Of a stretch of DNA of 64,000 nt, positions 1 to 64,000 are shown one piece after another. A program made the translations under genes and the position numbers. Every line of letters begins with the position of its first letter. Position 1 is the stretch's first letter. The stretch covers positions 806,001-870,000 of the forward strand of contig JAFEMH010000167.1 in the NCBI GenBank assembly GCA_022495995.1, in the 5' to 3' direction. Below the pieces are notes generated by a model, which was given only the letters and a program-made list of their open reading frames with translations, made no database searches and was not told the origin of the DNA. This stretch comes from Adenophora triphylla var. japonica (lineage: Eukaryota; Streptophyta; Magnoliopsida; Asterales; Campanulaceae).

Positions 1-503
1 TAGCTCCCCAAAATCGGATTCCTTTGTTCTTGAGCCACGGATTATGGAGGGAGGAAGGATTAGAAAGTGATTGGGAGGAAGAAATACCAAGCGAATTCAT
101 GAAAAATCACGGAGAAAACGACCTTGGCTCGAGCTAGGGAGGGAAATTTTGAGAAGGATGTTTTCAAAATGAGCAAGAGCTGCTGTTTATATGCCCCGAC
201 AGTACAAGTCTCGCGCAATATACCTTATCTCACCGCGAGATATACCTTCTGGAAAGTGACCAAATTGTCCTCGACAATAAGCGTCTACGCAACGTCAAAA
301 TTCAAAAATTTGACACATTTACCCTTGGAAATGATAAACTAGCAAGGAAACGTGGAAAAACCGGCACCGCAAGTCACGGAACGAGCCAAACGTGACATGC
401 GCACAATCGCCCGGTACGGCACCAGTCGCCCGAAAACCGAGTGGTCCAAAGATCAACTCAATCCACATGATTCAGAGCCCAGAAAGGTGAATCATTAAAG
501 AAA

Positions 504-760
504 AAAAGCTCGGTCCAACACCCAAACAGGTGGATCGTCAAACCAAAAGCTCGGTCCAATGCCCAAATAGGTGGATCGTCATCAGAAAAGCTCGGTCCAA
601 TGCCCAAACAGGTGGATCGTCAAACTAAAAGGCCCGGTCCAACGCCCAGACAGGTGGATCGTCGAACCAAAAGCCCGATTCAACGCCCAAATAGGTGAAT
701 CGTCATCCCCAACAATAAAAAGCCCGATTCGGAGCCCAGAATGGCGAATCGTCACAAAAC
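504..760 (+). repeat. Tandem repeat, about six units of roughly 41 bp
   Basis: Successive units share the core GCTCGGTCCAAtGCCCAAAcA followed by GGTGGATCGTC. The last two units have drifted to GATTCaacGCCC and GTGAATCGTC. Open frames running through it on both strands are products of the repetition and are not proposed as genes. Confidence 0.8.
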
Positions 761-1061
761 CGACAGAATCTCCGATAGAGATACGTAGGAAGCCGTGCGG
801 TCCGACCATCCCGATGTTCAGAATGATGTCTTTTCTATCGTCGACATGACTTCTTTCATAAGACATGTCACCGAGGGGCTCTGACGTTCGAACAACACAT
901 CGGAACATACTTATACCACTCTAAGTCTCGCTTTGAGTCAAGAAGTAGAAATCCACCATTTCATCATGTTTCGTTAAGTTTTGACTAACCACCGTTAGTT
1001 TGGGACTAAACCGCATACGAGATAACAAGGAAAGGACAAAACCTGCTCCATGTGGAGCAAT

Positions 1062-1094
1062 ATCTCACCGCGAGATGGCGTGTCTCGCGCGAGA
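1062..1094. promoter_or_regulatory. Paired CpG-rich dyads upstream of a TATA box
   Basis: ATCTCACCGCGAGAT (1062-1076) is an imperfect dyad and TCTCGCGCGAGA (1083-1094) is a perfect 12-base palindrome. A further copy of the first type lies near 227-242, next to CTCGCGCAATA. They lie about 150 bases upstream of the TATA at 1247. A role as protein-binding or hairpin elements is inference. Confidence 0.5.
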
Positions 1095-1246
1095 TATCCC
1101 CCCTCTGCAGATTGCAGACGACAGTTCCCTCATCGATTTCAACCTCTTTTCGGGATAAAACTTTATCTCTCCGGCCAACCAATAAGATTTGGGGTCTAGA
1201 ACCATCTGATAGGGTTTTACCTCTCCACTTCTTCCTATCCATTCCC

Positions 1247-1254
1247 TATAAATA
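1247..1254 (+). promoter_or_regulatory. TATA box (TATAAATA)
   Basis: A consensus TATAAATA, followed about 30-60 bases downstream by a C-run and a CA-rich leader. This fits an LTR U3/R boundary. No transcription start is shown. Confidence 0.5.
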
Positions 1255-1892
1255 CTTGGTGACTTCCAGGGTAGACCCCCCCCCCCGGAATCGACCGCAA
1301 ATTTTCACAACACACACACATTTTGTTGGCTTCTTTCCCTGAAAGAACCCTACAAAATCACCCTAAAAACTCACCTCATAGTTTGTTTGTCAACCTTGTT
1401 GATAAACAAACATCAAGCCCCAAGTCAAGGACCGAGGCGAAGCTCTGTCTGTGTCAAGAGTCGATTCTAAACTTGAGTCGAAACTCTGCCCAAATCACCT
1501 CACGCAAGGTAACCCCTAAATCCCTTTCTAATTGATTGTTAGAGTGGTATAAGTCCATAGAATCTAGGATCGGCCTAGAGCCTCTCCAAATCATGGAGAT
1601 GGTCTCAAAGCAATCGATCCTACATTCCGTTTAACCCCGTTAAATGGACCTTTGTTTATAATGTTTAAAATCATTTTTTCTCTTCTTTTGAAAACCCCTC
1701 TTTTCTTTAGCAAGACCGATCTCCGAATTGGGTGAAATGGATGCTCCTTGACCTACCCATTTCATAACCTAAGCCCCGAACCCAAATCTCTTTCAAAATG
1801 GTTTTCCTATTTTCTCCAATCGAATAATATAGGTGGCGACTCAAAATGAAAAGGATAAAAATTCTTCTTTTTCCTCACAACGCTACAACAAC

Positions 1893-2640
1893 GCGTTCAT
1901 ATGGCATTGCCGGCTTGGTCAAATAAATAAGAAACATATATCTAAACTCCATTAACACGGACTTTTAGAATCATATGACCATGAATCATTTGAGGAATGT
2001 GGATCTTATTTATTGGGAGTATTGACCAAACCACCCTACACTAAGAGTAGTGGGAGGGCTAGTGACTTATCGGTCATTATACATGAGATGTATGTGGACC
2101 ATTAAGTAGCATTGCTAGGGGAGGATTTCGGTATTTCATCATATTTCACTAAAGACTTATCTAGATATGATTATGTCTATCTGATGAAGTCCAAAGGTGA
2201 ATCTTTTGAGATGTTTCGAACATTTCAAGATGAAGTGCAAAACAAACTTGGAAAAACTATTAAGTACTTCGATTAGATTGAGGTGGTGAATATTTGAGCC
2301 AAGAGTTTGACAATCATCTCAAAACTATGAAATCATTTCAAAGATGACTCCACCAGAACACCACATTGTATGATGTGTCTGAGAGGAGGAATTGAACCTT
2401 GTTAGACATGGTTCATTCGATGATGTGTCAAGTTGACTTTCCTAATTCATTTTGAGGATATGCATTAGAAATAATGCGGTTACACTGAATTGAGTCCTTA
2501 CTAAATTGGTTCCTAAGGCCCCACATGAGATGTGGCATGGAAGAAAACTTAGTTTGTCTTTCATGAAGATTTGGGATTGTGAATCTTATGTAAAGAGACT
2601 TGTCTCTTATAAGTTAGCACCAAATTTGACAAAGTTATTT
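1893..2640 (+). pseudogene. pol: C1 pol: GAG-pre-integrase and integrase remnant
   Basis: Near 1900-2095 a broken frame reads WHCRLGQINKKHI, then HESFEECGSYLLG and RASDLS. This is the GAG-pre-integrase zinc-binding region of copia elements, with the second cysteine already lost. From 2150 to 2260 YDYVYLMKSKGESFEMF and FQDEVQNKLGKTIK match the copia integrase core. From 2505 APHEMWHGRKLSLSF and WDCESYVKRL match the end of the core. At least eight stops or frame changes separate these blocks, so no integrase can be made. The domain assignments come from motif memory; a profile search of the corrected six-frame translation would test them. Confidence 0.8.
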
Positions 2641-2829
2641 TCGAAAATTAATCTTACAACCGCAAAGAGAACAAAATGTTTGTTGCTCTACACGATTTGT
2701 TTCTTGAGAAATAGTTTCTCAATAAAGAATCTAGTGGGAGTAAAATTAATCTTGAAGAGAGTTCAAGAAACTGAAAATGACATGGATCCAAGAGTAGAGA
2801 CGGAACCAAGTTCACAAAGGAGTTGTGGA

Positions 2830-4470
2830 ACCGGTTCAAGATGCACAAGTCCATCGTAGATCGGATAGGTTACGATCCGAACTCAAGAAATATTGATTTC
2901 TCATTTCGGAAAGTAATAAAGTGGAAGTCATTGAGAATGACAATCCTACTTCCTATCTTGAGGCGATGTCCACTCCTAATTTGGATAAATGGTTAGGAAC
3001 CATGGAATCCAAATTATAATCCATGTTTGACAATCAAGTTTGGAACTTAATTGGGCTACCTGAAGGTGTAAAAACTAAAGAGTGCAAGTAGGTCTTCAAG
3101 ACCGACATGGATGTGAAGATGTATACTTTCATGACTAAGGATTATAACAAAGGGATTTAGGTAAATTCATAGTATTGACTATGTTGAAACCTTTTTCAGT
3201 TACAATGTCGAAGTCTGTTAGAAGTTTCAATTGCCATTATCACATATTATGACTATGTGATATGACAAATGGATGTCAAACGACTTTCTTTAAATGGAAA
3301 GATTATTAAGGATGTGTATAGTACACAACCCTAATAGTTTGTCGATCCAAGAAACTCTAATAAAGTATGCATGTTGCAAAAATCCATGAGATGGGTTGAA
3401 GCAAGCTTCAAGGAATTGGAATCTTCGTTTTGATGAATTGGTCAAAGAGTTTGACTTCATCAAAGAACAAAGATGAACCTTGTGTATGCATGAAATTCAG
3501 TGGGAGCATAGTATTATTTCTATTGTTTTATTACAATGATATCTTACTCATTGGAAAAACAAGTTTCGACACTTAAGACTGTCAATTATTGGTCAAGGAA
3601 AGATTTCTCAATGAAAGATATGGGTGAAGCCGCTTACATCCTTGGCATCAAGATCTATAGAGATGGATCTAGAAGGATAAATTGGTTTGAGTCAAAGTGT
3701 TCACATTGACAAGGTTCTTAGAAGAGTCTAAGAAGAGTAGCTTGTCAATAGTCATGGTATTTCTCTTAGCAATATTCATTGTCTTATGACAACTGATGAG
3801 CAAAAGGGAAATGAATGAAGTTCCATATGCTTCGGCATTTGGATCTGTCATGTATGCCATGATTTATACTAGACCCGGCATCTCATATGCTCTCAGCATG
3901 ATGAGTTGATACCAATCTGATCCTGATGTGAACCATTGGATGGCAGTCAAGATGATCTTTAAGTACTTAAGAAGAACTAAGGATACGTTCTTGGGATTTG
4001 AAAGGTTGGAAGATAATCTTGTTGTAAGAAGTTACATAGATGACTAGCTTCCAAACTGACAAAGTTATTTTAAAATCGCAAATAGGATTTGTGTTTATGC
4101 TTATTAGAGGTGCAGTTTTGATTGGAAGAGTTCCAAGCAGAAATTGTGGCCAAGTCTACTACTAAGGCCGAATTTTAGCAACATATGATGTGGCTAAAAG
4201 AGGCAGTTTGGATCAAAAGTTCATTAGTGTTTTGAAAATGTTCAAAGTATCACTAATCGGTGAAACTTTTGTTACGAAAAATAGTGGTGCCACTTGTGCA
4301 AACAATGGAACCAAGGTCACAACAGCGATCCAAACACTCACTTAGACGTTCTTCGATGAATTCATAAAGAATGAGAAGACGTTAAGATATACAAAGTATC
4401 AACCGATGATGACATAAGGGATTCACTAACAAAGACCCTCGCACAGGCAGAAGCATGATAGTCATATTAG
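2830..4470 (+). pseudogene. pol: C1 pol: copia reverse transcriptase and RNase H remnant
   Basis: RT blocks in order: YLEAMSTPNLDKWLGTMES near 2960, MFDNQVWNL near 3025, then a run around 3540 where the copia YVDDILLIG signature has decayed. Next comes MKDMGEAAYILGIKIYRD across 3610-3663, with frame breaks. YASAFGSVMYAMIYTRPGIS at 3830-3890 is the conserved copia block before RNase H, followed by WMAVKMIFKYLRRTKD near 3940. The RNase H end is marked by LTKTLAQAEA at about 4433-4458, just before the polypurine tract. The two catalytic aspartates of the RT motif cannot be read in any clean frame. Dead copy. Confidence 0.82.
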
Positions 4471-4507
4471 ATCCATGAGTATTCGATACATAAATGGAGC
4501 CTAGTGC

Positions 4508-4518
4508 AAGTGGGAGAC
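4508..4518 (+). other. C1 polypurine tract
   Basis: AAGTGGGAGAC immediately precedes the LTR. It is the usual plus-strand primer form of TNT1-like copia elements. Confidence 0.7.
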
Positions 4519-5347
4519 TGTTGGTGTAATGCCCTAGGCTTTAGTTATGTTTAACTGAAAACCGTTATGTATCATCTTTATCGTTTAAGTTTATTATTTG
4601 ATTATTATATAGTTTGCATATTTATTGTAATAATCTCCTTCCCTAATTATTAAGAGAATAATTAGTATAATTGTCACTGGATAATCATATGATTATTATA
4701 TGCATAGGGATGCACATTGAAATTATGGGTACTTGTTAGAGAACAAGTGACTGGACTTGACCCGTATGAGATTTATGTCATGGTCAAATGTCATAATTAA
4801 ATCTCATATGGTCACTTCATTTAGTCCCTAGACCTGAGATTATCATGACCTTACATATGATGAAAGTCATGTTTGATTTTAGTCAAACGATATCTTAACA
4901 CGATATTTATAAAGGCTATCTTTGGCATGATCGGATTCATGATGGGAAGGATGATAAGTCAAGATGGAATTTGTCCCTCGAAGAGAGATGTTTTGCTTGG
5001 GCCCCTCGATGAGTGATAATGATGAAAGCGTGTGGCCACACCCCAATATGATTGGACTATCATTATACTCAAGATCAAGAAAACATTGAACAAATACAAG
5101 TTGACGAGGACCATGACTTGTGTTCAATATAACATCGTGAGACAAAGGGAGAAATGGAAGTGTACCATTGGAAACGTGAACTCTTACGTTATATTATTTG
5201 GATAGACATAATGGCTTGCTAGAGTCCGCTTATGTCTTATGAGAGTCGATATGATCGAACTCATTGCCAACATAATATAATCCTATTGGGTCACACACAA
5301 CTAGAATGAATTGGTTAAACTAAAGGAAGAATGATTGAGAGTTCCTG

Positions 5348-5449
5348 CATATGGCAACATTTGTCACGCGACATACTTAGCCATATGGCAATGTTTGTCA
5401 CGCGACATACTTAGCCATGTGGCAACGTTTGTCACGCAACATACTTAGC
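5348..5449 (+). repeat. Three 34-bp direct repeats with CpG dyad in C1 LTR
   Basis: The units are exactly 5348-5381, 5382-5415 and 5416-5449. Each carries TGTCACGCGACA (third unit TGTCACGCAACA, a CpG-to-CpA change) followed by TACTTAGC. The array ends 65 bases before the LTR TATA box, so it is in U3 and could act as an enhancer-type repeat. The same 12-mer, in sense orientation, occurs in the unrelated D-family LTRs. Confidence 0.85.
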
Positions 5450-5513
5450 CGCAGAGGCGGTTTACACTTGTTTCCTAATTTGATTAGGGCACAAACTCTA
5501 AATACTAAAGTAG

Positions 5514-5521
5514 TATAAATA
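5514..5521 (+). promoter_or_regulatory. C1 LTR TATA box
   Basis: TATAAATA inside the LTR, followed by ATGAGTCTG. The position, about 1 kb into the LTR and after the 34-bp repeats, is consistent with a U3 promoter. Confidence 0.6.
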
Positions 5522-5919
5522 TGAGTCTGTAAACAGCCGAAATTGAGCCGAATTTTCAAGAAAGAAAATCACCAAAAAGGTTTCTCAATATTCTTCCATA
5601 AGTTTAAGAATCTAGCAATTCACAAGAACTGTTCTTGGTTCATTCTTATGTGTGAATACAACAATAGAGGGTCTTCGTTCATTTGACGATCAAGGCCTAG
5701 AGCTCCAATCTGAAGATTGAAAGGTTCTTGAAGATTGAAAATTGTGATTCAAAATCACACTGATAAATTGTTCGATAGCTCAAGACCGGAAAGCAATTAA
5801 GGTTGGTAAATTTTATCTCATAGGAATTCAATTTAATCGTATAAAACGGATCTTAGGGCTTGGGTTTTGTGTTAATTTGATGCTTAATTCCGCTGCGCAT
5901 GGACCCATAAAACCCAACA

Positions 5920-6755
5920 AGAGGAACGGCGAAGATGCTAGAGAGCTGCTGAATCTAAAAAGAAGATTGGAGAAAATGGAGGCCGACAGAAAGCAGGATG
6001 ATGGAAAGGGCGAACGAAACTACAATACTCTTCGACCCTTGTCCAGAGAATTACTTGAGCTAAGGCCTCCCGTGGGTTTCAAGCTGCCTTCGTTAGACAA
6101 GTATTCAGGTGCGACCAATGCCCTAAATCACATGAAACACTTTGAAGCCACCATGTGTTTGGTCTCCTCCGAGGATGATGTGCTGTGCAAGGCACTAACC
6201 AGCACCTTTACAGGTGCAGCACTGACTTGGTTCCGTGGATTGGCACCGGGCTGCATTACCTCGTGGGAGTACATGAGGAAAAAATTTCTAGATCGATTCT
6301 CTACAGCTGGGGCCAGAAAGAAGACGGTCAACGACTTGAAGAACCTGACTCAGGGCAAAATAGAAAGCTCCATGACTTACTACACAAGGTTCAAGGAGAT
6401 GGTCGACCAAATAGAGGAGGACCTAACAAACAGGGAAGTTATAAATTGCTTCAGGAATGTGTCCTCTCCTTATTTAGACTACGAGCTCCAGGTTAGGAGA
6501 GTGACTACCAGGCAGGGATTGTTTCAAAGGGTCTACGATGTGGCCATAGCTGAAGAGAGAAAGGAAAAGAAGAAAGAAAAGGGTTCAAAGCAATTTGATG
6601 CTGGAGAGTCCAACAAAGGGGGTCAAACCAAGAATAATGACAACAACAACAAGGGGAAGAATAGAACAAGGGCGACTGAGAGTGTGCCTGAAACTTTCAC
6701 CCCATTGACTGTAAGTCATATCGAAATCATGATTTCAGTCGAGCTGAGCCCACTT
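5920..6755 (+). pseudogene. gag: E0 gag, N-terminal and core part (interrupted)
   Basis: The open frame is intact from the C1 junction to the G2 junction. Residues LLNLKRRLEKMEADR near the start form a charged coiled-coil-like stretch. GFKLPSLDKYSGATNALNHM, then LTSTFTGAALTWFRGL and SWEYMRKKFLDRFS match the retrotransposon gag core that forms the virus-like particle. A lysine/glutamate-rich tail (EERKEKKKEKG) and an asparagine/glycine-rich linker follow. The true start codon is lost upstream of C1, and the methionine at 5877 lies in C1 LTR sequence. The frame would run on past 6755 into G2 LTR but that is artefact; the real continuation is at 35588. Confidence 0.85.
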
Positions 6756-9087
6756 TGTCACGACCCTAATATTAGGCACCATTTTAGCACACATTAAGCA
6801 CGTGGAGTTGGGGTCGTAGTATATCATTTTATGCTATTTGTTGGCTTTATGTCTTCATTTCTATACTTTGATGATTTATGTGAAGTTAGGATGGTTATGA
6901 ATTACCTTATATGAATTAGGGTGATAATGAAATTTAGTTAATAATTTAGGGTCTAAATTGAATAAATGTGAAAGGTTATAGTGAGATAATAATATTTGAA
7001 TTTTTAAATATTTAGATGGAAAGTGTGAGGTGCTTGAGTGTAATAGTGATAAGTAAAGGGTGTTAGTTGTGTTAGTGTAACCATTAGAGGAGCTTTAGTG
7101 AAACCTTGCTTGTTTATCCATGGAATTAACAAAGGAAAACTTCATTTTCATTTCCTCAGTATTTTCTTCTTCACCAAAACCTCCATGGAAGCCCAACCCT
7201 AGCTTTCTCTTCCAAAAATTCTAGCCACTTCATTTCCTTATCGTTTTCAAATCCGTTGGTATATTATTGTTCGTGGCGTCGAGGGGAGCGCATCTATCCG
7301 AAAAAACAATTATTTATTTTCGCATTATTCCGGTAAGTTATTATGACTTCCTTCCCAAACTTGTTCATTCCATGATTATTGTTGTTATTGGTGTTGTATA
7401 AATTAGTTTTGGTATTTTTGGTATATGTTTCTTTGAGCTAAAATGATACTTGAATGGGTTGAAATGTACTTGGTGAGGGTCTTAGGGTATGAGTGTAAAT
7501 GATAGTATTAAATTGGAGCAAAATGTTGAAGAAATTGTTATAGGTATGTGCATGGATAATTAGCCTTGTTTCTTGAGTTAAAATGGTTGGGAAATGTTGA
7601 TGGTACCTTATACTTGGGTTGAATTTGGTATTGAAGGGTTTGATATGTTTTTGCTGATGTTTAGTACCTGTTTTGGTATCTTAGAAACAGAGGAAAATTG
7701 TAAACAACACTTGGTTTTGGGCTTTTACTGATGTTCTGATTCTGCTGCTGATTTTTGGCCTTGGCACGAGTCGTGCCCCATGGCACGAGTCGTGCCCTTT
7801 ACCCACTCGTGACAACGACTCATAGATTTTGGTGTCACCCGTGCTGGTTTAATTGGGGATGCAATGGCCCGAGTCTTGCTATAGGTCACGAGTCGTGCCA
7901 TACCCTGTCACCTTCGAAGCAGTTTTCAAGCAACAGAAACCTAATCTACCTAGGATATAATTGAACCCTCTTTGACTATAAGTAAAGTAGAACATTTTAG
8001 CTATACAATGATGTCTTACTTGGTCAAAATGGAATTGTGGAAGTGGTTTAAATATTGTTCGGAAAATGGTTGGCAGGTTTGATTTGCAACTTAACCAAAG
8101 TGAATCAAACTTGGTAATTTGAACTTGGACCTTTATAGAGGTTATGAATTGTTGCATATTGAACAGGCAGGGCTTGTTGGTTATACATTGTGGCCTTACT
8201 TGATCTCATATTCATGGTTGGTGGCTTAAATAGTGTATGAAATGTATGTTGCACTATTGTATTGATTTAAACATGAGTATGAATACCATGTTGTTATTTT
8301 CTTATCCCTTTGGGTGAATTTATTTTCAAGTAACTATTATGTGCTTGAACTTGTGTTAATCAGCTGATGTTTAGGGGTATAATGGAATACGATCATTTAT
8401 GGAAATTGTTCTATAACGTGATCGGATTACGTTATACCTGTGACTGTCCCCTTCTGTGGCCACAGATTGGGGTTATAACATCTGTATTGAGCCAAAAGCC
8501 TTACAGAGTTTTTAGAATCTTATATGGTTTCCTGAAAAATGGGTCTTATAAAATGTGAATATTCCTAAGCAGTTCACAAATTAATGGAGTTTTATCTCCC
8601 AATGTTGTACGACTTATTGTTCAGACGGGAAAAGGTAAACCAAGGTAATGTAAGGTGTTTACACTTTTCCAATGTGTTATATGCACCTTGTTATGTGTTG
8701 CATCTTACTTGGCATATTGTTGCATTCATAATAGCTTATTGAGATTTATTCTCACCCTTCTCTCTTTAATGTTTTAGAGCGCTCTGAGACAGGCGGACCG
8801 ACCCAGTAAGGCCGGAGAGAAGTTTGGAAGTTGTCTTTTGGGATTGTCAGGAGGGTATGTATAGGTGGTAGATGTTGAAAGTTGTAACTAAAACAAGTAT
8901 GTTTTTCAAAGTTGGTTCATGTCTTTTCCTCCAAGTGGAGATGATTCAAGTTAGTATTTGAATGGTAATGTTAAAGTTATGTTCTTTTCAAGTTAAGTCA
9001 AAGTTTTTAAATTTTAGGTGGTTTTGAGTAGTAAGGGGACCCTCCCGCTCGGGGCACGAGCTAGGGTTCCGGGTCGGGGTCCCCACA
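6756..9087 (+). repeat. G2 5' LTR (2,332 bp)
   Basis: Starts TGTCACGACCC and ends GGGTCCCCACA directly before the primer site. Compared with the 3' LTR it lacks about 74 bp near 8885 (present at about 35312-35385), a deletion flanked by GTA on both sides. An open frame of 63 codons at 8367 recurs in the 3' LTR but looks like ordinary LTR sequence. No clear TATA could be assigned. Confidence 0.93.
7763..7899. repeat. Cluster of 15-bp palindromes in G2 LTR
   Basis: GGCACGAGTCGTGCC, palindromic around its central base, occurs at 7763-7777 and 7782-7796. Degraded copies lie at 7866-7880 and 7885-7899. The 3' LTR has copies at 14670-14684 (changed to CATGCC), 34207-34221, 34290-34304 and 34309-34323. 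Each contains two CpG sites. The function is unknown. Confidence 0.85.
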
Positions 9088-9089
9088 GT

Positions 9090-9101
9090 TGGTATCAGAG
9101 C
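9090..9101 (+). other. G2 primer binding site
   Basis: TGGTATCAGAGC starts two bases after the LTR end. This is the complement of the 3' end of plant initiator methionine tRNA, the standard minus-strand primer for chromoviruses. Confidence 0.9.
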
Positions 9102-9187
9102 TCGGTTTAGAGTTCAAGGGTAGATGTCTAGCTTAAGGGGGAGTGTGTGATAACTGACGCCGAGTGTTTGATGCAGGAGTTTATTCA

Positions 9188-10240
9188 ATGGCGGGGAATG
9201 AGGACGATCAGCATTAGGCTCAGGGCAATGTCGACAATGCCGGGGGAGATGGCAATCAGAATGCCGAGATGATGAACATGTTCTGGGTGTTCTTGCAGAA
9301 CATGGCAGCTCAAGGTCAAGCACATCATCATCAGGAAGGCAGACATGGGCATGGTTTGGAGAAGTTCATCAAGATGGCTCCACCCAGCTTTAATGGAGAT
9401 CCAGATCCGTTGAAGGCAGAGAGATGGCTTGAAGCTATGAGCAAGATATTGGTAGCAATGGAGAGTCCGGACGAAGAAAAAGTGAGGTGCGCTGTCTTCA
9501 AGTTGGAAGGACCTGCCGAGCATTGGGGGCACATCGTGAAGGATAGTTGGGATCGGGACCATACACCGTAGACGTGGGAGAACTTTACTCGTAAGTTCTG
9601 CGATCATTTCATTCCTATGGTTACAAGAGACAAAAAGGAGGTTGAATTTTTGAGATTGGAGCAAGGGACGATGACCGTAGCACAGTATTCTGCGAAGTTT
9701 ACGGAGTTAGCTCGATATTGTCCTCATTTGGTTCCGGAAGAAGAGAGACGGGTCTACCGGTTCGTGAAAGGGTTAAGGCTGGTGTTTTAAAAGCATTTAT
9801 TGACATATGACTTCACAGATTTCCAAGCGGCAGTGAATAGAGCCTATCGGATAGAGAATGATATTGAAGAGCATCGTGGTAAATCTGAGGGTGGAAGTGG
9901 AAGTAAGCAGAGATTTCAAGGTCAAGGTTCGGGACAGAGTAGAGGGCAACAAAGGTTCTCAGCCCCGGGGGTAGCAAGAAGTGGAAATGTTGCGGCTCCG
10001 GCAGCTCGACCTACTTTAAGTCAGTTTGGGATTGTATGTGGTTATTGCAAGAAGATGGGTCATTCAGAAGATAGGTGTTGGAGCAAGCAGGGAAAATGCT
10101 TAGAGTGTGGGGCAGCATGTCATTTCAGGAAGAACTGTCCTATGCTACAACGAGGGCAAGCTTTGGGTGCCGGTCAAGGGGGGCAAAGAAGTGGAATAAA
10201 AAGAGATAACGAAGGGAAGCCAAAAGATAGAGTTCAGGGG
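9188..10240 (+). pseudogene. gag: G2 gag
   Basis: The probable start is ATG 9188 (MAGNEDD). The gag core is visible as LEKFIKMAPPSFNGDPDPL, ERWLEAMSKILVAME, VRCAVFKLEGPAEHW and FLRLEQGTMTVAQYSAKFTE. Two zinc knuckles follow: C-x2-C-x4-H-x4-C at 10037-10078, and a second spaced C-x2-C...H-x4-C at 10097-10138, both nucleic-acid binding. In-frame stops lie near 9217 (CAT TAG), 9569-9571 (CCG TAG) and about 9788 (TTT TAA). The first two are consistent with CAG-to-TAG transitions. The frame is otherwise unshifted through gag, so the damage is mostly point mutation. Confidence 0.88.
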
Positions 10241-10945
10241 CGAGTGTTTGCCTTGGGTAGAGTAGAGGTTGATCCTAATGCCGTCATTAGAGGTATTGTC
10301 CCTGTCTCAGGAGTTAAGGCCCGCATCCTTATAGATCCCGGGTCATCCCATTCATTTGTGGTGTCTCATTTTGTATTTGCATTGCATAAATTGCCTGAAA
10401 TTATGCCTTATGTGCTAGAGGTTTTGACTCCTATCGGAGAGTGCCTCACCTCTTCTTTGGTCTATATTGGTTGTGATGTGAATATTTGTGGGCATGTATT
10501 GCTGGTGGATTTAGTAGAGTTACAAATCTGGGACTTTGATGTCATTCTTGGTATGGACTGTTTGAGTCATTGCCATGCTTTGGTAGACTGTCGTAGGAAG
10601 CGAGTCACCTTTGCTATGCCTGATATGCCTACTTTTGTGTTTGATCCGGATAAATCTATGTTTGGTATAGATGTTATTTCTGCTTTAAAGGCTAGAAAAA
10701 TGTTATCTAAAGGGTGTGCGGGGTACTTGGCTTATGTGGTAGATTCAAGTAAGAAATCCCCTGAATTAGCTCATGTCCCGATGGTTAATGAATTTAGTGA
10801 TGTGTTTTCAAGTGAATACTCTATACCTCCGGATAGGGAGGTTGAGTTTTGCATTGACTTAGTGCCCGGTACCTCACCTATCTCTAAAGCACCCTATAGA
10901 ATGGCTCCATCTGAGTTGAAAGAGTTGAAGACTCAATTGCAAGAG
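10241..10945 (+). pseudogene. pol: G2 protease and linker to RT
   Basis: In frame with gag. The aspartic protease active-site region reads ILIDPGSSHSF near 10325-10360, a D-P-G where families normally have D-S-G or D-T-G, so activity is doubtful. The flap/second half is VLLVDLVELQIWDFDVILGMDCL, of which IWDFDVILGMDCL is the conserved Ty3 block. EFSDVFSSEYSIPPDREVEF leads into RT. The protease would act in the particle to cut the Gag-Pol polyprotein. Confidence 0.85.
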
Positions 10946-12110
10946 TTGTAGACCGGGGTTTTATTCGTCCAAGTGTGTCACCTTGGGGAGCACCTATTTT
11001 GTTTGTTCGGAAGAAGGATGACCTTGAGATTATGCATCGACTATCGTTTGTTGAACCAAGCAACCATCAAGAATAAATACCCTCTTTCGCATATCGATGA
11101 CATGTTTGATCAACTTAAAGGTTCCGTGATATATTCCAAGCTTGATTTGAGAAGCGGATACCATCAGTTGAAGATTAGATCGGATGACATTTCAAAGACA
11201 GCTTTTAGGATGAGATATGGTCACTATGAGTTCATGGTTATGCCTTTCGGGTTGACTAATGCGCCGACCGTATTCATGGATATGATGAACCGTATCTTCA
11301 AGCCGTACCAGGATAGTTTTGTGGTGGTGTTCATAAACGACATCCTTATTTACTCCAAATCCTGGGAAGAGCATGAGAATCACTTGAGGATTGTCTTATC
11401 CCTTCTTCGTGAGAAGCAGTTTTTTGCCAAGTTCAGCAAGTGCGAGTTTTGGCTCGAGCAAATCTCTTTCTTGGGGCACGTGGTGTCAAGTTCGAGGATT
11501 TTCGTAGATCCTTCTAAAATTGAAGTCGTAGTCAATTGGAAGCAACCTTCAACTGTGACAGAGGTTCGTAGCTTTCTTGGTTTGGCGGGGTATTACAGAA
11601 GATTCATTGAGGGTTTTTCTCGAATTGCAACTACGTTGATAAGACTGACTCGGAAGGATATACCTTTTGAGTGGGATTCAAAGTGTGAAGCAAGTTTTGT
11701 TGAGTTGAAGAAGAGGTTGACATCAGCTCCAGTTCTTACCCTTCTGGAGGGTTGCGAGAATTTTGTCATCTTCAGTGATGCCTCGAAGGAAGGATTGGGA
11801 TGTGTTTTAATGCAAAGTGGAAAAGTGATTGCGTATGCCTCTCGGAAGTTATCACCGGCGTAACAGAACTACCCTACCCATGACATGGAATTGGCTGCGA
11901 TTGTGTTTGCGTTGCATAAGTGGAAGCACTATTTTTATGGGGCGAGATTTGAGATTTTTACAGATCACAAAAGCTTGAAGTATTTGTTTACTCAGAAGAA
12001 GTTGAATAATCGGCAAAGAAGATGGTTAGAGTTATTGAAGGATTATGATTGTGTGATTTCGTATCATCCGGGGAAAGCAAATGTAGTTGCGGATGCGATT
12101 AGCCGAAAGG
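10946..12110 (+). pseudogene. pol: G2 reverse transcriptase and Ty3 RNase H
   Basis: RT starts after a 1-base loss near 10948; a 2-base loss near 11018 restores the frame, so about 70 bases are read out of frame. Conserved blocks are [51 protein letters not shown] and the catalytic motif, which reads [10 protein letters not shown]. The first aspartate of the usual F-x-D-D pair is asparagine, so polymerase activity should be lost. RNase H blocks are [13 protein letters not shown], then a TAA at 11861, [17 protein letters not shown] and [13 protein letters not shown]. Only one RNase H domain is present, unlike the Tat elements here. Confidence 0.9.
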
Positions 12111-13110
12111 CTTATTTGTCAACTTTGAGTTCCCGAGAGTTAAGAAGTGAGATAATATTTGTGAATGTCCGAGCAGTTCCTACCTTGTATGGAGATTTGA
12201 TGGAAGCTCAACAAAGTGATCCGGAGTTGAAGAAAATTTTGGGGCAAGTGCAAGATAGAAAAGTCGGGGAATTTGCATTGAATAGAGATGGAGTTTTGAC
12301 TTTTCAAGGCAGAATTTGTGTTCCTTCATCACCGGAGATCAAAAAGCGTGTGTTAGAGGATGGCCACAAATCTAAGTTTGCTATTCATTCGGGTAGTACG
12401 AAGATGTACCAAGATTTGAAATGAGGTAATTGGTGGAATGGGATGAAGAGAGAAATAGCGGATTTTGTATCTAAATGTTTCACTTGTTAATTAATCAAGG
12501 CCGAGCATCAGATACCGGCGGGGCTACTTCAACAATTAGATATTCCGGAGTGGAAATGGGAAGGAATTTCGATGGATTTTGTGACCGGTTTGCCTCCTAC
12601 CGCAAAGAAGATGGATGCTATTTGGGTTATCGTTGATAGATTGACAAAGTCGGCTCATTTTCTACCTGTGTCAACTAAGTACTCGATGGAGAGGTTAGCT
12701 CAACTATATATGCGAGAGATTGTTAAACTTCACGGAGTTCCAGTTAGTATTGTTTCCGATAGAGATCCGAGATTCACTTCTAGATTTTGGAAGGCATTGC
12801 ATGATGCTTTGGGGTCTAAGTTGAGTTTTAGCACGACGTTTCATCCGCAAACAGATGGGCAGACAGAGAGAACCATTCAGATACTGGAGGATATGTTGCG
12901 GGCTTGTGTGATGGATTTTTAGTTGTCTTGGGAAGATCACCTACCGTTGGTTGAGTTTGCTTACAACAACAGCTACCAGTCTAGCATCGAGATGGCCCCA
13001 TATGAGGCATTGTATGGTAGAAAGTGCAGATCTCCAATGTGTTGGGAGGAGGTTGGTGAAGCTAAGCTATGGGGTCCGGATTTGGTTAGAATTCAACGGA
13101 GAAAATCAAT
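12111..13110 (+). pseudogene. pol: G2 integrase (zinc-binding and catalytic core)
   Basis: The H-H-C-C finger is present ([19 protein letters not shown] ... FVSKCFTC), with TGA at 12422 and TAA at 12487 inside it. The catalytic core reads MDFVTGLPP (first Asp), [12 protein letters not shown] (second Asp) and [13 protein letters not shown] (Glu), so the D,D-E set is intact. A TAG at 12920 follows (MDF*LSWEDHL). The core inserts element DNA into the genome. A frame change near 13100 passes the reading to the C-terminal block. Confidence 0.9.
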
Positions 13111-13629
13111 GTGATCCGAGATAGGTTGAAGACGGCTCAGAGTAGGCAGAAAAGCTACGCCGACAATAGAAGACGAGACTTATCTTTTCAAGTTGGTGAC
13201 TTAGTGTTCTTGAAGATCTCTCCGAGGACTGGGATTAAAAGGTTTGGGAATAAAGGGAAATTAGCTCCAAGATTTGTTGGTCCGTTTGAGATTTTAGAAA
13301 AGATTGGGGAATTGGCTTATTGGTTAGCGTTGCCTCCATCCTTTTCATTGCTTCATGACGTATTTCATGTTTTTATGTTGAGGAAATATTGCCACGATCC
13401 CTCCCATGTTTTGAGTTCTCCTCCCGAAGAGATTCAAGAGGATATGTCATATGTTGAGGAACCGTTGAGGGTCTTGGAGTTTCAAGTTAAGGAAATGAGA
13501 ACTAAGAGCATCCCGGTAGTGAAAATCCTATGGAAGAATCATACAATCAAGGAAGCAACGTGGGAGCTAGAGTCGGAGATGAGAGAAAAATACCCTTTGT
13601 TGTTTGAGCGTGCAAGTAAGTTCATTTAA
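13111..13629 (+). pseudogene. pol: G2 integrase C-terminus with chromodomain
   Basis: 172 codons without stops. The first half has the GPY-type integrase C-terminal region: FQVGDLVFLKISP, GKLAPRFVGPFEIL, PSFSLLHDVFHVFMLRKY. The end carries a chromodomain: VEEPLRVLEFQVKEMR, IPVVKILWKNHTIKEATWE. In chromoviruses this module binds modified histone tails and steers integration to heterochromatin. It lies one frame away from the integrase core because of the shift near 13100. Confidence 0.9.
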
Positions 13630-13650
13630 AATTCGGGGCGAATTTTCTTT

Positions 13651-13663
13651 AAAGGGGAGTGAG
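13651..13663 (+). other. G2 polypurine tract
   Basis: AAAGGGGAGTGAG ends exactly at the first base of the 3' LTR. Confidence 0.8.
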
Positions 13664-14684
13664 TGTCACGACCCTAATATTAGGCACCATTTTAGCACAA
13701 GTTGAGCACGTGGGGTTGGGGTCATAGGATATCATTTTATGCTATTTGTTAGCTTTATGTGTTCATTTCTATACTTTGATGATTTATGTGAAGTTAGGAT
13801 GGTTATGAATTACCTTATATGAATTAGGGTGATAATGAAATTTAGTTAATAATTTAGGGTCTAAATTGAATAAATGTGAAAGGTTATAGTGAGATAATAA
13901 TATTTGAATTTTTAAATATTAAGATGGAAAGTGTGAGGTGCTTGAGTGTAATAGTGATAAGTAAAGGGTGTTAGTTGTGTTAGTGTAACCATTAGAGGAG
14001 CTTTAGTGAAACCTTGCTTGTTTATCCATGGAATTAACAAAGGAAAACTTCATTTTCATTTCCTCAGTATTTTCTTCTTCACCAAAACCTCCATGGAAGC
14101 CAAACCCTAGCTTTCTCTTCCAAAAATTCTAGCCACTTCATTTCCTTGTCGTTTTCAAATCCGTTCGTATATTATTGTTCGTGGCGTCGAGGGGAGCGCA
14201 TCTATCCGGAAAATAATTATTTATTTTCGCATTATTCCGGCAAGTTATTATGACTTCCTTCCAAAAATTGTTCATTCCATGATTATTGTTGTTATTGGTG
14301 TTGTATAAATTAGTTTTGGTATTTTTGGTATATGTTTCTTTGAGCTAAAATGATACTTGAATGGGTTTAAATGTACTTGGTGAGGGTCTTGGGGCATGAG
14401 TGTAAAGGATAGTATTAAATTGGAGCTAAATGTTGAAGAAATGGTTATAGGTATGTGCATGGATAATTAGCCTTGTTTCTTGAGTTAAAATGGTTGGGAA
14501 ATGTTGATGGTACCTTATACTTGGGTTGAATTGGGTATGGAAGGGTTTGGTATGTTTTTCCTGATGTTTAGTACCTGTTTTGGTATCTTAGAAACAGAGG
14601 AAAATTGTAAACAACACTTGGTTTTGGGCTTTTGCTGATGTTCTGATTCTGCTGCTGATTTTTGGACTTGGCACGAGTCATGCC
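13664..14684 (+). repeat. G2 3' LTR, first part (1,021 bp)
   Basis: Begins TGTCACGACCC like the 5' LTR and matches 6756 onward almost base for base. It ends at the insertion point of A, whose target duplication ATGCC is 14680-14684. The LTR resumes at 34203. Confidence 0.93.
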
Positions 14685-15243
14685 TGTTATGGGTAAAATT
14701 CAGGATTGCTACGTCTTGAGTTTTTATCAGCATGACAGCATCTTCACTCTCGAAGGCAAGGTAAAAATTATTTACTTAAATTCTGTTATATTTTAAATAC
14801 ATGGATAAAAAGTACGTGGGAAAAACGTGTCCAACAGACTCCTTTCAACGGCTTGGAAGACTAGGTCAAGATGAAGATAACTCACCGAAATTATAGGGAG
14901 TTTGTTAGGCTTTTATCTTTTTGTTATTTTATTTCTTATTTATAAGCTTATGGCTGGAAACGAAAACACAAGAACACACGCATTACACTCACACAGCTAA
15001 AAAATACTTTGTAATCCGCCATAGCTTTCTGCTTTGTAATTCATTATTAATAGAATTGTTTGGGAAGGTAGGTGCTCATAATCACCTCTCGAGGTTTTGT
15101 GCCGGCGAGATAGTTATCTCAAGGGTTTTCCTCGTTACATGATCGAGCCATCTTGATTATATTGTTGCACTAATTATATTCCATTGCACCCTCCTTAGCT
15201 TCATTTCAATTCTTATCATTATTGAATGTTTTTAGCCAAAACA
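14685..15243 (+). repeat. A 5' LTR (559 bp)
   Basis: Starts TGTTATGGGTAAAATTC and ends AGCCAAAACA. The 3' copy is 25 bases longer, mainly from an extra ATTAATT-rich segment. TATAAG at 14941-14946 is a possible TATA. Confidence 0.95.
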
Positions 15244-15246
15244 GTT

Positions 15247-15263
15247 TGGTGCCCACCGAGGGG
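15247..15263 (+). other. A primer binding site
   Basis: TGGTGCCCACCGAGGGG lies three bases after the LTR. B has the same site with TGGCGCC at its start. The opening TGG pairs with a tRNA CCA end; the tRNA species was not assigned. Confidence 0.75.
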
Positions 15264-15304
15264 CCATTGGTTTTTTAATTGGTTCAAATTTTTACGTTTC
15301 TACC

Positions 15305-16742
15305 ATGTCTACCCAACATTTGACTTCCGCCGTCACCAAAACCCTTCCTAGCAGTGTGAATCCTCAAACCAGTAATCGGTCGACAACCGGAGGCCAAGAA
15401 ACATTGCCTCCTCCTCCTCCTGTGAATTCCAACAAAAAGCAGATGTCACCATCTCCTGATCTTGAGATAAAGAGCATGCCGATGCAGATGAATAATCAGC
15501 TTGATCGTTAACAGAATAGCACCTCCTTGATAGCTGAAAGCTTGATCAAGGTGCAGAAAGATCAGGAATTACTCTCTAAAAGAATGGATGCTGTCTCTCC
15601 TTACCATCCTAGAGTTCTTGATTTCAACATTGGGGACAGCTCTCAAACTTTCAACGAATTCATTCCAATGGCTTCATCTGTCAGGATGTCGACATCTTCC
15701 CCTCCCATTACGACCTCTGTGGCGATGTCGACACCCTTAGCCAGCTGTGCCTTCAGGATGACTTTTCCAGAAGGGCCTATCTTCACTAATAGCACCATTC
15801 TGACATCCTCTATAGATAATGTTAATCCTTTCATTAATTTCAATACTAGTTCTGCTTTAGATAATACTACTCGTACCACTAACCCTTTTGCAGGAACCTA
15901 CATTGCGAATCAGCTTCAGGAATTGAGAGATATGATCATGAATGTGCCTGGTGTCACCCCACCTATCCAACAAGTCTCCCCAACATGTTACAATCAATCT
16001 CGCTTTACTCCAGCAATTGCACATGTTGACATCCCGAAAGGATTCAGCGTTCCTGCCATGAAATTGTATGATGGAAGTTCTGATCCTGAGGAGCATGTCG
16101 CCCACTACCAAGAAAAAATGGAGATTGTTCGCATCCCGCTCCAGTTTCGTGAGGCCTATTTGTGTTGAGGGTTCGGTTCAGCGTTGGTAGGACCGGCATT
16201 GAAGTGGCTGATCCATCAACCTCCTGGTTCTATTGGATCGTTTGCTCAGCTTGTCAACTTCTTCAACAATCAATTTTCTTGCAGCCGGCAATTTGAAAAG
16301 CTAACCAGTGATCTTTATCATATCACTCAGTAAACTAATGAAGCATTAAAAGACTTTGTTAACAGGTTTAATAAAGAAGTCTTGGAGATCCCCAACCTAG
16401 ACATGGCAACAGCTGCAGAAGCTTTCAAAATGGGCTTGAAGAAGGATTCCCCTTACTATGAGGATCTGGTGATGAACCCGTGCAAGAAAATGGAAGATAT
16501 CCGAAATCGGGCCCTAAGATTTATCAGCCGAAGAGGACAAGATGCGAATCCAAGAATCCTGACAAAGCTTCAACATATGACCATCCTGACAGGAAGATAG
16601 ATTCATCTCATCAAAAGCAGAGTAGATCTAGACCATACCACAAAAATGACCATAACAAAGTCAATTATGTGGAAGATGATGGAGATGATGATGATATTGA
16701 ATCTCCTAAAATTTCTGATTATTTGTTGATGTTTCAGGTATT
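15305..16742 (+). pseudogene. gag: A gag
   Basis: ATG 15305 (MSTQHLTS) aligns with the gag start of B (MSAPTNVS). An N-terminal proline/serine-rich tail (GGQETLPPPPPVNSNKK) comes first. The core has IPKGFSVPAMKLYDGSSDPE, HVAHYQEKMEIVRIPLQFRE, FGSALVGPALKWLI and ALKDFVNRFNKEV. In-frame stops occur at about 15509 (CGT TAA), 16166 (TGT TGA) and 16331 (CAG TAA). A frame change near 16525 passes the reading to a lysine- and aspartate-rich segment ending near 16740. B carries the same gag with different lesions, so the joint architecture is well supported. Confidence 0.9.
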
Positions 16743-17565
16743 TTGTGTACAATGAGCAATCTCGGAGATAAAGCAAGGTGGCCTCGAAAGACTGACAAGT
16801 CATCCGGCTGGAAGGACAAATCCAAATGGTGCGCCTATCATGATGATTTTGGACATCTTACCGAAGATTGCATCGCCTTGAGGAAAGATATTAGTTACCT
16901 ATTGTCTAAGGGACATCTTAAAGAGCTCCTTGGGAACCGCAAGACCAAGATGGAGAACAAAGAACCCGTTGCAACCAGACCACCATCTCCTCCACCGGTA
17001 ACAAAGGTAATTAATGTTATTATTGGTGGTTCTGATATTTGTGGTACTTCTTATTCTGCAGCTAAGAGATTCGCTAAGCAAGCTAAGGATGAGAAACCTG
17101 AGAGATCCTCCAAGATGTCACAGCTCACATCTCAAGATGTCATCTCCTTCGAAGAAAGTGATCGGGACAATGTTATGGATCCACATCATGATGCCTTGGT
17201 CGTTGCACTTCAGATAGCCAACTGCAAGGTCAGACGTATCCTAATAGATGGGGGCAGCTCTGTGAATCTCATCATGCTGGATGCTCTGAAGGAAATGATG
17301 ATCCCGGAAGACAGCAGTGTGAAAAGGACCTCGGTGCTCATGGGTTTTAGTGGAGAAATTCTGTGTAATTGATAGTTCAACTTGTTATAATGTAATCCTG
17401 GGAAGACCGTGGATCCATGGGATGAAGGGTGTACCATCCACCTATCATCAATGTGTCAAGATGCCGACACCTTGGGGTGTTGTCAAGGTTTACAGTGATC
17501 AACAGTCAGCTAAAGAATGTTACATGACTTCCATGAAGGCGTCAACAACCCCTAAGATGGCATAG
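16743..17565 (+). pseudogene. pol: A gag zinc knuckle and protease
   Basis: GDKARWPRKTDKSSGW precedes a knuckle KWCAYHDDFGHLTEDC (C-x2-H-x4-H-x4-C), near 16828-16875. The protease active-site block is RRILIDGGSSVNLIML near 17230-17280, a D-G-G form common in this lineage. About 68 bases are then missing relative to B (at about 17358), removing the segment before VIDSSTCYNVILGRPWIHG and shifting the frame. STYHQCVKMPTPWG follows. A TAG ends the stretch at 17563-17565. The protease would process Gag-Pol in the particle. Confidence 0.88.
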
Positions 17566-19070
17566 CAAGTACAGAGAAAGGCCCGTGAGGTTCTGGAGGC
17601 GAAGGAACATGATTTGAAAGAGATACTCTTAGACCCCTCAAACCCAGATCTCAAAGTGCTGGTTGGCCAAGATGTTCCAGCGGAAATAGAAGAAGACCTT
17701 ATTAACCTCTTGCAGGGCAGGCTTAGAAGCTTCGCATGGAAACATGAAGATATGACAGGCATCAGTAATAATGTAATCACCCACAAACTCAACATCGATC
17801 CATCTTTCAGACCGATCCACCAAAAGAGAAGAAAGTTTGCACAGGAAAGGAATATTATCATTCAAGAAGAAGTGGATAGACTACTCAAAGCTAAGATGAT
17901 CAGAGAGGTCGAATATCCAAGATGGCTAGCAAATGTGGTGGTAGTAGAAAAAAAGAATGGAAAATGGAGAGTTTGCGTTGACTTCACAGACTTAAAGAAA
18001 GCTTGTCCCAAAGATCCTTTTCCCTTGCCACACATTGATACTCTGGTAGATGCTACTTTTGGGCATGAAGTGTTGACTTTCCTGGATGCATCTTCAAGAT
18101 TCCAGCAAATCCAGATGGAGCCATCCGATCAAGAAGATACCGCCTTCATCACCCCAACAGGTATCTATTGTTACATTGCAATGCCTTTTGGACTAAGAAA
18201 TGCAGGTGCTACATACCAGAGGCTAGTCAACATGATGTTCAAGGAGCAGATTGGGGACACTATGGAGGTATACATTGACGATATGGTGATAAAGTCAAAG
18301 AAAGCTGAAAATCATGTTCGAGATCTTGCTCAAGCATTCAACATCCTAGACAAGTTCAACATGAAGCTGAATCCAGCAAAGTGTAGTTTTGGCATGAAGT
18401 TCGGGAAATTCTTGGGCTACATGGTGACACAAAGAGGGATAGAGGCAAGTCCAGAACAAATAAAAGACATCATCAATCTAACATCACCCAAATCCATAAA
18501 AGATGTTCAAAGATTGACAGGGAAGGTGGCAGCATTGAATCGATTCATCTCAAAATCCTCAGACAGATGCAAGCCGTTCTATGACATCTTAAAGAAGAAT
18601 TCTAGGTTCGAATGGACTGATAAGCATGAACAAGCCTTTCAAGATTTGAAGTTGTACCTGTCAACACCTCCCCTTCTTTCAAAGCCTCAAGAAGGTGAGC
18701 CATTGTGTGTCTACTTAGCTGTCTTCGAAACCTGAGCTAGTGCCGTCTGATCCGTGATCAAGATGGCATCCAGCAGCCAATATACTATGTAAGTAAAACA
18801 TTGCTCGATGCGGAAACCAGGTATTCACACCTTGAAAAATTAATATTAGCTTTAATTTCTGCTTCTATTAAGTTAAGGCATTATTTTGAAACTCATGTTA
18901 TTATCATTCGTACTAACTATCCAATAAAAAGTGTCATGAGAAAACCAGAAATGTCAGGAAGGATGGCCAAGTGGTCCGTTCAGTTGAGCACTTATGACAT
19001 CAAATATGAGCCTAGAACAACAATAAAATCACAAGCACTTGCAGATTTTGTGGCAGACTTTAGTCCAAGT
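17566..19070 (+). pseudogene. pol: A reverse transcriptase and first RNase H
   Basis: The frame is uninterrupted to 18735. Blocks are FAWKHEDMTGI, EYPRWLANVVVVEKKNGKW, VCVDFTDLKKACPKDPFPLP, LTFLDASSRFQQIQM, YCYIAMPFGLRNAGATYQR and the catalytic YIDDMVIKSKK, all complete. Thumb/connection: LNPAKCSFGMKFGKFLGYMV and VQRLTGKVAALNRFIS. The first RNase H is cut by TGA at 18733 and a shift, then resumes as QPIYYVSKTLLDAETRYSHL, LRHYFETHVIIIRTNYPIK and ALADFVADF. This is the Ty3-type RNase H, which often lacks some catalytic residues in dual-RNase H elements. Confidence 0.92.
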
Positions 19071-19540
19071 ATGCAACCAAAAGTAGAACTTGAAGTCCAA
19101 CAACTCCAAGATGGGGACACCTTGAGGATGTGGACTCTATTCACAGATGGTGCTTCTAATATGAGGGGCACAGGGCTAGGTGTTGTCCTAAAGTCACCAC
19201 AAGGGGACATCATACCCCAGGCCATTAGTTGTGATTTTAAAGCCACCAATAATGAGGCAGAATACGAAGCCTTAATCGTGGGCCTATCCGTGGCTCTAGA
19301 CATGAACATCAAAGCGATACAGGTATATAGTGATTCATTATTACTTGTAAATCATTTTAACGGTTCCTAAGCAGCAAAAAATGCCAAGATGACAGCTTAT
19401 TTGGGCATTGTGAAGATTTTGGCAAGCAAATTTCAAATATTCTCTTTTGAACAAATACCTCGAGAAGAGAACTCTCAAGCAGATGCATTGGCAAATCTTG
19501 GATCAGCTTTCAAGAGTTTGTCTCAGACCAATATCCCAAT
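19071..19540 (+). pseudogene. pol: A second, archaeal-like RNase H
   Basis: WTLFTDGASNMRGTGLGVVL carries the first Asp. TNNEAEYEALIVGLSVAL carries the Glu, and VYSDSLLLVNHFNGS the second Asp. A TAA interrupts at 19368-19370. REENSQADALANLGSAF carries the last Asp. All four catalytic positions are present. A second RNase H of this kind downstream of the Ty3 RNase H is the known mark of Tat-lineage elements, and removes the RNA strand after reverse transcription. Confidence 0.88.
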
Positions 19541-20859
19541 CATACATGTTAACATCCCTGCTGTGGAAAGGTTAGAACTATTCTGTATAGATGACGACAT
19601 CCCTGATAGTCAGATGCAGATATCTTGGACGACGCCAATAATCAAATATCTTCAAGATGGTACTATCCCTGATGAGGAAAAGAATGCTAGAGCATTCAGG
19701 GTAAAAATTTCAAGATTTATATTAATAGATAATGTGCTATTTAAAAAATCATTTGCAGGCCCATATTTGAGATGTCTCGAAGCCGACCAAGCTAAGGAAG
19801 TCCTAAGAGAATTACATGAAGGATCATGTGGTAACCATTCTGGGGCAGAAGCTTATATACAAAAGCTCTGAGAATGGGTTATTACTGGCCAACAATGCGA
19901 CAAGATGCTGCCATCTTTGCCAAGAATTGTGATTCCTGCCAGAGGCATGGAGACATCTTGCATCAGCCCGCAGAATTGCTTCATCCAATCCTCTCTACTT
20001 GGCCGTTCATGAGATGGGGAATGGGTATAATGGGAAAATTGCCTAAAGCTCCTGGGGGAAAAGTTTTCTTGCTTGCTATGACTAATTATTTCTCTAAATG
20101 GGTTGAGGCTGAATCCTATGTGCAAGTTCGTGATAAGGAAGTCATATCCTTCATTAAGAGAAATATATTTAGTAGGTTTGGCATCCCATCTGAAATAATA
20201 TGTGACAACGGCTCTCAATTCATCATCAAGAAGACACAAGATTTTCTTGCTGGGTGGGGAGTTAAGATGGTGACATCTTCACCTGTTCATCCTCAAGCTA
20301 ATGGCCAGGCAGAATCAAGCAATAAAATAATCATCAATAATCTGAAGAAGAGGCTAGATCAAAAGAAATGAAGATGGGCAGAAGAGCTTCCCTTTGTCCT
20401 TTGGGCAGATAGAACCACACCAAAAAATGCGACAGGCCAAACCCCCTATTCCTTAGTGTTTGGAGCAGAAGCGGTCATCCCGACAGAAATTGTCGTCCCC
20501 AGTGCCAGGCTCAAGATGTTGACACCAGAGCAAAATGATGCCAACCTGAGTCATGATCTAGATACCATTGACGAACTAAGGGACCTTGCTAAGATCAGGA
20601 TAGCAGCATATCAGCAGAAGATTGCAAGATCCTACAACAAGAATGTTAGATTGCAAAAATTTCAAGTTGGTGATTTAGTGCTACGGAAGGTATTTCAGAA
20701 TACAAGAGAACCCATGCTGGAAAGATGGCTCCCAAATGGGAAGGTCCATACCTAGTGGATGCTGAAGCAGGCAAAGGTTCCTATTGGCTATCGACTCTAG
20801 AAGGAGCAAGGATTCCCAGAAGCTGGAACGCGATCCATCTCAAAACCTACTTTATGTAA
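19541..20859 (+). pseudogene. pol: A integrase
   Basis: PIIKYLQDGTIPDEEKNA is the pre-integrase linker. The H-H-C-C finger spans LREL-H-EGSCGN-H to NCDSCQRHG, with a TGA and frame change at about 19870. The catalytic core reads [15 protein letters not shown]: the first catalytic Asp, present as WGMDIVGK in B, is Gly here. ICDNGSQF and NGQAESSNK carry the second Asp and the Glu. A TGA at about 20369 and a shift near 20735 break the C-terminal part, which ends with RSWNAIHLKTYFM and TAA at 20857-20859. The copy cannot make a working integrase. Confidence 0.9.
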
Positions 20860-21524
20860 GTTTACATGATTATTTTACAATGCAAATAAAACCAAGGTAT
20901 GATCTTTACCATCCTAAATTCAATAAAAGTACTTGTTTCCATTTTTATTCAATTTCTGGAATAATTACTGACTTAAGCATCGGAGGGGCGTTAGCTAAGC
21001 TAACGCCCACCCCTAACATGTTTCTGTCTTGCAAGGAAACAAGAAGCATCAGAATAAAACTCATTGGTCAACTAAGATGTAAGCATCTCCCCAAGAATTT
21101 AACGTCTTATATATGGTACGGACTATTTCTCAATCTTTGTTTTAAAAAGTGTGTTTTTATTCTTTTCTTTTAATAAAATGTGACATCAGAAAAGATGTCG
21201 AAGTCTTTCATTAACTTGTTATTTTGCAAGAAGTTGGCACCTTAAACTGGAAATCTCCAAATTCAGTCCAAATCCTCGTGAAAACAACCGTTTTGAGACT
21301 GGCCATCTCACTTCCGTTTAAGGTACTTAATCCCTTCAAAGGTTTAAAGAAATTTCTTTCTTTCACCGCATTAAGGTTTAAACACCTCGCCTAGAGCGCA
21401 CGATGTCAACCTTGATTGAGGTGTGTGGTGGGCCCGTATGTTTAATATATACGAATTACCCATCACCACTCAATCAATGTGTTAGACCCTAAGATCTTTA
21501 CAATTGGTTATGACACTTACGTGT
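20860..21524 (+). other. A 3' region up to the B insertion
   Basis: Non-coding. It contains a stretch (about 21280-21500) conserved in B at about 28030-28240, including GACTGGCCATCTC and GAGGTGTG. The conservation of a non-coding block downstream of pol between A and B suggests a shared RNA or DNA function. The B target duplication CGTGT is 21520-21524. Confidence 0.7.
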
Positions 21525-22129
21525 TGTTGTGGGCATTTTTCAACATGGCGACATCTTCAATTGATCCTGCATATCGAGATGTCATTACACTGTAAGTATT
21601 GTTTTAATATTTACTTGTCCAATATTTCCTAATATTATTATTCTTATTTTTCAGTAATTAAGAGAGGAATGCGGAAACAACCTTCAAGCACGTTCAACAG
21701 ACCTTCAAACGGCTAGGGCGACTTGGTCTCACGGAGGTTGAAAAGATAAACCACAATGCCGAGATTGTAGGAACCATATTTGACTCTTTCTTAGTTACTT
21801 GTATTTAAGGGGAAATGGAGACGGAAAATGACACTCATGCTCATACGCACACACTTTACACACAAACTCTTGTAATCCTCTCCATTATCTTCCGAAGTTG
21901 TAATTGTGATCATTATAGTGGAACCTTTAAGGTTGGAGACCTAACTCCCGGGGTTTTTCCAAAGAGGTTATCACCTCCAAGGTTTTCCTCGTTAACAAAT
22001 CGCGTTGTCATTGTCTCGTTTTTCATTTTCTTGTTCCATATAATCGAATTCCATAGTTCCCTCCTTATTATTCAATCCACACACTAAACATAGTTAAGAT
22101 TCTACTCTATTGTTTTTTCTACCAAAACA
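21525..22129 (+). repeat. B 5' LTR (605 bp)
   Basis: TGTTGTGGGC...CTACCAAAACA. Against the 3' LTR there are roughly ten differences in the first 80 bases but only about three in the remaining 520. Confidence 0.96.
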
Positions 22130-22132
22130 ATT

Positions 22133-22149
22133 TGGCGCCCACCGAGGGG
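22133..22149 (+). other. B primer binding site
   Basis: TGGCGCCCACCGAGGGG, three bases after the LTR end, at the same offset as in A. Confidence 0.78.
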
Positions 22150-22196
22150 CCTCGTGGTTTATCGGTTATTTGAAACATTTCCTAATCGAATTCACT

Positions 22197-23880
22197 ATGT
22201 CTGCACCCACCAATGTGTCCACCGCCGGCAAAGGTCCCACCGTTGTTCCCACATCAGGAGGTAGAACCGGCTTGTTACCACCGCCTCCTCAGACCGGATC
22301 TCAGCCAACTCAACCTACGAAGACTCCACAAAAGGGGGCGACCTCTTCCAATGCAGATGCTGACATCCGGAGTATCCTAACCAGGTTGAATCAAAGGTTG
22401 GACCAGCAAGATAACAATTCGAAGGTGTTGACCAATTCCATGATTAAGATGCGAAAGACCAACAACTCATAGCATCTCGGCTTGAAAACATATCACCACT
22501 GCGCGCAAGGTTTCTCAACTTTGACAACTCCTGGAGGATCTACATTTCAGAATGAATTCATTCCAATGGGCAATCCTCCTCCGCGCGACATCTTTCATGA
22601 TGTCAACATCTTTGCCGGGGACACCCCTTTGACACCATCTTCTGCAGGATTCACTCCATTCATCCCATTTATAGACAGACCTGTCACGACTACTACGGAC
22701 AACTCTGGTTTGCTTAATAATCTTTTCAATAATGATAATTTCAATCGTATTCCTATGGGTGACCCTTTTGCAGAAACCCACTAGCTAAACAGATGCAGGA
22801 TCTCAGAGAATTAGTAATGAACGTGCAGTGTGACTCCTCCAATTCAACCGATTACGCAGAAGCTGCTACAATCAGTCTCGGTTTGTCCCAGCAATTGCAA
22901 ATGTCGACATACCGAAGCGCTTCAAGTACCATCTATGAAGTTGTACGACGGCACCACGGACCCAAAGGAGCACGTGGCACACTATCAAGAAAAGATGGAC
23001 ATAATCCATATTCCACTTCAATTCCGGGAGGCTTGCTTATGCAGGGGATTTGGATCCACCTTATCTGGACCAGCTCTCAAATGGTTGATTAGGCAACCCC
23101 TAGGTTCAATTGGTCCATACGCCCGGCTCATCAACATGTTCTATAACCAATTCTCATGGATGACAATTTGAAAGGTTGACAAGTGACCTTTACAATGTAA
23201 CTCAGGCCTAATGAAACCCTAAAGGATTACGTCCACCGGTTCAATAAAGAGGTCGGAAATTCCCAATCTTGACATGTCGACCCTACGTAAGCATTCAAAA
23301 TGGGGTTGAAGAAAGATTCGCAGATTACCAAGATTTGGTAATGACTCCTTGTAAGCGGCCGGAGGAAGTCGGAGCAGGGCATTGAGATTCATAAGACTGG
23401 AGGAAGATGAGCTGCGAAGATCAAAGTCATCATCCAAGACGTCGACATATGACCATCCCGATAGAAAGACTGAATCGTCCCATCGCAGAAACAACCGTCC
23501 CAATCCTTATCCGAGAATTGACACTAGCAAAATTAATTCAATAGACGGTGAGGATGAAGATAATGATAATGTGCCTAACATTTCTGATTATTGTTTTTCC
23601 GTTGATATTTCAGGTGTACTTTGCGCAATGGGCAACCTGGGAGACAAAGCCAGATGGCCAAAGAAAACGGACAAAACCACAGGATGGCGTGACAAATCAA
23701 AATGGTGTGCTTACCATGAAGACTTTGGGCATGTTACTGAAGATGCATCGCGTTAAGAAAGGAGATCAGTTACTTGCTCTCGAAAGGACATCTTAAGGAG
23801 CTGTTGGGATCCAGAAAGAAGAAAGCTGAAAGTACAGAAGCTCCTCATGAAGCTGAAAGACCAGTTTCTCCCAGGCATCA
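22197..23880 (+). pseudogene. gag: B gag with zinc knuckle
   Basis: ATG 22197 (MSAPTNVSTAGKGP). The proline-rich N-terminus LLPPPPQTGSQPTQPTK resembles A. Core blocks are recoverable only by changing frame: QVPSMKLYDGTTDPKEHVAH, YQEKMDIIHIPLQFREAC and LRFIRLEEDELRR. The knuckle is KWCAYHEDFGHVTED followed by a lost base before the final Cys. At least eight frame changes or stops occur in 1.6 kb (for example near 22470, 22783, 23080, 23170, 23290, 23750). The same blocks in A confirm the identity. Confidence 0.85.
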
Positions 23881-24480
23881 ACAAAGGTGATCAACTTCAT
23901 TAGTGGAGGCTCGAAATATGTGGAACATCCTATTCTGCCGCAAAACGACATGCTAAGGAGTCAAAAGATGAAAAGCCAGGAGAGAGGCCAGGGATGTCGA
24001 TACCTTGCCCAGACAATTGTCTTTGATGAAAGTGATCGTGATAACTTGCCGGAACCCCATCATGACGGTCTGGTCATTTCCTTGCAGATCGCTAACTGTA
24101 CCATACGACGTATTCTCGGTAGATGGGGCAGCTCCGTCAATCTTATTATGTTGGGTACCCTTAAAGAAATGAACATCCCGGAATCGGAGATTGTCAAAAA
24201 ATCTTCAGCTTTGGTAGGCTTCAGTGGCGAAGTCAAAGAAACAGTGGGGGAGATAAAGCTTCCAATATACTCAAAGGGCCTCAACACCGTGGAACGGTTT
24301 TGTGTAATTGATTGCGCAACATCTTACAATGTAATTCTTGGAAGACCGAGTGGATTCATTGGAATGAAGGCCGTACCCTCCACTTACCATCAATGTGTGA
24401 AGTTTCCAACACCTTGGGGTGTCGCTAAGATTTACAAGTGATCAACAGGTGGCCAAGGAATGTTACAAAACTTCAATGAA
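23881..24480 (+). pseudogene. pol: B protease
   Basis: VFDESDRDNLPEPHHDGLVI and SLQIANCTIRRILG precede the active site. The sequence there reads GRWGSSVNLIML: one extra base before and one missing base after the D-G-G of A scramble the catalytic residues while keeping the flanks in frame. B keeps the segment deleted in A (GEIKLPIYSKGLNTVERF), then CVIDCATSYNVILGRPS and STYHQCVKFPTPWG. Confidence 0.86.
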
Positions 24481-26010
24481 GGCGTCTACATCTCCAAAAC
24501 AAGCATAGCAATTACCGAAGAAAGTACGTGAAGTCCTGGAAGCTAAGGAGGATGATGTGAAAGAAGTATTGTTAGATCCTTCCAACCCGACATCAAAGTA
24601 CTTATTGGCACCTTGACATATCGTCGATATAGAGGAGAAGCTTGTGAACCTATTAAGAAGCGGAATAAAAAGTTTCGCTTGGAAACATGATGACATGACC
24701 GGCATTAGCAAAGATGTCATCACTCACAAACTTAACATAGATCCCATCTTCAAACCAGTGCACCGAAACGTAGAAAGTTTGCGAAACCAGAAATCGAGAT
24801 CATCAAGGAGGAGGTAGAGCGCTTACTCAAAGCCAACATGATACGAGAGGTCGATTATCCAAGATGGTTGGCAAATGTGGTTGTGGTAGAGAAGAGAAAC
24901 GGGAAATGGCGAGTTTGCGTCGACTTCACCGACTTAAATAAGGCCTGCCCAAAAGATCCTTTCCTTTGCCGCACATAGATTCATTAGTTGATGCCACCTC
25001 AGGTCACGAACTCCTCACATTCATGGACGCGTCCTCGGGATTTCAACAAATTCAGATGGAACCATCGACCAAGAAGACACCGCCTTCATAACCCCTCGTG
25101 TATTTATTGTTATATTGCCATGCCTTTTGGACTAAAAATGCAGGTGCAACGTATCAAAGGCTCGTCAACAAGATGTTTAAGGATCAGATTGGGGACACAA
25201 TGGAGGTATACATCGGCGACGACATGGTTGTTAAGTCTAAGAAGGCCGAGGACCACATTAGCAATCTCTCTCAAGCCTTTGACATCTTGGATTGTTTCAA
25301 TATGAAACTTAATCCAGCCTAAATGCAACTTCGGAATGAAAGCCGGCAAGTTTTTGGGCTATATGGTCACTAAAAGAGGCATTGAAGCCGCCCAGAACAA
25401 ATACGCGCGCCATTCTCAACCCGTCATCACCTCAATCTGTCAAGGACGTCCAAAGACTAACAGGAAAAATTGCCGCACTCACTAGATTCATTTCAAAATC
25501 CTCGACCGATGCAAACCTTTCTACGACATCTTAAGAAAGAACAAAAAGTTTCAATGGGAGGACCAACATGAAAAAGCTTTTCAGAACTCAAAACTTACTT
25601 GTCGACACCTCCCTTATTGGCCAAACCTCGAATAGAAGAACATCTTTACATCTACCTAGCAGTATCCGAAGGCGCTGTAAGTGCAGATCTTGATAACAGA
25701 ACGAGATGGCAATCAGCAACCCATCTACTATATAAGTAAGACACTCTTAGATGCCGAGACCAGGTATTCTCATTTACAAAAATTAATTTTAGCTTTGATA
25801 ATCGCTTCTGTTAAATTAAGGCACTATTTTGAAACACATACTATTATTGTACGCACTAACTATCCTATTAAGAATGTCATGAGAAAACCAGAGATGTCGA
25901 GGTCGAATGGCGAAATGGTCTGCATGATTAAGCACATACGACATCAAGTACGAGCCTAGAACTGCGATAAAATCTCAAGCCCTGGCAGATTTTGTGGCTG
26001 ATTTCAGCCC
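24481..26010 (+). pseudogene. pol: B reverse transcriptase and first RNase H
   Basis: RT blocks match A (KANMIREVDYPRWLANVVVV, VCVDFTDLNKACPKDP, RVYLLLYCHAF in a shifted frame, GATYQRLVNKMFKDQIGDT). The catalytic motif reads YIGDDMVVKSKK, with three extra bases giving a Gly before the Asp pair, unlike YIDD in A. Frame breaks occur near 24960, 25070, 25100, 25320, 25390, 25505 and 25590. The RNase H part includes PIYYISKTLLDAETRYSHLQ, LRHYFETHTIIVRTNYPIK and KNVMRKPEMS. Confidence 0.88.
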
Positions 26011-26510
26011 AACCCTACAACAAGAGGTGGAATTGGAAGTACAAAGAACTTCAAGATGATGACATTCTAAAAATTTGGACTCTCTACACGGACGGTGCTT
26101 CCAACATGAGAGGTACAGGTCTTGGAGTTGTACTAAAATCGCCACAAGGGGACATAATACCACAATCTATCGATTGCGGCTTCAAGGCTACCAACAATGA
26201 AGCAGAGTACGAGGCACTTATCGCAGGTTTAACACCAAGACTTAGATGTCAAGCATATCCGGGTGTTCATGGATTCATTACTAATTGTTAATCACTACAA
26301 TGGGTCCTACGTCGCGAAAAATGCTAAAATGACGACATATTTGGAAATTGTAAAAATTATTTCGGCCAAATTCAAAACATTTTCCTTGGAACAAATCCCG
26401 CGAGAAGAAAATTCTCAAGCCGATGCTTTGGCAAATTTGGGTTCGGCCTTCAAAAGCTTCTCACAAACCAATATCCCAATCGTGCATGTTGACATCCCAA
26501 AGAATTGACA
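26011..26510 (+). pseudogene. pol: B second, archaeal-like RNase H
   Basis: IWTLYTDGASNMRGTGLGVV and TNNEAEYEALIAGL match A. A shift near 26240 breaks the next block, which resumes as DSLLIVNHYNGS and then REENSQADALANLGSAFKS. All four catalytic positions can be read across the two frames. Confidence 0.86.
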
Positions 26511-27802
26511 ATCTCGAGATGTTCGTCCTAGATGTTGACATACCTTCCTCTCCTGCATCAACCTCTTGGACAGCCCCTATTATCAAGTATCTCTTAGATG
26601 ATACGATCCCAGCTTGAGGAGAAGAATGCGAGAGCCTTCAGGGTAAGAGTATCTAAATATGTACTTATTGATAATCTCTTGTTTAGAAAATCTGCCGCAG
26701 TCACTACTTAAGGTGTCTAGAAGCGAGATAGAGCCCATCGGAGTTCTCAAGGAGCTGCATGAAGGAGATTGTGGAAATCATACCGGGGGCAGAAGTTTAC
26801 ATACTAAAGCTCTAAGGTTGGGCTATTTACTGGCCCACAATGAGAAAAGACGCCATTGACTACTCAAAGAAATGCGATTCTGCCGCCGACATGGGGACAT
26901 CCCTGCACCGGCCAGAATTGCTACATCCTATCCTGTCACCTTGGCCGTTTATGGTTTGGGGAATGGACATTGTAGGAAAACTTCCCAGAGCACCAGGGGG
27001 ACGAGTATTTCTTTTGGCCATGACAGACTACTTTTCTAAGTGGGTAGAGGCTGAGGCATATGTGCAAGTTCGTGATAAAGAAGTAATATCTTTTATCAAA
27101 AGGAACATATTTAGTCGATTTGGAATTCCATCAGAAATAATTTGTGACAACGGCTCTCAGTTCATCGGAAGAGGACCCAAGATTTCTTGACAGCTTGGGG
27201 TGTTAAGATGGTAACGTCTTCGCCTGTTCACCCTCAAGCCAATGGACGAGCAGAGTCTAGCAACAAAATAATAATCAGCAACTTAAAAAAGAGACTAAAC
27301 CAGAAAAAAGGACGTTGGGCAGAAGAATTACCAATGGTCCTATGGGGGCGACAGGACGACATCTAAGAATGCTACTGGTCAAACCCCTATTCACTTGTAT
27401 TTGGAACTGAATCTGTTATTCCAGCAGAAGTCCTTGTACCTACGGCAAGATACAGCTTGCTGACATCTGAAAATAATAAAGACATCTTGATACATTCCCT
27501 GGATACTGTGGACGAGCTAAGGGATATGGCCAAAGTTCGCATGGCGGCATATCAGCAAAGGGTAGCCCGATCATACAATAAAAACGTCGGGGTCGGAAAG
27601 GTTTCAAGTAGGAGACTTAGTCCTACGAAAGGCATTCCAAAATACCAAGGAGTCCAATGCAGGCAAGCTCGCCCCAAAATGGGAGGGACCCTACTTGATA
27701 GATGCACAAGCCGGAAAAGGAGCATATCGCCTTGCAACCTTGGATGGCCAAATGATACCCCGAAGTTGGAACGCCATTCATCTCAAAAGGTATTACATTT
27801 AA
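26511..27802 (+). pseudogene. pol: B integrase
   Basis: WTAPIIKYLLDDTIPA, then a damaged H-H-C-C finger (LKELHEGDCGNHTGG ... KKCDSAAD with the last Cys pair disturbed). The core reads [19 protein letters not shown] (first Asp intact, unlike A), ICDNGSQFIG (second Asp) and, after a shift near 27178, the NGRAESSNK block. VDELRDMAKVRMAAYQQR and the end ...NAIHLKRYYI, with TAA at 27800-27802, close pol. Shifts also lie near 26600, 26700, 27350 and 27590. Confidence 0.88.
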
Positions 27803-28640
27803 ATATGACTTCCCATGAACTCATCTTTCCAGTGTATGAATCGTATTTTAATTCTTTTCTCCTATGTATCTTTTTAATTATTTACATGATAAGATGTCTC
27901 TAACATGCTTTGTGAGAGACGTCAACCTTAGTTGGCGTCCGTTTTTAACGTGTTTCTATCTTATGAGGTATTGACACATTTACATGGGGACATATCGAAA
28001 GCATGCAAAGAACAACGATTCCTCCTCGTTAGAGACTGGCCATCTCTTCTCAAGTAAAGGTACACAATCCCTTCTAAGGTTTAAAGAGTTAATTACCTCT
28101 TTCTAAAGAAGTTAGGTTACCACACCTTCGCCTGGAGCGCAAGTTATCTCACTAATTGAGGTGTGGGGTGGGTCTATATGGGTAAACTCATATAGCTTAC
28201 CCATTCCCACTCAGTTAGATGATTGATCTTAAGCATTATTCTTATGGTTATGGCATATTCGTGTCATCTAAGTATCTACGGTTTATGGCATATACGTGTC
28301 ATCTAAGTATCTACGGTTTATGACATCTACATGTCATCCTAAATACCTATTATTCTGACATACTATCATGTCACCATATGTGAAAAACATACGAAAAATT
28401 ATCCAAAAAAGAAACAAGCCTTGACGTGCTTGAAAACCATTAGACCATAACTAAACTAAAATAACCATAATGTATCCAAACCACCAAAGTAAAAGTGCGA
28501 AAGTGTTGAACCAACCCAACACTTAAAAAAGATTGTCTTTGGCCCTTAAGGACCTATTACGAACCAAACCAAAATAAAAATTGTCTTAAGGGACTCCGCC
28601 CGGATAATCATCAACAAAATACCAAAGAACCAAATTGTTT
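27803..28640 (+). other. B 3' non-coding region with direct repeats
   Basis: It contains the block shared with A (about 28030-28240). At 28245-28345 there are three roughly 35-bp direct repeats built on GTTTATGGCATATACGTGTC and ATCTAAGTATCTAC. The site in A where B inserted (CGTGT then CATCTAAGTAC) is the equivalent of this repeat. No gene is seen on the plus strand. Confidence 0.75.
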
Positions 28641-28656
28641 TTACCTTCTTTTTTGT

Positions 28657-30414
28657 TTAGGTGGCTTCTGCCGCAGGTGTTGTACCGGGTGTCACTTCTC
28701 CAACTGTTGGTGCATCCTGGACAATTGTTTCATATGGACTTGATGACACCTCGCCCTCGTCCCCCACCTCACCTGTTAACTTGGATAGATAGGCACATTC
28801 CTGTGAATATCCCGTGCACCAGCCTTTCCTTCTTGGTATTCCTTCATCATTTTCACCTTGCATTGAGAAACAGTCTTCACCGCAGCCAGTTTACAAGAAT
28901 TCCTCACCTCTCGCTATCTCCTTGTTGTGATCATCTTCACTTTTCGCCAAACTATTCACCAAGTCCTTAGCTATCTGCTCTTGTTCTCCCAATGATTTGC
29001 TTAGTTGCTCTATTATCTTCTCACATTCCTTCACTTTATTATCAGTATACCAACTTCTCCTTCTTGACCAAAGCAATATCCGCTTTGGATTTCTTCTTCA
29101 CCAATTCAACTTCTTTTGCCAACTCCTCCACGTATCCTACAGCCGAAAAATAACATCCTGATATTACTAAAAGTTATCACAACCTTTGAAACTATTAAAT
29201 ATTCAATTAATGATGGCTCACCCCACATGCCAGGCTCATAAATCTCTTCTTGAACTCCCCGCCGACGGTCCATCAACAGAGTCTCCCACCTCGATCACTT
29301 CCTCTTGGCCAGCTTTTCTTTTCCTCACCCTAGAACCAATCCCAGCGCTTTCATCAAGAATAGGACTCTTCTTAGGAGCGGGTGGAGGTTTCTTTTCGAT
29401 CTTGACAAATGGGCTCGGAAAGCAAGGCCTCGATATCCTCCAGATCAAAGTCTACCACTGAAGCTATCGGTTTGGAGACTGCATGGACATAGAGATATTG
29501 TCAATAACAAATAACACATCAAATTAATGACAGCTTATCAAAGGTAACAGGATGCCAAGCTTACCGGTAGACATTATTACGAAGTTGAAGCCTCTATATC
29601 CTCTGGGACAGTCGACGAAACTTCCAGCAAACCTTTGGGAGATCTCTTATCGAGAGGGAGATTGAAAAACTCTTCGATTTTTGCTAAAGTATCTTTTGCG
29701 AGGCGGAAATAACTCTCCCCAATCAATATCTACATGAAAGCAAAAACAATTACAATTCGGTTTGTCTCAAGAACAGGAAATCACAAGAGTAAGAATTTAA
29801 GTACCTCCTGGTTCCATTGCTTCGACATCTCATCCTTCTCACCGATTGACGTCCTATCAACAAAGAAAAACCTATTCTTCCATCCCCTATCACCGGAGGA
29901 TGTGCTTTGCTCATCAAAGGATTTCTACTGACTTCTTTCTAAATAGGTACCGTTTGGAACCAAAAAGTTGAAGATCATAGGAATGGGCAATTTCGTGGAG
30001 CCCTAAGTCTAGTCCGTTTTCTCGGTTTACTTTAAGAACAAAAGCAAATACTCGCCAAGCCATTGGCATAAGTTGAGCATAAGCCGGTTGAGTTTTTAGA
30101 AAGAACTCGGTAACCAACCGTGGGAAAGGGTAGCTAAACCCTAGCAAGAAGGGATATTCGAAGAAGCAGATCCATTTGGGAGAAACATGGTCGAGACCTA
30201 AGTTTTATGGAAAAAGGATGAAAAATTACACCACTTGGGAAACAACATTGTTGTTTTATGGTCTCTATTTGAGAATCATTAAACAAACAAGTTTCTTCAA
30301 CGCAGGTTTAGTGAGAAGATTTGCGCAAACAAAGTCGTCGAGATTAATCTCTACGGGACCTTGTCGGGATGACGCTTTCTTGGGTTTGGAAGCGGACATC
30401 CTGGTTTTACCCAT
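28657..30414 (-). pseudogene. B antisense additional gene with introns
   Basis: Opposite in strand to gag-pol. The start is ATG at 30414 or 30399 (MSASKPKKA). Exon 1 carries PKWICFFEYPFLLGFSYPF, LMPMAWRVFAFVLKVN and DRGWKNRFFFVDR, resembling the plant putative gypsy-type transposon domain (I recall Pfam Transposase_28). Intron 1 is 29804-29730 (GT...TGTAG), intron 2 29564-29479 (GTAAG...TGCAG), intron 3 29221-29137 (GTGAG...TGTAG). Exon 3 has a basic patch RVRKRKA and exon 4 a coiled-coil stretch (KECEKIIEQLSKSLGEQEQ). The end is near 28657. Several single-base losses break it. The function is unknown. Confidence 0.8.
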
Positions 30415-30710
30415 GGTTGACAAAGCAAAAAGAGAAGAATAAACAAAGGAAGAAGGTCGAGATGGAGTGATTTTACCTTGAAAGCGAACGGCGCCGTGGG
30501 CCAAAGGAGGTGAAAAGAAGATTTGAGAAGATAAGTTTTCTCAAGCGGTTAATAAAAAGGAAAAAGAATCCCTTTTCAAATTTAACACTCTCCCCAACCG
30601 TTCATTTCATCGCCACGTCTCCCAAGAACGTCCCATCGGCAGAGTAACAGTTGGGTCATTAATTCAAAAGGAAAAACATTTTGCCTCTTCGATTGCCTAC
30701 ATAGTCAAAT

Positions 30711-30726
30711 GTTTTTGGGGACAAAT
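30711..30726 (+). other. B polypurine tract
   Basis: GTTTTTGGGGACAAAT abuts the 3' LTR. A has the parallel TTTTTTGGGGATAA. Confidence 0.65.
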
Positions 30727-31332
30727 TGTTGTGGGCATTTTTTGACATGACGACATATTCGATTGATCTGCATAACGAGATGTCATTACACAGTAAGTAT
30801 TGTTTTAAATATTTACTTGTCCAATATTTCCTAATATTATTATTCTTATTTTTCAGTAATTAAGAGAGGAATGCGGAAACAACCTTCAAGCACGTTCAAC
30901 GGACCTTCAAACGGCTAGGGCGACTTGGTCTCACGGAGGTTGAAAAGATAAACCACAATGCCGAGATTGTAGGAACCATATTTGACTCTTTCTTAGTTAC
31001 TTGTATTTAAGGGGAAATGGAGACGGAAAATGACACTCATGCTCATACGCACACACTTTACACACAAACTCTTGTAATCCTCTCCATTATCTTCCGAAGT
31101 TGTAATTGTGATCATTATAGTGGAACCTTTAAGGTTGGAGACCTAACTCCCGGGGTTTTTTCCAAAGAGGTTATCACCTCCAAGGTTTTCCTCGTTAACA
31201 AATCGCGTTGTCATTGTCTCGTTTTTCATTTTCTTGTTCCATATAATCGAATTCCATAGTTCCCTCCTTATTATTCAATCCACACACTAAACATAGTTAA
31301 GATTCTACTCTATTGTTTTTTCTACCAAAACA
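30727..31332 (+). repeat. B 3' LTR (606 bp)
   Basis: Same ends as the 5' LTR and followed by target duplication CGTGT at 31333-31337. Confidence 0.96.
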
Positions 31333-31337
31333 CGTGT

Positions 31338-31693
31338 CATCTAAGTACAAACGGTTATTGACATTTACATGTCAATCTAAGTAATTGCAAAGGATTTCTA
31401 CATCCACTCGCAAGCTGTTACCATCTACGAAGAGGTTAATATATCAACCTCCTAAAAACGTTTTTCATAAAGATACTTGGGGAAAGTTTTTCCAAAACCC
31501 AAGCAAAAGTTTATCCTACAGAAAGCATAAACAGTGCTGGACCAACCCAATACTTGAAAAAACAAATTGTCTTGGCCCTTATGGGCCGATTACAAACCAA
31601 AATGTTGTCTTCGGGATGCAACCCATTTCAAACCAATGTTTTTAAGCCAATTTTTTTCAAAACCAAAAGTTTTTACCATGTTACCTTCTTCCT
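31338..31693 (+). other. A 3' region after B, non-coding
   Basis: Continues the GTGTCATCTAAGTA motif, interrupted by B, and runs to the end of the antisense gene. No gene is seen. Confidence 0.6.
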
Positions 31694-33378
31694 TCATGGG
31701 GTGGCTACTGCCGCTGATGTTGTTGCTACTCCTTCATCCAAGATATCATCACCTTTGGCTGCAGAGGATCCTTCTCCTACCTCCTCTCCCTTAGCTTCTA
31801 AAGTCTTCAAGAGGAAACGTTGTTGCTCAACATTCCACTCTGTGTGATTCCCGGCATGAAACTCCTCCATCATTTGAATCTTGATTGCAACCATGCTCTG
31901 GGCAGCGGAAGCTATCATGCTTTTCTTTAAATCCTCAATCTCATGCAGCTGTGTGTCTTGAAGGGAAGACATCCCTGTCATCAAGCTTTCCACCTCCTTC
32001 TGTAATTCTTCATTTTTCTTAGCCCCGACTTCCCTCTATTTCTTGACTTGAATAAGTTCAAGCACCAGCTTCCTATTCCTTTCCTCAAGAGCATTCATTC
32101 TTATCTTAGCAGCATCAACACCCTGCAAAAGGCCAAAAGGTAGGTCAAAACCATGGATACACTATTTCCTTTGAGACTCAGTTTTTTTTTCATAAAAAAC
32201 TTTCCACTGCTGCCCTAGCCAGCGCCTCTTCCACATCCCCTAAGCATGTTTCATCCACATTTATCACCTCCTTGGAACTTCTCTTCCTCTTCTTCACCCT
32301 GGCTCCTACAGATGGTGCCTCCATCTCTCTTTTGGGCTCCAACACCTGATTGCTTGCCTGAGTTTACCCCACGAAATCTTGAAGATCCTTAAGAGAAAAG
32401 GCAGCGGTAGACTTTGAAACTGTCAGAAGCAGTGCATTGTAAGAAGAATTCAGAATCCAAAAACACCAAGATAATGTGCACAAAGATTAAAAAGAAAACT
32501 TACCAGTAGACATTTTGGTGGAGGGTGGTATCCCTTTATCCTTAGAAATTGCTATATCTTCGTAAGGCTGGAAAGATCTTTCCCCCTCTGAGAACTCCAA
32601 TAACCTGTTCACCTTCCCAATTGTTTCAGCAGATGGAGGGAAAAGCTTAGCCCAATCGATAGCTGCAAAAACAAACAAAGAAATTACAACAGGTAAGTGC
32701 GGGAAATAAGGAAAAATTGATGTTTGAAAGAGGGATACCTTCCCTATTCCATTCAGTTGCCAAGAAATCTCCTTCCTCCAAGGAATCCTTCTCGACAAAG
32801 AAATATTTTGATTTCCAACCCCTATCACTCACAGTTACTTTCAAGAACAAGGGTTTCATTCCAGTCCTAGTCTTAAGAAGGTATCTGGTAGACCCAAAAG
32901 TTTGAAGCTCATACACAAAAGCCAACTCCTTCAAACCTATATCTAAACCGAATTCACGGTTCACCCTCAAGACACAAGAAAAGATCCTCCAAACCATGGG
33001 CATCACTTGTACAATTTCAAGGTTAGTCTTTCTAAAAAATTTGTTTATCATTGCAGGGAAAGGATAAGAAAAACCCAAAGTAAAGGGATACTCGTAAAGA
33101 CAAACCCATTTCGGAGATACGAAATCGGACCTAAGAAGAACATCGAATGATCTAAAGATAGTAGAATCTGGGAAACAGTGTCGATCCTTGAGGGATTCGA
33201 TCAGTTCATTGTTAAAAACACAGATTTCTTCATCTGGTTTCTTCAACAAACCTTCACACGAGAAACCCTCGTCCTCGTTTAAACTCAGAGGATTTTTCGT
33301 GGTTTTTACTTTTTTCGATTTCACAATTTTTTGAAAAGGCAACAGGAAGAAAAAGAGAGGGAAAGATTTTACCTTCAA
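31694..33378 (-). pseudogene. A antisense additional gene with introns
   Basis: Homologous to the antisense gene of B. Exon 1 (33378-32739) is open and contains SPKWVCLYEYPFTLGFSYPF, VMPMVWRIFSCVLRVN and DRGWKSKYFFVEK. Intron 1 is 32738-32663 (76 nt, GTATCC...TGCAG) and splits a codon; exon 2 continues IDWAKLFPPSAETIGKV. Intron 2 is 32503-32420 (84 nt, GTAAG...GACAG). In both A and B its removal gives MSTVSK. A third intron, about 32200-32123, has a weak donor. Exon 3 has a basic VKKRKR patch and exon 4 helices rich in Glu/Lys. Stops occur in exon 3 (TAA near 32362) and exon 4 (TAG near 32036). The role is unknown. Confidence 0.82.
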
Positions 33379-33599
33379 GGAAGATTCACCGCCGTGAAGA
33401 AGAACGGATGAAAGTGATGGGAAAAGGTGAAGGAGAAAGTGAAAAAAGTTTCCAATTAAAAACCCTAGATCTTGGGGTGGTTATGATAATTAAATGGAGA
33501 TTAACTCCTCAACCACCACGTAACTTCTCAAAAACTTAACCGCTGAGCTTCTAGAAAGACGTGGAAAAAACCGACCTTTTAAATTCATTTAAAAGACAG

Positions 33600-33613
33600 T
33601 TTTTTGGGGATAA
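33600..33613 (+). other. A polypurine tract
   Basis: TTTTTTGGGGATAA lies directly before the 3' LTR. Confidence 0.6.
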
Positions 33614-34197
33614 TTGTTATGGGTAAAATTCAGGATTGCTACGTCTTGAGTTTTTATCAGCATGACAACATCTTCACTCTCGAAGGCAAGGTAAAAATTA
33701 TTTACTTAAATTAATTAATTATTTATTTCTGTTATATTTTAAATACAGGGATAAAAAGTACGTGGGAAAAACGTGTCCAATAGACTCCTTTCAACAGCTT
33801 GGAAGACTAGGTCAAGATGAAGATAACTCACCGAAATTATAGGGAGTTTGTTAGGCTTTTATCTTTTTGTTATTTTATTTCTTATTTATAAGCTTATGGC
33901 TGGAAACGAAAACACAACAACATAAGAACACACGCACTACACTCACATAGCAAAAAAATACTTTGTAATCCGCCATAGCTTTCTGCTTTGTAATTCATTA
34001 TTAATACAATTGTTTGGGAAGGTAGGTGCTCTTAATCACCTCCCGAGGTTTTGTACCGGCGAGATAGTTATCTCAAGGGTTTTCCTCGTTACATGATCGA
34101 GCCATCTTGATTACATTGTTGCACTAATTATATTCCATTACACCGTTCTTTGCTTCATTTCAATTCTTATCATTGTTGACTGTTTTTAGCCAAAACA
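33614..34197 (+). repeat. A 3' LTR (584 bp)
   Basis: Matches the 5' LTR with small insertions. The plus strand of the TATA region reads CTTATTTATAAG, so a TATAAATA also lies on the minus strand (33883-33890), about 500 bases upstream of the antisense gene's start. It could serve as that gene's promoter (inference). Confidence 0.95.
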
Positions 34198-34202
34198 ATG
34201 CC

Positions 34203-35587
34203 CCATGGCACGAGTCGTGCCCTTTACCCACTCGTGACTACGAATCGTGATTTTGGTGTCACCCATGCTGGTTTAATTGGGGATGCAATGGCACGAGTCG
34301 TGCCATAGGTCACGAGTCGTGCCATACCCTGTCACCTCTGAAGCAGTTTTCAAGCAACATAAACCTAATCTACCTAGGATATAATTGAACCTTCTTTGAC
34401 TATAAGTAAAGTAGAACATTTTAGCTATACAATGATGTCTTACTTGGTCAAAATGGAATTGTGGAAGTGGTTTAAATAATATTCAGAAAATGGTTGGCAG
34501 ACTTGATTTGCAACTTAACCAAAGCGAATCAAACTTGGTAATTTGAACTTGGACCTTTATAGAGGTTATGAATTGTTGCATATTGAATAGGTAGGGCTTG
34601 TTGGTTATACATTGTGTCCTTACTTGAGCTCATATTCGTGGTTGGTGACTTAAATAATGTATGAAATGTATGTTGCACTATTGTATTGATTTAAACATGA
34701 GTATGAATACCATGTTGTTATTTTCTTATCCCTTTGGGTGGATTTCTTTTCAAGTAACTATTAATTGCTTGAACTTGTATTAATCAGCTGATGTTTAGGG
34801 GTATAATGGAATACAATCAGTCATGGAAATTGTTCTATAATGTGATCGAATTACGTTATACCTGTGACTGTCCCCTTCTGTGGCCACAGACTGGGGTTAT
34901 AGTATCTATATTGAGCCAAAAGCCTTACAGAGTTGCTAGAATCTTATATGGTTCCATGAAAAATGGGTCTTATAAGATGTGAATATGCCTAAGCAGTTCA
35001 CAAATGAGTGGAGTTATATCTCCCAATATTGTACGACTTATTGTTCAGACAAAAAAGGGTAAACCAAGGTAATGTAAGGTGTTTACGGCTTTTCCAATGT
35101 GTTATATGCACCTTGTTATATGTTGTACATCTTACTTGGCATATTTTTGCATTCATAATAGCTTATTGAGATTTATTCTCACCCTTCTCCCTTTAATGTT
35201 TTAGATCGCTCTGAGACAGGCGGATCGACCCAGTAAGGCCGGAGAGGAGTTTGGAAGTTGTCTTTTGGGATTGTCAGAAGGGTATGTATAGGTGGTGGAT
35301 GTTGAAAGTTGTATTTTGGTATCACTCCTTTGTTGGAGTTTGTTTATATAACATATTTTGTATAACTTATATTTGAAATGTTTGTAAACTAAAACAAGTA
35401 TGTTTTTCAAAGTTGGTTCATGTCTTTTCCTCCAAGTGGAGATGATTCAAGTTAGTATTTGAATGGTAATGTTAAAGTTGTGTTCTTTTCATGTTAAGTC
35501 AATGTTTTTAAATTTTAGGTGTTTTGAATTGTAAGGGGACCCTCCCGCTCGGGGCATGAGCTAGGGTTCCGGGTCGGGGTCCCCACA
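34203..35587 (+). repeat. G2 3' LTR, second part (1,385 bp)
   Basis: Resumes the G2 LTR after A and ends GGGTCCCCACA. Together with the first part it totals 2,406 bp. It contains palindromes at 34207, 34290 and 34309, and the segment that is deleted from the 5' LTR. Confidence 0.93.
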
Positions 35588-35727
35588 CACCTGCTCCGAT
35601 GAACCCAGCAAATAAGCTCAGAACGGACAACATCAAGTATTGTGAGTTCCACAAAGATACGAGTCACACTACAGAGGAGTGCATGAGTCTGAAACGTATC
35701 ATTCTGAAAAGGGTCGACAGCGGAAGG
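35588..35727 (+). pseudogene. gag: E0 gag, zinc-knuckle part
   Basis: The frame of 5920-6755 continues here. The knuckle KYCEFHKDTSHTTEEC (C-x2-H-x4-H-x4-C) lies at about 35638-35685, followed by MSLKRIILKRVDSGR. The D3 insertion interrupts at 35727; the frame continues at 60844 as LDKFVKGARPSEG and then meets a TAG. The block binds RNA for packaging. Confidence 0.88.
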
Positions 35728-37129
35728 TGAATGTACGCTCGCCAAAAAATATGTTTTTAGGAGTCTCCACGCCATGTTTTAAGGTACACTTTGAAAAACC
35801 TTTGAAAGAGAAAAGGGTCCGAGGGTCAGGTTACGTGTTGGGAAGAACCGAGAGTTCACCCAACATGCCTCGTCCATGGACGAGTCTTTCTAATTAAACA
35901 TCCAAATAATTCAAAGTGTGTGCAAACAATGATAATAAACAAGTGTGGTAAAACATGAATTTTATTGATTGAATGAGATCTTACAACTTGTGAGCCATAT
36001 GGTTAGGGAGGCCACATCCCAATTACATAGATCAGAATAGATTACAAAGGGAAATTGATCTCTGCAAATAGACAAGATGTGTCGCGTGACACGTATTATA
36101 CCTGGCTAGATGTGTCGCGTGACACATGATCTATCCAGACATATTGTGTCGCGTGACACAAGGTGTCCATCTGCAGAGACCTGACAATCTACACACAGAA
36201 GAACCAGAAACCAAAATAGATCTAATTATGCAATCAATTCAGCTTCGAAATGAACAATTCAACAATAATTCAACCAAGGGAGTGTGGATATGAGAAGATC
36301 CACACTCCCTTGGGAATTAAACACCAATTTCAATAAGCTTCAACTCATGAACATTCAATAATGCAAAATAACAAGATTAAACAGAGAGATTGCGATTGGG
36401 GTTCAGTAATTAGGACAGATGGAGTCGGATTAATGAACCCAAAGAGAATAAAATGCTTGAATTATTGAAATGACAAAATAAGAGAGAGAGAAGGGGAAGT
36501 AGATTGGTTACACTTGATTATTCCACGAATTCTATAGCAAGTCTGGTATAGAACCCTTCTACAAGCAGCTTCTGAACCTTGGTTGAACTTGGGAGGATTG
36601 GTTGATGGAGGATCTAAATGGTGGTGGAAGGCTTGTGTTGAATTGGAGGGAATTGAGGGAGGATTGGGTGGATTTTGATTAGGAGAGAGAGAGGTGTATG
36701 TTTACAGTGTGTGTGGTATGTAGAGAAACTGGCAGAGTAACAGTAGGCAAAAGAGAGATACCTTTATGAGAGGGGGAGGGTCTTATTTATAGGCTGCAGA
36801 TGATGGACACAAGGTGTCACACGACCTTCTGTAACCACTTTCCATGGCTCGAATTGCCGCGTGACACAAGGTGTCACCAATCGTTTCTGGCGCCAAAACC
36901 TGGTTCTGGAACATTCCAGGTTAATACCCAAAAGGTCCAAAACTGGTTTATTCCTTGTAGGTCCTTTAGCATGAGCAAAGTACTGAAAAGTACTTCCTTC
37001 GCGAGAAACTTATGAAATGTTTTCGGTAGTCTCGAAACAAACCAGGAATTTACCAAAATGCCCCTTAATGCAATTTTATCATATTAAAATGCACCTAAAA
37101 GGGTAGCAAATTGGATTGGCGTACTTACA
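35728..37129 (-). repeat. D3 3' LTR (1,402 bp)
   Basis: TATAAATA on the minus strand at 36784-36791. GTGTCGCGTGACAC copies lie at 36079-36092, 36112-36125 and 36146-36159, downstream of the TATA. A degraded copy lies at about 36855-36867, upstream of it. The right LTR lacks one repeat unit of about 33 bases. Confidence 0.94.
36079..36159. repeat. CpG dyad repeats in D3 LTR
   Basis: Three copies of GTGTCGCGTGACAC spaced about 33 bases. In the element's own sense this reads GTGTCACGCGACAC, containing the TGTCACGCGACA of the C1 LTR. Further copies occur in the other D LTRs and leaders (for example 49848, 50434, 50465, 51400, 57808, 58519, 59820). Confidence 0.85.
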
Positions 37130-37141
37130 GAGCCCCTCGGC
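37130..37141 (-). other. D3 polypurine tract
   Basis: Minus strand reads CCGAGGGGCTC before the LTR. D4 has TGAGGGGCTC in the same place. Confidence 0.7.
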
Positions 37142-37329
37142 AATGTCACTTATGGAAGAAGTGAGGTTGTCGATAAAAGAAGGCCCAATCCCAATGAGCG
37201 GCTGGGGAAATGGCGGATGGCTGGACGATGATCCGATGAGATCGGATGGCTGGACCTTTGGAGAAAGGATTCCTACGTATCCCTGGAGGGAATCAAACTG
37301 GTCATAGTTCAGACTATTCGGAGGTGTCT

Positions 37330-37957
37330 GACCCAAATGAGACTGTTAGGAGGCATCTGAACCCGGTGGAAGACTGTTGAGAGGCGTATGAACTCGGTGG
37401 AAGACTGTTGGGAGGCGTCTGAACCCGGTGGAAGACTGTTAGGAGGTGTCTGAACCCGATGAAAAAGACTGTTGGGAGGCATCTGGACCCAGTGGAAGAC
37501 TGTTAGGAGGCGTCTGAACCCGATGGAAGACTGTTGGGAGGCGTCTGAACCCGGTGGAAGACTGTTAGGAGGCGTCTGAACCCGATGGAAGACTGTTAGG
37601 AGGCATCTGAACCCGATGGAAGACTGTTAGGAGGCGTCTGAACCCGATGGAAGACTGTTAGGAGGCGTCTGAACCCGATGGAAGACTGTTAGGAGGCGTC
37701 TGAACCCGGTGGAAGACTGTTAGGAGGCGTCTGAACCCGATGGAAGACTGTTGGGAGGCATCTGGACTCGGTGGAAGACTGTTAGGAGGCGTCTGGACCC
37801 GGTGGAAGACTGTTAGGAGGCATCTGAACCCGATGGAAGACTGTTGGGAGGCATCTGGACCCGATGGAAGACTGTTGGGAGGCGTCTGAACCCGATGGAA
37901 GACTGTTGGGAGGTGTCTGAACCCGATGGAAGACTGTTAGGAGGCTTCTGAACCCGG
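37330..37957 (-). repeat. D3 tandem array, about 20 units of 31 bp
   Basis: Unit core on the plus strand is GACTGTTAGGAGGCGTCTGA then ACCCGATGGAA, with limited variation (GGGAGG, CATCTG, CCCGGTGG). It lies between pol and the 3' LTR, the hypervariable 3' untranslated position where Tat-lineage elements are known to carry tandem repeats. There are no unique spacers, so it is not a CRISPR-like array. Confidence 0.92.
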
Positions 37958-38060
37958 TTGCGCGAGATGAACTGAAGGGAATGATTTTTCAAGAATGCCA
38001 GACATGATGATTTGACAATTTGAACGAGATATGATTTCATACATGTGCTGTGCTTACCTG

Positions 38061-38205
38061 TAGCTGCCGGAGGGACTGATGCTACGGCTGATGATTGTGG
38101 AAGGTTGTAGCTACCGGAGGGACTGATGCTACTGCTGTTGATCGTGGAAGGTTGTAGCTACCAGAGGGACTGATGCTACTGTTGCTGATGATTGTGGCTA
38201 CTATT
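38061..38205 (-). repeat. D3 second tandem array, about three 47-bp units
   Basis: Units start TAGCTGCCGGAGGGACTGAT or TAGCTACCGGAGGGACTGAT and end ATTGTGGAAGGTTG. Shorter partial units follow. It is unrelated in sequence to the 31-bp array. Confidence 0.8.
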
Positions 38206-39039
38206 GCTGATGATTGTGGCTGCCGGAGGGTCTTATACCCCTTTTGTTGATGAATTTCTGGTTTGCCGAATGAGGGACGGTCTTTGGTGATGATTAGCTG
38301 ACCTTTGAGTCATGAAATTTGCTTGATAGGACATGAATTTTGTTTGCTAGATTACCATGGAAAGCGGATTTCGCTGAAGACTTGGCGGCGGGGCCGATGA
38401 TCTTGATGCACATTGCTGGGGAGACTGATAGATTTGGACTTTTCTTCTCAATTTTGATTTGAGGGACAATCCTCAAGATTTGGCGATGCTCAGTTGATTA
38501 TTGTACCTACGGGGAACAACAAAGCAAGAACTATATCCGACTACGTTACTCTGTTAGCGGTTAAACTATGTTAGCTTGTTTGCATGAGTCCATTCGTTTC
38601 TGGGAACGGGATGATGATTGAGTGAAGGAAATGACGTTTGTATTGAATGATCGGCTTTGCCTGGTTTGTACATGAGATGACAAAACTATATCAGACGAGT
38701 GTATATAGTGATACATGTGGTGGAGTGGACCCTCTCTCGTGCAAATACATGGATATGTGTGTATGGGAGGTGTAATGCAGCGACGGCGAGTCGGAGAGCG
38801 CCCTGGAAATGTAAGCTTGCAGAGGTCTTAATGGTGTCTGATATTGACCCGGTATGTCGCCTGACATGTCATGTCTGCCTGGCAAGTTGTGTCGCACGAC
38901 TGGAGGAGGCTCGTAGCAGGCCTTTTTAAATCAGCTCATGACTCATTTGCAGGTACTACCTTTTCAGAGAAAGAAGACCAGTAGTCCCAAATTGAGAGGC
39001 AAGCGATTTCTTTGATAAAGATTGGTACTTTCAACCGCA
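38206..39039. other. D3 3' region between repeats and antisense ORF
   Basis: No gene is seen. A stretch near 38720-38800 (GTGGAGTGGACCCTCTC) has a counterpart in D4 near 53270, so this is a conserved part of the family's 3' region. It is also the likely upstream region of the plus-strand ORF that follows. Confidence 0.55.
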
Positions 39040-40484
39040 ATGGAGCATTATAGCAGAGAAGTGGCTTCCCAGGAGTATCAATTTTGCCAGGACTTCCTTG
39101 AAATTTTGTATTATCACCAGAAGCATCATAGGGAGCTCATTGATGGGAGATACAACATACCATGCATTTGGTCTTTGAAAGACTGGAGGATTGACTGGGA
39201 TTTGCTCCGGGCTGCGTCCTGCTTTTGGGATTCGGAGCAGCATGTCTTCACTTTGTCATACAACTATTTGACGCTGACCATGGAGGATTTCAGAGCATTA
39301 ACAGGCCTGAGCGAGGTGACGACTGTAGCATTTCCTCAGGATGGACGGTCACCTGCGGAGCAATTATCAGCTTTTCTGAGTTTACCAGCAGACCAGGTGT
39401 CATCTATGATTCTGGATGATGGGCCATAGACTTGACTCGGATGGCCAGGTTGCGCTTATCCAGTCCTGAGCTGTTTGATCTTTCTACATCTCTGGACATA
39501 TTTATGTTGTTCACCTTGTCGGCTCATTATTTCTGTGGGTACATCAGAGTTTGTCTGAGTTCATTGTTGGAGATTGTCAGGCAACTCAGGGGTGACCGAG
39601 GTGTGGACCTTTGTCAAATCCGCTCTGGGTAGGAAGAGATAGACATTGTACCGCTGCTGCTGGTCGAGACCTACCATGGCATTGATAGACTAGCAGGAGG
39701 ATCTGATTTCATGGGTGCGGGCAGCCTCGATTTACTATCCTTGTGGCTCTCTGAGAGGTTGCGTTTGATCATGCCACTTCCAGCGGGTCAAATTGCTATG
39801 CCCTGGGTGACGGGGCAACGCAGAGTGTTGAGAGATGCGGCCGCTGATAGCTGGCAGATGAGATTGACACGATGTGGGACTGTTAATCTGAACTTTTGGA
39901 TTTCGGCGTGGAGGCTAGAGACCATGAGAGATATTCAGGATGGGTCAGTGGTAGTCAGACTGCCGGGGTTGCATGTATCTTCCTTCTGCATCCCATCATT
40001 GGTGAGTAGACAGTATAGATACCCGCAGCAAATTGTCCGGGATTTGAGAGAGAGACTGATGGCTGATGTTGTTCCGATGGACATGACTGAGCCCCAGACT
40101 GTGCAGTTGACGATAGAGGCTCACCGTCGGGAATACATTGGAGCAGACTACCCGAACAGCCGATCTTTCAGAGATGCAGAGGCCCAGGGGAACCCAGATG
40201 ATGTCACTGGCGATGTTGCAGAGGACTACTGGAGGGAAGAGCTTCGGAGAGCGGCTATGAGAGATGATCCAGAGGTGATAGCTCGCAGAGAGGCCTTGAG
40301 GCAAGATAGGATTGCTAGGGCATCTTTGAGGGAGACTGGTCTGGTCGAGCCACCAGCACGCATTATACCCGAGCTAGGACGAACTCAAACTGACTTATTT
40401 GACATTCCTAGGCCAAGGACCTCCCGGGGACCGAGGAAAAAGAAGAATAGAGATGCGAGTTTAGGAGCAGGAACGAGCTCCTAG
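39040..40484 (+). pseudogene. D3 antisense ORF resembling plant mobile domain
   Basis: Opposite in strand to D3 pol. The start is probably ATG 39040 (MEHYSREV). The N-terminal part IWSLKDWRIDWDLLRAASCF, HVFTLSYNYLTLTMEDF and RALTGLSEV resembles the plant mobile domain (PMD), an aminotransferase-like fold found in plant transposons and a few host silencing proteins. Later blocks are LFTLSAHYFCGYIRV, GAGSLDLLSLWLSERLR and a basic tail GPRKKKNRD. There is one frame change near 39425 and one TAG near 39631 (SG*EEIDIV); otherwise it is open for about 480 codons. No introns are evident. It is unrelated to the A/B antisense gene. The function is unknown; a captured host gene is possible. Confidence 0.72.
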
Positions 40485-41129
40485 ACACTTTATTTGAGGG
40501 ATAGGAGACGCTTTTATTTGTATTTTGAGGAAGAGATTTATTGTATGGAACATGAGTATCCCTTGATTACTTATTGCAGACAAAATAGATGTTAGAATTT
40601 TGAAAACTTATTATTTTTATTCGCAGCAGGTTATATGAGTCGAAAGCAGGCCGTGCTTGAACTCATCAAAAAAGAATATTGACTTATAATGAATCTTGAA
40701 AAGATTTGGAATTGTAATCAAAACACATTTTGGCAAATTGAAAGCACCATTTAAATGACAAGATCTGTGATTTTGCAGCATTTTAGACCGAACCGCGAGT
40801 GGTTGCCTACGTTCCCCTTTTACAAAGAGAACTAAGGGGCTTAGGTCTCCGTAGTTCGACTCAATTAACTTTTGTGTTTAAGAAAGGGGAGATAGAAGGG
40901 GGACATGGTGCAACCCTGTTTTTTACCTAGACCGCCCTTTTTTGGGTTTTCGGTCTAGTTGGGTATATTCTTTTAGCACCGGGCACGTCCCTTATTTTTG
41001 CATGGACTGCCTTTTGAGAGGTATTCTGTCTCATTTGGGACAATTTTATTGCGCCTTTTATTCTCTCTTTTTTTATTCTTTTCTTTTTCTCTTTTTTTTT
41101 ATTTTTATTATACAGAGGGGAAGACTCGA
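40485..41129. other. D3 spacer between antisense ORF and pol
   Basis: No gene is seen. A T- and pyrimidine-rich run lies at about 41053-41110. D4 has a similar run beside its (TA)n tract, which helps align the two elements. Confidence 0.55.
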
Positions 41130-42240
41130 TCAAATATAATACCGCCGCAATTTGTCGCCATTGACGGGGTGCAGGAATGGATTGCCATCCAAATCTGCCA
41201 GCTGCATAGCTCCTCCGGAAAATATTTTCTTTACCAAAAATGGCCCGACCCAGACAAGTGACCATTTGCCCAATGCACTGCTCTGATTTGAAGGCTTCAT
41301 CTTGAGGACCAGATCACCGACCTTGATATCCCTGTGTTTCACTTTTTTGTTTAAAGCACGGGCCATTCTCTTCTGATATGCCCGGTTATGCTACATGGCC
41401 TTTAATCTGCGTTCGTCCAACAGTGCCAACTCATTATATCGACTTTGGAGCCATTCAATCTCATTGACTTCATTCTCTAGTAATACCTTGAGGGATGGAA
41501 TCTCTAGCTCAATTGGCATGACAGCCTCCATTCCATAAGTTTGCACCGGTAGCAGTCCGAATTGAAGTGCGGTACTCCCACAATGCTAGATGCAGTTTCT
41601 CCAGCCAATCCCGTCCTCGCTCAGCCATCTTTTTGATAATTCGCTCAAGATTCTTGTCGGCAGCTTCTACAGCACCGTTTGTCCGCAGTCTGTATGGCAA
41701 CGACTTATGGTGTTTAACCCTGTATTCCGTGAGCAGCCGATCGGTCTCTCCTTCAAAATGGGATTCGTTGTCAGAGATGATCTCATTCGGGACTCCATAG
41801 CGGCAAAAGATTTGTTCCTTTATAAAGCAAGCAACTTTCTTAGCTGTGAGCACTTTGTAGGATGCAGCTTCCACCCACTTTGTGAAGTAATCTACTGCGA
41901 CCAAAACAAATGAATGTCCGTTGCTCCCGGATGGAGTTATCTTCCCGATGACATCAATTCCCCATGTTGCAAAGGGACAAGGAGTTGTCATACAATATAG
42001 ATCATGAGGAGGGATGTGGTTTAAGCTGGAGAACCGCTGACACTTGTCACAAGTCCACACAAATCGGATGCAATCAGTCTCCATGGTGATCCATAAATAA
42101 CCCAGTCTGATGATGCTGTGCATAAGGGATCGAGCATTCATGTGCGGTCCGCAGGCACCATTGTGAACGTCTTCCATTACTCTCTGAGCTTTCTCTTTGC
42201 TGATACAGAGCAGAAGTGGGCAACCTTCCCTTTTCAAGCT
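41130..42240 (-). pseudogene. pol: D3 integrase
   Basis: From 42237 down to 41509 the frame is open. The H-H-C-C finger runs VHNGACGPHMNARS ... WTCDKCQRF. The core has WGIDVIGKITPSG (first Asp), SDNESHFEGE (second Asp; the usual DNGSHF Gly is Glu) and TNGAVEAADKN (Glu). A shift near 41510 and a TAG near 41395 break the C-terminal part, which ends VWVGPFLVKKIFSGGAMQLA and LRRYYI at 41130. The D,D-E residues are all present, so the core is nearly intact. Confidence 0.92.
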
Positions 42241-44234
42241 CTATTTCACAACAATATGCTGAATTTTCTCGCCTTCCGATCGTGAACGGCTTGATTAACT
42301 TTCCTTCTGGTATTTCCACTAAAGAAGCAAGAGTAGCTAGTGCATCGGCGAATCTGTTCTTATCTCTCGGCAGGAACTGGAATGACACTTCCTTAAATTG
42401 ACCGACGAGCTCTGCAATATAAGCATGATACTTCTGGAGACACGGATCTATTGTTTTCCATCTGTTGGCGGCTTTATTAATTATCAGTTGGGAATCGCCA
42501 AACACTTCTAACTCATCCACATTTTGCTCAAGGGCAGCCTCAAGACCGGCTATGCAAGCTTCATATTCGACTGCGTTGTTGGTAACTGAGAAGTTTAGCT
42601 TGATGGCGATGGGGGTGTGCATGTCATTTGGGTCTACTAATACCATCCTGATGCCGTTACCTCTTTTATTTGCTGCACCGTCAAAGAATAGCTGCCATCG
42701 GTTGCTGATTTCTACAACAAAGATTCCCTCATCCGGAAACTGAAGATCTGGTCCTCGGGCTTCTGTGCTGGGTGAGTCAGCCAACTGATATGCCAAAGCT
42801 TGTCCTTTAATTGCTTTTTGGATCACATACTTAATATCAAACTCTGCTAGGAAGAAGGTCCATTTTTCCAGTCTGGTGGAGATACTGCCTCTGTCACTCT
42901 GAAACAAGTACTTAATCGGATCCATTTTGGAAACCAGATGCACTGTGTGGGACAGTATGTAGTGTTTCAACTTTCTGACCACCCAAACCAGGGCTGCACA
43001 CGTCTTCTCTAGGGCGGAGTAATTCAACTCGCTTCCTTGGAATTTGCGGCTGAAAAAATAGATGGCATTCTCAACCTTGGAGTCCTTATTCTCTTGTGCT
43101 AGCATGGCCCCAATGGCTGTATCTGTGACCGTTAAGTATAGAAGCAGAGGTTTGTTCCCATGAGGCGGACAAAGGATGTGAGGATTGACAAGATAAGCTT
43201 TGATCATCTCGAAAGCTAACTGGCACTCTTCGTTCCAAATTACCTCCTGATTCTTCTTCAGCAGCTTGAATATTGGCTCACACATGAAAGTCAGCTGGTT
43301 GATAAATTGGCTGATGTACTGTAGACGGCCCATAAAACCCTTTACCTCAGAGACAGTTCTTGGCGGCTTCATCTCAACGATTGCCTTGACCTTTCTGGGA
43401 TCTACCTCGATGCCGCGCTCTGTGACCATATACCCCAAGACTTTACCACGGATAACCCCGAAAGTGCACTTAGCTGGATTTAATCTTATGGAATGCTCCC
43501 GAAGTCTGTTGAAGAACTTCCTTAGATCAATGAAGTGTTGTCCCTCTGACCCCTTTGAATGAATGATCATATCGTCAACATACACTTCAATCTCCTTATG
43601 GATCATGTCGTGGAACAGAGTAGTGACGGCCCTCTGATAGGTAGCCCCAGCATTCTTCAGTCCAAATGGCATCACTGTGTAGCAATAAGTGCCCCAAGGA
43701 GTGGTAAACGCTGTCTTTCCTTGATCTTCTTCAGCCATTTTAATTTGATTGTATCCTGCCGTCGACGAAGGATTTGACTTCATAGGTTGTTGTTGCATCG
43801 ACAAGCATGTCGATATTCGGCAAGGGGAAATCATCCTTGGGACTAGCTTTGTTGAGGTCTCGGAAGTCTACACAAACTTGTACCTTTCCATTTGCCTTTT
43901 TGACCGTCACGATGTTTGCGAGCCAGGTCGGGTACTCAATCACCTTAATAAATCCCACACGTAGGAGTTTCTCAATCTCTTCTTTGACGTGTAAAGACCA
44001 TTCGGGCTTGATCCGCCACAACTTTTGCTTGATGGGCTTGGCCTCTGGATCTAGGGATATCCGATGCTCCACAATAGATGTGTCCAACCCAGGCATGTCT
44101 TTATAGGACCAGGCAAAAACATCTACAAACTCTTTAAGCAGCTCGATCAGGGTATCACGCTCAACTCCGAAGAAGAAGCTACCAATTTGCATTTCTTTGG
44201 GTTCCTCAGCTGTTCCCAGGTTCACCGTGGTCAA
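42241..44234 (-). pseudogene. pol: D3 reverse transcriptase and two RNase H domains
   Basis: RT opens with DVFAWSYKDMPGLD, EYPTWLANIVTVKKANGK and VCVDFRDLNKASPKDDFPLP. A small deletion right after SFVDG, the first catalytic Asp block, shifts the frame at about 43765; it continues AGYNQIKM, VMPFGLKNAGATYQR and intact YVDDMIIHSK. The Ty3 RNase H follows (FFSRKFQGSELNYSALEK, LVSKMDPIKYLFQ). The second, archaeal-like RNase H follows: WQLFFDGAANKRGNGI, TNNAVEYEACIAGLEAAL, EVFGDSQLIIN, KNRFADALATLA. The end meets a shift before integrase. Only two frame breaks occur over about 2 kb. Confidence 0.93.
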
Positions 44235-44249
44235 TATCTCATCGGTAGC

Positions 44250-46564
44250 TTGGGCCCGGCTTTCCTTTCAATCGCAGACCTGCTTTGAATTATTTTCTAA
44301 AATTTGTTCATCTATTAAGTCTGCATTATTTTCGATTGAATCTGGTTTAATTATTTTTAAATCTTTGTGCTCATTTTTGGTTAAGCGCTCAATCGTTAAA
44401 TTTGCAATCACGGAATACTCGGAAGGATCGACCATTTTATTAAGAGCGATGGGAAAACGCTATCTACAACACAACGACGGTCTTCCGTCGTGAGGACGTC
44501 AGACCTGTCAGAGGACTCAAACTCGATTACAAGGGACTCGGGAGAATGACTCAAGACGTGGGGAACAAACTTAGACACAGAAGGACTGGGACGAGGCTTG
44601 AGCCCAAGCTTCTTGATCATAGTCTCCTTGCTGGCAACCGGTCCCTGAAATGAAGTCCAATTCTGCAATGGCCTCTCTACAACTGTCTCCAAAGTGCTCG
44701 GATCCACAACTGGCCCCTTCTCAAATTCAAGCATGGCCACTACATCATCATCAGAGGAAAAGTCGATCAAGTCCCGGGGATCTTTAGCAACAACAACCCT
44801 TTCTGCAGGTACCTCTGCCGTATGCATTCCACTTTCAGGCTCTGACAGCCCCGGATCTTCGAACAGATTTGCCAAATCACCGTCCATGTCCACGGGGTTT
44901 GCACTGCGGATCTTGTGTATCACAGGCTCATCTAGAGCAAGCTTCTCAAACTGATTGACATAGTCGGGCCCCCAAAAGTGATAGATGTTCTCGTATGTAG
45001 CAGTGACGCCTGGCCTCCTGGGCATACTGATGAACATTTCCTTCATTGGGTTCTGGCTTGTAGCAAACTTTCGTATCATCCCCATCCTCTCTTCCATCTG
45101 ACTTAGCTTTGGTTCCGGGTAAACGAACATTTCACCATCCTCCTTGACAAAGTGTTTATTTAGAGACCAGCTGTAAGGGCGCACATCAGGCTTCTTGTAT
45201 CTTTTGCCGGCAGCTAGGGTCATCCGCTCTTTAAGTGCTTCAGCCTTATCATATGCTTTATCCTCTCCAGTCACAACATATCCCAGACCTCGCTTGTTTC
45301 TCTTAGGTTTCGGCATCTCAAGCTTACACGGCCCTTGTTGGCGCTTTCCTAACCCCAGGCCAGGAATGTAGCTCATGCTTCTCATTATCTTCAATACGGG
45401 AGAAATCTTGTCCGAGGAAGTCGTTAAAATGATAGTGCAAACCTGCCCTTTCGGCTTTTTGATCGTGAAACCACTAAGCATCAGACTTTCTTGGTCATGC
45501 TTGATTTCCATTACCGGCATGGTATTGGTGCTAGTCTCCCCAATAGTGACACTTTCCTCGTAAATGGTTGTCAAAATACCATCCTGTACAAACTTCAAAC
45601 ATTGATGAAGGGTGGAGGCTACCGCTCTGATCTCATATATCCATGGCCTTCCTAATAATGCCGAGAACGTGATAGGAATATCAATGACCTGGAATTCCAC
45701 TGCCATTTCCTTACCCCCGAATAACAGATTCAAAGAAACAATCCCCAACACTGCTCTAGAAGTCGAATTGTAGGCTTTTATAGTCTGGTTAGATGGCTTG
45801 AGACTCTGTGCATCAATGTCTAGCATGCTCATCATCTTTGCAGGAAGCACGTTCATGGCCGAGCCGTTATCCACCAACACATGGGGGATTCGGCGTCCCT
45901 CCAAGGGCACGGTAATGTACAGAGACTCGTTGTGCTTTGAACTGTAAGAAGGAAAATCTAGATCTATAAAAGTGATAATGTTCCCATACTGGGCTGTTCC
46001 GATCAGCTGGCAGGCCTCATCCGGAGTTGCATTGACGGACACCTTAGTTTTGGATAGAGCCTCTTCTAGCTTTAGCTTGTGTGGGTAAGAAGATGTAAGC
46101 AGGGACCGCAAAGAGATATCAGCCTGAGTTCGATTCAGTTGTGTCAAAATTGGGTCCTCCTGGACTTCTTCCTTTCCTGCTGATCTGTAGGGATCTCGAG
46201 AAGCCTGGGGATTTGAAATCGCAATTCCTTTGCCTTTTCTGGATGGATCAGCACTATCTGTTCCCATCATTCTACCCGACCGTGTCAACAAGTTAACTTC
46301 CCGATCGTCTTCAACCACAAAATTTCTGCTAGCTTCTTTAAGATCAACCATTGTAAGTGGAGCAGAGCGAGTGCTGTACGGCCATGCTGCTTGTCTTATC
46401 TCGTTTATGGACAACGGTGCCAAGTTAGCTGCTATTTTGAGCTCTTCCAAAGAGATTGGGGACTCTTTTGGAACTACGGAAGAGATAGCATTGATAACCA
46501 ACCGCTCCTCATATTCATCGTAATCAACATCATTATTTAAATAATGTAAATCATCGAGATACAA
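44250..46564 (-). pseudogene. pol: D3 protease ORF with long linker and G-patch-like motif
   Basis: ATG 46564 (MYLDDLHYL) begins a 718-codon open frame that overlaps the end of gag by 28 bases in the -1 frame. The aspartic protease block is RRIPHVLVDNGSAMNVLP (D-N-G form usual in this lineage), with IDIPITFSALLGRPWIYE downstream. SYIPGLGLGKRQQGP resembles a G-patch, a glycine-rich RNA-interaction motif. An acidic linker follows (DLIDFSSDDDVVAMLEFEKG). A frame shift near 44450 and a TGA near 44265 separate it from RT at 44234. Confidence 0.88.
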
Positions 46565-48849
46565 GAGTAGCAGAAATTGTCTTTCATTTCATTAAAACAA
46601 GGAGTTACATCCGCATTGACTTTCTTACAATCATCACTAACTTTGCCACTTAGAGGCTCTTCAAATTCTATTACATTCACAAAATAATCTTGACCAAAAT
46701 CAATAAGGTTCACATTGTTGTCGGGCAGAGGGTTGTTGATGATGTTGGGACGGGGAGACTTTTTGATCTTCTTCTCGTCAACTAGGCCTTGGATAATCTT
46801 CTTGAGTGTGAAGCAGGTATTGGTGGTGTGTCCTGGGTACTGATGGAATCGGCAATATTTGCTTGTGTCGAGATTGGGATTAGGGTTGAGAGGACTGTAG
46901 TTATCCAAGGGCTTAATCATCCCGGTTCTGAGCAACCCATTGTAAACTTCCTCCGTGGTCATTCCCAAGTCGTCAAACCTTCGCTGCTGCTTCGGCTGGA
47001 ATCTTCTGCCATTATCCCCATTATTGTTTCCTCCTTGCAGATTGTTGACGCTACTATCCTTGACCACTTCCCTGCCTTTCGGCGCCATTGCAGAGACCGG
47101 GTTAGCTGTCCGATACCGGAATCCTCCGCTTCCACTGTTACCACTAGCATTTGCACTTGGAGTGAGGTTAAAAAGCCTGTTCTCGCTTCGAGCGCCCATT
47201 CCAACCATTTCTCTTAGATCTGGGTACCACCCCTTTTCAATGGCCTCCCTCAACACAGGTTTCACACATGACAGGAAAATATCTTTCTGATCTTGCAGGG
47301 GAATCGGTTCCGACAACTCATTGAGTTTGGCGTTCCATCTCTTGTAAAACTCTGTTATTGACTCATCACTTTTCTGAATAGTGCCCACTAGATCATATCT
47401 GGTAGTATGCCACTCGAGGTTTCCCCTATATTTCTCGAGAAAAGTCTCAGTGATCTGGCTCCAAGTGGAGCGACTTTCTTGCTTTAGGGCCAAAAACCAT
47501 GTAAGCGCCGGGCCTTTTAGGGTCAGATGGAAGTGAGAGGCCATAAACTCGGGTGTGCAACCCATCGACCCCATCGTCATCACATAGGTATCAATATGGG
47601 TCTTTGGGCACGCTGTGCCATCAAATTCCATCTTGGGCATCTTGAAATTATGGGGAAGAGGTGTTACTTGAGCCGGATCAACCACTTTAAGGCCGCTGGA
47701 ACCCACTGTCAATTTATCAATTTGTTGTTGCATTTGCCTTAACAAAGTTGTCGCCTCCGGATTCATTCCCGAGATCTGAGGAATAGCAAGAGCCACAGTC
47801 GAAGACGGCACTGGAAATTCTGGAGCAGATCTGATAGGCAAGGCGGCCGGGGGAAGACCGAAGGTACTGGGGACGCTGATGTTGCTGTCCAACAAACTTA
47901 CTGAACTGGGAATCCTATTCCCGTACATATCGTACCCATTTAACTGATCATTCGGATTCTGCGGACCACACTGCGCTAATTGATATCCAAACTGACCTTG
48001 GGTAGAAAATCCGGTACTAACACAGGGAGCTGAATATGGAGTAGAACCATATAGGTGCTGAGTGAGAGGAGAACAAACCGCGGGCTGGGAGAAGTTACTT
48101 TGGAACTGAGACTGATTCTGGGGATGCTGCAGGAACTGAACCTGACAAACTTGGTTTCCTGATAGACGATACTGACTGTTCTGCTGCTGTGGAGCTTGGA
48201 AAACACCCTGCTGCTAACTGGATTGACCATACTGATAACTATCTTGATACATGCTAACCTGGGGTTGGGAATAGATTCCTTGGAACTGGAATCCGTACTG
48301 AGCTTGCGACACTGAGGCATTGGGAGCTGGAGAGGAGGTCAGATCAAAGAAGTTCGATGGTTGACTACCACTTTTGCTGAACCCATGCTGAGCAACTTGG
48401 CTATGTATCTGAGAGATTGGGGGAGGAACCCTTCCTTGGGTATTCACGGCCATTTCTGGAGATGGCATCCGATCAGGACGAGGAGCATAACTCACGGGAG
48501 GAGGCATGGCATGGTAGTTGGGTTGAGGTGCAGAGTGATGAGTGGGTTGAATAGGGGAAGCAAATATGATCCCATTGTTACTATCTTCGGTGATTTCTTC
48601 ATAGGAACCATCCTCTCGGCGGAGCACCGTGATTCCCCTGGCTCGCATGGCCTCGACAAAACGGGTGTGGGCTTCCTCCTCTCGAGCTTTGGCGTTCTGA
48701 GCCAGCAAGTGGGATTCACGTTCCTTAGCCAAAACAGCTTCCAGAGTTACTCTCAACTTTTCTACGGACATGTCATTCAAACCCGGCTGACCCATCGAGA
48801 CTGAACCTCCAACTGACTGAGTAGAAAACACATCACCATTTCCTGCCAT
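46537..48849 (-). pseudogene. gag: D3 gag
   Basis: The start is probably ATG 48849 (MAGNGDV), because D4 has a matching start MSGAKDM at 56802. The N-terminus has a helical block LEAVLAKERESHLLAQNAKA and TRFVEAMRARGITVLRREDG. A Gln-rich linker follows with one TAG at about 48214-48216 (probably from CAG). Core: MPKMEFDGTACPKTHIDTYV, LTLKGPALTWFLALKQ, FLEKYRGNLEWHTTRYDL. Then KQQRRFDDLGMTTEEVYNGL and the knuckle YCRFHQYPGHTTNTC (C-x2-H-x4-H-x4-C). About 770 codons with a single stop: the best-preserved gag here. Confidence 0.93.
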
Positions 48850-50058
48850 TTCTGATTCTGAATTGACTGAAACCCCAGAAACTGTTTGCACCTCCTCGAC
48901 AACACAGACTAGACGGGCTCCCAGAACAGAAGAGCGGATCCAACTCACCGTAACTGTAGGGGTAGATAAGGATTGATAAGGTGGTGAAGGAAGAAGACTT
49001 TGAGGAAGTACGGGAGAGGGAAGGACTCGCGCAAACAACTTATTTATGTTAAGGTATAAATCGGTATTTTAAATCCTAAATATGGTTAGGAAAGGATAAG
49101 CCTTTATTTACGCAATCTATACCTCGGGGAAACCTAGGGACGCAACATTCAAATTACACCAAATGCTTTGCATTGAAATTAACAATAGGTAATGATACCT
49201 AAACAAGACCTAAAAACCGTATGGGACGGACGAGTGGTCCAAATTTCATGGGAAATTTGGGCAGCATAACGGGTATTCTTGAAGAATTTCAAAGAAAAAT
49301 CCGGCATGACCTCTCGTCGGCGCACGGTGACAATGCGGCAAGATCTCTCGTTAGAACACGTCACGAGAGTGACATGTCCTCATGTGAAACCATGTTGCAT
49401 TGGCAACATGCCCACAAAGGTAAGGTTTTGGGAAAGGTATGAAGGCCTATTGCAAATTCCGAAACAACTCATTTTAGGGTGATTAAAATGTTGTATCCAA
49501 AACCAACCATGGGTAAGCTTTACAAGTGTGGCGCCACCTATGATGCGCTAGGGGGATAGGTTTGATATTAGGCGCTCAAGCGTAGGCGACATACATCACC
49601 GTTCGCGATGCCGTCAATCTCACCTGAGGGTTCTAAATCTATGTGAAGTAGTTTGCGGATGACTATGTTCTTTTATTTATGAAAAAACAAATTTTTTTAT
49701 TTTCTTTTTTTATTTGAAAGGGAAAAACAAACGGAAAAGAAACACACACACTCTACAGAACAACAAAGGTACAATAATCAACTGCGCAATTTGATCCAAG
49801 GGACTGCCCTCAAACTAGCATCTGAAAAATGATCAGTGACCAATCCTGTCGCGTGACATAGGACAGCATGGTACAATCCTGTCGCACGACTTGTGTAGTC
49901 ACTGAACTTGAACCCTGCAAATGGAATTCAGCCCCTGCATCCCCATGGTAAGGAACAAAGCAATATAACAGAGCACATCAATAAACAACATGAAGCACAC
50001 AAAAAGCACGCAAATCTCACAATCCAATAAAATGCATGTACCACAAAAGGTTATCAAT
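48850..50058 (-). other. D3 leader, part between gag and the D4 insertion
   Basis: Long untranslated leader, closely matched by D4 leader 56803-58060. Dyad copies occur at 49848 and 49882. No gene is seen on either strand. The leader continues on the far side of D4 at 59364-59447. Confidence 0.75.
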
Positions 50059-50063
50059 GATGC

Positions 50064-51673
50064 TGAATGTATGCTCGCCAAAAAAATAAAATTTTAAGAG
50101 TCGCCACGCCGTTTTAAAGGAAACATTGAAAACCTTTTTGAAAAGAGAATTTGAGTTCGGGGGTTAGGTTACGTGTTGGGAAGAACCGAGGGTTCACCAA
50201 ACATGCCTCATCCGCAGATGAGTCTTTCTATGTTCAACATCCAAAACATTCAATGAGTGTGTGCAAATGTATGAGACAAAATATGTATAAAATGCATGGA
50301 AGTGCTTTGTTTAATTGCTCAAAGGGAAACATTACAACTTGTGAGCCATTGATCATGGGAGGCCACATCCCATATTACAAGGAGGACAAAAAACTTACAA
50401 TTGAAAAATGACTTCTGCAGAGCGACAAAGAGTGTCGCGTGACACAGGATCTGCTTTGCAGATTATGTCGCGTGACACAAACTATCACATGCAGAAGCCT
50501 TACAAATCAAGCACATAATTGACATAGATCTACCTAATCACTTCAAATGAGTGTGGATATTGAAGATCCACACTCTGTTTTGAGTGACAAGTGACCTGGA
50601 TAAACAAACTTACAACTGAAATGATAGTCTTTGCATAGGGCTAGTTATGTCGCGCTACACAGGATGGATGAGACCAATTGTGTCGCGTGACATAACGTTG
50701 CCTTCTGCAGAGACTTTACAAGTAAGAAACAGATTCAACAGGTACCAAATCAGATCAAGCCACCACACCAATTCAATTCAGATAACTACGAATAGACTAA
50801 GGATTGACCAAAGGGATGTAGATATGGGAGATCCACACTCCCTTGGCAATCAAGCCACAAATACCAATAGATCACATCATGAACATGAACAATAATAAGC
50901 AAAACAGATTAAACAGAGAGATGGCGATTGCCACTTGATAATCAGAAGCGGATGGAGCTTGATTATCAAGTGGAGGAATGGAAATTGGACTGAATTGCAA
51001 GGAGAAAATGAACAAATATGAGAGATAGAGGAGAGGAATTTGTTACCCTTGTAGTCCTCAACCTCCACACCAAGTTAGGTGTAGAAGCCTTCAAATCAGC
51101 TGCTTGAAGGAGATTTGGATCTCAGATCTGAGGAGGAACTGTGGTATTCAGTTGGTATGTGTAGGGGTATTGGATGTAGATGGGTGAGGTGATATGAGAG
51201 ATGAAGGAATTGGAAGGGAATTGGTATAGGTTTGTGTGGAAGGAGGAGAGGGACTGGTTTCTGAAGGAATTTTGGCATTATGACTTTGGGAGGTCGAAAA
51301 GGGATCCTGAAATGAGAGGGGTAGGGTCCAATTTATAGCTGCAGATTAGAGGTAAGGTATGTCGCATGACCTCCTGTGTTAGTTTTCTGTGGCTCGAATT
51401 GTCGCGTGACACAACATGCCCATAACCATTTTTGGCGCCAATTTGCTATTCCGGAACCTTCCAACGTAATTCCTCAAAGGTCCAAATGGTTTAATTCCCT
51501 GTAGGTCCTTTTGCCTGGAAGAATTTCTTAAAAGCACTTCCTTCGTGGGAAACTTATAAAAAGTTCCCGGAAGTCTCGAAATGGATCGGGAATTTACCAA
51601 AACGCCCCTAATGCAATTTTATCATATTAAAATGCATCTAAAAAGGGTCGCGAATCGGATTGGCATACTTACA
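50064..51673 (-). repeat. D4 3' LTR (1,610 bp)
   Basis: Longer than other D LTRs because a segment containing the CpG dyads and a short GAAGATCCACACTC-type motif is present twice (about 50410-50580 and 50640-50845). It is followed by the polypurine tract at 51674. It differs more from the 5' LTR of D4 than that LTR does from the LTRs of D3. Confidence 0.9.
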
Positions 51674-51939
51674 GAGCCCCTCAGCAATGTCACTTATGGA
51701 AAAAGTGAGGTTGTCGATAAAAGAAGACCCAATCCCAATGAGCGGTTGGGGATACGGCGGATGGTTGGACGATGACCTGGTGAGATCGAATGGCTGGACC
51801 TTTGGAGAAAGGATTCCTACGTATCCCTAGGAGGGAATCAAGTCGGTCGTAGTTCAGACGAAACTGTTGGGTGAAGGAAACCAAGGCAAAAGGGTAGAAA
51901 TATGCTTTCATACCTTTGTTGTGCTTACCTGACTGATGA

Positions 51940-52830
51940 TGATTGGTCGTCTGACAAGGGCATTTGCTGATGATCAATCTCCGTCCAACACGGGCTCTTG
52001 ATGATCTTCTGTCCGACACGGGCTTTCGGTGATGATCTTCCGTCCGACATGGGAATTTGACGATGACCTCTTTCGTCCGACATGGGCATTTGATGATGAC
52101 CTTCCGTCCAACACAGGATATTTGATGGTGGTTCTTCCGTCCGACACAGGATATTGATGATGAATTTCCGGGATATTGATGATGAAACCTCCGTCCAACA
52201 CGGGATATTGATGATGAGACTTCCATCCAACACGGGCATTTGATGATGATCTTCCGTCCAACATGGGAGTTTGCTGAAGAATCTCCGTCCGACACGGGAT
52301 ATTGATGATGAAACTTCCGTCCAACACGGGAACTGATGATAATCCTTCGTCCAACACGGGAAATGATGATAAGCATCCGTCCAACACGGGCGATTGATGA
52401 TGACCTTCTGTCCGACACGGGAATTGATGAAGAATCTCCGTCCGACACAGGCAATTTATGATAATCCTCCATCCCACACGGGAAATGATAATGAACCTTC
52501 CGTCTGACACGGGATATTGATGAACCTTCCGTCCGACATGGGAATTGATGATGAACCTTCCGTCCGACATGGGAACTTTGATGAACCTTTCGTTCGACAC
52601 GGGAATTTTGATGAACCTTTCGTCCGACACGGGCATTTGGTGATGAGCTTCCCGATGGACTTTGTTGTTGATTCAGCCTAGCAGAACTGGCTTTGATGGT
52701 GATTCCTCCGTCCAACACGGGATTTTTGATGATGAACCTCCGTCCGACATGGGCAATTGATGATAATTCTCCGTCGAACACGGGGAAAGATGATAAAACC
52801 TCCGTCCAACACGGGATATGGATTATAATT
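51940..52830 (-). repeat. D4 tandem array, about 25 units
   Basis: Unit core CTTCCGTCCGACACGGG followed by a variable ATTGATGATGAA, with a period near 31 bp but uneven. It occupies the place of the 31-bp array in D3 yet has an unrelated sequence. Long open frames on the minus strand across it (one of 391 codons) only reflect repetition. Confidence 0.92.
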
Positions 52831-52857
52831 TGCCGAAGCTGATTATTGCTTGAAGAT

Positions 52858-54360
52858 TGAGGCATATGAAACTCCTTTTGCCGAGCAATGCTTGGAGACT
52901 GGGGCAGTTGAGCCTCTTTTTGTCAAGCAATGCTGATGAATCCGAAGATGACGAGATTGATGATGATGATAAAGGCGGGATATGCCAACTGCATGATTTG
53001 GAATCCTTGTCCGAGTTGCAATTTAAGGAGCAGTCCTCACGATCAGATCATGATCACTTTGATTATTATACCCTGTGGGGGGGGGGAACACAACACTCTA
53101 GGCAATTTGCATTTTATTTGACTTGAATTTTCGCATTATTGATCTTTTGTTGCACAAGTCCATCTCAGCTGGGGATGTAGATGGAGTGAGGATTTTGCAC
53201 GGCTTGACAAGCGGATATGTATGTAGCAATCATGATGGATTGTGTATGGGATGAAATGTGCATATGATGGGGTGGACCCTCTCCCATGAGGTGGGGAAGT
53301 GTATGAGTGATGGATGATATGATGCAGCTTAGGCAAGTCGGGGATGCTTCCGGGAGTATTGGTTGCAGTAGGTTTATTGTTGCTGATGAGAACAAAGTGT
53401 GTCGCGCACCCGAGACGGCAAGTAGCAGAGAACGTGCAGAGATTGATCTCGGCTTGAAGAAGCCCCAGTTGATAATGCGAAGTAAACCCGAGGGGAATCT
53501 GGGAGAACAGCTTGACAAAGCCCCAGTTTGATGAGATTCAATGCAGCCTTATTGCAGATAGTGTCATCTTGTGGCCGAGGAGCCAACCCATCATTTCAAA
53601 CCGCAGTCAATCAGTCACTGGACAAGACTCGGAAATGTTTACGTGCAGGGACATATCTTTCGAGGGAGGGAATGGATCCCGATTTTGTGACACACTCGCT
53701 TTTGGGTTTGACTCTTTTGGGAGAGTATAAACATTGCAAGGTGTGGAAAAGTGTATGGAAGCCCCTGCTAATTGAAAACAGTGTTTGGCTCTATCTTCCT
53801 ATGATGTAGAAAGAGAAGACTTGCCGAGACACTTGAAAACTTGTCTTATTCGTGATGATCACAAGGCTGCTTAAAACCCTTTATTGATGTTCGGGTTATT
53901 CAAACAATAATCCTGATATGAGCAAATATTCCAATTAATCGAGAGGAGAAAACCAACTGATATCGAGAATTAATCTTCGAAAGATGGAAATAAGATCTGT
54001 GTATGGGGACGGCCCTTGAGGAGATCGAATTTTCTGAGATCTGGAGAGTTGACGCACAAGTCTCTTTGGAGTGTCAATGAAGAACACGGATGCGAAGCCC
54101 CAGTGAGACATTCGCGAGAGGTGTTTTGCGGAGGAAAAATGAAATATGCCCACATGAAAATGTCGAATGAATAGATTGAGTTTGCACAATTTTTGATTGA
54201 CGATCTTGAACCGAGATGGATTTGGCTCCGATTTAAGCAAGCAACAAAACATTAATCTGATTTAGCTCTAGAAGAATTAGAGTGAAACTGCCATCCGATA
54301 GGAAATGCGATTGGATTTCAGGGTTTCGATCGGCCTTCGGGTGATTTAGAACATCATGAC
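52858..54360. other. D4 3' region, unassigned
   Basis: The part near 53270-53340 matches D3 near 38720. No intact counterpart of D3's antisense ORF could be recognised. A run of nine Gs lies near 53078. No gene is supported. Confidence 0.5.
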
Positions 54361-54363
54361 ATG

Positions 54364-54560
54364 TCCTCTTAAGATGAGAGGTCGGCTGGGTTTTTTTGCT
54401 GACTGAACCTCTAAAGATGAGAGGTTGGCTTTTAGGGATGTGTTTGGGATTTCTAAGGTGAGGGAATTGATTGCCTCTAAGAGTGAGAGGTCAAATTTGG
54501 CTTTGGTAAGGTCAAAGGTAAGGGTAATGGTAATATCCTCTAAAAATGAGAGGATGGCTT
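54364..54560. repeat. Four imperfect CCTCTnAAnATGAGAGG hairpin repeats
   Basis: CCTCTTAAGATGAGAGG, CCTCTAAAGATGAGAGG, CCTCTAAGAGTGAGAGG and CCTCTAAAAATGAGAGG recur about every 40-80 bases. Each can form a short CCTCT/AGAGG stem. Confidence 0.7.
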
Positions 54561-54689
54561 GGGATCGGTTAGAGGTAATGGTGAGGGGACATCCATGCTA
54601 TTTTTTTATTTGCTCTGATGTTCCCTTTGAGTAACGACCGAATCCTTTGACTTTTGCTTTTGAGAGGATTGCTAGGGACTAGGCTCTCT

Positions 54690-54743
54690 TTTCCTTTTCT
54701 TTTCTTTCTTTCTTTCTTTTCTTCTCTTTTTTTCTCTTTTTCT

Positions 54744-54836
<93 letters not shown>
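54690..54836. repeat. Pyrimidine run and (TA)n microsatellite
   Basis: A CTTT-rich run is followed by about 91 bases of pure TA repeat (54746-54836). Open frames through it encode only alternating Ile/Tyr and are not genes. Confidence 0.97.
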
Positions 54837-54840
<4 letters not shown>

Positions 54841-55550
54841 CTTCTCTCTCGTTTTCTAATTCTGTTTTTGAGAGAGAACTTCAGCTAGTCCCCAGGATGG
54901 ATCATTGCATTCCGCCATTCTTGAGCTTGGAGATGGTCAATTTTCTTTTGAATCACGAGAGTCTCAAGGATAGTCCCTCTTTCTTCTGGAGATGGTTAGA
55001 CGAGTTTCAAAACGTGCCGATCTTGAAATGAAGTGATATTATTTGGTGAGGGTGAGGTAATGGTTTTCCTAAGGGTGAAAGGATTCAGCCGCATTCCATA
55101 CCGGATGATCTAGACAAGATCAAGGCCTTATTGCTTGCTAAAGCTTAACTGAGAGAGATTATTGCAAATTCGTTGAGCGATGAACGATGAATGCGACGAA
55201 ATAGATGTGAGCATATTAGATGAAAGATGGGGAGTTGGTAGGCCCCAATTTGAGAAAGATATCAGTCGTTTTTCTCAATCCGATCAATTTAAATATTAAT
55301 CACTTCAAAGCATTAGTAATTGAGCAGCACAAATGATCATGTAGAATAAAACCATTTCAATTAAGTGTAACGTGGGTGTGCAAGTGATGTCTCGAGTCTA
55401 GCAAGAAGAGAAACAATGATTTTTGTTACTGCAATAAAAAGACTCATAACATAGACATAATAGACTCAAATCATCAAAGGGACATTCACTACCAAAAATG
55501 AAAACAATCTAGACCCTACAATGACTGATTGACTGACTTCTTCGGATGGA
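54837..55550. other. D4 stretch where pol would be expected
   Basis: By alignment with D3, pol should lie here. About 700 bases without any RT, RNase H or integrase motif are present instead. Nothing recognisable is seen. Confidence 0.6.
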
Positions 55551-55554
55551 GTGC

Positions 55555-55990
55555 CATTGCAATCATAGAAGGGGGTTGTTAACTACCTTGGGAGGAGCTT
55601 TCTCAATCTTGCCTTCATCAACCAGCCTTTGGATAAGCAGCTTCAGGTGAACACAATCATCGGTGACGTGGCCGGGATATTGGTGATTGTAGCAATACTT
55701 GCTGCGATCTAAATCCGGATTTGGTCAAGTGGATTGATCATTCCCCTTCGAACCAACCCATTGAACGCTTCTTCAGTTGTTATTCCCAGATCATCAAATT
55801 CTCGCTGCTTGCGAGGTGGAAACCGACCACGATTCTGGACACCACTTTCCTTATGGGAGCCCTTTTCGATCTTCCCTTCATCAATGAGTTCCTGGATGAT
55901 CACCCTCAACTGTCTGCACTCATGAGTGGTATGGCCAGGATATCGGTGATAGTAGCAATACTTGCTTGTGTCCAGCTTTATGTTGTGATG
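55555..55990 (-). pseudogene. gag: D4 gag fragments with duplicated zinc knuckle
   Basis: Two knuckle modules lie in a row on the minus strand. One (about 55990-55860) reads KYCYYHRYPGHTTHEC then LRVIIQELIDEGKIEKG. After KQREFDDLGITTEEAFNGLV comes a second (about 55705-55590) reading KYCYNHQYPGHVTDDC then LKLLIQRLVDEGKIEKA. D3 has only one such module after the same FDDLG block. The arrangement suggests an unequal exchange or template jump during gag copying. Frames are broken near 55710. Confidence 0.82.
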
Positions 55991-56337
55991 AGGAGGGCTA
56001 TAATTGACTAGTGGCTAAACCAGTCCTCCGCTCACAAAGACCTTGAGGAATTGATTCATAGGCATTCCCAAATCACCCCAGTACTATTTTTTTCTTTCCA
56101 TCTGAGCTACCTTTGGAGATGACCCGGGTATTGGCGCCCCTTGCTGGATAGGATTCATGGAAGGAATGAAAGACATTTGATTAACGGTTACTTATGAGGC
56201 TGGTCCTGAACGTTGATCTTGCGGAGATGATGAGTTGAAGCCATAAGATGAAATCATTTATGGTTGAGAAATACTTCCTTGAAGAGGAGTTTGGTCAGCG
56301 TGGAATGGCAGTGATACCTTCTGGTTGAAATGGCTAT

Positions 56338-56802
56338 TCACATAATGACCTGTCCTTGGGAATCTTGCTGATACTGACTCTGCAACCCAAACTGGTTAGG
56401 AGAACTAAAAGCATTGGGAATCGGTTGTCCATCCGAAATCTGAGCTTGGCTAACTTGAAGCACCGGAGGAAGAATCTTGTCTTTCTCATTCCCATTTGTC
56501 CCTTTCATCACATTCCCAGCCCCATGATCAACGCTGATAGCACCGATGATCTCTTTGTATGACCCATCTTCGTGATGAATTACTGTGATCCCTCGGACTC
56601 GCATGGCTTCCACAAACCTAGTGTGCGTTTCCTCTTCTCGGGCCTTAGCAATTTGGGCAAGCAACTGAGCCTTGCACTCACGAACCATGGCAGCTTCAAG
56701 AGCAGTTTGCAACTCTACCACCGACAAATCATTCATGTCCAACTGACCCAAAGCAAAAGGACTTCCACACTGAGCAGACGACATATCCTTTGCACCAGAC
56801 AT
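56338..56802 (-). pseudogene. gag: D4 gag N-terminus
   Basis: ATG 56802 (MSGAKDM). LQTALEAAMVRECKAQLLAQ, AKAREEETHTRFVEAMRVRG and HHEDGSYKEI match the D3 gag N-terminus. The capsid core present in D3 is missing between here and the knuckle fragments. Upstream codons to 56892 are open but not conserved with D3, so the internal ATG is preferred. Confidence 0.85.
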
Positions 56803-58107
56803 CTCAGATATTAGAACAGATGAGAGCTTCGCAAGAACTGCAACAACTTTAGAGACAAGAATCAAACGAACACTGGAAGCTGGAGCACGCACCCAACTTC
56901 TGCAGCTACAGAGGGTGGATATGGATTGATAAGGTGGTAAAGGAAGAAGACTTTGAGGAAGTACGGGAGAGGGAAAGGAAAAGAAGGACGGACTCGCGCA
57001 AAAAATTTATTTATGTTCAAATATAAATCGGTATTTTAAATCCTAAATAAGGTTGGGAAAGGATAAGCCTTTATTTACGCAATCTATACCTCGGGGAAAC
57101 CTAAAGACGCAACATTCAAATTACACCAAATGCTTTGCATTGAAATTAGTAATAGGTGATGATACCTAAACAAGACCTAAACACCGCATGGGACGGACGA
57201 GTGGTCCAAATTTCTGGAGAAATTTGGGCAGCATAACGGGTATTCTTGAAGAATTTTGAAGAAAAATCTGGCATGACCTCTCGTCGGTGCACGATGATAA
57301 TGCGGCATGATCTCTCGTTAGAACACGTCACGAGAGTGACATGTCCCCACGTGAAACCACATTGGCAACATGCCCACAAGTGTAAGGTTTTGGGAAAGGT
57401 ATAAGGACCTATTGTAAATTTCAAAACAACTCATTTTAGTGTGATTAAAATGTCGTATCCAAAAACCAACCATAGGTAAGCTTTAAAGTGTGACGCCACC
57501 TATGATGCGCTAGGGGGTAGGTTTGATATTAGGCGCTCAAGCGTAGGAGACATACATCACCGTCCGCGATGCCGTCAATCGCACTCGAGGGTTCTAAATC
57601 TATGTGAAGTAGTGTGAGGATGAATATGTTCTTTTATTTATGAAAAAACAAATTTTTTTTATTTTTTTTATTATTTTGAAAAGGAAAAACAAAGAAGAAA
57701 ACACACCCACTCTCACAGGGAACAAGGGGTACAACAATCAACTGCGCAATTTGATTCAAGGGACTGCCCTCAAACTAGCATCTGAGAAATTGTTCAGTGA
57801 CCAATCCTGTCGCGTGACACAGGACAGCATGGAACAAATCTGTCGCACGACCTGACTAGCTACTGAACCAGAACCCTGCAAATGAAATTCAGCCCCTGCC
57901 TCCCCATGGCAAGGAACAAAGCACAACAACAGAGCACAACAAAATGGCCACATAAAACACACAAAGGTCCACAAGTCTCACAATTCAATAAAATGCATGT
58001 ACCACACAAGATCATCAATGATGCACACAAAATGAATATGTTGGATGTTTAGATGAATGAAAGCATGACCCTCTTAATTTTGAAAAACAGGTTTTCAAAA
58101 AGTGTCG
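56803..58107 (-). other. D4 leader
   Basis: Non-coding and closely parallel to the D3 leader. Dyads occur near 57808 and 57840. It contains the empty equivalent of the D4 target site near 58010-58030. Confidence 0.75.
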
Positions 58108-58125
58108 TCCCCAGCGGAATCGCCA
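58108..58125 (-). other. D4 primer binding site
   Basis: Minus strand TGGCGATTCCGCTGGGGA, one base from the LTR end. It has one change from the D3 site. Confidence 0.8.
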
Positions 58126-58126
58126 C

Positions 58127-59358
58127 TAAATTGCGCTCCCCGAAATTTTTGAATGATGATGAAAAATAGGAGTCGCCACGCCATGTTTTAAGGTACACTT
58201 TGAAAAACCTTTGAAAGAGAAAAGGGTTCGGGGTCAGGTTACGTGTTGGGAAGAACCGAGAGTTCACCCAACACGCCTCGTCCGTGGACAAGTCTTTCTA
58301 ATTAAACATCCAAATAATCAAAAGTGTGTGCAAACAATGATAATGAACAAGTGTGGTAAACCATGAATTTTATTAATTGAATGAAATTGTTACAACTTAT
58401 AGACCATTTGATTAGGGAGGCCACATCCCAATTACATAAATCAGAACAGATTACAAATGGAAAATGATCTCTGCAAATAGACAAAGTGTGTTGCGTGACA
58501 CAGAACATGCATGGCTGGATGTGTCGCGTGACACAAGATCCACCCAGGCACGATGTGTCGTGTGACACAAGGTGTCCATCTGCAGAGATCTAATAAGCTG
58601 CACCCAGAAGAACCAGAAACTAATACAGATCTAATGATTCAATCAATTAAGCTTTGAAATGAACAATTCGACAATAATTCAACCAAGGGGGTGTGGATAT
58701 GGAGAGATCCACACTCCCTTTGGGATTAAGCACCAATTTCAACAAATCCCAACTTATGAACACTCAATTATGCAAAATACAATGATTAAACAGAGAGATG
58801 GGGATTGATTTTCAGTAAGTTAGACAGATGGAGTCGACTTACTAAAATCAGATGAGACTAAGATGATGGAATTATGAAATGACAAAAATAAGAGAGAGAA
58901 AGGGGATTAGATGTGTTACCCTTATAGTATCCACGAATTCTATACCAAGTTTGGTATAGAATCCTTCAATAAACTTCTCCTGGAACTACTTTATGAGAGG
59001 GAGAGGGTCTAATTTATAGGCTACAGATGATGGACACAAGGTGTCGCACGACCTTCTGTAACCACTTTCCAAGGCTTCGAGTTGTCGCGGGACACAAGGT
59101 GTCACCAACCGTTTCTACTGCCAAAACCTGGTTCTGGAACATTCTGAGTTAATACCCAAAAGGTCCAAAACAGATTTATTCCTTGTAGGTCCTTTAGCAT
59201 GAGCAAAGTACTAAAAGGTACTTCCTTCGCAAGAAACTTATGGAATGTTTCCGGAAGTCTCAGAATGGACCGGGAATTTACCAAAATGCCCCTTAATGCA
59301 ATTTGATCAGATTAAAATGCATCTAAGAAGGGTCGCGAATTGGATTGGCTTACTTACA
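58127..59358 (-). repeat. D4 5' LTR (1,232 bp)
   Basis: Ends GTACTTACA-type at 59358 (plus strand CTTACTTACA). The other end reads TAAATTGCGCT in place of TGAATGTACGC. About 200 bases are missing near 58985 relative to D3 LTRs. The body resembles D3 LTRs more than the D4 3' LTR. Confidence 0.88.
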
Positions 59359-59447
59359 GATGCACACAAAATGAACATGTTGGATGTTTAAATGAATGAA
59401 AGCATGACCCTCTTAATTTTTTGAAAAATAGGTTTTCAAAAGTGTCG

Positions 59448-59465
59448 TCCCCAGCGGAGTCGCCA
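59448..59465 (-). other. D3 primer binding site
   Basis: Minus strand TGGCGACTCCGCTGGGGA, one base after the LTR's terminal CA. Its TGG start fits a tRNA CCA end; the tRNA was not assigned. Confidence 0.82.
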
Positions 59466-59466
59466 C

Positions 59467-60838
59467 TGAATGTACGCTCGCCGAAAAATATGTTTTTTAA
59501 GAGTCTCCACGCCATGTTTTAAGGTACACTTTGAAAAACCTTTGAAAGAGAAAATGGTCCGGGGGTCAGGGTTACATGTTGGGAAGAACCGAGAGTTCAC
59601 CCAACACGCCTCGTCCATGGACGTGTCTTTCTAATTAAACATCCAAATAATTCAAAGTATGTGCAAACAATGATAATAAAAAAGTGTGGTAAAACATGAA
59701 TTTTATTGATTGAATGAGATCTTACAACTTGTGAGCCATTTGGTTAGGGAGGCCACATCCCAATTACATAGATCAGAACAGATTACAAAGGGAAATTGAT
59801 CTCTGCAAATAGACAAGATGTGTCGCGTGACACAGGATCTATCCAGACATATTGTGTCGCGTAACACAAGGTGTCCATCTGCAGAGACCTGACAATCTGC
59901 ACACAGAAGAACCAGAAACCAAAATAGATCTAATTATGCAATCAATTCAGCTTCGAAATGAACAATTCAACAATAATTCAACCAAGGGGGTGTGGATATG
60001 GGGAAGATCCACACTCCCTTTGGAATTAAACACCAATTCCAATAAGCTTCAACTCATGAACATTCAATTATGCAAAACAACAGGATTAAACAGAGAGATT
60101 GCGATTGGGGTTCTGTAATCAGGACAGATGGAGTCGTATTACTGAACCCAAAGAGAATAAAATGCTTGAATTATTGAAATGACAAAATAAGAGAGAGAGA
60201 AGGGGAAATAGATTGGTTACCCTTGATGATTCCACGAATTCTATACCAAGTCTGGTATAGAACCCTTCTACAAGCAGCTTCTGAACCTTGGTTGCACTTG
60301 GGAGGATTGGTTGATGGAAGATCTAAATGGTGGTGGAAGGCTTGTGTTGAATTGGAGGGAATTGAGGGAGGATTGGGTAGATTTTGATTAGGAGAGAGAG
60401 AGGTGTGTGTTTGTAGTGTGTGTGGTACGTAGAGAAACTGTCAGAGTAACAGTAGGCAAAAGAGAGATCCCTTTATGAGAGGGGGAGGGTCTTATTTATA
60501 GGCTGCAGATGATGGACACAAGGTGTCGCACGACCTTCTGTAACCACTTTCCATGGCTCGAGTTGTCGCGTGACACAAGGTGTCACCAACCGTTTCTGGC
60601 GCCAAAACCTGGTTCTGGAACATTCCAGGTTAATACCCAAATGGTCCAAAACTGGTTTATTCCTTGTAGGTCCTTTATCATGAGCAAAGTACTGAAAAGT
60701 ACTTCCTTCGCGAGAAACTTATGAAATGTTTTCGGAAGTCTCGGAACAGACCGGGAATATACCAAAACGCCCCTTAATGCAATTTTATCATATTAATATG
60801 CACCTAAAAGGGTAGAGAATTGGATTGGCGTACTTACA
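59467..60838 (-). repeat. D3 5' LTR (1,372 bp)
   Basis: TATAAATA on the minus strand at 60493-60500. Dyads occur near 59820, 59853 (GCGTAACAC, mutated) and 60565. It is followed by target duplication GAAGG at 60839-60843. Confidence 0.94.
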
Positions 60839-60843
60839 GAAGG

Positions 60844-61852
60844 CTGGACAAGTTTGTGAAGGGAGCTCGACCTAGCGAAGGCTAGCGAGCTGCGAGGGGT
60901 ATACCTGAACCATGGCAGCCTCAATTGAATTTAGTGGTAATCACCAAACAAATGAGAAACAACGCCCTGAAGCACAAGATTTTCAGCTCACCAAAGCTCC
61001 ATACGTGCCACCTAGGAGCTACATCAAAGAGGAAGTCATCAGTTTCTATCTTGACGAGCTAGCAACCAATTTGGTCGCTAGAGAGCAAGTTCTGGTAATT
61101 TCGGGGTTAATTAGTTGTACGACTAGCAGGATATTGGTAGCTACAAGGGCTTGCAAGGACATCCTCTACTACAGAACTTTCCAAGAGATGGTCGGCTTGA
61201 AGGTTTCAACAATCATAGGGTGGAAGCCAAGGGGCAGGTCGAGCTGGAGGTCGACAATGGACAGCATCCTTGCAGGGTCGTGGCTAAGGTAACTTTTATT
61301 ATTATAGATGTGATAAGTGATTATCCTGCTAGCTTGGGTATTCCTGGCCAGGTCGCACTTGAAATGGTGGCCTCTATCCCCCATCAGTGGGTTAAGTTTC
61401 CTACCTTAGCTGGAGTAGGCTGCGTTCTAAGTACAGCCCAAGCTTATCTTGATCACGTCCTCCGAACAAGAAAGAAGAGAGAGCTATAAATTGAAACTCA
61501 TGAGGCAAGCTGGAAACTTTCAAAATATGTCACCACAACTTCAAGACTATCTATAATCACATGTGTTGACGAGGCGACATATCACTCACATTGCCATGTC
61601 ATGGTCAAGCCGACACATCCCTCTCTAAACACTTTAGTCAAAATAGATACAGTTATGGTCGACCAAGTCATCATAGGCGAACTAAGCCTTCAAATCGACC
61701 AAAACTCGGGGGCCACCACAGGAGAGATTGCAGCTGAATTAGATGATATGATTGTTTAAGCGGCTCCACAATTGGGGGTCGAGGAAATACAAAGGGTTCA
61801 AGAAATTATCATCGAGACACTGTAGTTCAGAGATGGTCCGAAGCAAGAGCCC
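60844..61852 (+). pseudogene. pol: E0 gag end, protease and linker
   Basis: It starts with the gag tail LDKFVKGARPSEG and a TAG. From 60912 a frame runs VPPRSYIKEEVISFYLDELA, then the protease block ISGLISCTTSRILVATRACK: the D-T-G-A catalytic triplet of related elements reads A-T-R-A, so the active-site Asp is gone. After a shift near 61220, GQVELEVDNGQHPCRVVAKV, DVISDYPASLGIPGQV and HQWVKFPTLAGVGCV follow. 61490-61850 is a linker with stops in every frame. Confidence 0.82.
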
Positions 61853-63330
61853 GTGGACGAGCTGGAGGAAGTAATAGCCAATCCTTCTTACCCTGATCAA
61901 AAAATTCAAGTAGGAAGACAACTGTCGGCTGAGGAAAGAGCAGAAATAGTCGAGCTGCTGAAAGAAAGCATGGATGTCTTTGCTTGGAGAGTAGAAGACA
62001 TAAGGGGGATCAAGGAAGAGGTTGTCGTTTATGGGATGGAAGTTAATCCGACTTTCAAACCTAAGGAGAAGAGGCTAAGGAGTTTTGATCGTGATAAAGA
62101 AGAAGCTATAAAACTGGAGGTAGACAAACTTTTAAGTGTAGGTGTCATCAAAGAGGCCTCCTATACTACCTGGCTAGCAAATGTGGTGATGGTGAAGAAA
62201 GCTAATGGCAAGTGACGTATGTGTGTCAACTTTACCAATCTCAACCTAGCTTGCCCGAAGGATAGCTACCCACTTCCACGGATTGACAAACTGGTGGATT
62301 CTATAGCTGGACATACTACTCTGAGTTTCCTCAATGCATATTCGGGTTACCATCAGATAAAGATGCATAAGGATGACGTAGTGAAGACTGCCTTCCAAGC
62401 TTCTGGGAGTATATATTGCTACAACATGATGCCATTCGGCCTAAAGAATCAGGTGCTACCTACCAGAGGATGGTTAACAAGGTCTTTGCATCTCAAATTG
62501 GAAGAAACATGGAGGCCTACATCAACAATATGGTCATCAAAACAAAGGCCGGACGTCACGTGGTCGACCTAAAGGAAGCATTCGCCAATTTGCGGGAAAA
62601 CGACATGAAGCTCAATCCAAGCAAGTGCATATTTGGGGTAGCAGCAGGGAAGTTTCTGGGTTTTATGGTCTCTCAAAGAGGTATTGAAGCCAATCCTGAG
62701 AAGATTAAGGCTCTGGTCGACATGAAGGAGCCCACATGTATTAAGGAGATGCAGCGACTAAACGGTAGGATGGCAGCCTTAGGTCGCTTTATTGCCAAGT
62801 CAGCGGAGAGGTCTCTCCCCTTCTTCAAATCTTTGAGGGAGACGAAAAGCTTTGAATGGACTGCCGAATGTTCATCATCATTCCAGCAGCTTAAGAAGTA
62901 TCTTGCCTCTCCTCCATTATTGAGCAACCCGGACATGGGGGAAACTTTGTTCGTATATCTGTCAATTGGCGACCAAGCTGTGGCAACCGTGCTAGTTAGA
63001 GAAGAAGGGAGGCTTCAGAAGCCTGTTTATTATGTGAGCAAGGCCCTATCCGACGAAGAGGGCAGGTATTTTAATGTAGAAAAGGTGGCCTAGGCTTTGG
63101 TCATTGCATCCAGGAAGCTGCAAGCTTATTTCTTAGCTCACCCTATTGTCGTGTTAACAAACGCTCCCCTAAGGATGATCTTGCATAAGCCAGAAATTTC
63201 AGGTCGACTACTCAACTGGTCAATAGAGCTACCCGAGATTGACATTGAGTATAGGCCTCGAAAGGCATTGAAAGCTCAACCTTTGGCAGACTTCTTAGTC
63301 GAGCTTACGTTCACCAAGGAAGATAGCGAA
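61853..63330 (+). pseudogene. pol: E0 reverse transcriptase and first RNase H
   Basis: DVFAWRVEDIRGIKEE, YTTWLANVVMVKKANGK, then TGA at 62214 in place of Trp. CVNFTNLNLACPKDSYPLP and LSFLNAYSGYHQIKM follow, then, after a 1-base loss near 62447, GATYQRMVNKVF. The polymerase motif reads YINNMVIKTKA. All three catalytic Asp positions (FLD and Y-x-D-D) are now Asn, each by a G-to-A change after C. LNPSKCIFGVAAGKFLGF follows. The RNase H part is PVYYVSKALSDEEGRYFNVE, TAG at 63091, FLAHPIVVLTNAPLR and ALKAQPLADFLVELT. Confidence 0.9.
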
Positions 63331-63399
63331 GTGAGAGCCCAGAAGGAAAGTGTGATGGGAAAGGAACCTGCAAATCAGCCCGTAGTAAGTTTGCTCGAC

Positions 63400-63782
63400 G
63401 ATTGCTGGAAAGTTTATTCTGATAGGTCGGTAACTTAGAATGTTAGAGGGGCTGGGATTGTTCTAGTCGATCCAGAGACAGGCAAAGATTTTGAGGACGC
63501 ATTGAGGTTCAAATTTGAGGCTTCTAACAACCACGCCGAGGTCGCAGCTATGAGTACGCCAAGTATTTTAGGGCTACGAAAGTAATGGCCTACTGTGACT
63601 CTCAGTTGATCGTAAACCAAGTCAGAAGGGAGTATGAAGTGCTAAACCCTACCCTTGTCAAATACTGTGACCTAGTGAAGGAGTTAGTCAAAGACCTAGA
63701 ATTTTGGGAGATACAAAGGGTAGGTCGAGATGATAACGAGTTGGCCAACCTACTCTCAAAGTTGGCCACATCGGACGAGTAG
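63400..63782 (+). pseudogene. pol: E0 second, archaeal-like RNase H
   Basis: CWKVYSDRSVT with TAG at 63436, then NVRGAGIVLVDPETG, EASNNHAEVAA (the catalytic Glu of NNEAEYEA is His), a shift near 63555, CDSQLIVNQVRREYEVL and GRDDNELANLLSKLA, where the last Asp is Asn. Inactive. Confidence 0.85.
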
Positions 63783-64000
63783 CATGAAGAGCCAATCTCC
63801 TACCTAGAGCATCCATCATACGAAAGGGTCCAGATTCTATGCTCGGTTGATGACCTAAGAGGTGGCTGGATTAATAAAAATTGCTAGATCGAGGAAATAA
63901 AAGACTACATAGAAAAGGGCGAGCTACCCGCTGACGAGCAAGCAGCTCGAGCAATCAAGAAGAAAGCTCCGAGGTATGTCATACACGGAGATGCACTGTT
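63783..64000 (+). pseudogene. pol: E0 pre-integrase linker, cut by window end
   Basis: One frame reads IEEIKDYIEKGELPADEQAA then RAIKKKAPRYVIHGDALF, the conserved linker before integrase (compare PIIKYLQDGTIPDEEKNA in A). The integrase itself lies beyond 64000. Confidence 0.75.

What the first reader, a model, noticed from the sequence alone, without database searches (positions are those of the whole stretch)
28657..33378. Antisense, intron-containing gene conserved in two Tat-like elements (A and B)
Opposite to gag-pol, A (33378-31694) and B (30414-28657) carry homologous genes. Two introns are at matching positions with GT-AG ends and similar lengths: 76 and 75 nt, then 84 and 86 nt. In both, removing intron 2 joins a split codon to give MSTVSK, and removing intron 1 joins WNRE or WNQE to IDW. 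B shows a third clear intron; A's third has a weak donor. In an antisense gene the introns are invisible to splicing of the genomic RNA, so they survive retrotransposition. Antisense extra ORFs are known in Tat-lineage elements (for example Grande and Retand types); I do not recall conserved introns in them, so this may be undescribed. The encoded protein has a transposon-type N-terminal domain, a basic patch and a coiled-coil tail.
Basis: partly seen in the sequence, partly recalled or inferred. Interest (0 to 1): 0.9.

Follow-up and report, generated by a model that had tools for sequence, protein, structure and literature searches.

The report
Spliced antisense gene in plant retrotransposons
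Two nested jumping genes in a plant genome each carry, on the strand opposite to their own copying genes, a gene interrupted by introns at the same places as in related sunflower and beet genes, so an element that copies itself through RNA appears to have kept ordinary introns for a very long time by hiding them on the other strand.

Summary
The antisense ORF is known (Retand TRP28 ORF, Vicient 2025); the introns seem new. Their positions recur elsewhere: sunflower models join at A's intron-1 site and within a codon of intron 2; 43 of 102 informative homologs lose homology at the intron-1 site (at least 4 for other reasons); one unnamed contig has 73 nt there where a beet model has none. A sunflower profile ranks the claimed pairs first of 207 (intron 1, narrowly) and first of 201 (intron 2) in A. 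A-B exon-1 differences favour third codon positions; introns are T-rich and diverged. The spliced protein has a folded domain completed by exon 2, a basic linker and a coiled coil. Against or missing: no RNA reads; the window's B is one nucleotide out of register at intron 1; A lacks an ATG, has two stops and no clear third intron; among 40 young B copies exons are not less diverged than introns.

The parts
14685..15243 (+). Element A 5' LTR (TSD ATGCC at 14680-14684 and 34198-34202)
15882..20845 (+). Element A gag-pol region: RT, RNase H, second RNase H (RVT_3), integrase
21525..22129 (+). Element B 5' LTR, nested in A (TSD CGTGT at 21520-21524 and 31333-31337)
22762..27788 (+). Element B gag-pol region, 68-73% identical to that of A in two blocks
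29805..30414 (-). B antisense gene exon 1 (ATG at 30414; frame interrupted in this copy)
29730..29804 (-). B intron 1, 75 nt, GT-AG in 40 of 40 copies
29565..29729 (-). B exon 2
29479..29564 (-). B intron 2, 86 nt; GT 40 of 40 copies, AG 24 of 40
29222..29478 (-). B exon 3 (basic patch)
29137..29221 (-). B intron 3, 85 nt, GT-AG in 40 of 40 copies
28657..29136 (-). B exon 4 (coiled-coil part)
30727..31332 (+). Element B 3' LTR
32739..33336 (-). A antisense gene exon 1 (open upstream to 33480, no ATG)
32663..32738 (-). A intron 1, 76 nt
32504..32662 (-). A exon 2
32420..32503 (-). A intron 2, 84 nt
32203..32419 (-). A exon 3 (basic patch; one in-frame stop)
32119..32202 (-). Place of A's third intron, donor unresolved
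31694..32118 (-). A exon 4 (coiled-coil part; one in-frame stop)
33615..34197 (+). Element A 3' LTR

Best explanation
A and B carry one old accessory gene of Tat/Retand-type LTR retrotransposons, transcribed against gag-pol from a promoter close to the 3' LTR. It is interrupted by at least two, probably three, short spliceosomal introns (about 73-86 nt). The nuclear spliceosome removes them from the antisense pre-mRNA to give one protein of about 450 residues: a folded N-terminal domain related to TRP28/PF04195 proteins, a basic disordered linker, and a coiled coil. The sense genomic RNA carries only the complement of the introns (CT...AC), so it is not spliced there and each new copy inherits the introns whole; splicing for expression and copying for transposition are kept apart by strand. 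The protein most likely acts in the nucleus on the element's own DNA or RNA. Shown: anatomy, orientation, conserved junction sites, coding constraint between A and B. Inferred: transcription, splicing in vivo, the reason for persistence, function.
For: Junctions and lengths. Complete elements with LTRs and 5-bp TSDs, gene between pol and 3' LTR, opposite strand. Sunflower profile ranks the claimed A pairs first: intron 1 184.7 bits vs 182.8 for the next of 207 pairs and 181.2 unspliced; intron 2 198.9 vs 188.9 for the next of 201 and 183.8 unspliced. Of 141 homologs, 102 reach intron 1: 48 cross it, 3 cross with an insert, 43 lose homology there and run into other residues, 8 end there; for intron 2, of 49: 41, 2, 6, 0; for intron 3, of 40: 30, 3, 7, 0. 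Beet P0007 reads WNSE-EILPLP; the relative P0006 reads through and resumes the same text in another frame 73 nt on, 14 of 16 residues compatible, a fraction reached by 0 of 500 shuffles. Exon-1 block of A and B: 86 codons, differences 29/21/50 at positions 1/2/3, 52 of 86 residues identical, dN 0.31, dS not computable. A-B identity 42-43% in introns 1 and 2, 48-56% in exons; introns T-rich. Exon 2 completes the folded domain: junction residue 189, ordered to about 222.
Against: No RNA evidence was available. B intron 1 in the window copy is one nucleotide out of register and its pair ranks only 8th; B intron 2 ranks first but at 0.4 bits. A intron 1 wins by only 1.9 bits. A has no ATG, two in-frame stops and no good third intron. 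Intron 2's acceptor reads AG in only 24 of 40 B copies, though that site lies in an error-prone CAG context. Among the 40 close B copies exons are not less diverged than introns: away from CG/CHG sites introns 0.18-0.33%, exons 0.19-1.39%. A and B do not themselves match PF04195. P0013 and P0016 cross intron 1 without an insert; they come from short unnamed contigs and could be spliced cDNA or intron-less copies. 108 of the 141 homologs are named Helianthus, so they are not independent. The sunflower and beet models are predictions; I did not see their RNA support or their place inside elements.
Confidence: 0.85

Rival explanations
1. The antisense stretch is a decayed, frame-shifted ORF, and the introns are chance GT-AG pairs chosen to step over stops.
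For: Both window copies have broken frames; B copies differ by many indels; A's third intron cannot be placed and B's pairs score poorly.
Against: The same sites recur in sunflower and beet relatives; claimed pairs rank first in A; third-position bias. In 40 B copies 81% of indel cells lie within 1 nt of CG/CHG sites against 21% of bases (largest of 1000 rotations 38%), which looks like base-calling error at methylated cytosines rather than decay.
Confidence: 0.05
2. The antisense RNA is spliced but its job is as RNA (pairing with the genomic RNA, siRNA production), and the protein no longer matters.
For: Vicient and Casacuberta discuss dsRNA regulation by such transcripts. Exons are not more constrained than introns among young B copies.
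Against: Protein-level conservation between A and B and with sunflower and beet.
Confidence: 0.12
3. The sunflower and beet homologs are host genes, and A and B captured a host gene with its introns in antisense; the introns reflect a recent host ancestry rather than long life inside the element.
For: An antisense genomic capture would bring introns along. The annotated models were not placed inside elements here.
Against: Antisense TRP28 ORFs are reported in 97% of Retand clusters over eudicots and monocots, so the gene has long been part of the element; the listed homologs include many separate Helianthus loci.
Confidence: 0.08

Closest known systems
Antisense TRP28 (PF04195) ORF of Retand LTR retrotransposons (Vicient 2025, PMC11963269; abstract, passages and Results section read)
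   Same: Antisense ORF between pol and 3' LTR; TRP28-type domain; coiled-coil-type antisense ORFs in the same region; flowering plants only.
   Different: That paper lists separate antisense ORFs (104; 57 with TRP28, 11 Smc domains), and the word intron does not occur in its main text. Here the TRP28-like and coiled-coil parts are exons of one gene.
Grande gene23 (Gomez-Orte 2013; not read, known from the review PMC7264820, parts 1 and 2 of 3)
   Same: Antisense accessory gene between pol and the 3' LTR with its own promoter and a nuclear product.
   Different: The review does not use the word intron (count 0); the primary paper was not available. No sequence comparison made.
Spliced sense introns of Ogre and EVADE (PMC12786077 and PMC6317226, passages)
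   Same: Introns within a plant LTR retrotransposon.
   Different: [quoted passage not shown] here the introns are on the other strand and cannot be lost with the genomic RNA.
HBZ, the antisense gene of HTLV-1 (antisense and nuclear; that it is spliced is recalled)
   Same: Antisense, spliced, nuclear regulatory gene of a retroelement, promoter near the 3' LTR.
   Different: No sequence relation known or tested; other host kingdom; other intron layout.

Membership tests
Tat clade of plant Ty3/gypsy elements | Second RNase H domain between RNase H and integrase (Ogre/Retand position) | tested here: met
   Element A: RT (17566-18735), RT_RNaseH then RVT_3 (18741-19370), integrase (19835-20371); criterion from PMC6317226 passages. 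In B the two ORFs scanned gave no family; B is assigned by 68-73% DNA identity to A.
Retand lineage within Tat | Place in an RT phylogeny | not tested
   No tree was built.
Retand lineage within Tat | Antisense ORF between pol and 3' LTR | tested here: met
   A and B; criterion from PMC11963269.
PF04195 Transposase_28 (TRP28) | Pfam profile match of the protein itself | tested here: not met
   A and a B fragment gave 0 families at E <= 10; of 56 aligned homologs 5 match at E <= 0.01, best 4.7e-6. So A and B are filed as divergent relatives of PF04195 proteins, not as members.
PF04195 Transposase_28 (TRP28) | Homology to proteins that carry PF04195 | tested here: met
   P0010 (PF04195) against A: 146 residues, 34% identity, E 5.5e-25 in a tblastn of the window; joint profile searches.
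Spliceosomal introns (GT-AG) | Splice junctions seen in RNA | not testable with these tools
   No transcript data held for this species.
Spliceosomal introns (GT-AG) | Conserved position and phase in homologs | tested here: met
   Introns 1 and 2; phase in homologs is inferred from read-through residues, not seen in DNA. Sunflower intron 2 falls one codon from that of A and B along MS(S/T). Intron 3: a sunflower break and a junction in B, the alignment between them not firm.

The most novel reading that the evidence does not exclude
The antisense TRP28 ORF and the separate coiled-coil (Smc-like) antisense ORFs described in Retand elements are exons of one ancestral spliced gene. Its intron-exon plan predates the split of the sunflower and beet lineages and has passed through countless RNA-mediated copyings because it lies on the unspliced strand; the introns may be kept because spliced mRNAs are exported better and silenced less.
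Probability: 0.55. Interest if true: 0.75.

Novelty: new variant of a known kind. Interest (0 to 1): 0.63.

Why it matters
Retroelements are expected to lose introns each time they copy themselves. A widespread plant lineage that keeps several spliceosomal introns by putting the gene on the opposite strand would be a clean natural exception. It changes how its accessory protein should be annotated: single-frame ORF scans cut the gene into pieces and miss the exon that completes the folded domain. It also makes the function of an unexplained, nearly universal Retand gene testable, because the full-length protein can be named. Strand-specific splicing gives a simple marker to tell expressed antisense mRNA from silencing by-products.
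Full report
What is there. The window is part of a 2.48-Gb plant assembly (G000:C167; that it is a plant is inferred from the elements). Two complete LTR elements are nested. A spans 14685-34197 with LTRs 92.8% identical and target duplication ATGCC; B spans 21525-31332 inside A with LTRs 98.2% identical and target duplication CGTGT. A's pol carries reverse transcriptase, RNase H, a second RNase H and integrase in that order, the order given for Ogre and Retand elements of the Tat clade (PMC6317226, passages). B is 68-73% identical to A in two gag-pol blocks. In each element the stretch between pol and the 3' LTR holds a gene on the opposite strand.

The junctions. All five stated introns have GT and AG ends and the stated lengths. 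In A, removal of introns 1 and 2 gives one open protein up to a stop in exon 3. Intron 2 gives MSTVSK in both elements. In the window's B, intron 1 is one nucleotide out of register; among 40 copies of the gene (the window's included) the stretch before and across the donor is 28 nt in 11, 29 nt in 27 and longer in 2. GT and AG of introns 1 and 3 are present in 40 of 40 copies, the GT of intron 2 in 40 and its AG in 24. A's third intron could not be placed. A has no ATG, and stops in exons 3 and 4. The sense strand reads CT...AC over each of the five introns.

Independent evidence from other plants. Three protein searches gave 141 homologs with sequence in hand (186 met the cut-off in the last search, 120 were listed): 108 named Helianthus, the rest Arctium, Beta, Chenopodium and contigs of unnamed origin. 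I classified all 141 against a profile of 18 Helianthus models. Intron 1: 39 do not reach it, 48 cross, 3 cross with an insert, 43 lose homology there and continue with other residues, 8 end there. At least four of the 43 (P0029, P0077, P0086, P0096) look by eye like models that join other stretches, or divergent or frame-shifted ones, rather than plain read-through. By eye, P0004, P0012, P0015 and P0019, which the profile counts as not reaching the site, also end shortly after it. Intron 2: 92 not reached, 41 cross, 2 with an insert, 6 stop. Intron 3: 101 not reached, 30 cross, 3 with an insert, 7 stop. The homologs are not independent: many are copies of related sunflower families, and the crossing set includes the profile's own members. 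Sunflower, beet and A agree at intron 1 to the codon (W plus three residues, then a split codon); sunflower intron 2 lies one codon from that of A and B. Beet P0007 reads WNSE-EILPLP, while P0006 from a 1050-base unnamed contig reads WNSE, then foreign residues, then resumes beet-like text in another frame 73 nt later (14 of 16 residues compatible; 0 of 500 shuffles reach that fraction). That is an intron of about the size seen here (76 and 75 nt) at the same site. P0013 and P0016 cross without an insert and may be cDNA or intron-less copies.

Ranking test. The sunflower profile, which contains neither A nor B, was used to score every GT-AG pair of 50 to about 250 nt in the relevant stretches. 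For A intron 1 the claimed pair is first of 207 spliced forms, by a small margin (184.7 vs 182.8 bits; unspliced 181.2). For A intron 2 it is first of 201 by a clear margin (198.9 vs 188.9; unspliced 183.8). For B intron 2 it is first of 411 candidates (154 scored) at a negligible score (0.4 bits), for B intron 1 eighth of 237 (146 scored); both suffer from the broken frame.

Composition and selection. The introns hold 41-49% T against a mean of 26-28% in exon windows of the same size; 0, 5, 0, 6 and 15 of 1067-1216 exon windows reach the value of the intron tested. A and B are 42-43% identical in introns 1 and 2, 45% over A's third-intron stretch, and 48-56% in exons. In the gap-free exon-1 block of 86 codons, differences fall 29/21/50 on codon positions 1/2/3, 52 residues are identical, dN is 0.31 and dS could not be computed, which I take as saturation: the protein was under purifying selection between the two lineages. 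Among 40 young B copies no such difference is seen; away from CG/CHG sites introns differ by 0.18-0.33% and exons by 0.19-1.39%. Frame breaks in B should therefore not be read as decay without better reads.

The protein. AlphaFold on the 449-residue sunflower model P0038 with 56 sequences gives an ordered N-terminal domain (about 10-222), a disordered stretch holding the basic patch (224-291) and a coiled coil (helix 294-392). Junctions 1, 2 and 3 fall at residues 189, 237 and 307, so exon 2 supplies the last well-predicted helix of the domain, and a single-frame ORF would end inside it. No solved structure matches, which proves nothing about novelty of the fold. A and B themselves miss PF04195, but P0010, P0021 and P0022 carry it, and P0010 aligns to A at 34% identity over 146 residues.

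Literature. Vicient 2025 (PMC11963269: abstract, passages, Results section) shows antisense TRP28 ORFs in 97% of Retand clusters and further antisense ORFs with Smc-like and other domains, treated as separate ORFs; 'intron' does not occur in its main text. The 2020 review (PMC7264820, parts 1 and 2 of 3) reports that Grande gene23 has its own promoter and a nuclear product, that Retand's antisense ORF is weakly expressed, and calls for a look at possible antisense and spliced transcripts. A 2025 review says plant LTR elements generally lack introns, with Ogre and EVADE as exceptions (PMC12786077, passages). Passages of PMC10606437, PMC11728184 and PMC3091746 added nothing on introns of this gene. 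Eight answered searches showed no description of introns in it. The primary papers Gomez-Orte 2013, Kejnovsky 2006 and Steinbauerova 2011 were not read, so prior mention there cannot be excluded.

How it works. A promoter near the 3' LTR (precedent: Grande) gives an antisense pre-mRNA that the spliceosome processes; the protein probably returns to the nucleus. The genomic RNA shows the introns only in complement, so reverse transcription copies them faithfully. Why introns stay is inference: better export and expression of spliced mRNAs, and lower siRNA production, are known effects in plants (recalled). The dual use of strands is the simplest account of introns in an RNA-copied element.

Verdict. 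The gene class is known; its spliced, intron-bearing form with sites shared by sunflower and, for intron 1, beet appears undescribed in the open literature searched. New variant of a known kind.

Noticed in passing
28657-30414 and copies L009-L047: Indels and substitutions among 40 B copies cluster at CG and CHG sites (81% and 76% of minority cells), as expected of nanopore base-calling error at methylated cytosines; frame breaks in this assembly's transposons are unreliable.
   Followed up: partly
33365-33375 and 30469-30479: An identical 11-mer AAGGTAAAATC lies on the antisense strand upstream of the start of both A and B in a T-rich leader; it looks like a splice donor, but no acceptor was established.
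   Followed up: partly
6756-14684 and 34199-35587: Another LTR element with 97% identical LTRs; its internal start recurs at 34199-35313 (94%), directly beyond the 3' end of A, as if A had inserted at the LTR border of a tandem or recombined copy.
   Followed up: no
37311-37958 and 51932-52831: Tandem-repeat-like self matches elsewhere in the window.
   Followed up: no
P0013, P0016 (short unnamed contigs): Homologs that cross intron 1 without an insert; either spliced cDNA or copies that lost the intron.
   Followed up: no
G000: The B gene has 1441 first-look candidates in the genome; the 40 scored are 94-100% identical, a large and young family.
   Followed up: partly
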